Both the position numbers and the translations under genes were made by a program. A stretch of 46,845 nt of DNA, from contig NZ_RAWI01000026.1 in assembly GCF_003612125.1 (NCBI RefSeq), positions 1 through 46,845 of the forward strand, given 5' to 3'. Origin of the DNA: Corallococcus praedator. Its GTDB lineage: Bacteria > Myxococcota > Myxococcia > Myxococcales > Myxococcaceae. This document shows positions 1 to 46,845 of the stretch, in pieces (within the stretch, counting starts at the first letter, position 1; each line of letters begins with the position of its first letter). Under the pieces are notes generated by a model that saw only the letters and a program-made list of their open reading frames with translations, was not told the DNA's origin and made no database searches.

Positions 1-6
1 AGACAG
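1..6. other. Possible adapter remnant at left contig end
   Basis: The window opens with AGACAG, which equals the last six bases of the Tn5/Nextera mosaic end read outward (…AAGAGACAG). Six bases alone are weak evidence, but the opposite end carries the same adapter nearly complete, so the first bases are probably not genomic. Confidence 0.4.
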
Positions 7-102
7 GAAGGGGGCCGTGGGGGTGGTGGAGGTGGCGCAGCCGAGGACGGCCACCAGCGGGAGGAAGCGCAGGCGCGAGACGCGCGAGGTAGGGGCGGGC
101 AT
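1..102 (-). CDS. Lipoprotein N-terminus, truncated by contig end
   Basis: Reading leftward from an ATG at 102 gives 34 residues with a classic lipoprotein signal: a basic start (R-rich, residues 7-12), a short hydrophobic core (LPLVAVLG) and a lipobox V-L-G-C with the acylated cysteine at residue 22, followed by a Thr/Pro-rich stretch. A GGAG ribosome-binding site lies about six bases upstream of the start. The gene runs off the window, and its last two codons here may be adapter sequence. The mature function cannot be seen. It is the most downstream of four minus-strand genes, beyond the terminator of the first cold-shock gene. Confidence 0.6.
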   Translation of the reverse strand, partial: MPAPTSRVSRLRFLPLVAVLGCATSTTPTAPFLS

Positions 103-111
103 GCGGGCTCC

Positions 112-151
112 GGAAAATACAAAAGGCCCGACCCGGGAGGATCGGACCTTC
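112..151 (-). terminator. Rho-independent terminator of first cold-shock gene
   Basis: On the minus strand a 9-bp stem (arms 142-150 and 123-131, one G-U pair) with a 10-base loop is followed by a T-rich tail (TTTTGTATTTT). It lies about 40 bases after the stop codon of the cold-shock gene at 193. Confidence 0.85.
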
Positions 152-192
152 TGTGGGTGCATCAGGACGTCGTCACGAAGACGACGACGCGC

Positions 193-396
193 TCAGATCG
201 GGCGAACGTTCTGCGCCTGCAGGCCCTTGGGGCCGCGGGCGACGTCGAACTCCACCTTCTGGCCTTCGGCCAGCGAGCGGAAGCCATCCGCCTGGATCGA
301 CGTGTGGTGGCAGAAGAGATCCTCGCCCCCGCCGTCCTGCGTGATGAAACCGAAGCCCTTCGCATCGTTGAACCACTTCACGGAACCGGTAGCCAT
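193..396 (-). CDS. csp: Cold-shock protein (CspA family), copy 1
   Basis: This is a 67-residue single cold-shock domain, the usual length for CspA-type RNA chaperones that bind single-stranded RNA and DNA and melt mRNA structure. RNP-1 (KGFGFI, residues 15-20) and RNP-2 (DLFCHHTSI, about residues 28-36) are both visible. An in-frame ATG lies seven codons upstream. I chose the inner ATG because it gives the canonical MATG(S/T)VKWFN start, and because in the sister gene at 586 the matching upstream ATG is out of frame. The protein is nearly identical to copy 2, and both have their own leader and terminator, so they are probably separate transcripts made by tandem duplication. Confidence 0.96.
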
Positions 397-430
397 TGCC
401 TGTTCTTCTTTCATCACGGATGGGCAGAGA

Positions 431-470
431 CGCCGTCCGGTCCTTACAGAGAGTCAACCCTACAAGACGG
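431..470 (-). promoter_or_regulatory. Conserved leader/promoter block of csp copy 1
   Basis: Upstream of copy 1 there is a block, read on the minus strand as CTTGTAGGGTT-N3-CTCTGT followed by GGACCGGACGGCG. It recurs almost base for base at 825-860 upstream of copy 2. Conservation outside the coding region points to a functional promoter or 5' untranslated element, perhaps a cold-responsive leader. I cannot fix the -35/-10 boxes with confidence. Confidence 0.5.
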
Positions 471-510
471 GCGCACACTAAGCACCGGTCCCACCGGAAG
501 TCCACCCCAC

Positions 511-549
511 AAAATACAGAAGGTCCGACCCTGGGGGACCGGACCTTCC
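511..549 (-). terminator. Rho-independent terminator of second cold-shock gene
   Basis: A 9-bp perfect stem GAAGGTCCG/CGGACCTTC (arms 540-548 and 519-527 on the minus strand) is followed by TGTATTTTGT. It lies 37 bases downstream of the stop codon of csp copy 2, and its sequence is closely related to the terminator at 112-151. Confidence 0.85.
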
Positions 550-585
550 GGGGTGCTGCAAGAAGTCGTCAGGATGACGACAGGC

Positions 586-789
586 TCAGATCGCGCGAAC
601 GTTCTGCGCCTGCAGGCCCTTCGGGCCCTTGGTCACTTCGAACTCCACCTTCTGGCCTTCGGCCAGCGAGCGGAAGCCGTCCGCGTTGATCGCGGTGTGG
701 TGGCAGAACACGTCCTCGCCGCCGCCGTCCTGGGTGATGAAGCCGAAGCCCTTCGCATCGTTGAACCACTTCACGGTACCGGTCGCCAT
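586..789 (-). CDS. csp: Cold-shock protein (CspA family), copy 2
   Basis: This 67-residue cold-shock domain protein starts [20 protein letters not shown]-1 (KGFGFI) and RNP-2 (DVFCHHTAI) are intact. It differs from copy 1 at only a handful of positions, mostly conservative, such as S/T at residue 5 and D/E or A/T in the second half. It is an RNA chaperone by family knowledge. AAGG and GAAGAA purine runs precede the ATG. It lies between the ACE-like peptidase gene and csp copy 1, all on the minus strand. Confidence 0.96.
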
Positions 790-824
790 TGCCTTGTTCT
801 TCTTTCATCTCGGACAGGGAGAGT

Positions 825-860
825 CGCCGTCCGGTCCCACAGAGAATAACCCTACAAGAC
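825..860 (-). promoter_or_regulatory. Conserved leader/promoter block of csp copy 2
   Basis: This is the second copy of the block described at 431-470: CTTGTAGGGTT, a three-base variable stretch, CTCTGT, then GGACCGGACGGCG, followed by a purine-rich segment and the ATG at 789. The shared block is the non-coding footprint of the csp duplication and a candidate common regulatory element. Confidence 0.5.
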
Positions 861-910
861 AGCAGGCAGCCTAGACGCCCCTCCCGGAACCTGTCTACTC
901 CCTGTTCACG

Positions 911-2776
911 TCACCAGCCGCACTTCTGGCCCTTGTTCTGTTCCTGGAGCCAACGACGCAGTGGGGCGAAGTACTCCAGCATGGGCGTGGCATCCATCTG
1001 CTTGCCGCCCGTCATCGCGGACAGCGCCTCCGGCCAGGGCTTGCTCGAGCCCAGCTCCAGCATCGCCTGGAGCCGCTGACCCGCCGCCTTGTTGCCGTAG
1101 ATGGAGCACTCGTGGAGGGGGCCCTTGATGCCGGCCGCCTCGCAGAGCGCCTTGTGGAACTGGAACTGGAGGATCCGCGCGAGGAAGTAGCGCGTGTAGG
1201 GCACGTTGGAGGGCACGTGGTACTTGGCGCCCGGGTCGAAGTCCTGCTCCGTGCGGACCGACGGCGCGCTCACGCCCTGGTACTTCTGGCGCATCGCCCA
1301 CCAGCTCTTGTTGTAGTCCGCCGGCTTCACCTTCCCGCTGAAAACATCCCAGCGCCACTGGTCCACCAGCAGGCCGAAGGGCAGGAAGGCCACCTTCTCC
1401 AGAGCGTCCTTGAGCTGCAGGTTGATGACGTTCTTGTCGTTCTTTTCCACCGCGCTCAGCAGGCCCGCCTGCTGCAGGTAGGACGGGGTGATGGAGAGCG
1501 TGAGCGCGTCGCCAATGGCCTCGTGGAAGCCGTCGTTGGCGCCGGCCTGAAAGAGGACGGGGAGCTTGTAGTAGTACGTGTAGTAGTAGTTGTGCCCCAG
1601 CTCGTGGTGGATGGTGACCAGGTCCTCCTCGGTGGGCTTGATGCACATCTTGATGCGCAGGTCGTTCTCGTACGTCACGTCCCAGGCGGAGGCGTGGCAG
1701 ACGACGTCGCGGTCCTTCGGCTTGGTGAACTGCGAGCGCTCCCAGAACGTCTGGGGCAGCGGCTTGAGGCCCAGCGAGGTGAAGAACTTCTCCCCCAGCT
1801 TCACCATCTTCTGCGAGTCATAGCCCTGCTTCACCAGCGTGGCGCTGACGTCCAGGTCGGCCTGGCCGGGGAACGGCTCCACCAGCGGGTAGATGTTGTT
1901 CCACTCCTGCGCCCACATGTTGCCCAGCAGGTGCGCGGGGATGGGCTTGCCGGCGGGCACCTTCGCCTCGCCGTACTGCTTCGCGAGCCGGCCGCGCACG
2001 TAGCAATGCAGCTCGTCGTACATGGGCTTGACCTGGCCCCAGAGCCGCTGCGCCTCCTGTTCGAACTCCGCGGGCGGCATGTCGTAGGACGACCGCCACA
2101 GGGTGCCCAGGTCACTGAAGCCGATGTCCTTCGCGCCCGCGTTGGAGAGGTTCACCAGCTGCGTGTACAGCGGGCGCATGGGGCGGCTGATGGAGTGCCA
2201 GCCCTGCCACGCGTCGAGCAGCGCGGCCTCGTCGCGGCTCTCCGCCATCACGTCGGACAGCTCCTCCAGGTCGCGGCACTTCGCCTTGCCGTCCTTGCCG
2301 CAGTACTTGCCCTTGCCGTACAGGCCCTCCAGCTTCGCGGCGGTGGCGGCCAGCTCCGCGCGCTGGGTGGCGTTGGCCGGGGCGGGCAGCGTCTGGGAGA
2401 CGCGCAGCAGGTGCAGCATGCGCGCGGTGTCCGCATCCAGCGTCAGCCCGTCGAAGCGGCGCGAGTCCTTGATGGCGCCATTCACGTAGGCCATCACCTC
2501 CTCGTTGACGGAGGCCGCGTTCCGCTCCGTGTCGTCGGTGATGTAGGTGGACTTGATCCACTCGGCGGTGGCCTGCCGGGTCCAGAGCTGCTTCAGGTCC
2601 GCGTTGAGCTTCTGCGCGAACTGCTTCGCCTCGGCGGGCGTGGCCTTGGTGGCCGGAGCAGCCGGGGCCTTGGGGGTCGCGGCGGGCGTCGTCTGCGCGC
2701 CAGCGGTGGTGGCCGCCAGCGACAGGGCGGCCAGGGCCGCGCGCATCAGGGGCTGAGGGAGGAGGGTCCGGGTCAT
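911..2776 (-). CDS. Peptidyl-dipeptidase A (M2 family, ACE-like)
   Basis: A 621-residue secreted zinc metallopeptidase of family M2 (angiotensin-converting-enzyme-like), which removes dipeptides from peptide C-termini. The zinc site is clear: HHELGH with H391, E392 and H395, and the third ligand E419 in HEAIGD 24 residues later, as in ACE. I chose the ATG at 2776 because it gives a signal peptide (MTRTLL…LAALSLAATTAGAQ). An ATG at 2746 would also work, and the open frame extends to 2899 without a plausible signal. An Ala/Pro/Thr/Lys linker (about residues 29-48) follows the signal. The length matches single-domain bacterial ACE homologues. A periplasmic or extracellular role in peptide digestion fits a predator and is inference. 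No strong ribosome-binding site is seen. Confidence 0.93.
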   Translation of the reverse strand: MTRTLLPQPLMRAALAALSLAATTAGAQTTPAATPKAPAAPATKATPAEAKQFAQKLNADLKQLWTRQATAEWIKSTYITDDTERNAASVNEEVMAYVNGAIKDSRRFDGLTLDADTARMLHLLRVSQTLPAPANATQRAELAATAAKLEGLYGKGKYCGKDGKAKCRDLEELSDVMAESRDEAALLDAWQGWHSISRPMRPLYTQLVNLSNAGAKDIGFSDLGTLWRSSYDMPPAEFEQEAQRLWGQVKPMYDELHCYVRGRLAKQYGEAKVPAGKPIPAHLLGNMWAQEWNNIYPLVEPFPGQADLDVSATLVKQGYDSQKMVKLGEKFFTSLGLKPLPQTFWERSQFTKPKDRDVVCHASAWDVTYENDLRIKMCIKPTEEDLVTIHHELGHNYYYTYYYKLPVLFQAGANDGFHEAIGDALTLSITPSYLQQAGLLSAVEKNDKNVINLQLKDALEKVAFLPFGLLVDQWRWDVFSGKVKPADYNKSWWAMRQKYQGVSAPSVRTEQDFDPGAKYHVPSNVPYTRYFLARILQFQFHKALCEAAGIKGPLHECSIYGNKAAGQRLQAMLELGSSKPWPEALSAMTGGKQMDATPMLEYFAPLRRWLQEQNKGQKCGW

Positions 2777-2799
2777 GGGCGCGGACACTAGGGGAAGTG

Positions 2800-2853
2800 G
2801 CGGGCCATCGCACCCGTGAAGTAGGACGCCGCGGTGCGTCCATGATGGCCCGC
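2800..2853. repeat. 10-bp perfect inverted repeat in divergent promoter region
   Basis: GCGGGCCATC at 2800-2809 and GATGGCCCGC at 2844-2853 are perfect reverse complements. An inner GCAC/GTGC pair could extend the stem. The element sits in the 166-base gap between the divergent peptidase (start 2776) and phosphoesterase (start 2943) genes, only 23 bases upstream of the peptidase ATG. It could be an operator or a structured 5' leader; the sequence does not say which. Confidence 0.5.
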
Positions 2854-2942
2854 GAAGAGGGACCGCGCGGGTCGAACGGGGAGCAGCCAGCCATGACAAG
2901 CCGTCCCTGCCGCGCAGCTACAGGGAGTGACAGCTTTCTTCC

Positions 2943-4058
2943 ATGCTGCTCGGACATACCAGGGATGCCAGTTGGCCCGCTCCGGAGCCGGAGCTGACGA
3001 AGGCCCGGCGGTTCCTGGAGGACTGCCGGGGCAAGCACGTGCTGGTGGTTCCGCACCCGAGCGCGGATGGGCTCGCATCCGGCGTGCTGATGCTACGAGC
3101 GCTCCAGTCCCTGGGTGCGCGCCCGACCGCTCGGCTGCCGGGCAAGGGAGAGGACCTCCACTCCGAGACCTTCCTGGAGCGCCTGGGCACGGCTCCGGCG
3201 GAGGCGATGGTGGTGCTGGACATGGGCAACCGCTGGGGTGGGCCCCTCTTGCCCGGCGTGCCCACGCTCGTCGTGGATCGCCATGACCGTCAGGGAGCGA
3301 ACGGATTCCCACCGGAGGTCCAGGTGCTGAGCGCGCACGGCCACGAGCCCGTCGCCAACACCAGCGTGCTGACCTACGTCCTGATGTCGCACTTCGTCGT
3401 GCCGGGCCCGCTGGAGTGGCTGGCCGCGCTGGGCACCGTGGCGGCGCTGGGCCCGGATGCGCCGATGCCCTTCCTCAAGGACGCGCTGCGGCGGGCGAAG
3501 CGGACGGCGGTGGTGGAGACCGTCTCGCTGTTGAACGCGGCCACGCGCTCCCACCGCGTCGCCACCCCGCTGGCGATGCAGGTGCTGCTGCGCGCGGGGA
3601 GCGCGTCGGACATCCTCGAGAGCCGCGTGCTGGGCGTGGATGCGCTGCGCGACTGCCGGCTGGAGGTCCAGCGCGAGGTGGTCCGCTGCGCCAAGACACC
3701 CCCGCGCTTCGCGGGCAAGGTGGCCCTGCTGCTGTTCAGTTCCGAGACCCAGGTGCATCCGCTGGTCGCGGTGCGGTGGGCGCAGCGGATGCCCGACCAT
3801 GTCGTCATCGCCGCGAACACCGGCTACCTGCCCGGCCGCGTGGACTTCACGCTGAGAAGCCGCGCGCCGTTGAACCTGAAGGGCCTGATGCGGGACTGGG
3901 AGCGGCCCACGCGGGAAGAGACCTCCGAGGAAGGCGATGTCCGGCACGTGGCCAGTGGCAGCCTGCCGCCCGCGGACTTCCTGCGCATGATGGAGGGCAT
4001 GGGCTTCCGTGGACTGAACGGCCGCGACGTGGAGCGACGCGGCGTCGCGCCTGGATGA
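2943..4058 (+). CDS. DHH-family phosphoesterase with altered active site
   Basis: A 371-residue protein with the layout of DHH/DHHA1 phosphoesterases (RecJ, NrnA and archaeal RecJ-like nucleases). Motif I reads HPSADGLASG (H38, S40, D42), where the family has HxDxDG, so the first aspartate is serine. Motif II is VVLDMG (D93). Motif III reads VDRHD (D112, R113, H114) instead of DHH. Near the C-terminus, RHVASG (about 333-338) resembles the GHxxAxG DHHA1 motif. The fold call is fairly safe, but catalytic competence is doubtful because at least two metal ligands are changed. It starts at an ATG after a purine-rich stretch, and the DUF3105-like lipoprotein gene follows after seven bases, so the two are probably co-transcribed. 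Confidence 0.72.
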   Translation: MLLGHTRDASWPAPEPELTKARRFLEDCRGKHVLVVPHPSADGLASGVLMLRALQSLGARPTARLPGKGEDLHSETFLERLGTAPAEAMVVLDMGNRWGGPLLPGVPTLVVDRHDRQGANGFPPEVQVLSAHGHEPVANTSVLTYVLMSHFVVPGPLEWLAALGTVAALGPDAPMPFLKDALRRAKRTAVVETVSLLNAATRSHRVATPLAMQVLLRAGSASDILESRVLGVDALRDCRLEVQREVVRCAKTPPRFAGKVALLLFSSETQVHPLVAVRWAQRMPDHVVIAANTGYLPGRVDFTLRSRAPLNLKGLMRDWERPTREETSEEGDVRHVASGSLPPADFLRMMEGMGFRGLNGRDVERRGVAPG

Positions 4059-4065
4059 TTGCGAT

Positions 4066-4617
4066 ATGACAGGGCGGATGCTTCGCGCCCTCCCTGCCCT
4101 CCTCCTCGCGTCGTGCCTCGCTTGCGGTTCCACCACCGATGACCCGACTCCGGGTGGCGAGGCCTGCGAGCGGTTCTCCTTCCCACTGTCCGCCGTCACC
4201 GCGTCCAACCACGTGAGCTCGTGCGGCAGCACCGCGTGCGGCAACGGCGAGAACCCGCCCAACTCCGGCATGCACTGCCCCACGTGGTTGCAGTGCCAGA
4301 GCTACACCACGGAGCAGCCGCGCTGCTCGTGGCTGCACAACCTGGAGCACGGGCACGCGGTGTTCCTCTACAACTGCCCGGAGGGTTGCGCCGACGAGGT
4401 CGCGAAGCTGGAGGCCGCGCAGGCCCGCGCCGCGCAGGGCAGCAACGGCGTTCGTCGCGCGCTCGTCGCTCCCGACGCGCAGCTTCCCCAACGCTTCGCC
4501 GCGATGTTGTGGCGCCGCACGTACCTGATGGACTCCGTGGATCCAGAGGCCCTCGCGTGCCTCCTGGCGTTGCAGGATGCGGATGCGCCCGAGCCCGGTC
4601 TGCTCTGCTCTCCGTGA
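4066..4617 (+). CDS. DUF3105-like lipoprotein
   Basis: A 183-residue predicted lipoprotein. The signal peptide (MLRALPALLLASCLAC) ends in the lipobox L-A-C20. The mature part contains HNLEHGHAVFLYNCP (about residues 91-105), matching the NLEHGxVVxxY signature I associate with DUF3105 proteins, and many cysteines (C34, C53, C58, C71, C77, C87, C104, C108) suggesting disulfides. The function is unknown. It starts seven bases after the phosphoesterase stop. A second ATG at 4078 is an alternative start. The gene ends 194 bases before the NRPS. Confidence 0.7.
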   Translation: MTGRMLRALPALLLASCLACGSTTDDPTPGGEACERFSFPLSAVTASNHVSSCGSTACGNGENPPNSGMHCPTWLQCQSYTTEQPRCSWLHNLEHGHAVFLYNCPEGCADEVAKLEAAQARAAQGSNGVRRALVAPDAQLPQRFAAMLWRRTYLMDSVDPEALACLLALQDADAPEPGLLCSP

Positions 4618-4811
4618 AACAACCGTGACGCCGGGATGAAATGGAGACGCGTGAGGGCATCCTCCCCGCCACGGTGGTGGGTGGTGTCCGACCTTGCGCG
4701 CGTTGCATCAACGTCTCTTTAATTCGAGACACGCGTCGCCCCTCTTGCATCCGCCACCGTGCCTGACGCGGCGGCACTGGTCCCCCCGCCTCCTGGGGGT
4801 GGCGCGACGAC
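4618..4811 (+). promoter_or_regulatory. NRPS upstream region with small palindrome
   Basis: This 194-base gap probably holds the NRPS promoter. The only suggestive features are an AT-rich patch containing TTTAAT (4718-4723), 18 bases after TTGCGC (4694-4699), which is a weak sigma-70-like pair. There is also an inverted repeat GTCTC-N8-GAGAC (4713-4730) overlapping the putative -10. A G-rich run (GGGGGTGG) before the ATG may serve as the ribosome-binding site. No transcription terminator for the preceding gene was seen. Confidence 0.3.
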
Positions 4812-7800
4812 ATGACCGACACCGTCGACGCCTCCCCGTCCCCCCGGGGCCTGTCTCCTCGCAGCATCGCCGAGGCTTTCGCGACGCAGGTCGCCTTGCG
4901 TCCCCAGGCCATCGCCGTCCGTTGTGACGGGCAGCAGCTCACATACGCGGAGCTGGACGCGCGGGCGAACCGGCTCGCGGGAGCGTTGAAGGCGCGAGGC
5001 GTGGGCCGCGAACAGCCACGGGTGGGCGTGTGTCTGCCGCGCTCAGTGGAGCTGCTCGTCGCACTGCTGGGCATCCTCAAGGCAGGCGGTGCGTATGTCC
5101 CGCTCGATCCGGAGTACCCGGCGGAGCGGCTCGCCTTCATGGCCACGGACTCGCGCGTGCGGATCATCCTCACGCGCGCGGCGCTGGAGTCGCGGCTGCC
5201 CGAGGGTGACTGGCACACGCTCTGCCTGGACTCGCACGCGGCCACCCTGGCGGCCTTCAGCGACACGCCGCCTGGGTGCGACGCCGTCCCGGAGGATCTG
5301 GCGTACGTCGTCTTCACGTCGGGCTCCACGGGCCGGCCCAAGGGTGTCTGCGTGCCACACCGGGGCGTGCTGCGGCTGGTGCTGGACGCGGACTACGTGC
5401 ACCTGGGGCCGGACGAGGTGCTGTTGCAACTGGCGCCCGTGGCCTTCGACGCGTCCACGTTCGAGATCTGGGGAGCGCTGCTCAACGGTGGCCGTGTCGC
5501 GGTGTTCTCCCGGGGCGCGGCGGCGTTGGATGAACTGGGCGACTTCCTGCGCACGGAGCGGGTGACGACCGCGTTCCTCACCACCGGCCTGTTCAACAAC
5601 CTGGTGGACCTGGGCCTGCCGGGCACGGACACGCTGCGGCAGCTCTATACGGGCGGCGAGGTGATGTCGCTGCCCCACGCCCGGCGCGCGCTGGAGGCCC
5701 TGCCCCACACGCGCGTGATCAACTGCTACGGGCCCACGGAGAACACCACGTTCACGAGCTGCCAGCCCCTGCGGGCGCCACTCGGCTCCGAGCCCGCGCC
5801 CATCGGTCACGCCATCTCCGGCACGCGGATGTACATGCTGGACGAAGCGGGCCGCGAGCTGCCCCCGGGCATCGTGGGCGAGCTGTACACGGGCGGCAGC
5901 GGCGTCGCGTGGGGCTACTGGGAGCGACCCGACCTCACCGCCGAGCGGTTCCTGCCGGATCCCTTCAGCACCGAACCGGGCGCGCGGATGTACCGCACGG
6001 GAGACCTGGCGCGCAGGCTCGCGGACGGCGCGGTGGACTTCGTGGGACGCAGCGACCACCAGGTGAAGGTGCGCGGCTTCCGCATCGAGCCGGGGGAGGT
6101 TGAAGCAGCGCTGCGCCTTCACACGTCCGTGCAGGAGGCGGTCGCGCTCGTGCGCGAGGATGCGCCGGGAGACAAGCGGCTGGTCGCGTATGTGACGGCC
6201 AGCGAGCCCCTGACCTCGGCCCTGCTGCGGGCCCACCTGAAGGCCCACCTGCCCGCGCACATGCTGCCGTCGGCGATCGTCGTGCTGGACGCGATGCCGC
6301 TCACGGCCAACGGCAAGGTAGAGCGCAAGGCCCTTCCGGATCCCCGCGACTGCCCCGGTGCCGAGGACGACTTCGTCGCGCCTGAGACCGCGCTGGAGCG
6401 GGCCGTCGCCAGGGTCTGGGCGGAGGTGCTGCGCGTGGACGACGTCAGCGCCACCGCGGACTTCTTCGAATTGGGAGGACAGTCGCTCCTGGCCACGCGG
6501 GCCATCGCGCGATTGGGGGACCTGCTCCAACGGCCCGTCGCCCTGCGCACCCTCTTCGAGCACCCCACCCTGCGCGCCTTCTCCGCTGCCGTGGAGACGG
6601 GGCACCCAACGTCCGGGCACACCGAAGCGCCCATTCCCCCGTGCACGGATGCGGCGCGGGAGCAGTTGTCGTTCTCGCAGCAGCGGCTGTGGTTCCTCGA
6701 TCGCTGGATGCCGGGCTCGCCGCTGTACTCGCTGCCGATGGCGTTCCGGCTGGACGGGGCGCTGGAAGCTTCCGTGCTGGAGCAGGCCCTCCAGGCCCTC
6801 GTGGATCGACATGAAGCCCTGCGCACGACCTTCCCCGGTGACGGCGTCCCGGTGCAGCGGGTCGCTTCGCGCCTGACCGTAGCCCTGGCGTGCGTGGAGT
6901 CGCGCTCCGAGGAAGAGACCGCCGAGTGGATGCAGCGTGAGGCGGAGCAGCCGTTCAATCTGGCGGAGGGGCCCCTCTTCCGCGCTCGGCTCATCCGGGA
7001 GGGGGAACGCAAGCAGGTGCTGGTGCTCAACCTGCACCACATCATCTCCGACGGGTGGTCCTTCGGCGTGCTGTACCGCGAGCTGTCCTCGGAGTACCGG
7101 ACGCGGAGCCTGGGCGAAGGCTCCGCGCTGGAGCCCCTACCGCTCCAGTATCCCGACTACGCGGCGTGGCAGCGCCAGTGGCTCCAGGGCGATGTGCTTA
7201 CACAGCAGCTCGAATTCTGGGAGCAGCAGCTCGCGGACGTGCCGCACGTATTGGAGTTGCCGACCGACCGGCCGCGTCCCGCCGCGCAGGGGTTCGCCGG
7301 GGCCATCCACCGCTTCAAGATCCCCGCGGAGCTTCGCCACGCCCTGGACGGCGTGGCACGCCAGGAGGGCGCCACGCTGTTCATGGCCCTGCTCACCGGC
7401 TTCCAGGTGCTGCTGTCGCGCTACAGCGGTCAGAGCGACTTCGTGGTGGGGACGCCCATCGCCAACCGCACGCGTGAAGAGCTGGAGGGGCTGATCGGCT
7501 TCTTCGTCAACACGCTCCCGCTGCGTGTCCGCTTCGAAGGCACGCCCTCCTTCCAGGACGTGCTGCATCAGGTGCGGGACCGCGCGCTGGGGGCCTATGC
7601 GCATCAGGACCTCCCGTTCGAGAAGCTGGTCGAAGCCCTCCAGGTCGAACGGGAACAAAGCCGCACGCCGCTCATCCAGGTGCTGTTCGCGCTCCAGAAC
7701 GCGCCGGCCGGGCAGCTCCAGTTTCCGGGCGTGGCCGTCACCCCGCTGACGCTGGACACACGGACGTCCAAGTTCGAGCTGTTCCTCGCGCTGGAGGAGT

Positions 7801-10800
7801 CCGGTGACGGACTCGTGGGAACGCTCGAATACGCCACGGCGCTCTTCGATGCGTCCACCCTCCAGCGCCTGTCCGAGCATTACCTCCAGGTGTTGCGGTG
7901 CTTCGTGGAAGCACCGTCCCGGGCCACGGCCGACGCGGTCTTCCTCTCGCAGGCCGAGCAACAGCAGGTGCTCCGGGACTGGAACGCGACGGCGCGCCCC
8001 TACCCTTCGGACCTGTCCATCGTGGACGCCTTCGCGGCACAGGTCGCTCAGCATCCCGAAGCCATCGCCGTGAGCCACGGCCACACGACGCTCAACTACG
8101 TGGAACTGGACGCGCGGGCGAACCGGCTCGCCTTGCGGCTGCGGGCGCTCGGGGTCCACCGAGGCACACCGCAGGTGGGCGTGTGCCTGCCCCGCTCCGT
8201 CGATCTCATCGTGTCGCTCCTGGCCATCCTCAAGGCCGGTGGCGCCTACATCCCGCTGGATCCGGAGCATCCGCCGGAGCGCCTCGCCTTCATGGCCGGG
8301 GATGCGCGGCTCGTCGCCATCGTGACCCACGAGGCCCTGGCGTCACGGCTGCCCGGAGGCGCCTGGACGCCGGTGTGCCTGGATGCTCCGGACGACACCG
8401 TGGAGGAACCGTCCGGGTTGGATGCGGTGCTGCCGGTGGATCTGGCGCACATCATCTACACGTCGGGCTCCACGGGGCGGCCCAAGGGCGTGTGCATCCC
8501 GCATCAGGGCGTGGTGCGACTGGTGCTCAATCCCGACTACGTGCGGCTGGGCCCCGGCGACCGGATGGCGCAGTCCACGACCATCGCGTTCGACCTCTCC
8601 ACGCTGGAGATCTGGGGCGCGCTGCTCAATGGGGCCACGCTGGTCCTGTTCTCCAAGGACGAGATCATCGACCCGGACGTGCTGGCGCGCCGCCTCCAGG
8701 AAGAGCGCATCACGCACATGGTGCTGGCCACGGCCCTGTTCAACCACGTGGCCCGCACGCGGCCCGAGGCCTTCCGTCACCTGTCCTGGATGATCTTCGG
8801 AGGCGAGGCCGCGGACGTCTCCTGCGTCAACGCGGTGCTCGCGCACGGAGGCCCCACCGCGCTGATCAACGGCTACGGCCCCACGGAGAACACGTCCTTC
8901 AGCACGTGGTATCGGGTGCCGCACGCGGGAGTCACGTCAGTGCCCATCGGAGGACCGCTCGCCAACAGCACCGCCTATGTGCTGGATGCGCGACTCCAGG
9001 GGGTCCCGCCAGGGGTCGTGGGGGAGCTGTTCGTGGGCGGCGACGGACTGGCGCTCGGGTACTGGGACCGGCCCGCGCTCACCGCGGAGAAGTTCGTTCC
9101 CCATCCGTTCAGCGACACGCGGGGCGCGCGGCTCTACCGCACCGGCGACCTGGTGCGACAGCGGACCGATGGCGTCCTGGAGTTCATCGGGCGCCGCGAT
9201 CATCAGGTGAAGCTGCGAGGCTTCCGCATCGAACTGGGCGAGGTGGAAGCGGCCCTGCGGCAGCACGCCTCCGTGCACGAGGCCCTCGTGATGGTGCGCG
9301 AGGACGTTCCGGGCGACCGCCGGCTTGTCGCCTACGTCGCGGCCCCGGACCTCACGGATGCGGCGCTCCGTGAGCACCTCCAGGCCCGGCTCCCGGACCA
9401 CATGGTGCCCGCCGCGTTCGTGGTGCTGGCGGCACTGCCGCTGACACCCAACGGGAAGATCGAGCGGCGTGCACTGCCGGCACCCGAAACCTCCCGCTCC
9501 GGCACCGACGACTTCGTCGCGCCCCGGAGCCCACTGGAAGCACGGGTGGCGGACATCTGGGCCTCCGTGCTGGGCGGCCGCGAGGTGGGGGCGCACTCCC
9601 ACTTCTTCGACCTGGGAGGCCATTCGCTGCTGGCCACGCAGGTGGTGTCACGCGTGCGCGATGCGCTGGGCGTGGCCCTCCCCGTGCGCGCGCTCTTCGA
9701 AGCCCCGCGCCTGGAGGCGTTCGTCCGGACCGTGGCGCGACTCATGGAAGAGGGAAGCCGGGACGCTTCGCGCATTCCCCTGCTGCCTCGCGAGTCCACC
9801 CTTCCCCTCTCCTTCGCCCAGGAGCGGCTGTGGTTCCTCGGGCGTCTTCATGAGGCACGCGGCGTCTACAACATGCCCATGGCCCTGCGCCTGGACGGTC
9901 CGCTGGACGTCCCCGTGCTGCGCGCCAGCCTCGAAGCGCTCATCCTCCGGCATGAAGCCCTGCGCACCACCTTCCCAGAAGGCGACCACCCCTCCCAGCA
10001 CATCCACGCGGAGCCAGGGCTCGCCTTGGAACTCCAGCGCATCGACGCTCGCGGACCAGAGGACGCTCGGGTCCTGGACCGGCTGAAGCGAGAGGCGGAG
10101 GCACCCTTCGACCTTGCTCGCGGTCCCCTGTTCCGGGCGCTGCTGCTCCAGCTTGAAGGCACGTGCTCGGTGCTGGTGCTCAACCTGCATCACATCGTGT
10201 CCGACGGATGGTCCCTGGGTGTGCTGTACCGGGAGCTGTCCTCGGAGTACCGGGCGCGGCTTCAGGACCGTCATGCGGAGCTGACCCCGCTGCCCTTGCA
10301 GTACGCGGACTATGCGGCGTGGCAGCGGAAGGCACTCCAGGGGGAAGGACTCCAGCGGCAGCTCGACTTCTGGAAGCAGCAGGTCGCGGAGGCACCGCAC
10401 GTCCTGGAGCTGCCCACGGACCGCCCGCGTCCCGCCGTGCAGCGGTTCGAGGGCGCGACCCATCGCTTCACGTTGGCCTCTTCGCTCCGCCACTCGCTGG
10501 AGACCGTGGCGCGCCAGGAAGGGGCCACGCTGTTCATGACGCTGCTGGCGGGCTTCCAGGTGCTGCTGTCGCGCTACAGCGGTCAGCGGGACTTCATCGT
10601 CGGCACGCCCATCGCCAACCGCACGCGCGAAGAGCTGGAGGGGCTCATCGGCTTCTTCGTCAACACGCTGCCGCTGCGCGCCCGGCTGGAAGGCGCTCCC
10701 TCCTTCCGGGAGCTGCTGAGTCAGGTGCGGGATCGGGCCCTGGGGGTGTATGCGCACCAGGAGCTGCCTTTCGAGAAGCTCGTGGAGGAGCTGCACGTCG

Positions 10801-13800
10801 AGCGCTCGTTGAGTCACGGCCCCCTGGTGCAGGTGATGTTCGCCCTGCAGAACGCGCCCGGAACCCTGCCCCAGCTTCCCGGCCTCCAGGTGCAGTCCCT
10901 GGACCTTCAAACCCATACGTCCAAGTTCGACCTGGGCCTGATGCTGGAGGAGACGGACGACGGGCTCTCGGGCGCATTCGAATACGCCACCGCGCTCTTC
11001 GAGCCGCGCACCGTCGAGCGGATGGCCGACCACTTCCGCCGGTTGCTCGAAGGCGCCACCCATCAACCCGACACCTTCGTCCACGCCCTGCCCTGGCTGT
11101 CCGAGGAGGAGCACCACCGCGTCCTGGTGGAGTGGAACGACACCGCGCGGGCCTATCCGCGCGACGCATCCCTCGTGCGCGCCTTCACCGCGCAGGTGGC
11201 CGCGCGTCCGGACGCCATCGCCGTGCGCCACGGGGACCGGAGCCTCACGTACGCGGAGCTGGAAGCGCGCGCCAATCAGCTCGCCTGGGACCTGAAGGCC
11301 CGGGGCGTGGGACGCGCGGCCCCCCGAGTGGGTGTCTGCCTGCCGCGCTCCATTGAACTCATCGTGTCGCTGGTCGCCATCCTCAAGGCGGGCGGCGCCT
11401 ACGTGCCGCTGGATCCGGACTACCCCTCCGAACGCCTGGCGTTCATGGCGGGCGACGCACGGCTCGTCGCGGTCGTGGCCCAGGCGTCACTCCTGGACCG
11501 GGTGCCGGACGGTGCGTGGTCGGTCCTGTGCCTGGATGCTCGGGCAGAGACGTGGAGCCAGCGTGACCGTCACGCGCCTCCGGACGAAGGCTCCGGCGAC
11601 GATCTGGCGCACATCATCTACACGTCGGGCTCCACCGGCCGGCCCAAGGGCGTATGCATCCCGCATCGCGGGGTCGCGCGGCTGGTCCTCGACCCTGATT
11701 TCCTCCAGGTCCGCCCCGAGGACCGGGTGGCCCAGACCTCGACGGTCGCCTTCGATGCGTCGACGTTCGAGCTGTGGGGTGCCCTGCTCAATGGCGCCAC
11801 GCTCGTGCTGCTGTCGAAGGACGAGGTCATCGAACCCACGGTGCTCGCGAAGCGGGTCCAGGAAGAGGGCATCACGATCCTCTTCCTGACCACGGCGCTC
11901 CTCAACCATGTCGCGCGCACCGATGCCTCGCTCCTGAAGGGCCTCCGTGGTTTGCTCTTCGGTGGCGAGGCCGCGGACCCAACCTGCGTCCGCGCACTGC
12001 TGGCGCACAGCGCCCCCGAGCACCTCGTCCACGCTTACGGACCCACCGAGAACTCGGCGTACAGCACGTGGTTCTCGCCGGCTCAAGTCGAAGCCGATGC
12101 GCTGGCGGTGCCCATCGGGCGTCCCGTCTCCAACAGCACGGCGTACGTGCTGGACGCGCAGGGATACCCCGTGGCCCCGGGCGTCATCGGTGAACTCTTC
12201 GTCGGGGGCGATGGCCTCGCCTGGGGGTATTGGGAGCGGCCCGACCTCACCGCCGACGCCTTCATCCCCCACCCCTTCTCCTCCTCCCCAGGAGCCCGCC
12301 TCTACCGCACTGGCGACCTCGTCCGGCAACAGCACGACGGCGACCTCGTCTTCGTCGGCCGCCGCGACCATCAGGTGAAGGTCCGTGGCTTCCGCATCGA
12401 GCCCGGCGAAGTCGAAGCGGTCCTGCGCCAGCATGCTTTCGTTCGCGAAGCCCTCGTCCTCGTGCGGGAGGACTCGCCCGGCGACAAGCGGCTGGTTGCC
12501 TATGTCACCTCCCGTGAGGCCCTGAGCGCCAGCGACCTGCGCTCCCACGTCCAGGGATTGCTTCCCAGCCACATGGTGCCCTCGGCGTTCGTGCTGCTCG
12601 ACGCGCTGCCGATGACGCCCAATGGGAAGGTGGACCGACGCTCGCTGCCGGTGCCCCTCACGGAGGAAGGACCCTCCGCCGGCTCATTCCCGACGCGGGC
12701 GCTGACCGCGCTGGAACAGACGCTGACCGACATCTGGTGCACGGTGCTGCATCTGTCCCACGTCCGTGTCGACGCGAACTTCTTCGACCTGGGCGGGCAC
12801 TCGCTGCTGGCCACGCAGGTCGTCTCCCGGATCTCCCAGGCGCTGTCCATCCCGGTTCCCGTCCGCACGGTCTTCGAGTTCCCCACCATCGAAGCCCTGG
12901 CCGGGCACCTGGAAGCACGCATGAAGGACACGGTGCTGCCCGGTCCCGCGATCCGGGCCCTGCACCGTGACGGTCCGCCACCGCTGTCGTTCGCGCAGGA
13001 ACGCCTCTGGTTCCTCCACCAGTTCCACGACGACCGGGCCGCCTACAACATGCCCATGGCGCTGCGGCTGGAGGGGACGCTGGACGTGGCCGCGCTGGAG
13101 CACGGACTCCAGGCGCTGGTGGACCGGCATGAATCGCTGCGCACTTCCTTCCCGGGCGATGGCGTTCCGGCGCAGCGGATCGCACCCCGGCTTCCGGTGT
13201 CCTTCCGCACGGTGGAGGCCCGCTCGAAGGAAGAAGCCGACGCCGTCCTGAAACAGGAAGCGGAGACGCCCTTCGACCTCGCGGAAGGCCCGCTGTTCCG
13301 CGCCCTCCTCGTGCGCGAGGACGAACGGCATCACGTGCTGCTGCTCAACCTGCACCACATCGTGTCCGATGGATGGTCGCTCGGCGTCCTCTACGAGGAG
13401 CTTTCCTCCGAGTACCAGGCACACCACGCAGGGCGACCCTCGGACCTCGCGCCCCTGAGCGTGCAGTACGCGGACTACGCGGCGTGGCAGCGCCAGTGGC
13501 TCCAGGGGGATGTGCTCCAACGGAGACTCGATTACTGGAAGCAGGAGCTGGCGGACGCACCAAGGCTCCTGGAGTTGCCCACGGACCACCCACGTCCCGC
13601 CGTGCAGCGCTTCACGGGGGCCACCCAGGTCTTCACGCTCCCACGCACCGTGCGCGAGCCCCTGGAGGTGCTGGGCCGCCAGGAAGGCGCCACGTTGTTC
13701 ATGACGCTGATGGCGGGCTTCCAGGTGTTGCTGTCGCTCTACAGCGGCCAGCAGGACTTCATCGTCGGCACGCCCATCGCCAACCGGACGCACGAGGAGC

Positions 13801-16800
13801 TGGAGGGGCTCATCGGCTTCTTCGTCAACACGCTGCCCCTGCGTGCGTGGCTGCACGGCAAGCCCTCCTTCCGCGAGGTCGTGCGCCGCGTGCGAGACCG
13901 GGCCCTGGGCGCCTATGCGCATCAGGAGCTGCCCTTCGAAAAGCTCGTGGAGGAGCTGCACGTCGAGCGCGCCCTGGACCACGGTCCCCTGGTGCAGGTG
14001 ATGTTCACCCTCCAGAACGCGCCCGGGATGCCGCCACGGTTCCCCGGCCTCCAGGTCCAGGCGCTCGAACTCCAGACCTGGACCTCCAAGTTCGACCTCA
14101 CCCTGGCCCTGACCGAAACCCCCGAGGGCCTGAGCGGCACGTTCGAATACGCGACCGCGCTCTTCGAACCACACACGATTGAACGGATGTCGGATCACTT
14201 CCGGCGCCTGCTCGAAAGCGCGCTCCGCCAGCCCGATGCCTCCCTCCACGCCCTGTCCTGGCTCTCCGAGGAGGAGCGCCACCGCGTCCTGGTGGAGTGG
14301 AACGACACCGCCCGGCCCTACCCGCGCGACGTGTCCCTCGTGCAGACCTTCGAAGCCCAGGCGGCCGCGCGTCCGGACGCCATCGCCGTGCGCCACGGAG
14401 CCCAGGCAGTCACCTACGCGGAGCTGGACACGCGCGCCAATCAGCTCGCGTGGGCCCTCAAGGCGCAGGGCGTGGGACGTGAGACTCCGCGGGTCGGCGT
14501 GTGCCTGCCCCGAGGAATCGATCTCATCGTGTCACTGGTCGCCGTCCTCAAGGCGGGCGGCGCCTACGTGCCGCTGGATCCGGACTACCCGTCAGAACGC
14601 CTGGCCTTCATGGCCTCGGACGCGCGACTGCACCGGATCATCACGGACGCGACGCTCGCCGGCCGGCTTCCTTCGGAGGCAGTTGGCATCCTCCGCATCG
14701 ACACGCTGGAGCCTGTCTCACAGGCGGGATCCCCATTCGATGCTCGCGGCTTCCATCCTTCCGAACCCGCGTACGTCATCTACACGTCCGGGTCCACGGG
14801 CCGCCCCAAGGGCGTCTGCGTTCCCCATCAGGCCGTGCTGCGACTGGTGATGGATGCGGACTACATCCCGTTCGGTCCGGACGACCGCGTGGCCCAGGCC
14901 GCGACGGTGTCCTTCGATGCGTCGACGTTCGAGCTGTGGGGCGCCCTGCTCAACGGCGCCACGCTCGTCCTGTTCTCGAAGGAGGAGATCATCGAGCCCG
15001 CGACGCTCGCCCGCGTCCTGCGCGATGAGCGAATCACCGCGCTGTTCCTCACCACGGCCCTCTTCAATCACGTTGCTCGGATGGAGCCCACGGCCTTCAA
15101 CGGCCTGTCCACGCTCCTGTTCGGCGGCGAGGCCGTGGACCCGGCCTGCGTCAACCGACTGCTCGCCCATGGCGGGCCGCGTCGGCTGCTGCACGTCTAC
15201 GGCCCCACGGAGAATACGACCTTCAGCACCTGGCACCCCGTGACAGGGCCCGTCACCGACACGGTGCCCATCGGCCGGCCCCTCTCCAACAGCACGGCGT
15301 ACGTGCTGGATGCGCACCGCTACCCGGTGGCCCCGGGCGTCGTCGGAGAACTCTTCGTCGGGGGCGACGGCCTTGCCTGGGGGTACTGGGAGCGGCCCGA
15401 CCTCACCGCTGATGCCTTCATCCCCCACCCCTTCTCCTCCGTCCCAGGAGCCCGCCTCTACCGCACTGGCGACCTCGTCCGGCAACAGCACGACGGCGCC
15501 CTCGTCTTCGTCGGCCGCCGCGACCATCAGGTGAAGATCCGTGGCTTCCGCATCGAGCCCGGCGAAATCGAAGCGGTCCTGCGCCAGCACCCTTCCGTGC
15601 GCGAAGTCATCGTCCTTGTCCGTGAGGACTCGCCCGGCGACAAGCGACTGGTCGCCTACGTCACCTTCCGTGAGGCCCTGAGCGCCAGCGACCTGCGCGC
15701 CCACGTCCAGGGACTGCTTCCCAGCCACATGGTGCCCTCGGCGTTCGTGCTGCTCGACGCGCTGCCGCTCAACGCGAACGGGAAGGTGGACCGACGCGCC
15801 CTGCCACGACCCGAGGAGTCCACGGAAGCGGACGACACCGGCGTGGCGCCCCGAACGCCGCTGGAACAACAGGTGGCGGACGTGTGGGCACAGGTCCTCA
15901 CGCGCACGTCCCTCAGCGTCACCGCGAGCTTCTTCGACCTGGGAGGACACTCCCTGCTCGCGGCGCAGCTCGTGTCGAAGCTGTCCGAACACTTCCAGCT
16001 CAAGGTCCCGCTCCAGGTCCTCTTCCAGAGCCCGACGGTCGCGGCGCTCTCGCAGTGGATCCAGTCGCGACTCACACCGGATGCGCCCGGCGCATCGCAG
16101 TCCTCGGCCCTGCCCGAAGGCGTCGTGCCGCTTCAGCAGGGCCGCGCGGACCTTCCGCCGCTGTGGTGCATGCACCCGGTGGGCGGCACGGTGTTCTGCT
16201 ACCAGGAACTCGTGCGGGCGCTCGGGCCTGACCGGACGGTCTATGGCCTCCAGGCTCCGGGCGTGAACGGTGAATGTCCGCCGCTGGGCAGCATCGAAGC
16301 GCTCGCGTCGCACCACCTCAACGCGATGCTCCAGTGCCAGCCCCGAGGGCCGTACTACCTCGTGGGCCTCTCGATGGGCGGCACCATCGTCTACGAGATG
16401 GCCCAGCGCATGCTCAGGCTGGGCATCCCTCCCGCGCTGCTTGTCTTCCTGGACACGCCCGGCCCCGGCCAGATGCCCACCCGCTTCGAGGACGACGCCG
16501 CGCTGCTCGCTGCCATGTTCGGAGACGACACGCCGACGCTCGCGCAGCACCTGCGCACGCTGCCGCCGCACGAACAGATGCGCGAAGTCCTGCGGCAAGC
16601 CCGCGCGGGCGCGACCGTGCCGGACTCGTATTCGCTCCGGGACCTGGAGGTCTTCCTGGACGTCTGGAAGGCCCACATGCGCGCCCTCTTCAGCTACGAG
16701 CCCGTGGGCTATGCGGGACGCGCCACGTACCTCCGAGCCCAGGAGCACGTGCCGCCCCATCCGCTCCATCCCGAACAACCGTGGCAGGTGCTCGTCCAGC

Positions 16801-16946
16801 ACGGGCTGGAGGTGCTGCCCGTGCCCGGCAATCACCAGACGATGATCGAACCGCCCCACGTCGAAACCATGGCGCGGCACCTGTCCGACGGCATGCGGCG
16901 CATCGAAGCAGAGACACCTTCAGCGCCACGCACGTCGGCCGCATAG
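4812..16946 (+). CDS. Four-module non-ribosomal peptide synthetase, A-T-(C-A-T)3-TE
   Basis: A 4,044-residue cytoplasmic assembly-line enzyme predicted to make a tetrapeptide. The order is A1 (about 17-515), T1 (S558), C2 (about 606-1040; HHIISDG, H743), A2 (about 1055-1560), T2 (S1605), C3 (about 1655-2090; H1794), A3 (about 2105-2610), T3 (S2664), C4 (about 2715-3145; H2849), A4 (about 3155-3660), T4 (S3714) and a type I thioesterase (GLSMG S3854, D3881, H4008). It starts directly with an A domain, so no acyl starter is expected. All C domains carry intact HHxxxDG and look like LCL types; no E or MT domain is present. Ten-residue codes aligned by hand to GrsA: A1 DAFFYGCTFK (one change from a bacitracin Ile code), A2 DLLVIGGSFK (unassigned), A3 DAFFLGAAYK and A4 DAFFLGVTFK (branched aliphatic, Ile/Val-like). 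No MbtH, transporter, PPTase or tailoring gene is adjacent. Confidence 0.97.
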   Translation: MTDTVDASPSPRGLSPRSIAEAFATQVALRPQAIAVRCDGQQLTYAELDARANRLAGALKARGVGREQPRVGVCLPRSVELLVALLGILKAGGAYVPLDPEYPAERLAFMATDSRVRIILTRAALESRLPEGDWHTLCLDSHAATLAAFSDTPPGCDAVPEDLAYVVFTSGSTGRPKGVCVPHRGVLRLVLDADYVHLGPDEVLLQLAPVAFDASTFEIWGALLNGGRVAVFSRGAAALDELGDFLRTERVTTAFLTTGLFNNLVDLGLPGTDTLRQLYTGGEVMSLPHARRALEALPHTRVINCYGPTENTTFTSCQPLRAPLGSEPAPIGHAISGTRMYMLDEAGRELPPGIVGELYTGGSGVAWGYWERPDLTAERFLPDPFSTEPGARMYRTGDLARRLADGAVDFVGRSDHQVKVRGFRIEPGEVEAALRLHTSVQEAVALVREDAPGDKRLVAYVTASEPLTSALLRAHLKAHLPAHMLPSAIVVLDAMPLTANGKVERKALPDPRDCPGAEDDFVAPETALERAVARVWAEVLRVDDVSATADFFELGGQSLLATRAIARLGDLLQRPVALRTLFEHPTLRAFSAAVETGHPTSGHTEAPIPPCTDAAREQLSFSQQRLWFLDRWMPGSPLYSLPMAFRLDGALEASVLEQALQALVDRHEALRTTFPGDGVPVQRVASRLTVALACVESRSEEETAEWMQREAEQPFNLAEGPLFRARLIREGERKQVLVLNLHHIISDGWSFGVLYRELSSEYRTRSLGEGSALEPLPLQYPDYAAWQRQWLQGDVLTQQLEFWEQQLADVPHVLELPTDRPRPAAQGFAGAIHRFKIPAELRHALDGVARQEGATLFMALLTGFQVLLSRYSGQSDFVVGTPIANRTREELEGLIGFFVNTLPLRVRFEGTPSFQDVLHQVRDRALGAYAHQDLPFEKLVEALQVEREQSRTPLIQVLFALQNAPAGQLQFPGVAVTPLTLDTRTSKFELFLALEESGDGLVGTLEYATALFDASTLQRLSEHYLQVLRCFVEAPSRATADAVFLSQAEQQQVLRDWNATARPYPSDLSIVDAFAAQVAQHPEAIAVSHGHTTLNYVELDARANRLALRLRALGVHRGTPQVGVCLPRSVDLIVSLLAILKAGGAYIPLDPEHPPERLAFMAGDARLVAIVTHEALASRLPGGAWTPVCLDAPDDTVEEPSGLDAVLPVDLAHIIYTSGSTGRPKGVCIPHQGVVRLVLNPDYVRLGPGDRMAQSTTIAFDLSTLEIWGALLNGATLVLFSKDEIIDPDVLARRLQEERITHMVLATALFNHVARTRPEAFRHLSWMIFGGEAADVSCVNAVLAHGGPTALINGYGPTENTSFSTWYRVPHAGVTSVPIGGPLANSTAYVLDARLQGVPPGVVGELFVGGDGLALGYWDRPALTAEKFVPHPFSDTRGARLYRTGDLVRQRTDGVLEFIGRRDHQVKLRGFRIELGEVEAALRQHASVHEALVMVREDVPGDRRLVAYVAAPDLTDAALREHLQARLPDHMVPAAFVVLAALPLTPNGKIERRALPAPETSRSGTDDFVAPRSPLEARVADIWASVLGGREVGAHSHFFDLGGHSLLATQVVSRVRDALGVALPVRALFEAPRLEAFVRTVARLMEEGSRDASRIPLLPRESTLPLSFAQERLWFLGRLHEARGVYNMPMALRLDGPLDVPVLRASLEALILRHEALRTTFPEGDHPSQHIHAEPGLALELQRIDARGPEDARVLDRLKREAEAPFDLARGPLFRALLLQLEGTCSVLVLNLHHIVSDGWSLGVLYRELSSEYRARLQDRHAELTPLPLQYADYAAWQRKALQGEGLQRQLDFWKQQVAEAPHVLELPTDRPRPAVQRFEGATHRFTLASSLRHSLETVARQEGATLFMTLLAGFQVLLSRYSGQRDFIVGTPIANRTREELEGLIGFFVNTLPLRARLEGAPSFRELLSQVRDRALGVYAHQELPFEKLVEELHVERSLSHGPLVQVMFALQNAPGTLPQLPGLQVQSLDLQTHTSKFDLGLMLEETDDGLSGAFEYATALFEPRTVERMADHFRRLLEGATHQPDTFVHALPWLSEEEHHRVLVEWNDTARAYPRDASLVRAFTAQVAARPDAIAVRHGDRSLTYAELEARANQLAWDLKARGVGRAAPRVGVCLPRSIELIVSLVAILKAGGAYVPLDPDYPSERLAFMAGDARLVAVVAQASLLDRVPDGAWSVLCLDARAETWSQRDRHAPPDEGSGDDLAHIIYTSGSTGRPKGVCIPHRGVARLVLDPDFLQVRPEDRVAQTSTVAFDASTFELWGALLNGATLVLLSKDEVIEPTVLAKRVQEEGITILFLTTALLNHVARTDASLLKGLRGLLFGGEAADPTCVRALLAHSAPEHLVHAYGPTENSAYSTWFSPAQVEADALAVPIGRPVSNSTAYVLDAQGYPVAPGVIGELFVGGDGLAWGYWERPDLTADAFIPHPFSSSPGARLYRTGDLVRQQHDGDLVFVGRRDHQVKVRGFRIEPGEVEAVLRQHAFVREALVLVREDSPGDKRLVAYVTSREALSASDLRSHVQGLLPSHMVPSAFVLLDALPMTPNGKVDRRSLPVPLTEEGPSAGSFPTRALTALEQTLTDIWCTVLHLSHVRVDANFFDLGGHSLLATQVVSRISQALSIPVPVRTVFEFPTIEALAGHLEARMKDTVLPGPAIRALHRDGPPPLSFAQERLWFLHQFHDDRAAYNMPMALRLEGTLDVAALEHGLQALVDRHESLRTSFPGDGVPAQRIAPRLPVSFRTVEARSKEEADAVLKQEAETPFDLAEGPLFRALLVREDERHHVLLLNLHHIVSDGWSLGVLYEELSSEYQAHHAGRPSDLAPLSVQYADYAAWQRQWLQGDVLQRRLDYWKQELADAPRLLELPTDHPRPAVQRFTGATQVFTLPRTVREPLEVLGRQEGATLFMTLMAGFQVLLSLYSGQQDFIVGTPIANRTHEELEGLIGFFVNTLPLRAWLHGKPSFREVVRRVRDRALGAYAHQELPFEKLVEELHVERALDHGPLVQVMFTLQNAPGMPPRFPGLQVQALELQTWTSKFDLTLALTETPEGLSGTFEYATALFEPHTIERMSDHFRRLLESALRQPDASLHALSWLSEEERHRVLVEWNDTARPYPRDVSLVQTFEAQAAARPDAIAVRHGAQAVTYAELDTRANQLAWALKAQGVGRETPRVGVCLPRGIDLIVSLVAVLKAGGAYVPLDPDYPSERLAFMASDARLHRIITDATLAGRLPSEAVGILRIDTLEPVSQAGSPFDARGFHPSEPAYVIYTSGSTGRPKGVCVPHQAVLRLVMDADYIPFGPDDRVAQAATVSFDASTFELWGALLNGATLVLFSKEEIIEPATLARVLRDERITALFLTTALFNHVARMEPTAFNGLSTLLFGGEAVDPACVNRLLAHGGPRRLLHVYGPTENTTFSTWHPVTGPVTDTVPIGRPLSNSTAYVLDAHRYPVAPGVVGELFVGGDGLAWGYWERPDLTADAFIPHPFSSVPGARLYRTGDLVRQQHDGALVFVGRRDHQVKIRGFRIEPGEIEAVLRQHPSVREVIVLVREDSPGDKRLVAYVTFREALSASDLRAHVQGLLPSHMVPSAFVLLDALPLNANGKVDRRALPRPEESTEADDTGVAPRTPLEQQVADVWAQVLTRTSLSVTASFFDLGGHSLLAAQLVSKLSEHFQLKVPLQVLFQSPTVAALSQWIQSRLTPDAPGASQSSALPEGVVPLQQGRADLPPLWCMHPVGGTVFCYQELVRALGPDRTVYGLQAPGVNGECPPLGSIEALASHHLNAMLQCQPRGPYYLVGLSMGGTIVYEMAQRMLRLGIPPALLVFLDTPGPGQMPTRFEDDAALLAAMFGDDTPTLAQHLRTLPPHEQMREVLRQARAGATVPDSYSLRDLEVFLDVWKAHMRALFSYEPVGYAGRATYLRAQEHVPPHPLHPEQPWQVLVQHGLEVLPVPGNHQTMIEPPHVETMARHLSDGMRRIEAETPSAPRTSAA
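12108..12640 (+). repeat. Near-identical tract in A3 (partner in A4)
   Basis: This 533-base stretch encodes the C-terminal part of A3 (cores A6 to A10). It aligns without gaps to 15264-15796 in A4, at a constant offset of 3,156 bases. I count about 42 differences by hand, i.e. roughly 92% identity, with long runs of perfect identity around 12240-12420. The substrate-determining cores upstream are less alike. Confidence 0.85.
15264..15796 (+). repeat. Near-identical tract in A4 (partner in A3)
   Basis: This is the A4 partner of the tract at 12108-12640: ungapped, about 92% identical by hand count, and covering cores A6 to A10 up to the NGKVDRR motif. It is consistent with module duplication or gene conversion. 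Confidence 0.85.
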
Positions 16947-17048
16947 CAGGACCAGCGCCCGGTGGCATGCCCGAGGGCCTGCCGACCGGGGGAGCGAAGT
17001 GGACCGCGCAGGAAGGTGATGGGGGTGGCTGGGCGTACTAGCGCCTCC

Positions 17049-18923
17049 ATGACCAACCCCATTCGACGCGCCCTCGCGGCGCTGCTGACGCTGACGTGTC
17101 TCGGGGCGCTTCCGGCCCTGGCCGCCACGGGTGTGCAGGGCCCCGTGCCTTCCGCCTTCCAGAACCGACTGATGGTGGGCCTCTTCGAGGAGGCCGGCCA
17201 GAGCTGGATGCGCGACAGCGACGTCCCCTGGGACGCGCGCTACCGCTACTTCACCAAGGGCTGGGCGGACAACTGGGGCTATGGCGCCCACGATGGCGCC
17301 TGGGCCGCCAGCTTCTTCACCGAGACGAAGGCGCAGGGCTTCGTCCCCGTCGTCACCTACTACCAACTCTTCGGTGAGCCGGGCGGCGGCGAGCAGGAGA
17401 CGCTGGCGAAGCTGAAGAACGCCAGCACCATGCGCGCCTACTTCGAGGACGTGAAGCTGCTCCTCCAGCGCGCGAAGACCTTCGGCGGTCCCGTCGTCGT
17501 GCACGTGGAACCGGACGCCGTCGGCTTCCTCCAGTTCCAGACGAACTCCAACCCCAATACCTACGCGGCCATCGCCGCCTCCGGGATGCCGGAGCTGGCG
17601 GGCCTGCCCAACACCGTGGCGGGTTGGAGCCTGGCGTTCCTCCAGCTTCGCAAGTCGGTGGGCGCGAACAACGTCGTGCTCGGGCTGCACATCTCCGCGT
17701 GGGCCAGCGGCAAGGACATCGCGTTCAATTCCCTCACGGATCCGCTCCAGCCGGAGGTGGACAAGGTCGTCGCGTTCATCAACCCGGCGGGGCTCGCGTC
17801 CAACGTCACCGGCTCCACCTACGACGTGCTCGTGGGGGATCCGCTGGACCGCGACGCGGACTTCTACCGGCTCACGCAGGGCGCGGATCACACCTGGGAC
17901 ATGAGCGACACGGCGTCCATCACCTCCCGCTCGTACAACCGCTACGCGGAGTGGCTGCGGCTCTTCAACCAGACCACCGGCAAGCGCTGGGTGCTGTGGC
18001 AGATTCCGGTGGGCAACTCCAACCACCTCAACGTCAACAACAGCGGCGGCGCGCGCCAGGGCTACAAGGACAACCGCACGGAGTACTTCTTCGGCGCGAG
18101 TGGTGACGCGCACCGGCGCAAGTTCGCCAACGTGGGCGTCGTCGCCCTGATGTACGGCGCGGGCGCGGGCGGCCAGAGTTCCTACCAGAACGACCTCGCC
18201 ACCGACGGGCAGCCCTACCTCAAGAATCGCGCGGGCACGTTCCTCCAGGCCGGTGGACTCTCGCTCCCCGCGGCCGGCACCACCCTGCCGCCCCCGGGAG
18301 GCGGTTCAACCGATGCGGGCACGCCTCCCATCGACGCAGGCACGCCTCCGACCGACGGCGGCACGAAGCCGGACGGCGGTGTGGATGGCGGCACCGACGG
18401 CGGCGTGGATGGCGGCACGAAGCCGGACGGTGGCACGACGGACGGTGGCACCGGTTCGTCCGACGCGGGCACGCCGGCCGACCCCTCGAAGTACGGCTTC
18501 GAGTCCAACACGCAGGGCTGGAGCGCGGCTGGCGCGGCGCTGTCGGCCGTCAGCACCAGCACCACGCAGGCCTCCGCGGGCACCCGTTCGCTGGCCGTGC
18601 CCTTCAACGGCACGTCCGGCAAGGGCACCGTGGCCGTGGCGAACGCGGCCGTACCGGCGGGCAGGACGGTGACGTTCCGCTTCTGGCTCCCCACCGGCAG
18701 CAAGATCGTCGGCGTGCAGCCCTACGCCCTGGAGGGCGCGGCCGCGAACTGGCGCTGGACGGGCACCTGGTACGCCGTGGGCAGCCTCAAGGCGGGCGCC
18801 TGGAACAGCATCACCGTGAAGCTGCCCTCTGGGTCCACCACGCCCCTGTACCAACTGGGCCTGGAGTTCCAGACGAGCGGCACCTGGAAGGGCACGGCGT
18901 ACGTCGACGCCGTCACCTGGTAG
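17049..18923 (+). CDS. Secreted glycosidase-like protein with linker and C-terminal binding module
   Basis: A 624-residue exported protein. I chose the ATG at 17049 because it gives a signal peptide (RRALAALLTLTCLGALPALA, cleavage about residue 27); the frame stays open upstream to 16962 without one. The N-terminal domain (about 30-410) is rich in Trp/Tyr and strand-like segments such as VVVHVEPDAVGF (E154, D156), which recalls the EPD motifs of TIM-barrel glycosidases. I cannot assign a GH family. A low-complexity linker of repeated DAGTPP/DGGTKPDGG units (about 413-480) leads to a 140-residue beta-rich module (about 482-624) ending GTAYVDAVTW, which looks like a carbohydrate-binding module. 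It follows the NRPS by 102 bases but is unlikely to be functionally tied to it. Confidence 0.65.
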   Translation: MTNPIRRALAALLTLTCLGALPALAATGVQGPVPSAFQNRLMVGLFEEAGQSWMRDSDVPWDARYRYFTKGWADNWGYGAHDGAWAASFFTETKAQGFVPVVTYYQLFGEPGGGEQETLAKLKNASTMRAYFEDVKLLLQRAKTFGGPVVVHVEPDAVGFLQFQTNSNPNTYAAIAASGMPELAGLPNTVAGWSLAFLQLRKSVGANNVVLGLHISAWASGKDIAFNSLTDPLQPEVDKVVAFINPAGLASNVTGSTYDVLVGDPLDRDADFYRLTQGADHTWDMSDTASITSRSYNRYAEWLRLFNQTTGKRWVLWQIPVGNSNHLNVNNSGGARQGYKDNRTEYFFGASGDAHRRKFANVGVVALMYGAGAGGQSSYQNDLATDGQPYLKNRAGTFLQAGGLSLPAAGTTLPPPGGGSTDAGTPPIDAGTPPTDGGTKPDGGVDGGTDGGVDGGTKPDGGTTDGGTGSSDAGTPADPSKYGFESNTQGWSAAGAALSAVSTSTTQASAGTRSLAVPFNGTSGKGTVAVANAAVPAGRTVTFRFWLPTGSKIVGVQPYALEGAAANWRWTGTWYAVGSLKAGAWNSITVKLPSGSTTPLYQLGLEFQTSGTWKGTAYVDAVTW

Positions 18924-18938
18924 CGCCCGGATGACCCT

Positions 18939-18972
18939 GGTCCCGCGGGTGCGTGCAACCGCCCGCGGGACC
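18939..18972 (+). terminator. Hairpin after glycosidase-like gene
   Basis: A perfect 11-bp stem (GGTCCCGCGGG/CCCGCGGGACC, arms 18939-18949 and 18962-18972) with a 12-base loop lies 16 bases after the stop. There is no T-run, so it may be an RNA-stabilising or Rho-assisted hairpin rather than a true intrinsic terminator. Confidence 0.5.
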
Positions 18973-18991
18973 GACGTAGGGTAGCGCCGCC

Positions 18992-20113
18992 TTGAGCACC
19001 CTGCCCCTTCCGACCCCCGCCTCCCGCGAGCGCGTGCGCGCCATCGACTGGCTGCGCGGAATCTCCGTCCTCTTCATGATCCAGTGCCATGCGCTCGCGC
19101 TGCTCACCCCCGAGCTGCGCAAGAGCGTGTGGACCGGCCGGCTGTTGAAGATCGACGGGCTGGTGGCCCCCGCGTTCATCTTCTCCGCCGGCTTCGCGCT
19201 CTCGCTCTTGATGGTGCGCAGCGCCGCGAGCGGCGTGCTGGGAGACCGCGTGCGCCGCAACCTGCGCCGCATCGCGGAGGTGTTCGCCGTCGCCGCGCTG
19301 GTCAACGCCGCGTGGTTCCCCGTGCTGAAGGAACCGGTGTGGCTGTTGCGCCTGGACATCCTCCACTGCGTGGGCCTGTGCCTGATTCTGACCCTGCCCC
19401 TGGCGGCGCTCCTGGCCTCGCGGCCTCGCGCGCTCGCGGCCATGGCGTTCGTGCTGGCGATGGTCGCGTTCGCGCTCGCGCCCTTCACCGACAACGCGGG
19501 CGAGCCGTGGGCGTCGTTCCTGCGCAAGTCCTCCTGGGCCACCTTCCCCCTGCTGCCGTGGATCGGCTTCGCGTGGCTGGGCGCCTTCTGCGGCACCATC
19601 GCGGGCGCGTGGGGCCGCGCGGGCCTCACCCGGGCCCTGCTCTTCCTCATCGCGGTGGGGCTCGCCGGGACGCTGATGCCGCACCTGCTCAGCAGCCTCT
19701 ATCCCCCGCACCGCTTCTACGTCACCAACCCGTCCAACTCCGCCACCCGCTTCATGTGGGTCTGCGCGGTGCTGCTCGGGTTGCTATGGGTGGAGGGCCG
19801 GATGGCGCCGGACGCGAAGCCCTCGCGGGCCCGGCGCTTCCTGGAGGTGTTCGGGACCGCGTCGCTGTCAGCGTACTTCTTCCACGAGATGCTGCTGTTC
19901 TACCGGACGTTCGGTTTCTCGTTCCAACGCGTCTGGGGCGACCGCAGCGGGTGGCTCCAGTACGCGGGCCTGGTCGCGCTGCTCATCGCGTGCACGTACC
20001 TGCTGTGCCTCGCGGTGGATCCAGCGGAGCGCGCGCTGAAGCAGGGCTTCGCGCGCGTCCGCCAGCTCGCGCTCAGTGGCCCGTGGATGCGGCCTGCTCG
20101 AAGGCGCGGATGA
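18992..20113 (+). CDS. Membrane acyltransferase, DUF1624/HGSNAT-like
   Basis: A 373-residue polytopic membrane protein with about ten hydrophobic helices. The N-terminus [21 protein letters not shown] (residues 14-34) matches the R-x-x-x-(I/L)D-x-x-RG…M-x-x-x-H signature of membrane acyltransferases such as heparan-alpha-glucosaminide N-acetyltransferase-like (DUF1624) proteins; H33 would be the catalytic-site histidine. Such enzymes move acyl groups across the membrane onto sugars, and the substrate here is unknown. The likely start is TTG at 18992, since no ATG or good GTG lies before the conserved motif. The gene's 3' end overlaps the convergent VOC gene by 41 bases. Confidence 0.75.
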
Positions 20114-20561
20114 TGTCAGGTGGGGCCTGCACCAGCTCGATGAGCACGCCCTCGCCGCTCAGCGGGAACTGATCACTGCCCTTCGGGTGGATGAAGCACA
20201 CGTCGAAGCCCGCCGCGCCCTTGCGGATGCCGCCGGGCGCGAAGCGCATGCCCTGCCCCTCCAGCCACTTCACGGCGGTGGCCAGGTCGTCCACCCACAG
20301 CCCCACGTGGTTGAGTGCCGGGTCGTGCACTTTCGGACGGCCGTCGGGATTGACGGGCTGCATCAGGTCCACCTCCACCTTGAAGGGGCCCGCGCCCGCC
20401 ACGACGATGTCCTCGTCCACGTTCTCCCGTTCGCTGCGGTAGGTGCCATGGGCCTGCAGGCCCAGGGTGTCCACCCACAGCCTGCGCAGGGCGCCCTTGT
20501 CGAGCCCCCCGATGGCGATCTGCTGGATGCCCAGAATCCGGAACGGTCGTGTCGTCTCCAT
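20073..20561 (-). CDS. VOC-superfamily (glyoxalase-like) protein
   Basis: A 162-residue protein with paired betaalphabetabetabeta modules of the vicinal-oxygen-chelate superfamily: [15 protein letters not shown] (residues 7-21) begins the first and [22 protein letters not shown] begins the second. Candidate metal ligands are Q in QQIAIG, H in LNHVGLW and E in VLIELVQAP. Its shape is closest to methylmalonyl-CoA epimerase or lactoylglutathione-lyase-like members, and the reaction cannot be settled. The frame is open upstream to 20645, but METTRPF at 20561 is the natural start. It converges on and overlaps the acyltransferase gene by 41 bases. Confidence 0.8.
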
Positions 20562-20701
20562 GGGCGGGCACCGTCGCAAATGGGGTTTCCCCACGCAAGC
20601 GCGGGCCACGTCCGGGGCCGGGAAAAATTCACCGGATAAACCCATTCCGGACGTCGGTCGTTTTGAAGGGCACGCCTGCTACTTCCAGTCCGGGAGCCCC
20701 A

Positions 20702-22522
20702 ATGTCCGCCTTCTTCTCCAAGCGCCGCGTGTCCTTCCTCAGTGGTGCCCTCCTCTCCGCGAGCCTCGTCGCCGCGTGCTCCACGTCGCGGGCCCCGCCG
20801 GAGACGCAGGGGCTGACCCAGGCCGAAGCGCGCCCGTCCCGCGCCAACTACGCGCCCAGGGATGACGCCGCCCCCACGACCCCCGCTCCCGTGGAGGATG
20901 AATCCGCCAACAGCGCCGTGGCGCTCGCCGCTCCGCCGCCCCCTGAGAGCGCCGCGCCGGCACCCCAGCGCCGCGCGACGCCGGCCCAGCAGCAGGCGAT
21001 GGGCAAGGCGATGCCCGCCAAGCCAATGGCGTCCGGGGTGGCGCTGGGCAGCATGGGTGTTGGGCCCGGGGGCGGTGGAGCGATGGCGGTAGCACCCGCC
21101 CCCATGGCGGAGAAGTCCAAGAAGGAGATGCAGGCCGAGGACAAGTCCCTGACGGAGGCCGGCAACACCTTCGAGGCCTACAAGCCCAACGCCTTCACCG
21201 AGACGACGAAGGACGCGCTGTCCACCTTCGCGGCGGACGTGGACACGGCCTCCTACTCCATGGCGCGGCGCTACCTGCAGAACGGGCAGCTGCCTCCCAC
21301 CCACGCGGTGCGCGTGGAGGAGTTCGTCAACTACTTCAAGTACCGCTACACGCCGCCGGAGGAAGGCGCCTTCACGGTGCACCTGGAGGGCGCGCCCTCG
21401 CCGTTCAACGCGCGGCGCCACTTCGTGCGCGTGGGCGTGCAGGGCAAGGTCGTCTCCCGTTCGCAGCGCAAGCCCGCGCACCTGGTGTTCCTGGTGGACA
21501 CCAGCGGCTCCATGGCGTCGTCGGACAAGCTGCCGCTGGCGCTGGAGTCCATCAAGATCGCGGTGAAGAACCTCAACGAGAACGACACCGTCGCGCTCGT
21601 CACCTACGCGGGCTCCACGAAGGACGTGCTGCCGCCCACGCCCGCCACGGACGTGAAGAAGATCCACGCGGCGCTGGACACCCTGGCCGCGGGCGGCGGC
21701 ACCGCGATGGGCTCCGGCATGGAGACGGCCTACAAGCACGCGGTGAAGAAGGCGTCCGGCAGCGTGGTGTCCCGCGTGGTGGTGCTCACCGACGGTGACG
21801 CCAACATCGGCCCCAACCTGAGCGCCAAGGACATGCTGGCCAGCGTGCAGCGGTACGTGTCCGAGGGCGTCACCCTCACCACGGTGGGCTTCGGCATGGG
21901 CAACTACCACGACTCGCTGATGGAGCAGCTGGCCGACAAGGGCAACGGCAACAGCTTCTACGTGGACAGCATGAAGGAGGCGCGCAAGGTGTTCGAGACG
22001 CAGCTCACCGGCACGCTGGAGGTCATCGCCAAGGACGTGAAGTTCCAGGTGGAGTTCAACCCGAAGGCCGTCAACCGCTACCGCCTGATGGGCTACGAGA
22101 ACCGCGACATCGCGGACAAGGACTTCCGCGACGACAAGGTGGACGCCGGTGAGATTGGCGCGGGCCACACCGTGACGGCGCTGTACGAGGTGGAGCTGAC
22201 GGGCGAGTCGCAGGAGCTGGCCACGGTGCGCATCCGCGCCAAGGCGCCCAACGGCACGGAGGCCAAGGAGCAGGCCTTCCCGCTCACGAACGCCAACATG
22301 AAGGCCTCCATGGAGGCCGCGTCGTCCGACTTCCGCTTCGCCGCCGCCGTCGCCGCCACCGCGGACATCCTCCGCGCCGCGCCCGCCGCCGAGGGCTGGA
22401 GCCTGGCCACCGCGCAGAAGCTGGCGGAGGGCGCCGTGGGCAGCGACACGGAGCGCACCGAGTTCGTGAAGCTGATTGGCCAGGCCCGCGCGCTCACCAG
22501 CGCGTCCGCCCGCGGCCGGTAA
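20702..22522 (+). CDS. von Willebrand factor A domain lipoprotein (YfbK-like)
   Basis: A 606-residue lipoprotein. The signal peptide (MSAFFSKRRVSFLSGALLSASLVAAC) ends in an A-A-C lipobox, and a GGGAG ribosome-binding site precedes the ATG. An Ala/Pro-rich, probably disordered spacer (about residues 30-140) is followed by an N-terminal vWA-associated domain (TFAADVDTASYSMARRYL, ADVDTASY signature) and a vWA domain whose MIDAS motif DTSGS is D266-S270, with T and D partners later (VVVLTDGDAN). A DUF3520-like C-terminus ends the protein. This is the YfbK family layout; it is probably surface- or periplasm-anchored and binds a metal-dependent protein ligand. The partner is unknown. A strong terminator follows. 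Confidence 0.9.
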   Translation: MSAFFSKRRVSFLSGALLSASLVAACSTSRAPPETQGLTQAEARPSRANYAPRDDAAPTTPAPVEDESANSAVALAAPPPPESAAPAPQRRATPAQQQAMGKAMPAKPMASGVALGSMGVGPGGGGAMAVAPAPMAEKSKKEMQAEDKSLTEAGNTFEAYKPNAFTETTKDALSTFAADVDTASYSMARRYLQNGQLPPTHAVRVEEFVNYFKYRYTPPEEGAFTVHLEGAPSPFNARRHFVRVGVQGKVVSRSQRKPAHLVFLVDTSGSMASSDKLPLALESIKIAVKNLNENDTVALVTYAGSTKDVLPPTPATDVKKIHAALDTLAAGGGTAMGSGMETAYKHAVKKASGSVVSRVVVLTDGDANIGPNLSAKDMLASVQRYVSEGVTLTTVGFGMGNYHDSLMEQLADKGNGNSFYVDSMKEARKVFETQLTGTLEVIAKDVKFQVEFNPKAVNRYRLMGYENRDIADKDFRDDKVDAGEIGAGHTVTALYEVELTGESQELATVRIRAKAPNGTEAKEQAFPLTNANMKASMEAASSDFRFAAAVAATADILRAAPAAEGWSLATAQKLAEGAVGSDTERTEFVKLIGQARALTSASARGR

Positions 22523-22561
22523 TCCCCGGGGGAGACACCCAGGGTCATGCAGCAAGGGGGT

Positions 22562-22606
22562 CCCCGCCCGTCACCGGAATGTTCCGGTGGCGGGCGGGGT
22601 CTTTTT
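22562..22606 (+). terminator. Strong Rho-independent terminator
   Basis: A 17-bp stem (arms 22562-22578 and 22583-22599, one G-U pair) with a 4-base loop is followed by TCTTTTT. It lies 40 bases after the vWA gene stop and directly before the end of the convergent lipoprotein gene at 22614. Confidence 0.95.
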
Positions 22607-22613
22607 CAAGGCT

Positions 22614-23216
22614 TCAGCGGATGTAGTAGCTGGGCGCCGTGGTGCTGGTGAAGAAGTCCGGGAACGTCGCCGTGTAGCGGGTGCCCGGACGGCCCTGGAT
22701 GGTTCCCGACATCACACCGTTCACGGTGACGGTCGTGCCGTTCGACTCGATCCAGACGTTGCCCGAGTTGACCTGGCCGTAGGGATAGTCACCCCGGATG
22801 TCCGCGTTGCGCACCACGGCGAGCGTGGCCGGATCCACGTGGCTGAACACCAGGTACCGCGCCGCGGAGCCGCTGTAGGAGCTCTGCACCGAGTACGAGA
22901 GCGCCACCCCCAGGGCATTGCCCTGCATCGACAGCTTGGGCTCCGTGGAATAGGAGGTGCCCAGCACCACCGTCAGGTCCCCGTAGGGACAGGTGCTGCC
23001 AAAGCGGTTGAGCTTGATGTCGTACGTGGGGGGCAGCACGTTCGGCCGATCCAGCGCGTAGAGCGTGAAGTTGCAGCCATGCGCCGTCGCGGTCGCGGGA
23101 ACCGCGAAGGCCGCCTCCTGCTGTGCCAGCGACGCCTCCTCCACCGGCTCCGGCCCGCCACAGGCGGACACCACAAGAGCCGAACCCAGACACACCGCGC
23201 GCGTGAACTTGTTCAT
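22614..23216 (-). CDS. Small secreted lipoprotein of unknown function
   Basis: A 200-residue predicted lipoprotein: MNKFTRAVCLGSALVVSAC with lipobox V-S-A-C19. The ATG at 23216 is preceded by GAGAGGTG about nine bases upstream; a TTG two codons earlier is less likely. The mature part is rich in Tyr, Thr and Ser with strand-like segments and has two cysteines (in HGCNFTLY and STCPYGD) that could pair. I do not recognise a family. It is convergent with the vWA gene and divergent from the expansin gene, from which it is separated by 117 bases. Confidence 0.75.
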   Translation of the reverse strand: MNKFTRAVCLGSALVVSACGGPEPVEEASLAQQEAAFAVPATATAHGCNFTLYALDRPNVLPPTYDIKLNRFGSTCPYGDLTVVLGTSYSTEPKLSMQGNALGVALSYSVQSSYSGSAARYLVFSHVDPATLAVVRNADIRGDYPYGQVNSGNVWIESNGTTVTVNGVMSGTIQGRPGTRYTATFPDFFTSTTAPSYYIR

Positions 23217-23333
23217 TGACAAAACACCTCTCGACTTCGGGGAAGGGTTTGCATCCTAGCAAACACAATCACCGTCGCCAGGGGCGAGAGGATGTCTGTC
23301 CTTGACGCAGGGCAGCGCGTGTATGCTGTCGGT

Positions 23334-24029
23334 ATGAACCGACCCTCCTTCTGGAACCCTTCGCTGCTGGTGGCCGTGGCCTCTTTCGCCTGTGGAGCGT
23401 GTGGCGACTCCGCCTCCGGGGGCGGCGTGACGCTGGGCGAGGAGCAGAAGGGAATCGCGACCTACTACGACGCCAACGGCAGCGGCAATTGCAGTTACGA
23501 CAAGGGCGGCGACCTGATGGTGGCGGCGATGAACGCCGACCAGTACGACAACAGCGCCGTCTGCGGCCAGTGCGTGGACATCGTCGGCCCCAAGGGCAAC
23601 CTGCGCGTGCGCATCGTGGACCAGTGCCCCGACTGTGAGAAGGGCCACCTGGACCTGAGCCGCGAGGCCTTCGAGAAGGTGGCGGAGATGAAGGACGGCC
23701 GGGTGGACATCACCTGGACGCCGGTGTCCTGCGACGTCGCCGGCCCGGTGAAGTACCACTTCAAGGAAGGCAGCAATCCCTGGTGGACGGCCATCCAGGT
23801 GCGCAACCACCGGCTGCCCATCAAGAAGCTGGAGTGGAAGCGCGGCGGTGACTGGAAGAGCCTGCGGCGCGAGAGCTACAACTACTTCGTCACCGACGAT
23901 GGCGTGGGCGAAGGCAGCTTCCAGCTGCGCGTCACCGCCAGCGACGGCCAGCAGCTCACCGACACGCTGGAGGAGGTGCTGGACGACAAGTCGGTGGACG
24001 GGGCGGAGCAGTTCGCGCCCCCGAAGTAG
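23334..24029 (+). CDS. exlX: Bacterial expansin (DPBB domain plus CBM63)
   Basis: A 231-residue exported protein with both expansin domains. Domain 1, a double-psi beta-barrel (about 39-133), begins GIATYYD (T43) and has D96 in RIVDQCPDC and the catalytic-position D107 in HLDLS. Domain 2 (about 145-211) has the CBM63 hallmark NPWWTAIQVRNH (W150, W151) and Y182 in SYNYFV, matching the three aromatic binding residues of Bacillus EXLX1. Family members loosen cellulose networks without hydrolysis. The N-terminus is a signal with cysteines at 20 and 23, so a lipoprotein is possible. ATG 23334 was chosen over an upstream in-frame ATG at 23292 because it opens the signal peptide. Six cysteines in domain 1 suggest disulfides. 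Confidence 0.93.
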   Translation: MNRPSFWNPSLLVAVASFACGACGDSASGGGVTLGEEQKGIATYYDANGSGNCSYDKGGDLMVAAMNADQYDNSAVCGQCVDIVGPKGNLRVRIVDQCPDCEKGHLDLSREAFEKVAEMKDGRVDITWTPVSCDVAGPVKYHFKEGSNPWWTAIQVRNHRLPIKKLEWKRGGDWKSLRRESYNYFVTDDGVGEGSFQLRVTASDGQQLTDTLEEVLDDKSVDGAEQFAPPK

Positions 24030-24059
24030 GCATGCTCCGCCCGCCCGGTCCGGCTTCCC

Positions 24060-24920
24060 CTACCCCCTGCTGGCGGAAGCGGGCTGGGCATTGGCGCCCG
24101 GGATTCGCGCCTCGATCCATTCAACGACGTCGGCGAGGACCTGCTCCTTGCCTTCGTCGTTCAGCAGATCGTGGAAGTAGCCCTCGTAGAGCTTGAGCGT
24201 CTTGTCGGACGAGCCCGCATCCCGAAGGAAGCGCTGGCTCCCGCTCGGCTTCGTCACGCGGTCCTCCGTGCCGTGGAGGATGAACACCGGCAGCGTGATG
24301 AGCGGGAACTCCCGCTTCAGGCGCTCGTCGGCGCGAACCATCTCCGCCACGGAGTTCGCCGCGTAGTTGATGTGCGGGACCAGCGGGTCGTTCATCATCC
24401 GCGCCACGAACGCCGGGTCGCGCGAGAAGTCGGCATCCTTCAGGTTCAGCACGTGCGCATGCGGCGCGATGTGGCTCAAGCCCTTGAGGATCGTGAGCGC
24501 GAAGTCCGGTGCCGGCACCTCGTGGGCGAAGCTCTCGCAGATCAAGCCCGTAAGCTCCTTCTGGTTCTCGATGGCGTAGGTGCACGCGACCACGCCGCCC
24601 GCGCTGTGCCCGAGCAGGAACACCGGCAGCCCCGGGTTCTTCGCCCGCGCCCGCTCAATGAAGATCTTGAGGTCCGCCACGTAGTCCGCGAACAGGTCCA
24701 CGTAGTAGCGCTCTCCGTCGGAGCGACCGTGCCCCCGCAGGTCCATGGCGTGCACCGCCAGGCCCCGCGCCGCGAGCTGCCGCGCCGGCCCGTCGTAGAG
24801 CCCGCTGTGGGCCTTGAAGCCGTGTTGCAGGATCACCACGGCGCGCGGCGGACCCTCTGACTTCCACGACCGGGCGAAGAGCTGGATGCCGCCTGAACCT
24901 TCGAACGTTTCTTCAATCAT
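24060..24920 (-). CDS. Alpha/beta hydrolase, monoacylglycerol-lipase-like
   Basis: A 286-residue cytoplasmic alpha/beta hydrolase of the serine aminopeptidase/monoacylglycerol lipase group (Hydrolase_4). The triad is S106 (GHSAGG), D220 (HGTEDRV) and H250 (GYFHDLL), with the HGFKAHSG oxyanion region at about 33-40. Family enzymes release fatty acids from monoglycerides or act on lysophospholipids. It is the second gene of a two-gene unit behind the hydrolase at 24966-25787 (45-base gap), probably driven by the sigma-54 promoter at 25836. It is convergent with the expansin gene. Confidence 0.92.
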   Translation of the reverse strand: MIEETFEGSGGIQLFARSWKSEGPPRAVVILQHGFKAHSGLYDGPARQLAARGLAVHAMDLRGHGRSDGERYYVDLFADYVADLKIFIERARAKNPGLPVFLLGHSAGGVVACTYAIENQKELTGLICESFAHEVPAPDFALTILKGLSHIAPHAHVLNLKDADFSRDPAFVARMMNDPLVPHINYAANSVAEMVRADERLKREFPLITLPVFILHGTEDRVTKPSGSQRFLRDAGSSDKTLKLYEGYFHDLLNDEGKEQVLADVVEWIEARIPGANAQPASASRG

Positions 24921-24965
24921 GCGTGAGCTTTCAGGTGAGAGGAGGTGTTCGCGACGTGAGGCGGA

Positions 24966-25787
24966 TCAACCCTGGATGAACGCCAGCAGGTCCGCGTTGA
25001 ACTGATCGAGCTGGGTGGCCATCAGGCCGTGCGAGCCGCCCGGGTACACCTTGAGCGTGGCGTTCTTCACCAGCTTGCTGCTGAGCTGCGCCGCCGCGCC
25101 CATGGGGACGATCTGATCGTCATCGCCGTGCAGGATGAGCGTGGGCACGTCGAACTTCTTCAGGTCCTCGGTGAAGTCCGTCTCCGAGAACTGCTGGATG
25201 CAGTCGAGCGCGGCCTTCAGGCCGACCTGCATGCTCTGCAGCCAGAACTGGTTGCGCAGGCCCTCGCTGACCTTGGAGCCGGGGCGATTGGCTCCGTAGA
25301 ACGGCGCGCTGAGGTCCTTGTAGAACTGCGAGCGATCGTAGGCGACGCCCTTGCGGATGCCGTCGAACACCTCCAGCGGAAGGCCGCCGGGGTTGCGCTC
25401 CGTCTTGAGCATCAGCGGAGGCACGGCACCGATGAGCGCGGCCTTCGCGACGCGGCGGGTGCCATGGCGGCCGATGTAGCGCGTGACCTCGCCACCGCCG
25501 GTGGAGTGTCCGACGAGCACGGCGTTCTTGAGGTCGAGCTGGTTGAGCAGCTCCGCGAGATCGTCCGCGTAGGTGTCCATGTTGTTGCCCTGCCAGGGCT
25601 GGCTGGAGCGACCATGGCCGCGGCGATCATGGGCGATGGCACGGAAGCCCTTCGACGCGAAGAAGTTCAGCTGCTCGTCCCACGCGTCGGCATTGAGGGG
25701 CCAGCCGTGGCTGAAGACCACCGGCTGCCCCTGACCCCAGTCCTTGTAGAAGAGGGTCGTCTTGTCCTGGGTGGTGATCGTGCTCAT
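24966..25787 (-). CDS. Alpha/beta hydrolase, non-haem chloroperoxidase/esterase-like
   Basis: A 273-residue alpha/beta hydrolase closely resembling cofactor-free chloroperoxidases (perhydrolases/arylesterases): [15 protein letters not shown] near the N-terminus, the [11 protein letters not shown] motif, and the triad S95 (GHSTGG), D224 (HGDDDQIVP) and H253 (GGSHGL). I chose the ATG at 25787 ([18 protein letters not shown]), the usual family start, although the frame is open to 25922. A GGAG lies about ten bases upstream. It is the first gene after the sigma-54 promoter and probably forms an operon with the hydrolase at 24060. Esterase activity is likely; perhydrolase activity is a family side reaction. 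Confidence 0.92.
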
Positions 25788-25835
25788 CGGCGGGTCGCTC
25801 CTGGAGGGGGGTGAGGCTTGTCCTCGGAGCCACTT

Positions 25836-25851
25836 TGCAGTGGACATGCCA
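25836..25851 (-). promoter_or_regulatory. Sigma-54 (-24/-12) promoter of hydrolase pair
   Basis: Read on the minus strand, TGGCATG-N4-CTGCA matches the sigma-54 consensus TGGCACG-N4-TTGCA at all four invariant GG/GC positions with the exact spacing, differing at two of the less critical positions. It lies 49 bases before the ATG at 25787 and 75 bases after the stop of the NtrC-type activator gene. Transcription would start near 25825. Confidence 0.75.
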
Positions 25852-25926
25852 CACGACCCGCGACGCGATTCCAGGCACTTGGGCGCGGCGCCCCCACGCA
25901 CCGCTGGCTTCATTCCATCCAACTGC

Positions 25927-27378
25927 TCAGTTCGAAGCCAGGTCCGGGTCGGAGCCGTCCTCGCCCGAGGGCTCCGTGCCGTTCGGAAACAGGGCTCGAA
26001 GCTTCAGCCGCAAGGTCTGGCGTGAGACGCCGAGCGTCCGCGCGGCCTGGCTCTGGTTGCCCTGGGAGGACTCGAGCACGGCGGTGAGCAGGAACCGGTC
26101 GAGTTCGTCGTGGGCTTCGGCGTAGAGCTGGGTGGTCTTCAGCGCCAGCCGCTGTTGGATGAAGTCCTCGAGCGCCGGCTGCGCGACGCCCGCACCAGGA
26201 GGCCTGACCGGGTTCAGCAGCGAGGGCAGGAACAAGGGCAGCAGCACCGTGCCGCTCGCCTTGAGCAGGGCCTGCTTGAGCACGCTCTGCAGCTCCCGCA
26301 CGTTCCCCTTCCAGGGATGGGCGGCCAGACGTTCCAGGGTCTCCGGTGCGATCTCCCGGATGTCGCGGCCCAGCTCCGCGCCGAAGCGGCGGACGTAGTG
26401 CCGGGCCAGGGTGGCCACATCGTCGCCCCGCTCGCGCAGGGGCGGCAGGTGGATGGAGAACACGCCGAGCCGGTAGAAGAGGTCCGCCCGGAACCGCTCC
26501 TGGGCGGACAGCCGCGCGAGGTCCCGATGCGTCGAGGCGATCACCCGCACGTCGGTGTGGATCGTCTCGTTGCCGCCCACGCGCTCGAAGGTGCGCTCCT
26601 GCAGGACCCGCAGGATCTTGGCCTGCAACGCGAGCGGCATGTCGCCCACCTCGTCGAGCAGCAACGTCCCCCCGTTGCACTGCTCGAACTTGCCAATGCG
26701 CCGACGGTCCGCGCCGGTGAAGGCGCCCTTCTCGTGACCGAACAGCTCGCTTTCGAGCAGATGTTCGGGGATGGCCGCGCAGTTCAGCGCGAGGAAGGGC
26801 GCCTTCGAGCGGGCACTGTGCTGGTAGAGCGCCCGCGCGACCAGTTCCTTGCCAGTGCCGCTCTCGCCGGTGAGCAGCACCGTCACGTCCTGAGCGGCCA
26901 CCCGGCCAATGGATTTGTAGACCTCCAGCATCGCCGGACAACCGCCGATCAGGGAGCCCTCCGCGCGCTCGTCGGGAGGCTCCTCGTTGAGCAGCACCGG
27001 GGAGCGCATGCGCCGGGCGACTTCACAGGCCTCGCGAACCGTCTGCCCCAACTGCACGAGGTCGAGGGGCTTGTGGAGGTAGTTGAAGGCGCCATGCTTC
27101 ATCGCCTCGATGGCGGTGTCCGCCGTCTTGGCCATGGTGATGAAGACGACGGGAATGCGGGCGTCGAGGGCGCGGATCTGCTGATACACCTCCAACCCTG
27201 ACTGATCCGGCAACATCAGGTCGAGCAGGATGACGTCGGGCGCTTCGCGGCGCACGCTCGCAAGGCCATCCCGACCCGTGCTCGCCCAGCGCACCCGGTG
27301 GGCGGGCGCGGGGAACAACTGTCGGACCTGGGCGGGAATGACCGCCGCGTCGTCGTCGATGAGAAGAACATCCGCCAT
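25927..27378 (-). CDS. NtrC-family sigma-54 response regulator (REC-AAA+-Fis HTH)
   Basis: A 483-residue activator. The receiver domain (1-118) has acidic pocket D8-D10, phospho-site D53 (LLDLMLPD), T81 and K103. The AAA+ domain (about 142-375) has Walker A GESGTGKE (171-178), the sigma-54-contacting GAFTGA loop (218-223) and Walker B GGTLLLDE (236-243). A Fis-type helix-turn-helix ([19 protein letters not shown]) lies near the C-terminus. All signatures for ATP-driven open-complex formation are intact. The ATG at 27378 was chosen over a GTG three codons upstream. It is divergent from the hybrid kinase gene by 69 bases, and a sigma-54 promoter lies just past its stop. I infer it activates the two hydrolase genes, with the kinase as partner. 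Confidence 0.95.
25950..25976. repeat. Inverted repeat, candidate enhancer site for NtrC-type activator
   Basis: CGGAGCC (25950-25956) and GGCTCCG (25970-25976) form a perfect 7-bp inverted repeat with a 13-base spacer, so half-sites are 20 bases apart (about two helical turns). Its centre is about 120 bases upstream of the sigma-54 promoter, a usual position for an activator-binding site. It lies within the 3' end of the activator's own coding region, so chance is possible. Confidence 0.3.
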
Positions 27379-27447
27379 GCGGTGCACCCACGGGGTGTGC
27401 GACTACGCAGCCTGCTCGATGTCGGGCATCATCGCGAGCACCCTCCC

Positions 27448-30249
27448 ATGCCTCCAAAAAACCTGTCCGTCGAGGACGATCTTCGCTCCGCGCAACACCT
27501 CCTCGGCGTCAGCGACGGGCTGAGCGAACGGCTCCGGTTCGCGCTCCAGGGGTCGACCATCGGCGTCTGGGAAACCCAACTGACGGACGAGAACATCGAG
27601 AACGGCCGCCTGTCGGCGGTGAACGTCTGGGAACCGCTCGGCTACCCGGCCGAGGGCCCGCGAACGATGGCGGACCGCCTGGCGCTCTGGCACCCCGACG
27701 ACGTGGAGCGGGTGAAGCGGGTCACCGCGGCGTACCTGAAGGGTGAAACGCCGGGGTTCGAGGTCGAGGTCCGCGTCCGGCAGCACGACGGCACGTACCG
27801 GTGGATCCTCAGTCGGGGCACGGCGCTGCGCGACGCCCAGGGGCGTGCGCATCACTTCCTGGGCGTCAGCATCGACATCACGGATCGCAAGGAGGCCGAG
27901 ACCGCGCTCGCGCGCAGCCAGGAGCGCTACCGCGCAACGTTCGATCACGCTCCCGCCGGCCTGGTCCACGTGGATCCGCGACATGGGTTGAGGCACTTCA
28001 ATCGCGCCTACTGCGAGATCACCGGGTACTCCGTCAAAGAGCTCCTGGCCCTCGAACCCACCCAGCTCGCGCACCCCGAGGACCTCGAGCACGCGCTCGG
28101 CCATTTCCTGTCGCTGAGCCGGAATGAGATCGCGACCTACAGCATCGAGCACCGGTTCATTCGCAAGGACGGCAGGACGATCTGGATCAGCGTCACGTCC
28201 TCACGAGTGCCCACCGACGACGGAGCCGACTCATACATCGTGAGCATCGTGCACGATGTGTCGCGGCGAAAGCAGCTCGAGGAAGAGCTGCGGCAGGCGC
28301 GCGCGCTGGCCGAGCACGCCAACCGCGCCAAGGACGAGTTTCTCGCGAACGTCAGCCATGAGATCCGCACCCCGATGAATGCCATCCTCGGGATGACGGA
28401 GCTGGTCCTGGACACCCACCTCACCCAGGCCCAGCGTCAGTCGCTCAAGACCGTGAAGTCGGCCACGGGCAACCTGCTGGGGATCATCAACGACCTGCTC
28501 GACTTCTCGAAGATCGAAGCCGGCAAGCTGGCCCTGGATGCGGCGGACTTCGGCCTGCGCTCCGCCATCGGTGACACGCTGCGAGCGCTCGCCGTCCGCG
28601 CGCATCGCAAGGGGATCGAACTCGTCTGCAACGTGCACGCGGACGTCCCCGACGCGCTGGTCGGTGATGCGGGGCGTCTGCGGCAGATCGTCATCAACCT
28701 CGTGGGCAATGCCATCAAGTTCACCGCCCAGGGGGAGGTGGTGATGCAGGTGGAGGTCGCGAGCGAATCCGCCGAGCAGGTCGCGCTGCGGTTCTCCGTG
28801 CGCGACACCGGCATCGGCATCTCCACCGACAAGCAGACCGCCATCTTCCGCGCCTTCGAGCAGGAAGACGCCTCCACCAGCAGGAAGTACGGCGGGACCG
28901 GCCTGGGCCTCACCATCGCCGCGCGGTTGATTGGACTGATGGAGGGCGACATCGGGGTGGAGAGCGAACCAGGCCGCGGAAGCACCTTCACGTTCACCGC
29001 GCGCTTCGGACGGCATTCGGCGCCGACGGACCCTCCCCTGCCCCGACCGCTGCCGCTGCTGCGAGGCCTGCGGGTGCTCGTGGTGGACGACAACGCGGTG
29101 AACCGGCGCATCGTCGAGGAGTGGCTGCGCGCCTGGCGGATGGAGCCCACCGGGGTCGGTGACGGCATCGCGGCGATGGATGCACTCTGGCACGGCGTGG
29201 CGACGGGGCGACCGTACGCGCTGGCGCTGCTGGACTTCAGGATGCCGGACATCGACGGATTGAGCCTCGCGGCGAAGATTCGCGAGCGCTCCGAGCTGGC
29301 CGGCAGTCGCATCGTGCTGCTCACCTCCGCGGATCGACCTGGAGAGGCCGGCCGGATGCGCGAGCTGAAGATTGAAGCGCACCTGCTCAAGCCCGTGCCC
29401 CAGGACGAGCTGCTGGAGACCCTGCACCACGTCCTGGGCAGCGCCCCCACGGCGCCCGTGGTGGACGCGCCTTCCCCGGTGACTTCGAGCGCCACGGAAG
29501 TCCCCGCTTCGCCCGCCCGCCCCTTGCGCATCCTCATCGCCGAGGACGACGACTTCGGTGCGCAGCTCCTCCGTCAGTTGCTGACCCGGCGCGGTCACGA
29601 CGTGCACTCCGCCACCAGCGGCTTCGAAGCGCTGAAGCGGCTCGAAGCGGACGCCTACGACCTGCTGCTCCTGGATCTCCACATGCCGGAGCTGGACGGG
29701 TTCGAGGTCATCCGGAGCATCCGTCAGCGCGAACAGTCGACGGGCGCGCACCTGCCGGTGGTGGCGGTGACGGCCCGCTCACGCCGGCAGGATCGCGAGC
29801 GCTGTCTGGCCGCGGGCATGGACGACTTCCTGACCAAGCCCATCATCGCCAACGACCTCTGGGCGGTGCTCGAGCGCTTGGACCGCCGTCGAGCGCTCCG
29901 CCAGCTCCTGGATGCGCCGGTCCTGCTGTCGGCGTGCGGGGAAGACGCTCCGCTGCTCACGAAGCTCTGCGATGCGCTCATCGCGCGCCTGCCCGTCGAC
30001 CTCGCCTCGCTCGACGAGGCGATCCGCCACGGTGACGCGCATCGGCTGCGTCAGTGCGCGCACAAGCTCTCCGGAGTGCTGGCGACCTTTTCCAGCCTCG
30101 CGGGTGACCTCGCCTCCCAGATCGAGGACCGCGCGGAGGAGGGGCTTCCCCAGGAGGCCGCGCCGCTGGCCGCGCGGCTCCAGGCACTCTCGGGGGACCT
30201 GTTGATCGCCGTGCGGGGGCTGACCGTCAACGAGCTTCGCGGCGAATGA
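27448..30249 (+). CDS. Hybrid histidine kinase PAS-PAS-HisKA-HATPase-REC-REC-HPt
   Basis: A 933-residue soluble sensor with no membrane segment. It has two PAS domains (about 30-150 and 155-275, each ending in a PAC-like DITDRK or DVSRRK), HisKA with phospho-acceptor H304 (NVSHEIRTPMN), and HATPase with N box N421, G1 DTGIGI (D453) and GTGLGL (484-489). Receiver 1 (about 541-660) has D596, receiver 2 (about 693-810) has D743 in LLDLHMP, and a C-terminal HPt domain has H872 (AHKLSG). All residues for a full H-D-H-D phosphorelay are present. I chose the ATG at 27448 because upstream sequence overlaps the divergent activator gene. The last acceptor is plausibly D53 of that activator. PAS domains suggest a cytoplasmic small-molecule or redox signal, identity unknown. 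Confidence 0.96.
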   Translation: MPPKNLSVEDDLRSAQHLLGVSDGLSERLRFALQGSTIGVWETQLTDENIENGRLSAVNVWEPLGYPAEGPRTMADRLALWHPDDVERVKRVTAAYLKGETPGFEVEVRVRQHDGTYRWILSRGTALRDAQGRAHHFLGVSIDITDRKEAETALARSQERYRATFDHAPAGLVHVDPRHGLRHFNRAYCEITGYSVKELLALEPTQLAHPEDLEHALGHFLSLSRNEIATYSIEHRFIRKDGRTIWISVTSSRVPTDDGADSYIVSIVHDVSRRKQLEEELRQARALAEHANRAKDEFLANVSHEIRTPMNAILGMTELVLDTHLTQAQRQSLKTVKSATGNLLGIINDLLDFSKIEAGKLALDAADFGLRSAIGDTLRALAVRAHRKGIELVCNVHADVPDALVGDAGRLRQIVINLVGNAIKFTAQGEVVMQVEVASESAEQVALRFSVRDTGIGISTDKQTAIFRAFEQEDASTSRKYGGTGLGLTIAARLIGLMEGDIGVESEPGRGSTFTFTARFGRHSAPTDPPLPRPLPLLRGLRVLVVDDNAVNRRIVEEWLRAWRMEPTGVGDGIAAMDALWHGVATGRPYALALLDFRMPDIDGLSLAAKIRERSELAGSRIVLLTSADRPGEAGRMRELKIEAHLLKPVPQDELLETLHHVLGSAPTAPVVDAPSPVTSSATEVPASPARPLRILIAEDDDFGAQLLRQLLTRRGHDVHSATSGFEALKRLEADAYDLLLLDLHMPELDGFEVIRSIRQREQSTGAHLPVVAVTARSRRQDRERCLAAGMDDFLTKPIIANDLWAVLERLDRRRALRQLLDAPVLLSACGEDAPLLTKLCDALIARLPVDLASLDEAIRHGDAHRLRQCAHKLSGVLATFSSLAGDLASQIEDRAEEGLPQEAAPLAARLQALSGDLLIAVRGLTVNELRGE

Positions 30250-30251
30250 GC

Positions 30252-30307
30252 CGGGCCCCGACCGTCGTACGCCATGGGGGCGGTGTCCCCACGGCGCACG
30301 GGGCCCG
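30252..30307. terminator. Convergent-gene hairpin
   Basis: CGGGCCCCG (30252-30260) and CGGGGCCCG (30299-30307) form a perfect 9-bp stem, and a second imperfect stem (about 11 of 13 bp) can form inside it. It fills the 60-base gap between the ends of the kinase and the giant ATPase genes, so it could act in both directions. No T-run is present. Confidence 0.5.
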
Positions 30308-30309
30308 CG

Positions 30310-33300
30310 CTAACGCCGCAGCATGCCGCGCAGCAGCTCCAGCGCTTCGGTGATGCCCTGCCACACCTGGAGGGCCTTGATGCCCTCCCCTTCGCCCTGC
30401 ACGTTGCGGCGGGCAGCGCGCTCCAGCGGCAGGAGCGCCCCTTCCACCAGCTCAATCTGCCGGCTCAGCTCCGCCGGAGACGGACCGCTCGCCGCGCGCT
30501 GGAGCGACTCGGCCGGGGACTGCGCCGGCATGGACACGGACACCGGCCGGTCCGCCAGGGCGGTGATGGCGTGGGAGAGCTGCGCCAGGTACGGCCCGAA
30601 GTCGGGGGCCGGCGCGGCCAGCGGCACATTGCGCAGGGTGGGCGCCTCGGACGCGGTCGCCACGCGCTCCGTCAGGGCCTTGAGCAGCTGGGCCAGGTGC
30701 TTGAGGTACGGGGCCAGGTCCGTCGCCGGAGCGGACGGGACGACCACCGGGGCCGGGGCCACCGGCGGCGGCTTCGCGGCCGTCTCGCGACCCACGCGGG
30801 CGACCTCCAGGACGGCCTCGCGCAGGGCCTCCAGGTGCGGGGCCACCTCCACCAGGGGGTCCACGTCGGGGGCACTGCCCGCCTGCGCGGCGGCCTGGAC
30901 CACGGCGTCGCGCACCGCGCCCAGCTGCTCCTCGATGGCGCCCAGCTGACCGGTGACGCGCGCCACGGGGTCGTCCTCCTTGCCCCCCATGCGCTTCACG
31001 CGGGCGAAGCCCTGCTTGATCTCCTCCCAGCGCTTCGCCTTCTCCGGCGTCAGGCGTCCGCGCATCTCCGCCAGCTTGAGCAGGTTCTGCTCCGCGGCGG
31101 TGGTGAGCGTCTGGGATTCGCCCTGGTAGTGGTCGTCGATGCGGCGCTCCAGCTCGTCGTCCGTCATCGCGGAGACGACCTTCTCCGCCATCTTGCCCAT
31201 GTTGCGGTAGCTGCCCTGCAACTTGAACGGCGGCTCCGTGCGGAAGCGCTCGTCCTGCGCGGCGGAGGCGATGTACTGGAGGTTCACCTTGAGCAGCACC
31301 TGCTGCACGCGGAACAGCCGCTGGAAGACGGCGACAATCTCCTGGAGCTCCGCCGCCGCGTAGCCGTGCTTCAGCTCGCCGGAAGGGACATCCTCCCCCT
31401 TCGCCATCCGGATGAGGCGGTGCACGTCCTGCGGGTCGCGCGTGGCCAGCGGCGCCAGCACCGGGTTGGAGGTGAGCGCGTTCTCCAGGTAGCTGAGCGC
31501 GAACAGCTCTTCCTTGCCATCCAGGATGTCGCCCAGGTTGTACGTGTCCGCGCGGTTGGCGAGCATGTCCGGGATGCGGAAGCGCTCACCCGTCTCCGTG
31601 TACGGGTTGCCGGCCATCACCACGCAGAACTTCTTGCCGCGCAAATCGTACGTGCGCGTCTGGCCATTCCAGACACCCTCCACGCGGCGCTGGCCGTCGC
31701 ACAGGGAGATGAACTTCTGGAGCAGCTCCGGATCCGTGTGCTGGATGTCGTCGAGGTAGAGCATCACGTTGTTGCCCATCTCGAAGGACAGGTTGATGCG
31801 CTCCACCTCCTGCCGCGCGGTGGCGTTGGGCGCCTCCGACGGATCCAACGACTTCACGGAGTGGCCCAGCGCCGGTCCGTTCACCTTCACGAAGGTGAGG
31901 CCCAGGCGGCTGGCCACGTACTCCATCAGCGTCGTCTTGCCGTAGCCGGGCGGCGACATGAGCAGCAGCATGCCCATGCGGTCCGTGCGCTTGCCCTCGC
32001 CCGCCGCGCCCAGCTGCTTGGCCAGGTTGGCGCCGATGAGCGGCAGGTACACCTCGTCGATGAGCCGGTTGCGCACGAAGCTCGTGAGCACCTTGGGCGT
32101 CAGCTCCTCCAGCCGCAGCTTGCGCCGCTCCTTGTCCAGCAGGTCGCGCAGGTACGCGCGGTAGGCCATGTACGCGGGCACGCGCACCTGACGGAACTCG
32201 CCCAGCCGGGACAGGAACTCATCCAGGCGCAGCGGCAGCTTGCGGTCCTGCACGCGCGGGTGGCTGCCCAAGAGGCCCGTGGCCTCCGAGGACGTGATGG
32301 CGCCCGCCGTCTCGCGGTCCAGCTTGCGCTCGGTGATGAGCACCACCGCCGTCTCCAGCGACACGTAGGCCGCGTCGCCCGCGCCCCCCTCGCGCTTCGC
32401 GAGGAACGCGTCCACCCAGGCCCGCGCGATGCGCAGGCGCTCCGGCAGGTTCTTCTCCAGGCCGCGCAGGTCCTCGTCGAACGCGGTGCGCGAGCCGTGC
32501 CGGTCCAGGTGCGCGAGGAAGGCGTCCTTCACCGCCAGGGCCTCGCGGCTGGTGGTGAAGCGGGGGTTCGCCACCGCCAGCTCCTCCACGAGGTAGCGGC
32601 CCGCCTGCCGTCCTTCCGCGGGCGACGCCGCGAGCCCATGGCCCTTGAGGAACGCGAGCACCTGTTCGCCCAGCTCATCGCCCAGGGCCACCAGGTCCGA
32701 CGACGTGTCGAACGCCTGGCGAAGCCGCGCGAGGCTCTGCGCGCGCCGGTGGAACACACCCCGGAGCGTGTCGTCCGTGTCGAACGCCCAGTAGAGCGCG
32801 GCCCATGCGCGAGGCACCGGGGCGAAGCGCAGCAGGCCCGCGCCCTGATGCAGCGCGAGCAGCTTCTCCAGGAGCGACACCGCGTCCGCGTCGTGCACGC
32901 CGCGCTCGTAGCCCTCGTCGAAGCGGTCCGCCGAGTATGCCCGCACCCGCTCCAGCAGCTGTCCCTGCGCGCCGGCCTCGTACAGCGCCGCGAGCGTCAG
33001 GCCGCCCTTGCCCTCTTCCGCGTCCAGCAGCAGCGCCGCGGCCAGGTACTCCGAGCGGTAGACATCGCGCGTCTCGGAGACGAGGTGCTGCTCCCACAGC
33101 TCCCGGTACTTGAGCAGCTCCGGGTCCTCCAGCTTCTGCGTGTAGTCGGAGCCGGTGAGCTGCAGGTACAGCGCGCCGTCGCGCGGCACCAGCGTCAGGT
33201 CCAGGGGCTGCGTGTTGACGTGGAAGCGGTAGGGCCCCAGCTTGATGAGGCCCTCGCCGCCCTCGAACAGGTCCTGCCGGTCGCGCAGGGCGCGCAGGGC

Positions 33301-35844
33301 GTCCTGCTTGGCGGACTTCACCCGCGACATCACCTCGTCCGAGCGCACGCTGTCCTGCAGCGCCAGGAGCTGCTCGGCCAGCTGCCGCAGCTTGAGGATC
33401 ATCGCGTCGGACGCGAAGTAGGCGTTGAGTTCGTCGTCCGCCTTGAACGCCTTCGCCCGCCGCTGCACGCCCTGGAGGATGCGCTCCGCGGCGCTGAAGA
33501 GGCCGGACGCGCGGCGCTGGCGCTCGTCCACCAGCGACTGCTTGCGCGCGCCGAAGGCCTCCAGCAGCTCCTCGCGCTTCTGGGTGATCTGCCCCAGGAA
33601 CTCGTCGAACTCGCCGAAGCGGCCCTCCAGTTCCTCCAGCATCACGGTGAGCCGCGACAGCGCCTCGTCGCACTTCTCCGGAGCATCCGCCTGGGACAGC
33701 GCGTTCTCGATGCTCTGACCCAGCAGCTTGAACTGCGCGCCGAACTCCGCGCGCTTCTCCCGGCTGCTCAGCTCCTTGCGCCGCGCCTGGAGCCCCGCGC
33801 GCACGCGGTTCAGGCGGCTGAACAATTCGGAGATGCCCTCCAGGATGCGGGCGCGCGCCAGCGGGTCGCCCACCTGGAGTCCACCCACCACCTCGCCCAG
33901 CACCTCCAGGCCCTGGCCGGTGCGCTCCACGTCCTCCACCAGCGGCGCCAGCTCCGCCGTCGTGGTGACGGGCTCCAGCCGCTCCAGCAGGCCGTCCAGC
34001 CGGGTGGCCAGCGGTTGGAGCGCTTCGCCCTTCTGGAGGAAGTCCACGCACGCGGTGCTCACGGCGTCGGACGCGGCCACCACCGCCTGCTCCAGGGCGT
34101 CCACGCGCCCCAGGTCCATGTAGCGGATGTCCTTCAGGGTGATGAGGTGCCCGCGGTGCCGGCGCAGGTCCGCCAGCGCCCGCATGAAGCCCTCCGCGTC
34201 GGTGAGCCCCTCCGGCTGGGACTGGAGCAGGAGCGTGTCCTGCGCCGTCACCGCCTGCGCGAGCGACTCCTCCGCGCGCTTGCGCATCGCGAGGACCTTC
34301 TCGAACTCATCGATGATGAGCTCGGAGGTGCGCCGCAAGAGTTCAATGGGCTCCTGGAGCCCGACCTCCGCGTGGTTCAGCCAGTAGTACGCGTCCAGCG
34401 CCCGCGTGGCCGCGGACACCAGGTCCTCGTACGTGCGGCGGGTGGGCTTGTCCGTCTTCGCCACGCGCGGCAGCGTCAGGGCGTCGCTGATGCCGCGCAC
34501 CAGCTCCGCGTTGCCCACCTTGCCCAGGTAGCCCGGCGCGGGGGGCAGCTGCGCCGCGTGCTCGTCGGAGACGAACGGCGTCTGCCACACCTGCATGGGG
34601 TGCACGCGCGTGGGCTCCTGCGACGTGGCGCGGAACACCACCAGCCCACCGTCCGCGAAGAGGCTCATGCCGTTGGAGACAAGGGGCGTCTGCACCTCCT
34701 TGCGCACTAGGTTGTACGGGAACAGCACGTAGCTGCCCTCGTCCCGGCGGTGGAAGACGTAGAGCACGTCCTCCCCGTTGGGCGAGCGCACCGCGTGGTG
34801 GAACTCCATCTGCTCCGACGCGCCGTCGAAGACCTTGTAGTCGCCCGTCTGGAGGTAGTAGCCGCCCGGGAAGACGATGCCCTGGTCCTCCGGCAGCCGC
34901 ACGCAGGACTGCCCGATGGCGTCGATGCGCACCACGTGCTGGGTGCGCGCGTTGAAGACGAGGTAGCGGTGCGCCTTCTCCCGGAACGGGAGCACGCGCA
35001 GCAGGATGAGGCCGCCCACCTGTGTCCAGGCGAACTCCGCGTCATCCAGCGATTGATCCGGGTCGTCCACCGGCTCGCTGTAGATGCCCAGGCCGGTGGT
35101 GGTGTTGTCCTCGACCTTGATGGTGAGGTCGCCCTTCACCGTCTCCACGAAGACCTGATCCAGCACGTTGACGTGCGGGTGCTGGCCCAGCACGTACTGC
35201 TCGCGCGTGGCCACCGTCCACTCGAAGTCGTGCGACGGCGGGAAGACGTGGTCGCGCTCGCCCTGGTTGTCGACGTAGGTGGCGCGGCCCTCCACGTCCA
35301 CGTTGAAGCGGAAGACCTTGAGGTCGCGCGCGGACTGGCCCGTCTGGAACACGGCCAGCAGGCGCGAGTCCCGCCGGCGCAGCTGCAACAGCTTCGCGTC
35401 CTTGTAGTACTTGTACAGCTCGCCGAAGTCCTTCACGAACCGGGGGTCCGCGAGGAAGCCGCCGGCCTCCGTGGAGGGCACGGCGGACAGGTCGAAGCCC
35501 TCGGCCGTCTTCTCGAAGCGGTGCAGCGAGAAGACGTCCGAGACGACCGTCTCCTTCTTCAGGCCGATGAAGACGTTGTAGCCGAAGAGGAGGTACTTCC
35601 CGACGCTGACGATGTCGCGCGGGACGCAGTTGTTCTCCGTGCGCACCCGCTCGTTGCCGATGACGGTGAGTTCCGTGCCACCGAAGAGCGCCTTGCGCCG
35701 GGCGTTGAGGTCGTTCGCCTGGGTCGCCAGTGCGTCCGCCTGGGAGTGGAGGCGCGCACGGATGACCTCGTAGCTGCCGCCCTCCAGCGTCGCCTCGCCC
35801 CCGGGCACAGGGGTGCCCGGGGTCTTGCCGCTGTCAGTTGCCAT
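30310..35844 (-). CDS. Giant AAA+ ATPase of flotillin-linked cassette
   Basis: A 1,844-residue protein. Residues about 15-450 form a beta-rich domain opening with EGGSYEVIRARL and RTENNCVPRDIVSVG…FGYNVFIGL. Residues about 480-860 are long amphipathic helices, probably coiled coil. A single AAA+ core follows: Walker A SPPGYGKTT (K1303), Walker B MLYLDDIQ (D1365, D1366), and a sensor/arginine-finger region with MAGNPYTETGERFRIPDMLANRAD. The C-terminus (about 1640-1844) is Ala/Pro-rich with two related helical segments (DLAPYLKHLAQ, DFGPYLAQLSH). The core resembles MoxR/dynein-type AAA_5 modules. From memory, relatives are auto-annotated as 'DNA repair ATPase'; nothing visible supports a repair role. 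It is the third gene of a cassette with the flotillin (59-base gap) and the OB-fold membrane protein. A GGTGA site precedes the ATG. Confidence 0.88.
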   Translation of the reverse strand: MATDSGKTPGTPVPGGEATLEGGSYEVIRARLHSQADALATQANDLNARRKALFGGTELTVIGNERVRTENNCVPRDIVSVGKYLLFGYNVFIGLKKETVVSDVFSLHRFEKTAEGFDLSAVPSTEAGGFLADPRFVKDFGELYKYYKDAKLLQLRRRDSRLLAVFQTGQSARDLKVFRFNVDVEGRATYVDNQGERDHVFPPSHDFEWTVATREQYVLGQHPHVNVLDQVFVETVKGDLTIKVEDNTTTGLGIYSEPVDDPDQSLDDAEFAWTQVGGLILLRVLPFREKAHRYLVFNARTQHVVRIDAIGQSCVRLPEDQGIVFPGGYYLQTGDYKVFDGASEQMEFHHAVRSPNGEDVLYVFHRRDEGSYVLFPYNLVRKEVQTPLVSNGMSLFADGGLVVFRATSQEPTRVHPMQVWQTPFVSDEHAAQLPPAPGYLGKVGNAELVRGISDALTLPRVAKTDKPTRRTYEDLVSAATRALDAYYWLNHAEVGLQEPIELLRRTSELIIDEFEKVLAMRKRAEESLAQAVTAQDTLLLQSQPEGLTDAEGFMRALADLRRHRGHLITLKDIRYMDLGRVDALEQAVVAASDAVSTACVDFLQKGEALQPLATRLDGLLERLEPVTTTAELAPLVEDVERTGQGLEVLGEVVGGLQVGDPLARARILEGISELFSRLNRVRAGLQARRKELSSREKRAEFGAQFKLLGQSIENALSQADAPEKCDEALSRLTVMLEELEGRFGEFDEFLGQITQKREELLEAFGARKQSLVDERQRRASGLFSAAERILQGVQRRAKAFKADDELNAYFASDAMILKLRQLAEQLLALQDSVRSDEVMSRVKSAKQDALRALRDRQDLFEGGEGLIKLGPYRFHVNTQPLDLTLVPRDGALYLQLTGSDYTQKLEDPELLKYRELWEQHLVSETRDVYRSEYLAAALLLDAEEGKGGLTLAALYEAGAQGQLLERVRAYSADRFDEGYERGVHDADAVSLLEKLLALHQGAGLLRFAPVPRAWAALYWAFDTDDTLRGVFHRRAQSLARLRQAFDTSSDLVALGDELGEQVLAFLKGHGLAASPAEGRQAGRYLVEELAVANPRFTTSREALAVKDAFLAHLDRHGSRTAFDEDLRGLEKNLPERLRIARAWVDAFLAKREGGAGDAAYVSLETAVVLITERKLDRETAGAITSSEATGLLGSHPRVQDRKLPLRLDEFLSRLGEFRQVRVPAYMAYRAYLRDLLDKERRKLRLEELTPKVLTSFVRNRLIDEVYLPLIGANLAKQLGAAGEGKRTDRMGMLLLMSPPGYGKTTLMEYVASRLGLTFVKVNGPALGHSVKSLDPSEAPNATARQEVERINLSFEMGNNVMLYLDDIQHTDPELLQKFISLCDGQRRVEGVWNGQTRTYDLRGKKFCVVMAGNPYTETGERFRIPDMLANRADTYNLGDILDGKEELFALSYLENALTSNPVLAPLATRDPQDVHRLIRMAKGEDVPSGELKHGYAAAELQEIVAVFQRLFRVQQVLLKVNLQYIASAAQDERFRTEPPFKLQGSYRNMGKMAEKVVSAMTDDELERRIDDHYQGESQTLTTAAEQNLLKLAEMRGRLTPEKAKRWEEIKQGFARVKRMGGKEDDPVARVTGQLGAIEEQLGAVRDAVVQAAAQAGSAPDVDPLVEVAPHLEALREAVLEVARVGRETAAKPPPVAPAPVVVPSAPATDLAPYLKHLAQLLKALTERVATASEAPTLRNVPLAAPAPDFGPYLAQLSHAITALADRPVSVSMPAQSPAESLQRAASGPSPAELSRQIELVEGALLPLERAARRNVQGEGEGIKALQVWQGITEALELLRGMLRR

Positions 35845-35903
35845 GGATGTTCACCGAAAAGGGATGCGGTTCGCGGATGCGCCGGACGGAAGGCCCTTGA
35901 GGG

Positions 35904-38063
35904 CTAGCCCTGCTTCTCGAGGAGGGCCGCGGCCTCCGTCTGCACGAGCGCCTTGATTCCGGCGGCCGTGGAGGCGGTGGGGCTCAGGGACATCCGGTTG
36001 AGCAGCGCGGCGACGGCCAGGTTCTGCGCGTCGTTGCTGAGACCCGGCTTGGAGAGGATCTCCTTCAGGTCCGCAGGCAGGTCCTTCTCACCGTTGAGGT
36101 AGCCGCCGAGCGTCTTCTTCAGCGCCTCGCTGTGATCCAACGCGCCGTCCACGGAGCTGCCGAAGGAGACGGCCTTGATGAAGTTCTCGAAGAACTTCCC
36201 GTCGCCGCCGACGATCTGGAACTTCGCGTTGCCGAAGGCCTGACCCAGCACCTGGGCCTGCGCCTGGGCAATGTCCTTGCGCACGTTGATGGCCGCCAGC
36301 TCCACGTCGCGCTCCTTGTTGAGGCGCAGGCGGTACTCCTCGTGCTCGCGACCCACGCCGTCCAGGGCCTTCATCGCGGTGGCCTTCTCCGACAGGCCCC
36401 GCGCCTCGGCCATCAGCTTCTCCTGGATGGCGGCGGCCTCGGCGAGCAGCTTCTCGCGCATGGCGAACGCCTCCGCCTCGCCGCGCTTGTGGATGGCGCC
36501 GGCTTCCGCCTCCTGCACGCGGGCCTGGGCCATGCCCTTCTCCTCCATACCGGAGGCCTCGGCGAGCAGCTTCTCGCGCGTGGCGGAGGCCTGCGCCTGG
36601 CCCTGCTTCTGGATGACGGAGGCCTCGGCCTCCTTCACGCGCACCTGCGCCATGCCCAGCTTCTCGGTCGCGACCGCGTCGGCTTCACGCACGCGCACGT
36701 TGGCGAGCCCCGCCGCGGCGGACTCGGCCTGGATGCCCTCGGCCAGGCGCATCTTCGCCTTGGCCGACTTGTCCGCGGCCTCCAGGTCCGCCTCCGCGAG
36801 GGTCAGCTTCTCCTTGGCGAGGAAGACGGCGATCTTCGCGCTCGCGTCCGCGGCCTGGATGTCCTTGACGGACGCCTCTTCCGCGTGCGCCTGGGCGGCG
36901 ATGATGATGGCGTCCTTGTTGCGCTTGGCCTCCGACGTCACGCGCAGGTCCTTGATGTTCTCCTCTTCCTGGGCGACGGTCTTCTCCACCGCGATGCGGG
37001 CGCGCACCACGTCGGCGATGGCCTTCTTCTCGCCTTCGAGCGCCTTCTCCTTGGAGATGCGCTGCAGCTCCGTCTCGCGCTCGCGGTTGATGGCTTCCAG
37101 GGCGCGGTCCTTCTCCACGCGCTCGGTCTCCACGCCCACCACGCGCTCGCGGTTCTTCTGCGCCACCTGCACCTGGCGCGTCTTGTTCTCCTCGTTGATG
37201 GCGATCTCTTCTTCGGCCTTGATGCGCGCGAGCTGCGCCTTGGCGAACTCCTCGCTCTTCACGCGGTCGGCCTCGGCCGTCTCACGCGCCTGGATGCTGT
37301 CGATCTCCCGGCGCTGCTTGGCGGCCGCCTCTTCACGCTGACGCTGCAGGGCGAAGATGGCCTCGTCGGCTTCCACGTCGCGCTTCGTCACCGCCATGCG
37401 CTCGGACTGGCGCAGCTCGTTGGTGAAGACGTTCTGCTCGGTGGTGAGCTGGGTGATCTTCCGGATGCCCTGGGCGTCCAGGATGTTGTCCTTGTCGAGC
37501 ATCTCCACCGGGGTCTGCTCGAGGAAGTCGATGGCGCAGTCCTCCAGCATGTAGCCGTTGAGGTCGCGGCCGATGGTGCCGACCACCTTGTCCTTGATCT
37601 CATCGCGCTTGGTGTAGAGCTGCTCGAAGTCGAAGCTCTTGCCCACCGTCTTGAGGGCCTCGGAGAACTTGGCCTCGAAGAGGTTCTCCAACGTCTCCTG
37701 GTCGCTGGCGCGCACGCAGCCGATGGACTGGGCGACCTTGAGCACGTCCTCGCGGGTCTTGTTCACGCGCACGAAGAAGGTGACCTTGATGTCCGCCCGG
37801 ATGTTGTCCTGGCAGATGAGGCCTTCCTTGCCGCGACGGTCGATCTCCACCGTCTTCAGCGAGATGTCCATCACCTCCGCGCGGTGGACGATGGGGAGGA
37901 CGACGGCGCCGGTGAACGTCACCGTGGGCTCCGTCTTCATCGTGTTGACGATGAGCACCTTGCCCTGATCCACCTGGCGGTAGAACTTCGCCACGCTGAC
38001 GAAGATGCCGAAGAGGATGATGACGCCGCCGCCGATGATTGCTGCCAGGCTGATGGGATCCAT
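35904..38063 (-). CDS. Flotillin-family SPFH membrane protein (YqiK-like)
   Basis: A 719-residue flotillin. An N-terminal membrane segment (about residues 4-26, LAAIIGGGVIILFGIFVSVA) is followed by an SPFH/Band-7 domain (about 30-225) and a very long Glu/Ala/Lys-rich coiled coil (about 230-640) typical of flotillin oligomers that organise membrane microdomains. A conserved short domain follows (FQIVGGDGKFFENFI), and the tail is LVQTEAAALLEKQG. The layout matches E. coli YqiK but is longer, partly through a 40-residue tandem repeat. The ATG at 38063 has AGGAAGG just upstream; the frame is open to 38174 without a membrane-segment start. It sits between the YqiJ-like gene and the giant ATPase gene, all co-directional. 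Confidence 0.94.
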   Translation of the reverse strand: MDPISLAAIIGGGVIILFGIFVSVAKFYRQVDQGKVLIVNTMKTEPTVTFTGAVVLPIVHRAEVMDISLKTVEIDRRGKEGLICQDNIRADIKVTFFVRVNKTREDVLKVAQSIGCVRASDQETLENLFEAKFSEALKTVGKSFDFEQLYTKRDEIKDKVVGTIGRDLNGYMLEDCAIDFLEQTPVEMLDKDNILDAQGIRKITQLTTEQNVFTNELRQSERMAVTKRDVEADEAIFALQRQREEAAAKQRREIDSIQARETAEADRVKSEEFAKAQLARIKAEEEIAINEENKTRQVQVAQKNRERVVGVETERVEKDRALEAINRERETELQRISKEKALEGEKKAIADVVRARIAVEKTVAQEEENIKDLRVTSEAKRNKDAIIIAAQAHAEEASVKDIQAADASAKIAVFLAKEKLTLAEADLEAADKSAKAKMRLAEGIQAESAAAGLANVRVREADAVATEKLGMAQVRVKEAEASVIQKQGQAQASATREKLLAEASGMEEKGMAQARVQEAEAGAIHKRGEAEAFAMREKLLAEAAAIQEKLMAEARGLSEKATAMKALDGVGREHEEYRLRLNKERDVELAAINVRKDIAQAQAQVLGQAFGNAKFQIVGGDGKFFENFIKAVSFGSSVDGALDHSEALKKTLGGYLNGEKDLPADLKEILSKPGLSNDAQNLAVAALLNRMSLSPTASTAAGIKALVQTEAAALLEKQG
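36421..36660 (-). repeat. 120-base tandem repeat inside flotillin coiled coil
   Basis: Two adjacent 120-base units (36541-36660 and 36421-36540) encode about residues 469-508 and 509-548. Each reads as GMAQ(V/A)RV(K/Q)EAEA…REKLLAEA. A third, weaker unit precedes them (GLANVRVREADA). They lengthen the coiled coil by exact 40-residue steps. Confidence 0.85.
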
Positions 38064-38177
38064 GGCCTTCCTGTGAAGTCGTTGGGCGGGCCTTGTTCCA
38101 AGCACTCGGGGTCCCCCGCGAAAGCCACCCGGTGCCGATTGTCGCGCCCGTCCGGAAGGCCCGGAGGACGCCAATGT

Positions 38178-38990
38178 TCATCGCTGCGAGCGGGCCCTCG
38201 CGACGGCCGCTGCCTTGAGCGGATCGCGAAGCTGCTCCATTTCCTGCGGCAGGAGCCAGTCCACCGGCTCCACCTCGTAGACACCGCGCTCGGCGTCGTA
38301 GCCGAGGATCAACGCCGGCTCGCCCCGCTTGAGCTGGTTGGGCTTGTCACAGACGACGTTGAGGATGAGGCCCGCGGCCCCGTCATTGAAGGTCGCGTGG
38401 CCGTCGCGCGCGTTCACGCTGCCACTGGAGATGCTGCACACGCGGCCCATCAGGGCCTCGCGGCCCGGGGCCTTCTTGGCGATGAAGATGGGCCGCAGGG
38501 GCCGCACCGCGAGTCCGGCCACCCCCGTACCCACCGCGAAGCAGCCCAGGCCCAGGCCCGTGCTGATGAGCCAGGAGGGCAGCATGGAGAGCGCGCCGTG
38601 CGCCATCTGGCCGGTCAGCAGGGACAGCGACCAGGACAGGAACACCACCAGGCTCACCGACACGGTGATGGGGATGCCCCCGAAGCCCAGCGCCGCGAGC
38701 AGGCCGGTGGCGGCCTCCGCGTCATGCGCGTGCGAGTGTCCGCCGTGGCCATGCCCCGAGACGGCCTTCGCGCCGCCCTCCAGGAGCCCCGACGTGGCCT
38801 TGGCCCCGCCCTCGAACGCGCCACTCACCGCCTTGGCGCCGCCTTCCAGGTCGATGTGGGCGTCACCGTCCAGCATGTCGATGCCCGCCGCGCCGATGAT
38901 CACGCAGAGCCAATAGGCCAGCACCACCCCGAGGAAGGCGGTGAAGATCGCGGTCGGAAACGCCACCAGGGCGTCGAGGAAGGTCGTCAT
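38178..38990 (-). CDS. OB-fold/NfeD-like membrane protein (YqiJ-like)
   Basis: A 270-residue inner-membrane protein. The N-terminal hydrophobic segment (about 10-36) is followed by a 33-residue stretch of three EGGAKA(V/T)SG repeats (49-81) and a His-rich patch (HGHGGHSHAH, 80-89). Two more membrane segments (about 104-128 and 136-164) precede a soluble beta-rich domain (about 175-250, GREALMGRVCSISSGSVN…GEPALILGYDAERGVYEVEPVD), the NfeD/OB-fold that partners flotillins. E. coli YqiJ-YqiK is the nearest arrangement I know. The ATG at 38990 follows CGAGGC. It is the first gene of the cassette, 114 bases before the flotillin, and divergent from the topoisomerase. Confidence 0.82.
   Translation of the reverse strand: MTTFLDALVAFPTAIFTAFLGVVLAYWLCVIIGAAGIDMLDGDAHIDLEGGAKAVSGAFEGGAKATSGLLEGGAKAVSGHGHGGHSHAHDAEAATGLLAALGFGGIPITVSVSLVVFLSWSLSLLTGQMAHGALSMLPSWLISTGLGLGCFAVGTGVAGLAVRPLRPIFIAKKAPGREALMGRVCSISSGSVNARDGHATFNDGAAGLILNVVCDKPNQLKRGEPALILGYDAERGVYEVEPVDWLLPQEMEQLRDPLKAAAVARARSQR
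38748..38846 (-). repeat. Three 33-base repeats in the YqiJ-like gene
   Basis: Three consecutive 11-residue units, (L/F)EGGAKAxSGxx, cover residues 49-81. They end directly in a histidine-rich run. An 11-residue period suits an amphipathic helix lying on or near the membrane. Confidence 0.8.
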
Positions 38991-39016
38991 GCCTCGGGAA
39001 TACGTTGGGAGTTTGG

Positions 39017-39040
39017 AGTCGCAAGTGAGTGTAAGCGACT
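39017..39040. repeat. Inverted repeat in cassette/topoisomerase intergenic region
   Basis: AGTCGC (39017-39022) and GCGACT (39035-39040) are perfect inverted arms with a 12-base spacer. They lie 27 bases upstream of the YqiJ-like ATG, in the 209-base divergent gap, and are a candidate operator. No convincing -35/-10 pair was found for either direction. The rest of the gap shows nothing notable. Confidence 0.3.
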
Positions 39041-39199
39041 GCACCCGTATCCGAAAATGCCACCCGGGGCTTTTCCACCTGTCTGGAGGGCATGCAGCCA
39101 GGAGCCGCGCGGGATTGCCGGTCGGCGGCGGGCTGCGCACTACAGGGTGAGCCCGGGCGTCCAGGTGTCCTGGAGCCCCCGGCCCCTGGGATGGTCTTG

Positions 39200-40324
39200 A
39201 TGCCCTCCAACCTCGCTGTCTTGGAAACAGAGCGGACTTCCAGTGGCCCGCGGGCCTCCCGCGGCCTGACGCAGTTGGAGCGGCTGCGCCGGGATGGGCT
39301 GCGCCGGTTGGGGACGATGAAGCGGGGCTTCCGCTACGTGGATGCGAACGGCCGCGCGGTGTCCCAGGCGGAGCGCGAGCGCATCGAGGCGTTGAAGCTG
39401 CCCCCGGCGTGGACGGAGGTGGCCATCGCGACGAAGGCGTCCGCGCGGCTCCAGGCGGTGGGACGGGATGGTGCGGGCCGCTGGCAGTACCGCTACAGCG
39501 AGGCGCATACGCAGCGGCAGCAGTCGGTGAAGTTCCAGCGCATCGTGGGCTTCGCGCGGGCGCTGCCGAAGATGCGGCGGCAGGTGAACAAGGATCTGCG
39601 CAAGCGGGGGCTGGTCCGAGAGCGGGTGCTCGCGGGAATGCTGCGCATCCTGGGCACGTGCTTCATCCGCCCGGGCAGCCAGCGCTACGCGGAGGAGCAC
39701 GGCAGCTTCGGGCTGGCCACGTTGAGGGCGCGCCACGTGAAGGTGACGGGCGACACGGTGGTGTTCGACTACCCGGGCAAGTCGGGCGTGCGCCAGCACC
39801 GGGAGCTCAAGGACCGCCGCGTGGCCACGCTCGTACGGCAGTTGCTGAAGGTGCGCGGGCGCGACGTCTTCAAGTTCGTGGTGGACGACGGCGCGGTGGT
39901 GGACGTGCGGCGCCGTCACCTCAACGAGTACATCCAGCAGGTGATGGGGCCCGGCTACAGCGCGAAGGACTTCCGCACCTGGGCCGGAACGCTCATCTGC
40001 GCGTGCGCGCTGGCCAGGACCCGCGAGCACGAGAAGCGCGAAGGCGACGCCGGGCCCGTGAAGAAGACCATCCTGAAGAAGACCATGGTGGCCGCGGTGC
40101 GCGAGGCCTCCGAACACCTGGGCAACACACCCGCCGTCGCCAGGGCGTCGTACATCTACCCGTCGGTGCTCGCCCTCTTCGAGCGGGGCCAGGTGGTGGA
40201 CCGCTACTTCAAGTCCGTGGACGAGCTGGCGGCGCACGCGGGCGAGGGCATGCACTGTTCGGAGAAGGCCCTGCTCCACATGCTGGGCCGGGCCAAGGGA
40301 TGCGTGGAGCAGGCGGCGATGTAG
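39200..40324 (+). CDS. Type IB DNA topoisomerase (poxvirus-like)
   Basis: A 374-residue bacterial topoisomerase IB that relaxes supercoils through a 3'-phosphotyrosyl intermediate. The N-terminal domain begins RGFRYVDANGR with LKLPPAW and ARLQAVGRDGAGRWQYRY. The catalytic domain contains FGLATLRARHVKV (catalytic Arg region), KDFRTWAGT (second Arg) and the nucleophile Y318 in VARASYIYP. Length and motifs match bacterial vaccinia-like TopIB. Starts at 39191 and 39092 are possible; I chose the ATG at 39200, just ahead of the conserved region. It is divergent from the flotillin cassette. Confidence 0.93.
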   Translation: MPSNLAVLETERTSSGPRASRGLTQLERLRRDGLRRLGTMKRGFRYVDANGRAVSQAERERIEALKLPPAWTEVAIATKASARLQAVGRDGAGRWQYRYSEAHTQRQQSVKFQRIVGFARALPKMRRQVNKDLRKRGLVRERVLAGMLRILGTCFIRPGSQRYAEEHGSFGLATLRARHVKVTGDTVVFDYPGKSGVRQHRELKDRRVATLVRQLLKVRGRDVFKFVVDDGAVVDVRRRHLNEYIQQVMGPGYSAKDFRTWAGTLICACALARTREHEKREGDAGPVKKTILKKTMVAAVREASEHLGNTPAVARASYIYPSVLALFERGQVVDRYFKSVDELAAHAGEGMHCSEKALLHMLGRAKGCVEQAAM

Positions 40325-40434
40325 CGGGCACCTGACTCCGGACTCCGAGCTTGGGGACAGGGGGCCCGCCCGGAAGGGAGGCGACCGGGGCGGGACCATT
40401 CTCGCGGAAGCGGGAAGGCGTTAGCGTCCTGCCC

Positions 40435-41169
40435 GTGCCCGAGTACGTCACCCACCGCGACGCCCTGCCCCGCGCCGAACTGGAGTCCCTGAGGGACGCC
40501 CTGCTCGGTTCGCGCTTCGTCGCGCGCAGTCCGCTGATGGGCACCTTCCGCGCGAGCCGGGGCTTCTCGTTCATTTTCACGCAGGCGGGCCGCGCGACCT
40601 TGGAGGAGCGCTTCCCATTCCTGTCCGCGTACCTGCGCTGCATCCTGGATGGCGACAGCGCCCGGGAGCTGGTGCCGCGAACACGATGGCGCTGGTTCGG
40701 GGCCCGCGCCGCCGCGCAGCGTCCCAATGCCTTCTACCTGAACCTGTTGCTGCTGGACGCGGGGACGCCGGTGGGGCGCCACATCGACGCGACGTTGCAG
40801 GAGCCCAGTGGCCTGCGGCACGCGACGCCCGCGCACGTGAGCGTGCTCTACCTGCGCGTGCCCCCCGAAGCGCGCGGCGGAGCACTGCGGCTGTTCCGCG
40901 ACAACGAGGCCAAGGGCGATGTGGCGCCCGAGCCGGGCCTGCTGGTCCACTTCCGGGGCGACCTCGCGCACGAGGTGCAACCCTTCACGGGCGGCCCCGA
41001 AGGCGCGCTGCGGGCAAGCCTCGTGTGCGAGCAGTACGCGTTCACGAACCGGGTCCTCGCGCGCATCCCCGAGTTCCGCATCCAGTCCAAGGCGGGCTTC
41101 TCCGCCTACCTGGAGGCCCAGCGGGAGCGCGACGGCGCCTCACCTTCCGTGGGGACCCTGGAAGAATGA
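40435..41169 (+). CDS. 2OG-Fe(II) oxygenase-like protein
   Basis: A 244-residue protein if it starts at the GTG at 40435; the frame opens from 40351 (TTG) but upstream residues look non-coding. The iron-binding triad of double-stranded beta-helix oxygenases is visible: H116 and D118 (GRHIDATL) and H179 (DLAHEV), with R193 (ALRASLV) placed to bind 2-oxoglutarate. The core VSVLYLRVPPEARGGALRLF matches prolyl-hydroxylase-like strands. The substrate is unknown. It lies 110 bases after topoisomerase IB and before a small acidic protein. The ribosome-binding site (GGAAGG) is about 15 bases away, so the start is uncertain. Confidence 0.78.
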   Translation: MPEYVTHRDALPRAELESLRDALLGSRFVARSPLMGTFRASRGFSFIFTQAGRATLEERFPFLSAYLRCILDGDSARELVPRTRWRWFGARAAAQRPNAFYLNLLLLDAGTPVGRHIDATLQEPSGLRHATPAHVSVLYLRVPPEARGGALRLFRDNEAKGDVAPEPGLLVHFRGDLAHEVQPFTGGPEGALRASLVCEQYAFTNRVLARIPEFRIQSKAGFSAYLEAQRERDGASPSVGTLEE

Positions 41170-41291
41170 GATGACACCGCAGGCCCGGAGCCCCGTCCTG
41201 GGGGCATCCGAGCACACTGGCAGGGCTCCGCTTGCGCGCGCCGTGCACCGTAACGACTGTTCCAGTTCACCCCTTGCGAGGGAGCACGGAC

Positions 41292-41492
41292 ATGGCTGGA
41301 AAGAAGCTGCAGGAGGGTTACGGCGGCACCAGCGAGCAGCGTCAGCGGCACCTCGAGAACGACAACTTTTCCGAACGCGCGCCCCGAAGTCCTGAGGAAT
41401 TGGAGGAGGTGCGCAGCGAACCGGAACAAGACGGCCACCGGGTGGTGACGCTCAACCCGCTGGAGTCCGAGCCTCCCGACGAGAACCGATAG
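41292..41492 (+). CDS. Small acidic disordered protein
   Basis: A 66-residue protein, MAGKKLQEGYGGTSEQRQRH…, with a good GAGGGAG ribosome-binding site. It is strongly acidic after residue 20 (SPEELEEVRSEPEQDGH), with no hydrophobic core and no cysteine, so it is probably intrinsically disordered. I do not recognise a family. Its independent ribosome-binding site and codon bias support translation. It sits between the oxygenase-like and patatin genes, all on the plus strand. Confidence 0.65.
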   Translation: MAGKKLQEGYGGTSEQRQRHLENDNFSERAPRSPEELEEVRSEPEQDGHRVVTLNPLESEPPDENR

Positions 41493-41528
41493 TCGCCAGA
41501 TGCGAGCCTGCTAGGTTGCGCGCCCGCG

Positions 41529-42593
41529 ATGAGCCAAAGCCTCACCCTGCTGGCCGGTCCCGACGCCCTGCGCATCCTCCGTGAACGCGGTCTGCGCGCG
41601 GAGGATGTGCACATCCTTCCCGGTGCTTCGGGTGGACCGAAGTGGCTGGCGCTGGAGGGCATCGACCGGGTGCTGTTCGGGGAACTCCTCCGGCAGCCTC
41701 GCACCCGGCCCCTGCACCTCATCGGCAGCTCCATCGGGAGCTGGCGTCTGGCGTGTCTGGCGCAGAAGGATCCGGTGGCCGCGCTGAAGCGTTTCGCGGA
41801 CGCGTACCTGGATCAACGCTATCCGCCCAAGCCGCCGCCGTCGCTCGTCAGCGAGACGAGTGCCCAGGTCCTCGAAGCGCTCCTGGGGCCGGACGGCGCG
41901 GAGGAGATCCTCACCCATCCGTGGGCCCGGCTCCATGTCGTGACGACCCGGTGCAAGGGGCTGCTGGCGGTGGAGCAGTCCGGGGCGCAGCTCACGGGCT
42001 TCGTGCTGGGGGCGCTGGCGAACGCGGTGAGCCGTCGGACGTTGGGACTCCAGATGCAGCGCGTGCTCTTCCACACGGCCGGGGATACGAGCCCGTTCGC
42101 GGGGCTCAAGGACCTGCCGTCGGTGCATTGCGCCCTGACGCGGGACAACCTGCGCCCTGCCCTGCTGGCCTCCGGCTCCATCCCCCTGGTGATCGCGGGC
42201 GTCCACGACATCCCGGGTGCGCCTCCGGGCACGTACCGGGATGGAGGCGTCGTCGACTACCACCTGGACGTGGACTACGGCGCGGGCGAGGGGTTGGTGC
42301 TCTACCCGCACTTCTATCCGTACGTGGTGCCCGGCTGGTTCGACAAGTCCCTGAAGTGGCGCCGCGCAGGACCGCTCAACTTCCGCCGCGCGCTGATCAT
42401 CGCGCCCTCGCCCGCGCACCTGGAGCGACTGCCCGGCAAGCGCATCCCCGACCGCGTCGACTTCACCCGCCTGAAGGACGACGAGCGCATCCGGGCGTGG
42501 AAGCAGGTGCTGACGGAAGGGGAACGGATGGGCGACGAGCTGCGCGAGCTGATTGCATCGGGTCGCATCGCAGATCACGTCCAGCCGCTGTAG
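41529..42593 (+). CDS. Patatin-like phospholipase
   Basis: A 354-residue patatin-family acyl hydrolase with a Ser-Asp dyad. The oxyanion loop is GASGGPKW (32-39), the nucleophile S68 lies in GSSIG, and the catalytic D238 lies in YRDGGVVDYH. Family members hydrolyse phospholipids or act as phospholipase A2-like enzymes. No signal peptide is seen. It starts 36 bases after the small acidic gene, so the two may be co-transcribed, and ends seven bases from the convergent lipase-like gene. Confidence 0.9.
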   Translation: MSQSLTLLAGPDALRILRERGLRAEDVHILPGASGGPKWLALEGIDRVLFGELLRQPRTRPLHLIGSSIGSWRLACLAQKDPVAALKRFADAYLDQRYPPKPPPSLVSETSAQVLEALLGPDGAEEILTHPWARLHVVTTRCKGLLAVEQSGAQLTGFVLGALANAVSRRTLGLQMQRVLFHTAGDTSPFAGLKDLPSVHCALTRDNLRPALLASGSIPLVIAGVHDIPGAPPGTYRDGGVVDYHLDVDYGAGEGLVLYPHFYPYVVPGWFDKSLKWRRAGPLNFRRALIIAPSPAHLERLPGKRIPDRVDFTRLKDDERIRAWKQVLTEGERMGDELRELIASGRIADHVQPL

Positions 42594-42600
42594 CCAGCGC

Positions 42601-43815
42601 TCAGGGCGACAGCCACGCGCGGAGCGCGGCGTAGACCTCCGGGTGGTTGAGCAGGTCCAGGTGGTTCGCGCGCAGGATGATCCGCTGATTCGCTTCCGGG
42701 AATCGCAGCGTCAGCTCCGGCTGGAGGTGCCGTCCGAGCGCACTGGCCACCGGCACCAAGCCGTCGCCGGGAAGCCGCTCCGATTCTTCCTGCGCGGAGG
42801 TCGCGGCGACCGCGTAGCACTCCACGCCGTCGGGCAGGGCGAGCTTGCGACGGACATCACCGCCCCAGCCGAAGCGCTCCCGCCCTTCCCAGTGTTCATC
42901 CAGCACGTTGCCGAAGCGCAGGTCCGTGACGCCAGCTCCCCGGATCCGTCCGAGCCGCGCGAACGGAGCGCTGTAGGGGCTGATGCCGAGCAGCACGTCG
43001 ATCCAGCTCCCACCGCGCTCCAGCGGCGAACCGTGGTGCGGGGTGCCAAGACAGACGAGCTTGCGCAGCCGGTGCCGCCAGCCATGCCCCCGCGCCTCTG
43101 CGGCGAGGCACGCGCTCCGGGACACGAGGCCCCCCATGCTGTGGCCGATGAGCGTCAGCTCCTCCAGCGGCACGGGCCACGCGGACACGAGTTCCTCCAG
43201 CAGCTCCGAGAACGCACGGCCGTTGCGGGAGATGTGCAGCCCGCTGTTGTAGTGGAGATAGACCGCCGTGTACCCGAGCTCCCGCGCCAGCGCCTCCCCA
43301 TGGTCGTGCCCGAGCCGGTTCCACTGCAGATCATTCATCGAGGAGCCGTGCACCAGCACGAGCAACCGGCTCCCGGCCCCCGGAAGCGCGGCACGCAAGG
43401 CGGCTGGCTCCAGGGACAGGCGCTGACCACGGATCCGGAACGCCATCGGAATGGCGAGCGGATTTCCGCCCTCGTGGAGCGCATCCCCCAGCACGCCGTT
43501 CAGCGCGGCGACCACCGCCTCCCGCTGCGGCCCGGGCACGCTGTCTCCCAGCCAGGGCGCAAGCTGCGTGATGACGGCGTCGATCCCCGCGCCGACCTGC
43601 TGCGTGACGCCCTGAAGCGTCGCGTAGACGAGCCCCGTCAGGGCGCGCACGGGCCGCTCCAGGGGCTTGCCGAGAATCGCGGGGCCGCTGGCGATGGTGC
43701 AGTGCATCTCCTGCACGATTCCGATCACGCCCTGGGCAGCCTGCACCGCGAGCCGGCTGGCACCGCGCAAGGCCTCCGCGTTCTTCCGCGCACCACGAAG
43801 GGACTGGCTCGTCAT
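42601..43815 (-). CDS. Lipase-like alpha/beta hydrolase (PGAP1/GPI-inositol deacylase-like fold)
   Basis: A 404-residue protein. A 140-residue helical N-terminal region precedes the hydrolase domain: LLVLVHGSSMND (oxyanion), S226 (GHSMGG), D351 (GDGLVPV) and H385 (RANHLDLL), as in triacylglycerol lipases and PGAP1-like esterases. There is no signal peptide. The ATG at 43815 has GGGGAG eight bases upstream, better than the GTG at 43830. Its promoter (43864-43892) is overlaid by a palindrome, so it is likely repressed by an unlinked regulator. It is convergent with the patatin gene. A role in lipid or ester turnover is inference. Confidence 0.88.
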   Translation of the reverse strand: MTSQSLRGARKNAEALRGASRLAVQAAQGVIGIVQEMHCTIASGPAILGKPLERPVRALTGLVYATLQGVTQQVGAGIDAVITQLAPWLGDSVPGPQREAVVAALNGVLGDALHEGGNPLAIPMAFRIRGQRLSLEPAALRAALPGAGSRLLVLVHGSSMNDLQWNRLGHDHGEALARELGYTAVYLHYNSGLHISRNGRAFSELLEELVSAWPVPLEELTLIGHSMGGLVSRSACLAAEARGHGWRHRLRKLVCLGTPHHGSPLERGGSWIDVLLGISPYSAPFARLGRIRGAGVTDLRFGNVLDEHWEGRERFGWGGDVRRKLALPDGVECYAVAATSAQEESERLPGDGLVPVASALGRHLQPELTLRFPEANQRIILRANHLDLLNHPEVYAALRAWLSP

Positions 43816-43863
43816 GGATTCACTCCCCACGTAACACCGTCCGCCGATGACCTACCCAACCGT

Positions 43864-43892
43864 AACCTACCGGCGAGTAGGTCGCACGTCAA
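43864..43892 (-). promoter_or_regulatory. Promoter of lipase-like gene
   Basis: On the minus strand, TTGACG (43892-43887), a 17-base spacer and TAGGTT (43869-43864) form a plausible sigma-70 promoter with a near-consensus -35. Transcription would begin near 43857, leaving a leader of about 40 bases before the ATG at 43815. Confidence 0.55.
43865..43882. promoter_or_regulatory. Palindromic operator overlapping promoter (TetR-type)
   Basis: ACCTAC-CGGCGA-GTAGGT is a perfect inverted repeat with 6-base arms and a 6-base spacer, covering the -10 box and part of the -10/-35 spacer. A further ACCTAC half-site lies at 43850-43855. Size and placement suit repression by a TetR-family dimer; no such regulator gene is in the window. 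Confidence 0.6.
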
Positions 43893-44045
43893 CGCAAGCC
43901 CCGGCGTGCAACCGTCGACGAGCGGACGCACGGCCGAGCCCCCACAAAGGCGAGCGGATTCAGGGCGTGAAGGAGAGAGCAGCCAGGAACCCGGAGGCTC
44001 ACCGGCAGGCCCGTGCGTGGGCGGAAACCCAGACGCTGAAAACAG

Positions 44046-44077
44046 AAAGGGCCCCAGTCTTTCGACTGGGGCCCTTT
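44046..44077 (-). terminator. Terminator after initiator tRNA gene
   Basis: A perfect 14-bp stem (arms 44064-44077 and 44046-44059) with a GAAA tetraloop on the minus strand is followed by CTGTTTT. It starts seven bases after the tRNA 3' end. Confidence 0.93.
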
Positions 44078-44082
44078 CCAGA

Positions 44083-44157
<75 letters not shown>

Positions 44158-44192
44158 TCACCGTGCTGCGCTTTTGCTTCTACATTTGAACA

Positions 44193-44229
44193 CCAGGGGT
44201 CTGGTCTTTCATTTCAACCAGACCCCTGG
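44193..44229 (-). terminator. Hairpin between the two initiator tRNA genes
   Basis: A 13-bp perfect stem (arms 44217-44229 and 44193-44205) with an 11-base loop starts ten bases downstream of tRNA copy 2. On the minus strand the tail is TGTTC, a weak T-run, so it may be a partial terminator or an RNA-processing hairpin. Confidence 0.65.
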
Positions 44230-44237
44230 CTTTTCAA

Positions 44238-44312
<75 letters not shown>

Positions 44313-44327
44313 GCGAGAACGAGAGGG

Positions 44328-44356
44328 TAAGTACATCTGCCTCTCGCGACCGTCAA
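44328..44356 (-). promoter_or_regulatory. Promoter of the tandem initiator tRNA genes
   Basis: On the minus strand, TTGACG (44356-44351), a 17-base spacer and TACTTA (44333-44328) lie 15 bases before the tRNA. The -35 is near consensus and the -10 is weak, preceded by TG. Confidence 0.5.
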
Positions 44357-44414
44357 CTCTATTCTCGGCGCCCTTCCGCATTGTCGCGAGCGAGCGCCGA
44401 GAACGAGTGACGCA

Positions 44415-46430
44415 CTACTTGCCCAGCTTGCTCAGCAGATCCGCGAAGGTGCCGAAGCCCTTCTTGCCCGAGCCCACCGGCTTCTGCGTCTTCTGCCACG
44501 CCTCGACCTCGGCGCGCTCCTCGGCGCGGATGGCGCCAGGGATGGACAGGCGGATCTTCCCGGCGGGATCCATGTCGATGATCGCCACCTTCAGCTCCTG
44601 CCCGATGGAGAAGTGCTTGCGCATGTCCGTGCCGCGGTCGGTGCCCGTCTCGCTGGCCGGGATGAGGCCCTTGCCGCCCGGGAACGCGAGGAACACGCCG
44701 TAGGGCTCCAGCCGATCCACCTTGCCGGTGACGACGTCGCCCACCTTGGGACGCGGCGCCGCGGGCTGCGCGGGCTTCGCCTCCGTGGCCGCCTTCGCCG
44801 GACGCTCCTCGGCAGGACGCTGCGCCTCCTCCTCGGAGATGCGGCGCAGGCCGATGCGCTTGTCGTTGGGGTCGATCTTCTCGATGGACACCCAGATGAC
44901 TTCGCCTTCCTTCACCGCGTCACGCGGGTGCGCGATGCGACGGTCGCTCAGCGCGGAGATGTGCACCAGGCCATCCACGCCCGGGCGCAGCTCCACGAAC
45001 GCGCCGAACGGCTGCAGCCGGACGACCTTGCCCTGCAGGCGGTCGCCTTCGTGCAGCTCCTCCAGCGCCTTCTTGAACGGATCCTCCTGGCTGGAGCGCA
45101 GCGAGAGCGTGATGCGCTCCTTCTGCTTCGCCTTGTCGGAGGAGTTCGGCTGGCCCTCCTCCATGCGGATGATCTCCACCTCCACGTCGTCGCCCTGCTT
45201 CACGACCTCGCTGGGGTGACCCACGCGCGTGTAGGACAGCTCGGAGACGGGGATCATGCCCTCCACGCCGCCCAGGTCCACGAACACGCCGAAGTCGCGC
45301 ACGCCAGAGACCTTGCCCTTGACCGTCTTGCCCACGGCCAGGTTCTTGCGCGTCTCCGTCGCCAGCTTGCGCTGCTCGTCCTCCAGCAGCGACCGGCGCG
45401 ACAGCACCACGTTGCGGTCCCGGACCTCGGTGACGCGGAACTGGAGCTTCTCGCCGATGAACTGATCCGGCTTCTCCACGAAGCGGATGTCCAGCTGGCT
45501 GATGGGGCAGAACGCGCGCATGTCGCCGATGGCGACTTCCACGCCGCCCTTGTTCACGCTGAGCACCATGCCCTCGACGGGCATGCCGGAGGCGCGGGCC
45601 TCGGCCAGCATCGCCATGGACGCGTTGCCCTTGGCGAGCGCGCGGCTGAGCAGGATGCCGCGGGCACCCATCTCCACCACGTGCGCATCCAGGCGGTCAC
45701 CCACGCCGAAGCGCAGGATGCCCTCGTCGTCCTTGAGCTCGCGCAGCTCGATCATCGCCTCGGACTTGCCGGAGCCGTCCAGCGACACGAACGCGGTGTC
45801 CGCGCCCAGCTGGAAGATGGTGCCGGAGACCTTCTCGCCCAGGCGCACGCCGCGCCGGCCAGGAGCGCCACCGTCCTTGACCTGCGCCTCGAACATGTCG
45901 GCGAAGGACTCGGACTCCTGGACCTCCTCGTAGAGGGGGCTGGAGGGCGCCGGCGTCACCGGACGCGGCGTCGGGGTGGGCGTCGGCGTGGCCGCGGAGG
46001 CCTGCGCCTCAGCGCCCGTCTGCTCCGCCGTCGCGGTCGCGTCGGTGGGCTTGTCACCCTCCAGCGCGCGCGTCTCGATGGAGCCGGAGGCCCGCTTCAC
46101 GACCACCATGGGGCCGGACGGACGACGCTCACCGCCGCCACCTCCCCGTCCCGCACCGCCGCCGCCACCACCGCCGGGGCGTCCACCGCGAGGTGCACCC
46201 GCATCGCCGCCCTGGGGACGAGGCTGCGGCGACTGTGCATCGCGCGCCCCACGCTCCCGTCCCGGACCGCGCTGCTCGTCGCGGCCTCCGCCGCCACGGC
46301 CACCGCCGCGCTCGTTGCCCTGGCCCCCCGAAGGGATGCCCAGCATCACGTCGCCAAACGTGGCCTTCGGCTTCTTGGGACCGAAACCGCCAGGACCGCC
46401 CGAATTACCGCCGCTCTTCTCGTCGCTCAC
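44415..46430 (-). CDS. Five-domain S1 RNA-binding protein with RGG-rich N-terminus
   Basis: A 671-residue protein. The N-terminus (41-104) is a low-complexity Arg/Gly-rich stretch with many RGG units, followed by a Thr/Pro spacer (148-165). Five S1 (OB-fold) domains follow at about 197-264, 283-346, 366-446, 461-531 and 563-631; domains 3 to 5 have the canonical GxVxGxVxxxxxFGxFVxL pattern. It resembles ribosomal protein S1, but the RGG tail and the domain count differ from the classic six-domain form, so it may be a second S1-like translation or RNA-decay factor. It starts at a GTG (46430) with GGAAGG about nine bases upstream. The initiator tRNA genes lie 102 bases downstream on the same strand. 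Confidence 0.88.
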   Translation of the reverse strand: MSDEKSGGNSGGPGGFGPKKPKATFGDVMLGIPSGGQGNERGGGRGGGGRDEQRGPGRERGARDAQSPQPRPQGGDAGAPRGGRPGGGGGGGAGRGGGGGERRPSGPMVVVKRASGSIETRALEGDKPTDATATAEQTGAEAQASAATPTPTPTPRPVTPAPSSPLYEEVQESESFADMFEAQVKDGGAPGRRGVRLGEKVSGTIFQLGADTAFVSLDGSGKSEAMIELRELKDDEGILRFGVGDRLDAHVVEMGARGILLSRALAKGNASMAMLAEARASGMPVEGMVLSVNKGGVEVAIGDMRAFCPISQLDIRFVEKPDQFIGEKLQFRVTEVRDRNVVLSRRSLLEDEQRKLATETRKNLAVGKTVKGKVSGVRDFGVFVDLGGVEGMIPVSELSYTRVGHPSEVVKQGDDVEVEIIRMEEGQPNSSDKAKQKERITLSLRSSQEDPFKKALEELHEGDRLQGKVVRLQPFGAFVELRPGVDGLVHISALSDRRIAHPRDAVKEGEVIWVSIEKIDPNDKRIGLRRISEEEAQRPAEERPAKAATEAKPAQPAAPRPKVGDVVTGKVDRLEPYGVFLAFPGGKGLIPASETGTDRGTDMRKHFSIGQELKVAIIDMDPAGKIRLSIPGAIRAEERAEVEAWQKTQKPVGSGKKGFGTFADLLSKLGK

Positions 46431-46487
46431 TGCCGAGACCTTCCGTTGACGATTTCGACCCCGGACTCCCGTGAAGTCAGGGCCTCT

Positions 46488-46518
46488 TGAAAAAGGCGGC
46501 GCACATTACACGTGCGCC
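46488..46518 (-). terminator. Hairpin with T-run upstream of the S1-protein gene
   Basis: On the minus strand, GGCGCAC-N7-GTGCGCC (arms 46512-46518 and 46498-46504) is followed by GCCTTTTTC. It looks like an intrinsic terminator for the membrane-protein gene that ends at 46658. If the S1-protein promoter lies further upstream it could be an attenuator instead. Confidence 0.65.
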
Positions 46519-46657
46519 ATGTCGGGAGGAAGCCGCATACCGACCTCCCCCTCACAATGGGCCTCCTATCGCAACCGAAAGGGGCCTGTCCTGCATTCCG
46601 TTTGCTTTCCCAAGCATCGCCTGGAAGGCAGCCGTCCCACCGTGCGCCGCGCCGCGT

Positions 46658-46826
46658 CTAGCGGACGAGCTTCAGCTTCCGGCCCACCTTGCGGAAGACA
46701 GCGCCCGCCTCGGGAATGCCCAGCGCGGCGGCCACAGCGAAGTAGACGAGTCCGAAGGGAACCGCCACCGCCAACAGCCCCACGACGGGGTGCAGGTGCG
46801 GCGGCACCAGCACCGTGCCCCCCCAC
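46658..46826 (-). CDS. C-terminus of a polytopic membrane protein, truncated
   Basis: The last 55 residues of a gene entering from the right end. A hydrophobic helix (VVGLLAVAVPFGLVYFAVAAA) is followed by LGIPEAGAVFRKVGRKLKLVR, a basic cytoplasmic tail. The LG-P-E-A tail recalls C-termini of MurJ/Wzx-type lipid-carrier flippases, but this is only a resemblance. The true reading frame ends at the TAG at 46658-46660; beyond 46826 the sequence is adapter. Confidence 0.55.
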
Positions 46827-46845
46827 CTGTCTCTTATACACCTCT
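46827..46845. other. Tn5/Nextera mosaic-end adapter
   Basis: The last 19 bases match the Nextera transposase mosaic end CTGTCTCTTATACACATCT at 18 of 19 positions (A to C at position 16). This is library adapter left on the contig end, not genome. Confidence 0.96.

What the first reader, a model, noticed from the sequence alone, without database searches (positions are those of the whole stretch)
30310..38990. YqiJ-like OB-fold protein, long flotillin and giant AAA+ ATPase form one cassette
Seen: three co-directional genes with gaps of 114 and 59 bases. They encode a membrane NfeD/OB-fold protein, a 719-residue flotillin and a 1,844-residue AAA+ protein with intact Walker A and B but a large unclassified N-terminal domain and a coiled-coil middle. 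Established: NfeD-type proteins partner flotillins in membrane microdomains. Inference: the ATPase is a dedicated remodelling motor acting on or docked to the flotillin scaffold, perhaps in membrane stress or defence. The name 'DNA repair ATPase' often attached to such proteins has no visible support.
Basis: partly seen in the sequence, partly recalled or inferred. Interest (0 to 1): 0.75.

Follow-up and report, generated by a model that had tools for sequence, protein, structure and literature searches.

The report
Flotillin scaffold with dedicated ATPase motor
Three neighbouring bacterial genes encode a membrane anchor, a flotillin scaffold and a giant ATP-driven protein that are nearly always inherited together, so they very probably work as one membrane-stress machine; the gene trio was already in print, but I found no test of what it does.

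Summary
Three co-directional genes (gaps 114 and 59 nt) encode a YqiJ-type NfeD protein, a 719-aa flotillin and an 1,844-aa DUF3686/AAA+ protein in a Corallococcus-like genome. In 193 Myxococcota genomes ATPase and long flotillin co-occur in 92, with 3 one-sided cases. The trio is not new: Ravi et al. 2024 (mSystems) described the YqiJ + flotillin + AAA+ operon and its link to PspA. My best reading is an SPFH scaffold with its own AAA+ motor for membrane-stress remodelling. Physical partnership is inferred; defence and DNA repair gained no support. Details I saw in no passage I read: a 361-residue helical arm almost free of indels, an Asp-Asp Walker B, a flotillin C-terminal module found in ATPase-linked flotillins and not in the 22 YqiK-type loci tested, and a conserved element, perhaps an RNA hairpin, before the flotillin gene in part of Myxococcaceae.

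The parts
38178..38990 (-). yqiJ/nfeD-type membrane protein, 270 aa, first gene
   Evidence: ORF; hydrophobic segments; family-profile match to E. coli YqiJ
38748..38846 (-). three 11-residue repeats (EGGAKAVSGAF / EGGAKATSGLL / EGGAKAVSGHG, residues 49-81) between the first two hydrophobic segments
   Evidence: read directly from the translation
35904..38063 (-). long flotillin, 719 aa, second gene; N-terminal hydrophobic segment, SPFH, coiled coil, C-terminal module
37542..37976 (-). SPFH/Band_7 domain of the flotillin (residues 30-174)
36084..36362 (-). flotillin C-terminal module (residues 568-660), found in the ATPase-linked flotillins and not in 22 YqiK-type loci tested; candidate docking site (inference)
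36400..36657 (-). 120-bp (40-aa) tandem duplication in the flotillin coiled coil
   Evidence: this stretch is present in about half of 110 flotillins
30310..35844 (-). giant AAA+ ATPase, 1,844 aa, third gene
34384..35730 (-). DUF3686 domain (residues 39-487)
33265..34347 (-). helical arm, residues 500-860, 361 residues long in 114 of 118 sequences
30880..32067 (-). AAA+ region (residues 1260-1655): Walker A SPPGYGKTT, Walker B YLDDIQH, GNP, PDMLANRAD, SYRN
30313..30879 (-). C-terminal tail (residues 1656-1844), proline-rich, variable in length between lineages
38067..38157 (-). conserved element in the nfeD-flotillin gap, perhaps a hairpin or pseudoknot; found in some genera of the family only
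39053..39075 (-). near-palindrome GAAAAGCC-N6-GGCATTTTC upstream of nfeD, candidate operator or promoter region

Best explanation
The cassette encodes one membrane machine. Shown: the three genes are a conserved unit in at least four phyla (named from record titles), and the ATPase has invariant AAA+ motifs. Inferred: the NfeD-like protein and the long flotillin form an SPFH scaffold that holds stressed or unfolded membrane proteins, as published for FloA-NfeD. The DUF3686 AAA+ protein is its dedicated soluble motor. It docks by its N-terminal domain and fixed-length helical arm, perhaps on the cassette-specific C-terminal module of the flotillin, and uses ATP to release, extract or refold clients or to disassemble the scaffold. 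The Pfam scan found no protease domain, so it would be a remodeller and not a protease. In some Pseudomonadota it works beside PspA.
For: Order NfeD-flotillin-ATPase in 67 of 80 loci; flotillin adjacent in 70 of the 76 with enough upstream sequence. SPFH gene upstream on the same strand in 40 of 40 loci of the cross-phylum sample, within 700 nt in 37, and NfeD in 39 of 40. In 193 Myxococcota genomes: both 92, ATPase only 1, long flotillin only 2, neither 98. Of 6 non-adjacent loci, 5 genomes keep the long flotillin farther away. Both Actinomycetota genomes with two ATPase copies have NfeD and SPFH open frames beside each copy. The C-terminal flotillin module is in 8 of 8 ATPase-linked and 0 of 22 YqiK-type loci. 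PspA + DUF2170 lie upstream in 10 of 120 loci. Walker A and B invariant in 120 of 120.
Against: No physical, genetic or expression data. Co-occurrence within a phylum partly reflects shared ancestry. PspA does not track the ATPase closely: it is in 147 of 193 Myxococcota genomes against 93 for DUF3686. Flotillin coiled-coil length does not correlate with ATPase arm length, because the arm hardly varies. No aromatic pore-loop signature is evident after the second strand (position inferred), so substrate threading is not assured. One draft genome with the ATPase (L147) gave no flotillin match. A conserved element in the nfeD-flotillin gap leaves room for separate control of nfeD and the other two genes.
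Confidence: 0.55

Rival explanations
1. The ATPase is an ESCRT-like/Vps4-like disassembly motor for PspA polymers, and the flotillin-NfeD pair only recruits it to the membrane.
For: PspA + DUF2170 sit upstream of the cassette in 10 of 120 loci. Ravi et al. compare PspA-AAA+ associations with ESCRT-III/Vps4 and suggest that abbreviated cassettes work with PspA encoded elsewhere. PspA is found in 89 of the 93 Myxococcota genomes with DUF3686.
Against: PspA was not found near the cassette in 110 of 120 loci and is also in 58 of 100 Myxococcota genomes without DUF3686, whereas flotillin is almost always adjacent.
Confidence: 0.2
2. The ATPase is a DNA-repair or DNA-translocating motor, as its Pfam description says, and its place beside flotillin is incidental.
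For: The Pfam description of DUF3686 is 'ATPase involved in DNA repair'; P-loop similarity to RuvB.
Against: The RuvB similarity covers 45 to 74 residues from the P-loop to Walker B, and CDC48-type proteins match the P-loop as well. No nuclease, helicase or DNA-binding family in the Pfam scan. Constant linkage to membrane scaffold genes.
Confidence: 0.04
3. The cassette is a phage-defence system with a membrane effector.
For: AAA+ and membrane proteins recur in defence systems (general knowledge); uneven distribution: 8 of 246 Actinomycetota and 8 of 398 Pseudomonadota genomes, centre genomes included.
Against: PADLOC gives only P-loop-level matches to the ATPase (IetA, best E 0.0013 over 31 residues). 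DUF3686 is in every same-family genome of 8 Mb or more that one search lists, in one copy apart from a short fragment in G123. No defence family among the eight neighbour proteins that I identified by Pfam; neighbours were not scanned with PADLOC.
Confidence: 0.05
4. The ATPase regulates scaffold assembly only (number, size or movement of flotillin domains) and has no client proteins.
For: Same gene-order data; the cassette-specific module is on the flotillin itself; no protease family in the Pfam scan.
Against: No direct evidence either way; published FloA-NfeD function is client holding.
Confidence: 0.16

Closest known systems
YqiJ + flotillin + AAA+ (beta-propeller / coiled-coil / AAA+) operon of Ravi et al. 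2024, mSystems, PMC11237479
   Same: Same three genes; the PspA, CesT/Tir (DUF2170) and phospholipase-D neighbours they report also appear in some Pseudomonadota loci here.
   Different: That paper infers beta-propeller repeats, which I could not test. The sections and passages I read (18, 19 and search hits) give no gene-order counts for this trio and do not mention the fixed-length arm, the flotillin C-terminal module or the gap element; its supplements were not read. No word beginning 'myxo' occurs in its main text.
FloA-NfeD holdase of Staphylococcus aureus (Ukleja et al. 2024, PMC11222466)
   Same: NfeD-type gene followed by a flotillin gene.
   Different: The function described there is ATP-independent (abstract); here a dedicated AAA+ gene is third in the cassette.
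HflK/HflC-FtsH complex
   Same: SPFH assembly working with an AAA+ ATPase (starts of abstracts in the listing).
   Different: FtsH is a membrane-spanning protease (recalled; 'AAA protease'); here the ATPase has no membrane segment by hydropathy and no protease family in the Pfam scan.
E. coli yqiJ-yqiK
   Same: Homologous NfeD-like and flotillin proteins in the same order.
   Different: The next annotated feature after yqiK is an sRNA gene, with no ATPase in the stretch; DUF3686 rings in 0 of 14 control genomes, a set that includes E. coli (named); YqiK lacks the C-terminal module.
IetA (PADLOC/NCBIfam anti-phage ATPase)
   Same: AAA+ P-loop.
   Different: Similarity limited to about 30 residues.

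Membership tests
Flotillin/YqiK (SPFH) | SPFH/Band_7 domain | tested here: met
   Band_7 8.4e-9 on residues 1-288; 9.5e-12 in the genome search; not reported when the whole protein was scanned
Flotillin/YqiK (SPFH) | N-terminal membrane segment and long coiled coil | tested here: met
   hydrophobic stretch within residues 1-28; profile match to YqiK over residues 6-414; coiled coil itself judged from the sequence and from YqiK
Flotillin/YqiK (SPFH) | oligomeric cage or clamp | not testable with these tools
NfeD/YqiJ | homology to YqiJ | tested here: met
   profile probability 94%, E 1.2e-7; four unrelated controls at most 0.5%
NfeD/YqiJ | OB-fold C-terminal domain | not tested
DUF3686 (PF12458) | score over the curated cut-off | tested here: met
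   677 bits against a cut-off of 25
AAA+ ATPase | Walker A, Walker B, sensor 1, arginine finger, sensor 2 | tested here: met
   Pfam AAA over its cut-off; key residues invariant in 120 of 120, with Asp-Asp as Walker B; sensor 1, finger and sensor 2 assigned by motif, not by structure
AAA+ protease (FtsH-like) | peptidase domain | tested here: not met
   no peptidase family in the Pfam scan at 0.1
DNA repair ATPase | DNA-processing domain beyond the P-loop region | tested here: not met
Operon of Ravi et al. 2024 | flotillin + YqiJ + AAA+ with N-terminal extra domain and coiled coil | tested here: met
Operon of Ravi et al. 2024 | beta-propeller repeats in the ATPase N-terminus | tested here: inconclusive
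   no internal repeats by profile self-comparison, no solved-structure match better than E 1; fold not predicted
Known anti-phage systems | match to a PADLOC model over its length | tested here: not met
   three cassette proteins scanned, only P-loop-level matches

The most novel reading that the evidence does not exclude
The cassette is a distinct class of SPFH-AAA+ machine, parallel to HflKC-FtsH but without proteolysis: a flotillin assembly with a cassette-specific C-terminal docking module, served by an AAA+ motor that acts through a rigid arm of fixed length, with the supply of scaffold and motor perhaps set against the NfeD subunit by a structured leader in part of Myxococcaceae.
Probability: 0.3. 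Interest if true: 0.8.

Novelty: new member of a known kind. Interest (0 to 1): 0.45.

Why it matters
Bacterial flotillins are usually seen as scaffolds, and FloA-NfeD of S. aureus is reported to work without ATP. A widespread flotillin with its own ATPase would be a clean system for asking how SPFH scaffolds are driven and emptied. It would also replace a misleading 'DNA repair' label carried by a family of very large proteins.

Tried and rejected
Profile searches of solved structures gave only matches around the AAA+ P-loop for the core and nothing better than E 1 for DUF3686. Internal repeats in DUF3686, expected for a propeller, were not found. AAA+ subclade: single-sequence comparisons gave RuvB 95.6%, FtsH 91.4% and RavA 17.2%, but the ABC-type ATPase ZnuC, meant as an outsider, gave 48.1%, so the test mostly sees the P-loop and I assign no clade. 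A length coupling between the flotillin coiled coil and the ATPase arm was tested and rejected, as the arm hardly varies (70 sequences); a weak correlation with the C-terminal tail (rho 0.37) was not corrected for ancestry and is not used. Sigma-70-like promoters: 0 in the region with 0.3 expected, uninformative in this GC-rich genome. Sigma-54: no consistent GG-N10-GC site across the upstream alignment. Gap element as an RNA hairpin, results against it: the window sequence alone folds no better than shuffles (z 0.54); RNAalifold chose the loop-downstream helix, not the varying stem; and the two covariation measures least misled by relatedness do not exceed shuffles (5 pairs with two-sided change against 4.6; 13 further pair types against 12.4). 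No Rfam match. Defence and DNA repair were considered and rejected as above. Literature: searches for DUF3686, PF12458 and 'DNA repair ATPase' + flotillin returned no papers; the library lacks most subscription journals.

Rows dropped or shared before counts: in the cross-phylum sample I fetched 40 loci. The Planctomycetota genomes G1003, G962, G923 and G1031 were left out (20 regions per call) and not examined; the three centre genomes G200-G202 were not fetched again, as their loci (L133, L125, L107) were in the 80. The 80 loci are the best of 326 and lean towards close relatives. The sets and share genomes and are not added together. The 119 AAA+ sequences were found by similarity to this one, so their motif conservation is that of a selected set. 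Loci whose ATPase is split between open frames (L085, L180) are in the motif count but not in the arm count. The phyla of G200-G202 are named from record titles; the tool told no group.
Full report
WHAT IS THERE. The window belongs to a 10.5-Mb genome. The closest named locus found is Corallococcus terminator, with 98% identity in the ATPase, so the genome is myxobacterial and I call its phylum Myxococcota. Three genes lie head to tail on the minus strand: nfeD/yqiJ-type 38178-38990, flotillin 35904-38063 and ATPase 30310-35844, with gaps of 114 and 59 nt. A topoisomerase IB gene runs away from them on the other strand (ORF from 39092) and a hybrid histidine kinase gene (27298-30249, plus strand) converges on the end of the ATPase gene. 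The ATPase has Pfam DUF3686 (residues 39-487), DUF7902 (607-691) and AAA (1293-1413) and no membrane segment by hydropathy. The flotillin has a Band_7 domain when its N-terminus is scanned alone and its family profile matches E. coli YqiK. The first protein's family profile matches E. coli YqiJ.

IS THE TRIO REAL? (a) Broad set: 80 loci from named records, by title in Myxococcota, Actinomycetota, Planctomycetota and Gammaproteobacteria, kept as the best of 326. All three genes stand in order in 67: the 65 counted by the script plus L123 and L144, which its gap limits rejected only because over-extended ORFs overlap. In three more (L081, L132, L151) the flotillin is adjacent and the contig ends. 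Four (L077, L095, L111, L150) have under 700 nt upstream and tell nothing. Six (L101, L106, L110, L117, L143, L147) are not adjacent. So the flotillin is adjacent in 70 of 76 informative loci. (b) Less biased set: DUF3686 was sought in evenly drawn genomes of three other phyla and found in 8 of 246 Actinomycetota, 8 of 398 Pseudomonadota and 29 of 198 Planctomycetota, one in each being the centre genome. In 40 fetched loci from 38 genomes an SPFH gene lies upstream on the same strand in 40 of 40. The distance from its open frame to the ATPase is under 700 nt in 37 and 1,054-1,444 nt in three (L183, L184, L219), where I did not resolve what lies between. NfeD was found in 39 of 40 (not in L186). 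(c) Myxococcota regions: 31 of 40 show all three, 3 show flotillin at a contig end (L048, L058, L068), 3 are cut by contig ends (L047, L052, L062), and 3 (L050, L051, L056, all one family) have no adjacent flotillin.

CO-OCCURRENCE. In the same 193 genomes of the window's phylum DUF3686 is in 93 and a long flotillin at E 1e-50 or better in 94. Both are in 92, ATPase alone in 1 (G168, contig edge), flotillin alone in 2 (G034, where the contig ends right after the flotillin, and G026, a 75%-complete genome with a fragment), and neither in 98 (counted by hand from the two lists; Fisher test, not corrected for ancestry). Three weaker flotillin matches (G010, G101, G138) were left out of the 94. 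Where the genes are apart the partnership usually persists: of the six non-adjacent loci above, five genomes still encode the long flotillin (for L117 about 6 kb upstream in the same stretch, for L101 about 27 kb away on the same chromosome); one 3.0-Mb draft (L147) gave no match. The split family in (c) keeps it on other contigs. Two Actinomycetota genomes with two ATPase copies, G330 and G384, have NfeD and SPFH open frames beside both copies; in G384 the SPFH frames are short, so those flotillins may be interrupted. In 200 Pseudomonadota genomes searched with E. coli YqiK, 28 matched: the 8 with DUF3686 (all weak YqiK matches) and 20 others with YqiK-type proteins.

ANATOMY THAT BEARS ON MECHANISM. 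(1) AAA+ motifs: SPPGYGKTT, the Asp-Asp and Gln-His of Walker B, the Asn-Pro-Tyr-Thr of sensor 1, Pro-Asp-Met-Leu and Asn-Arg before the putative finger, and LQGSYR are invariant in 120 of 120 sequences. The stretch after the second strand has no conserved aromatic residue (its role as pore loop is my inference). (2) Helical arm: residues 500-860 measure 361 residues in 114 of 118 sequences, and the other four differ by at most two, at 45-63% mean identity. The following stretch 860-1250, at 40-53% identity, varies in length; residues 200-400 and the AAA+ core are also nearly constant in length, at higher identity. Hydrophobic periodicity is 3.2-3.6 in 10 of the 12 windows starting between 481 and 811 and about 2.6-2.7 in two, with conserved breaks (Pro722, Gly565), so the arm is mainly helical and perhaps segmented. 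(3) Flotillin tail: each half of a module at residues 568-660 scores 47-73 bits in the 8 ATPase-linked flotillins of the YqiK search and at most 6.6 bits in the 22 YqiK-type loci; it is also absent from five other Band_7 loci of the window's own genome. The 8 positives belong to the family behind the profile, so the negatives are the informative part. (4) Flotillin coiled coil: length varies from 348 to 446 residues between anchors in 70 sequences, and in the window includes a 40-aa tandem duplication.

CONTROL REGION. The nfeD-flotillin gap holds a conserved element, modelled with 92 positions from 33 loci that were picked by its loop motif. Its stem arms vary around a nearly invariant loop. 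For pairing: 27 two-sided changes against 10.7 in shuffles (17 at most when slid), covariation score 0.315 against at most 0.184 when slid. Against: the number of pairs with two-sided change (5 against 4.6) and of pair types (13 against 12.4) do not exceed shuffles, and several changes are shared by a clade. The loop can also pair downstream (98.8% paired, hardly varying, so little evidence), which would make a pseudoknot. In Corallococcus, the window's own genus, the stem needs a bulged base, by my reading. The window sequence alone does not fold better than shuffles. With the model, 23 of 42 sources match at E 0.01 or better; loci of several other genera of the same family do not. In 6 of 8 genomes searched there is one significant match, the cassette, and one further match at E 0.17; 2 genomes have none; only 150 candidates per genome were scored. 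A near-palindrome lies 63-85 nt before nfeD in the window and at about the same place in the 8 other Corallococcus-type loci examined. The flotillin-ATPase gap is not conserved and shrinks to 20 nt in three of them. The simplest reading is one transcript with possible separate adjustment between nfeD and flotillin-ATPase; an internal promoter or operator is not excluded.

NEIGHBOURS AND LITERATURE. In 8 of the 80 loci and 2 of the 40, all gammaproteobacterial or Pseudomonadota, a DUF2170 and a PspA gene precede the cassette; rhomboid, zinc-ribbon and phospholipase-D genes occur in fewer. This matches Ravi et al. 2024 (PMC11237479; [quoted passage not shown] The finding is therefore a member of an operon type already in print. 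A 2009 classification of SPFH proteins (PMC2636767, passages only) recorded the NfeD pairing; the word ATPase does not occur in its main text. A 2022 Psp survey (PMC9239133, passages only) notes PspA with band-7/FloT proteins and NfeD as a neighbour. Ukleja et al. 2024 (PMC11222466; abstract, outline and passages) report FloA-NfeD as an ATP-independent holdase of unfolded proteins. A 2026 Pseudomonas aeruginosa SPFH paper (PMC13086221, passages only) has no mention of 'ATPase' as a word start. HflKC-FtsH papers and the human flotillin cage were seen only in a search listing.

MOST LIKELY MECHANISM. Shown: a conserved genetic unit, invariant ATPase motifs, a length-locked arm, a flotillin tail absent from the YqiK-type loci tested. 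Inferred: the NfeD-flotillin pair makes a client-holding scaffold and the ATPase is its motor. Not shown: any contact, activity, client or phenotype. PspA is a plausible co-worker in some lineages but not a constant partner (89 of 93 ATPase genomes and 58 of 100 others have it).

VERDICT. Interest lies in a widespread SPFH-AAA+ pairing for which I found no experiment, and in the details listed above.

Noticed in passing
window 38067-38157 (-): Conserved element with nearly invariant loop before the flotillin gene in several genera of the family; perhaps an RNA leader, pseudoknot, operator or internal promoter. No Rfam match.
   Followed up: partly
window 39053-39075 (-): Near-palindrome GAAAAGCC-N6-GGCATTTTC upstream of nfeD, found at about the same place in the window and 8 other Corallococcus-type loci, with looser versions in some Myxococcus, Pyxidicoccus and Citreicoccus loci.
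   Followed up: partly
window 38748-38846 (-): Three 11-residue repeats in the NfeD loop between hydrophobic segments; 11 was the best period in 20 of 49 homologues (window included, many of them close relatives) with a long loop. Such repeats can form amphipathic membrane-binding helices (recalled).
   Followed up: partly
L180 5196-10142: One of two cassettes in genome G330 has the ATPase in two separate open frames, DUF3686 and AAA+, 144 nt apart.
   Followed up: no
L085 9945-15316: The ATPase of this draft genome lies in two overlapping open frames (432 and 1,582 aa), probably a frameshift.
   Followed up: no
L192 4901-9994: DUF3686 is interrupted by a TGA in genome G454; a similar stop was reported in G170, of the window's own genus.
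   Followed up: no
G123:C39:24270-24386: A second, 39-residue DUF3686 fragment in another genome of the window's genus.
   Followed up: no
L079: A record titled Comamonas sp. KCTC 72670 carries a Myxococcus-like cassette (80% identity): probably mislabelled or contaminated.
   Followed up: no
window 4812-16946 (+): A 4,044-aa nonribosomal peptide synthetase with four AMP-binding domains and a terminal thioesterase.
   Followed up: no
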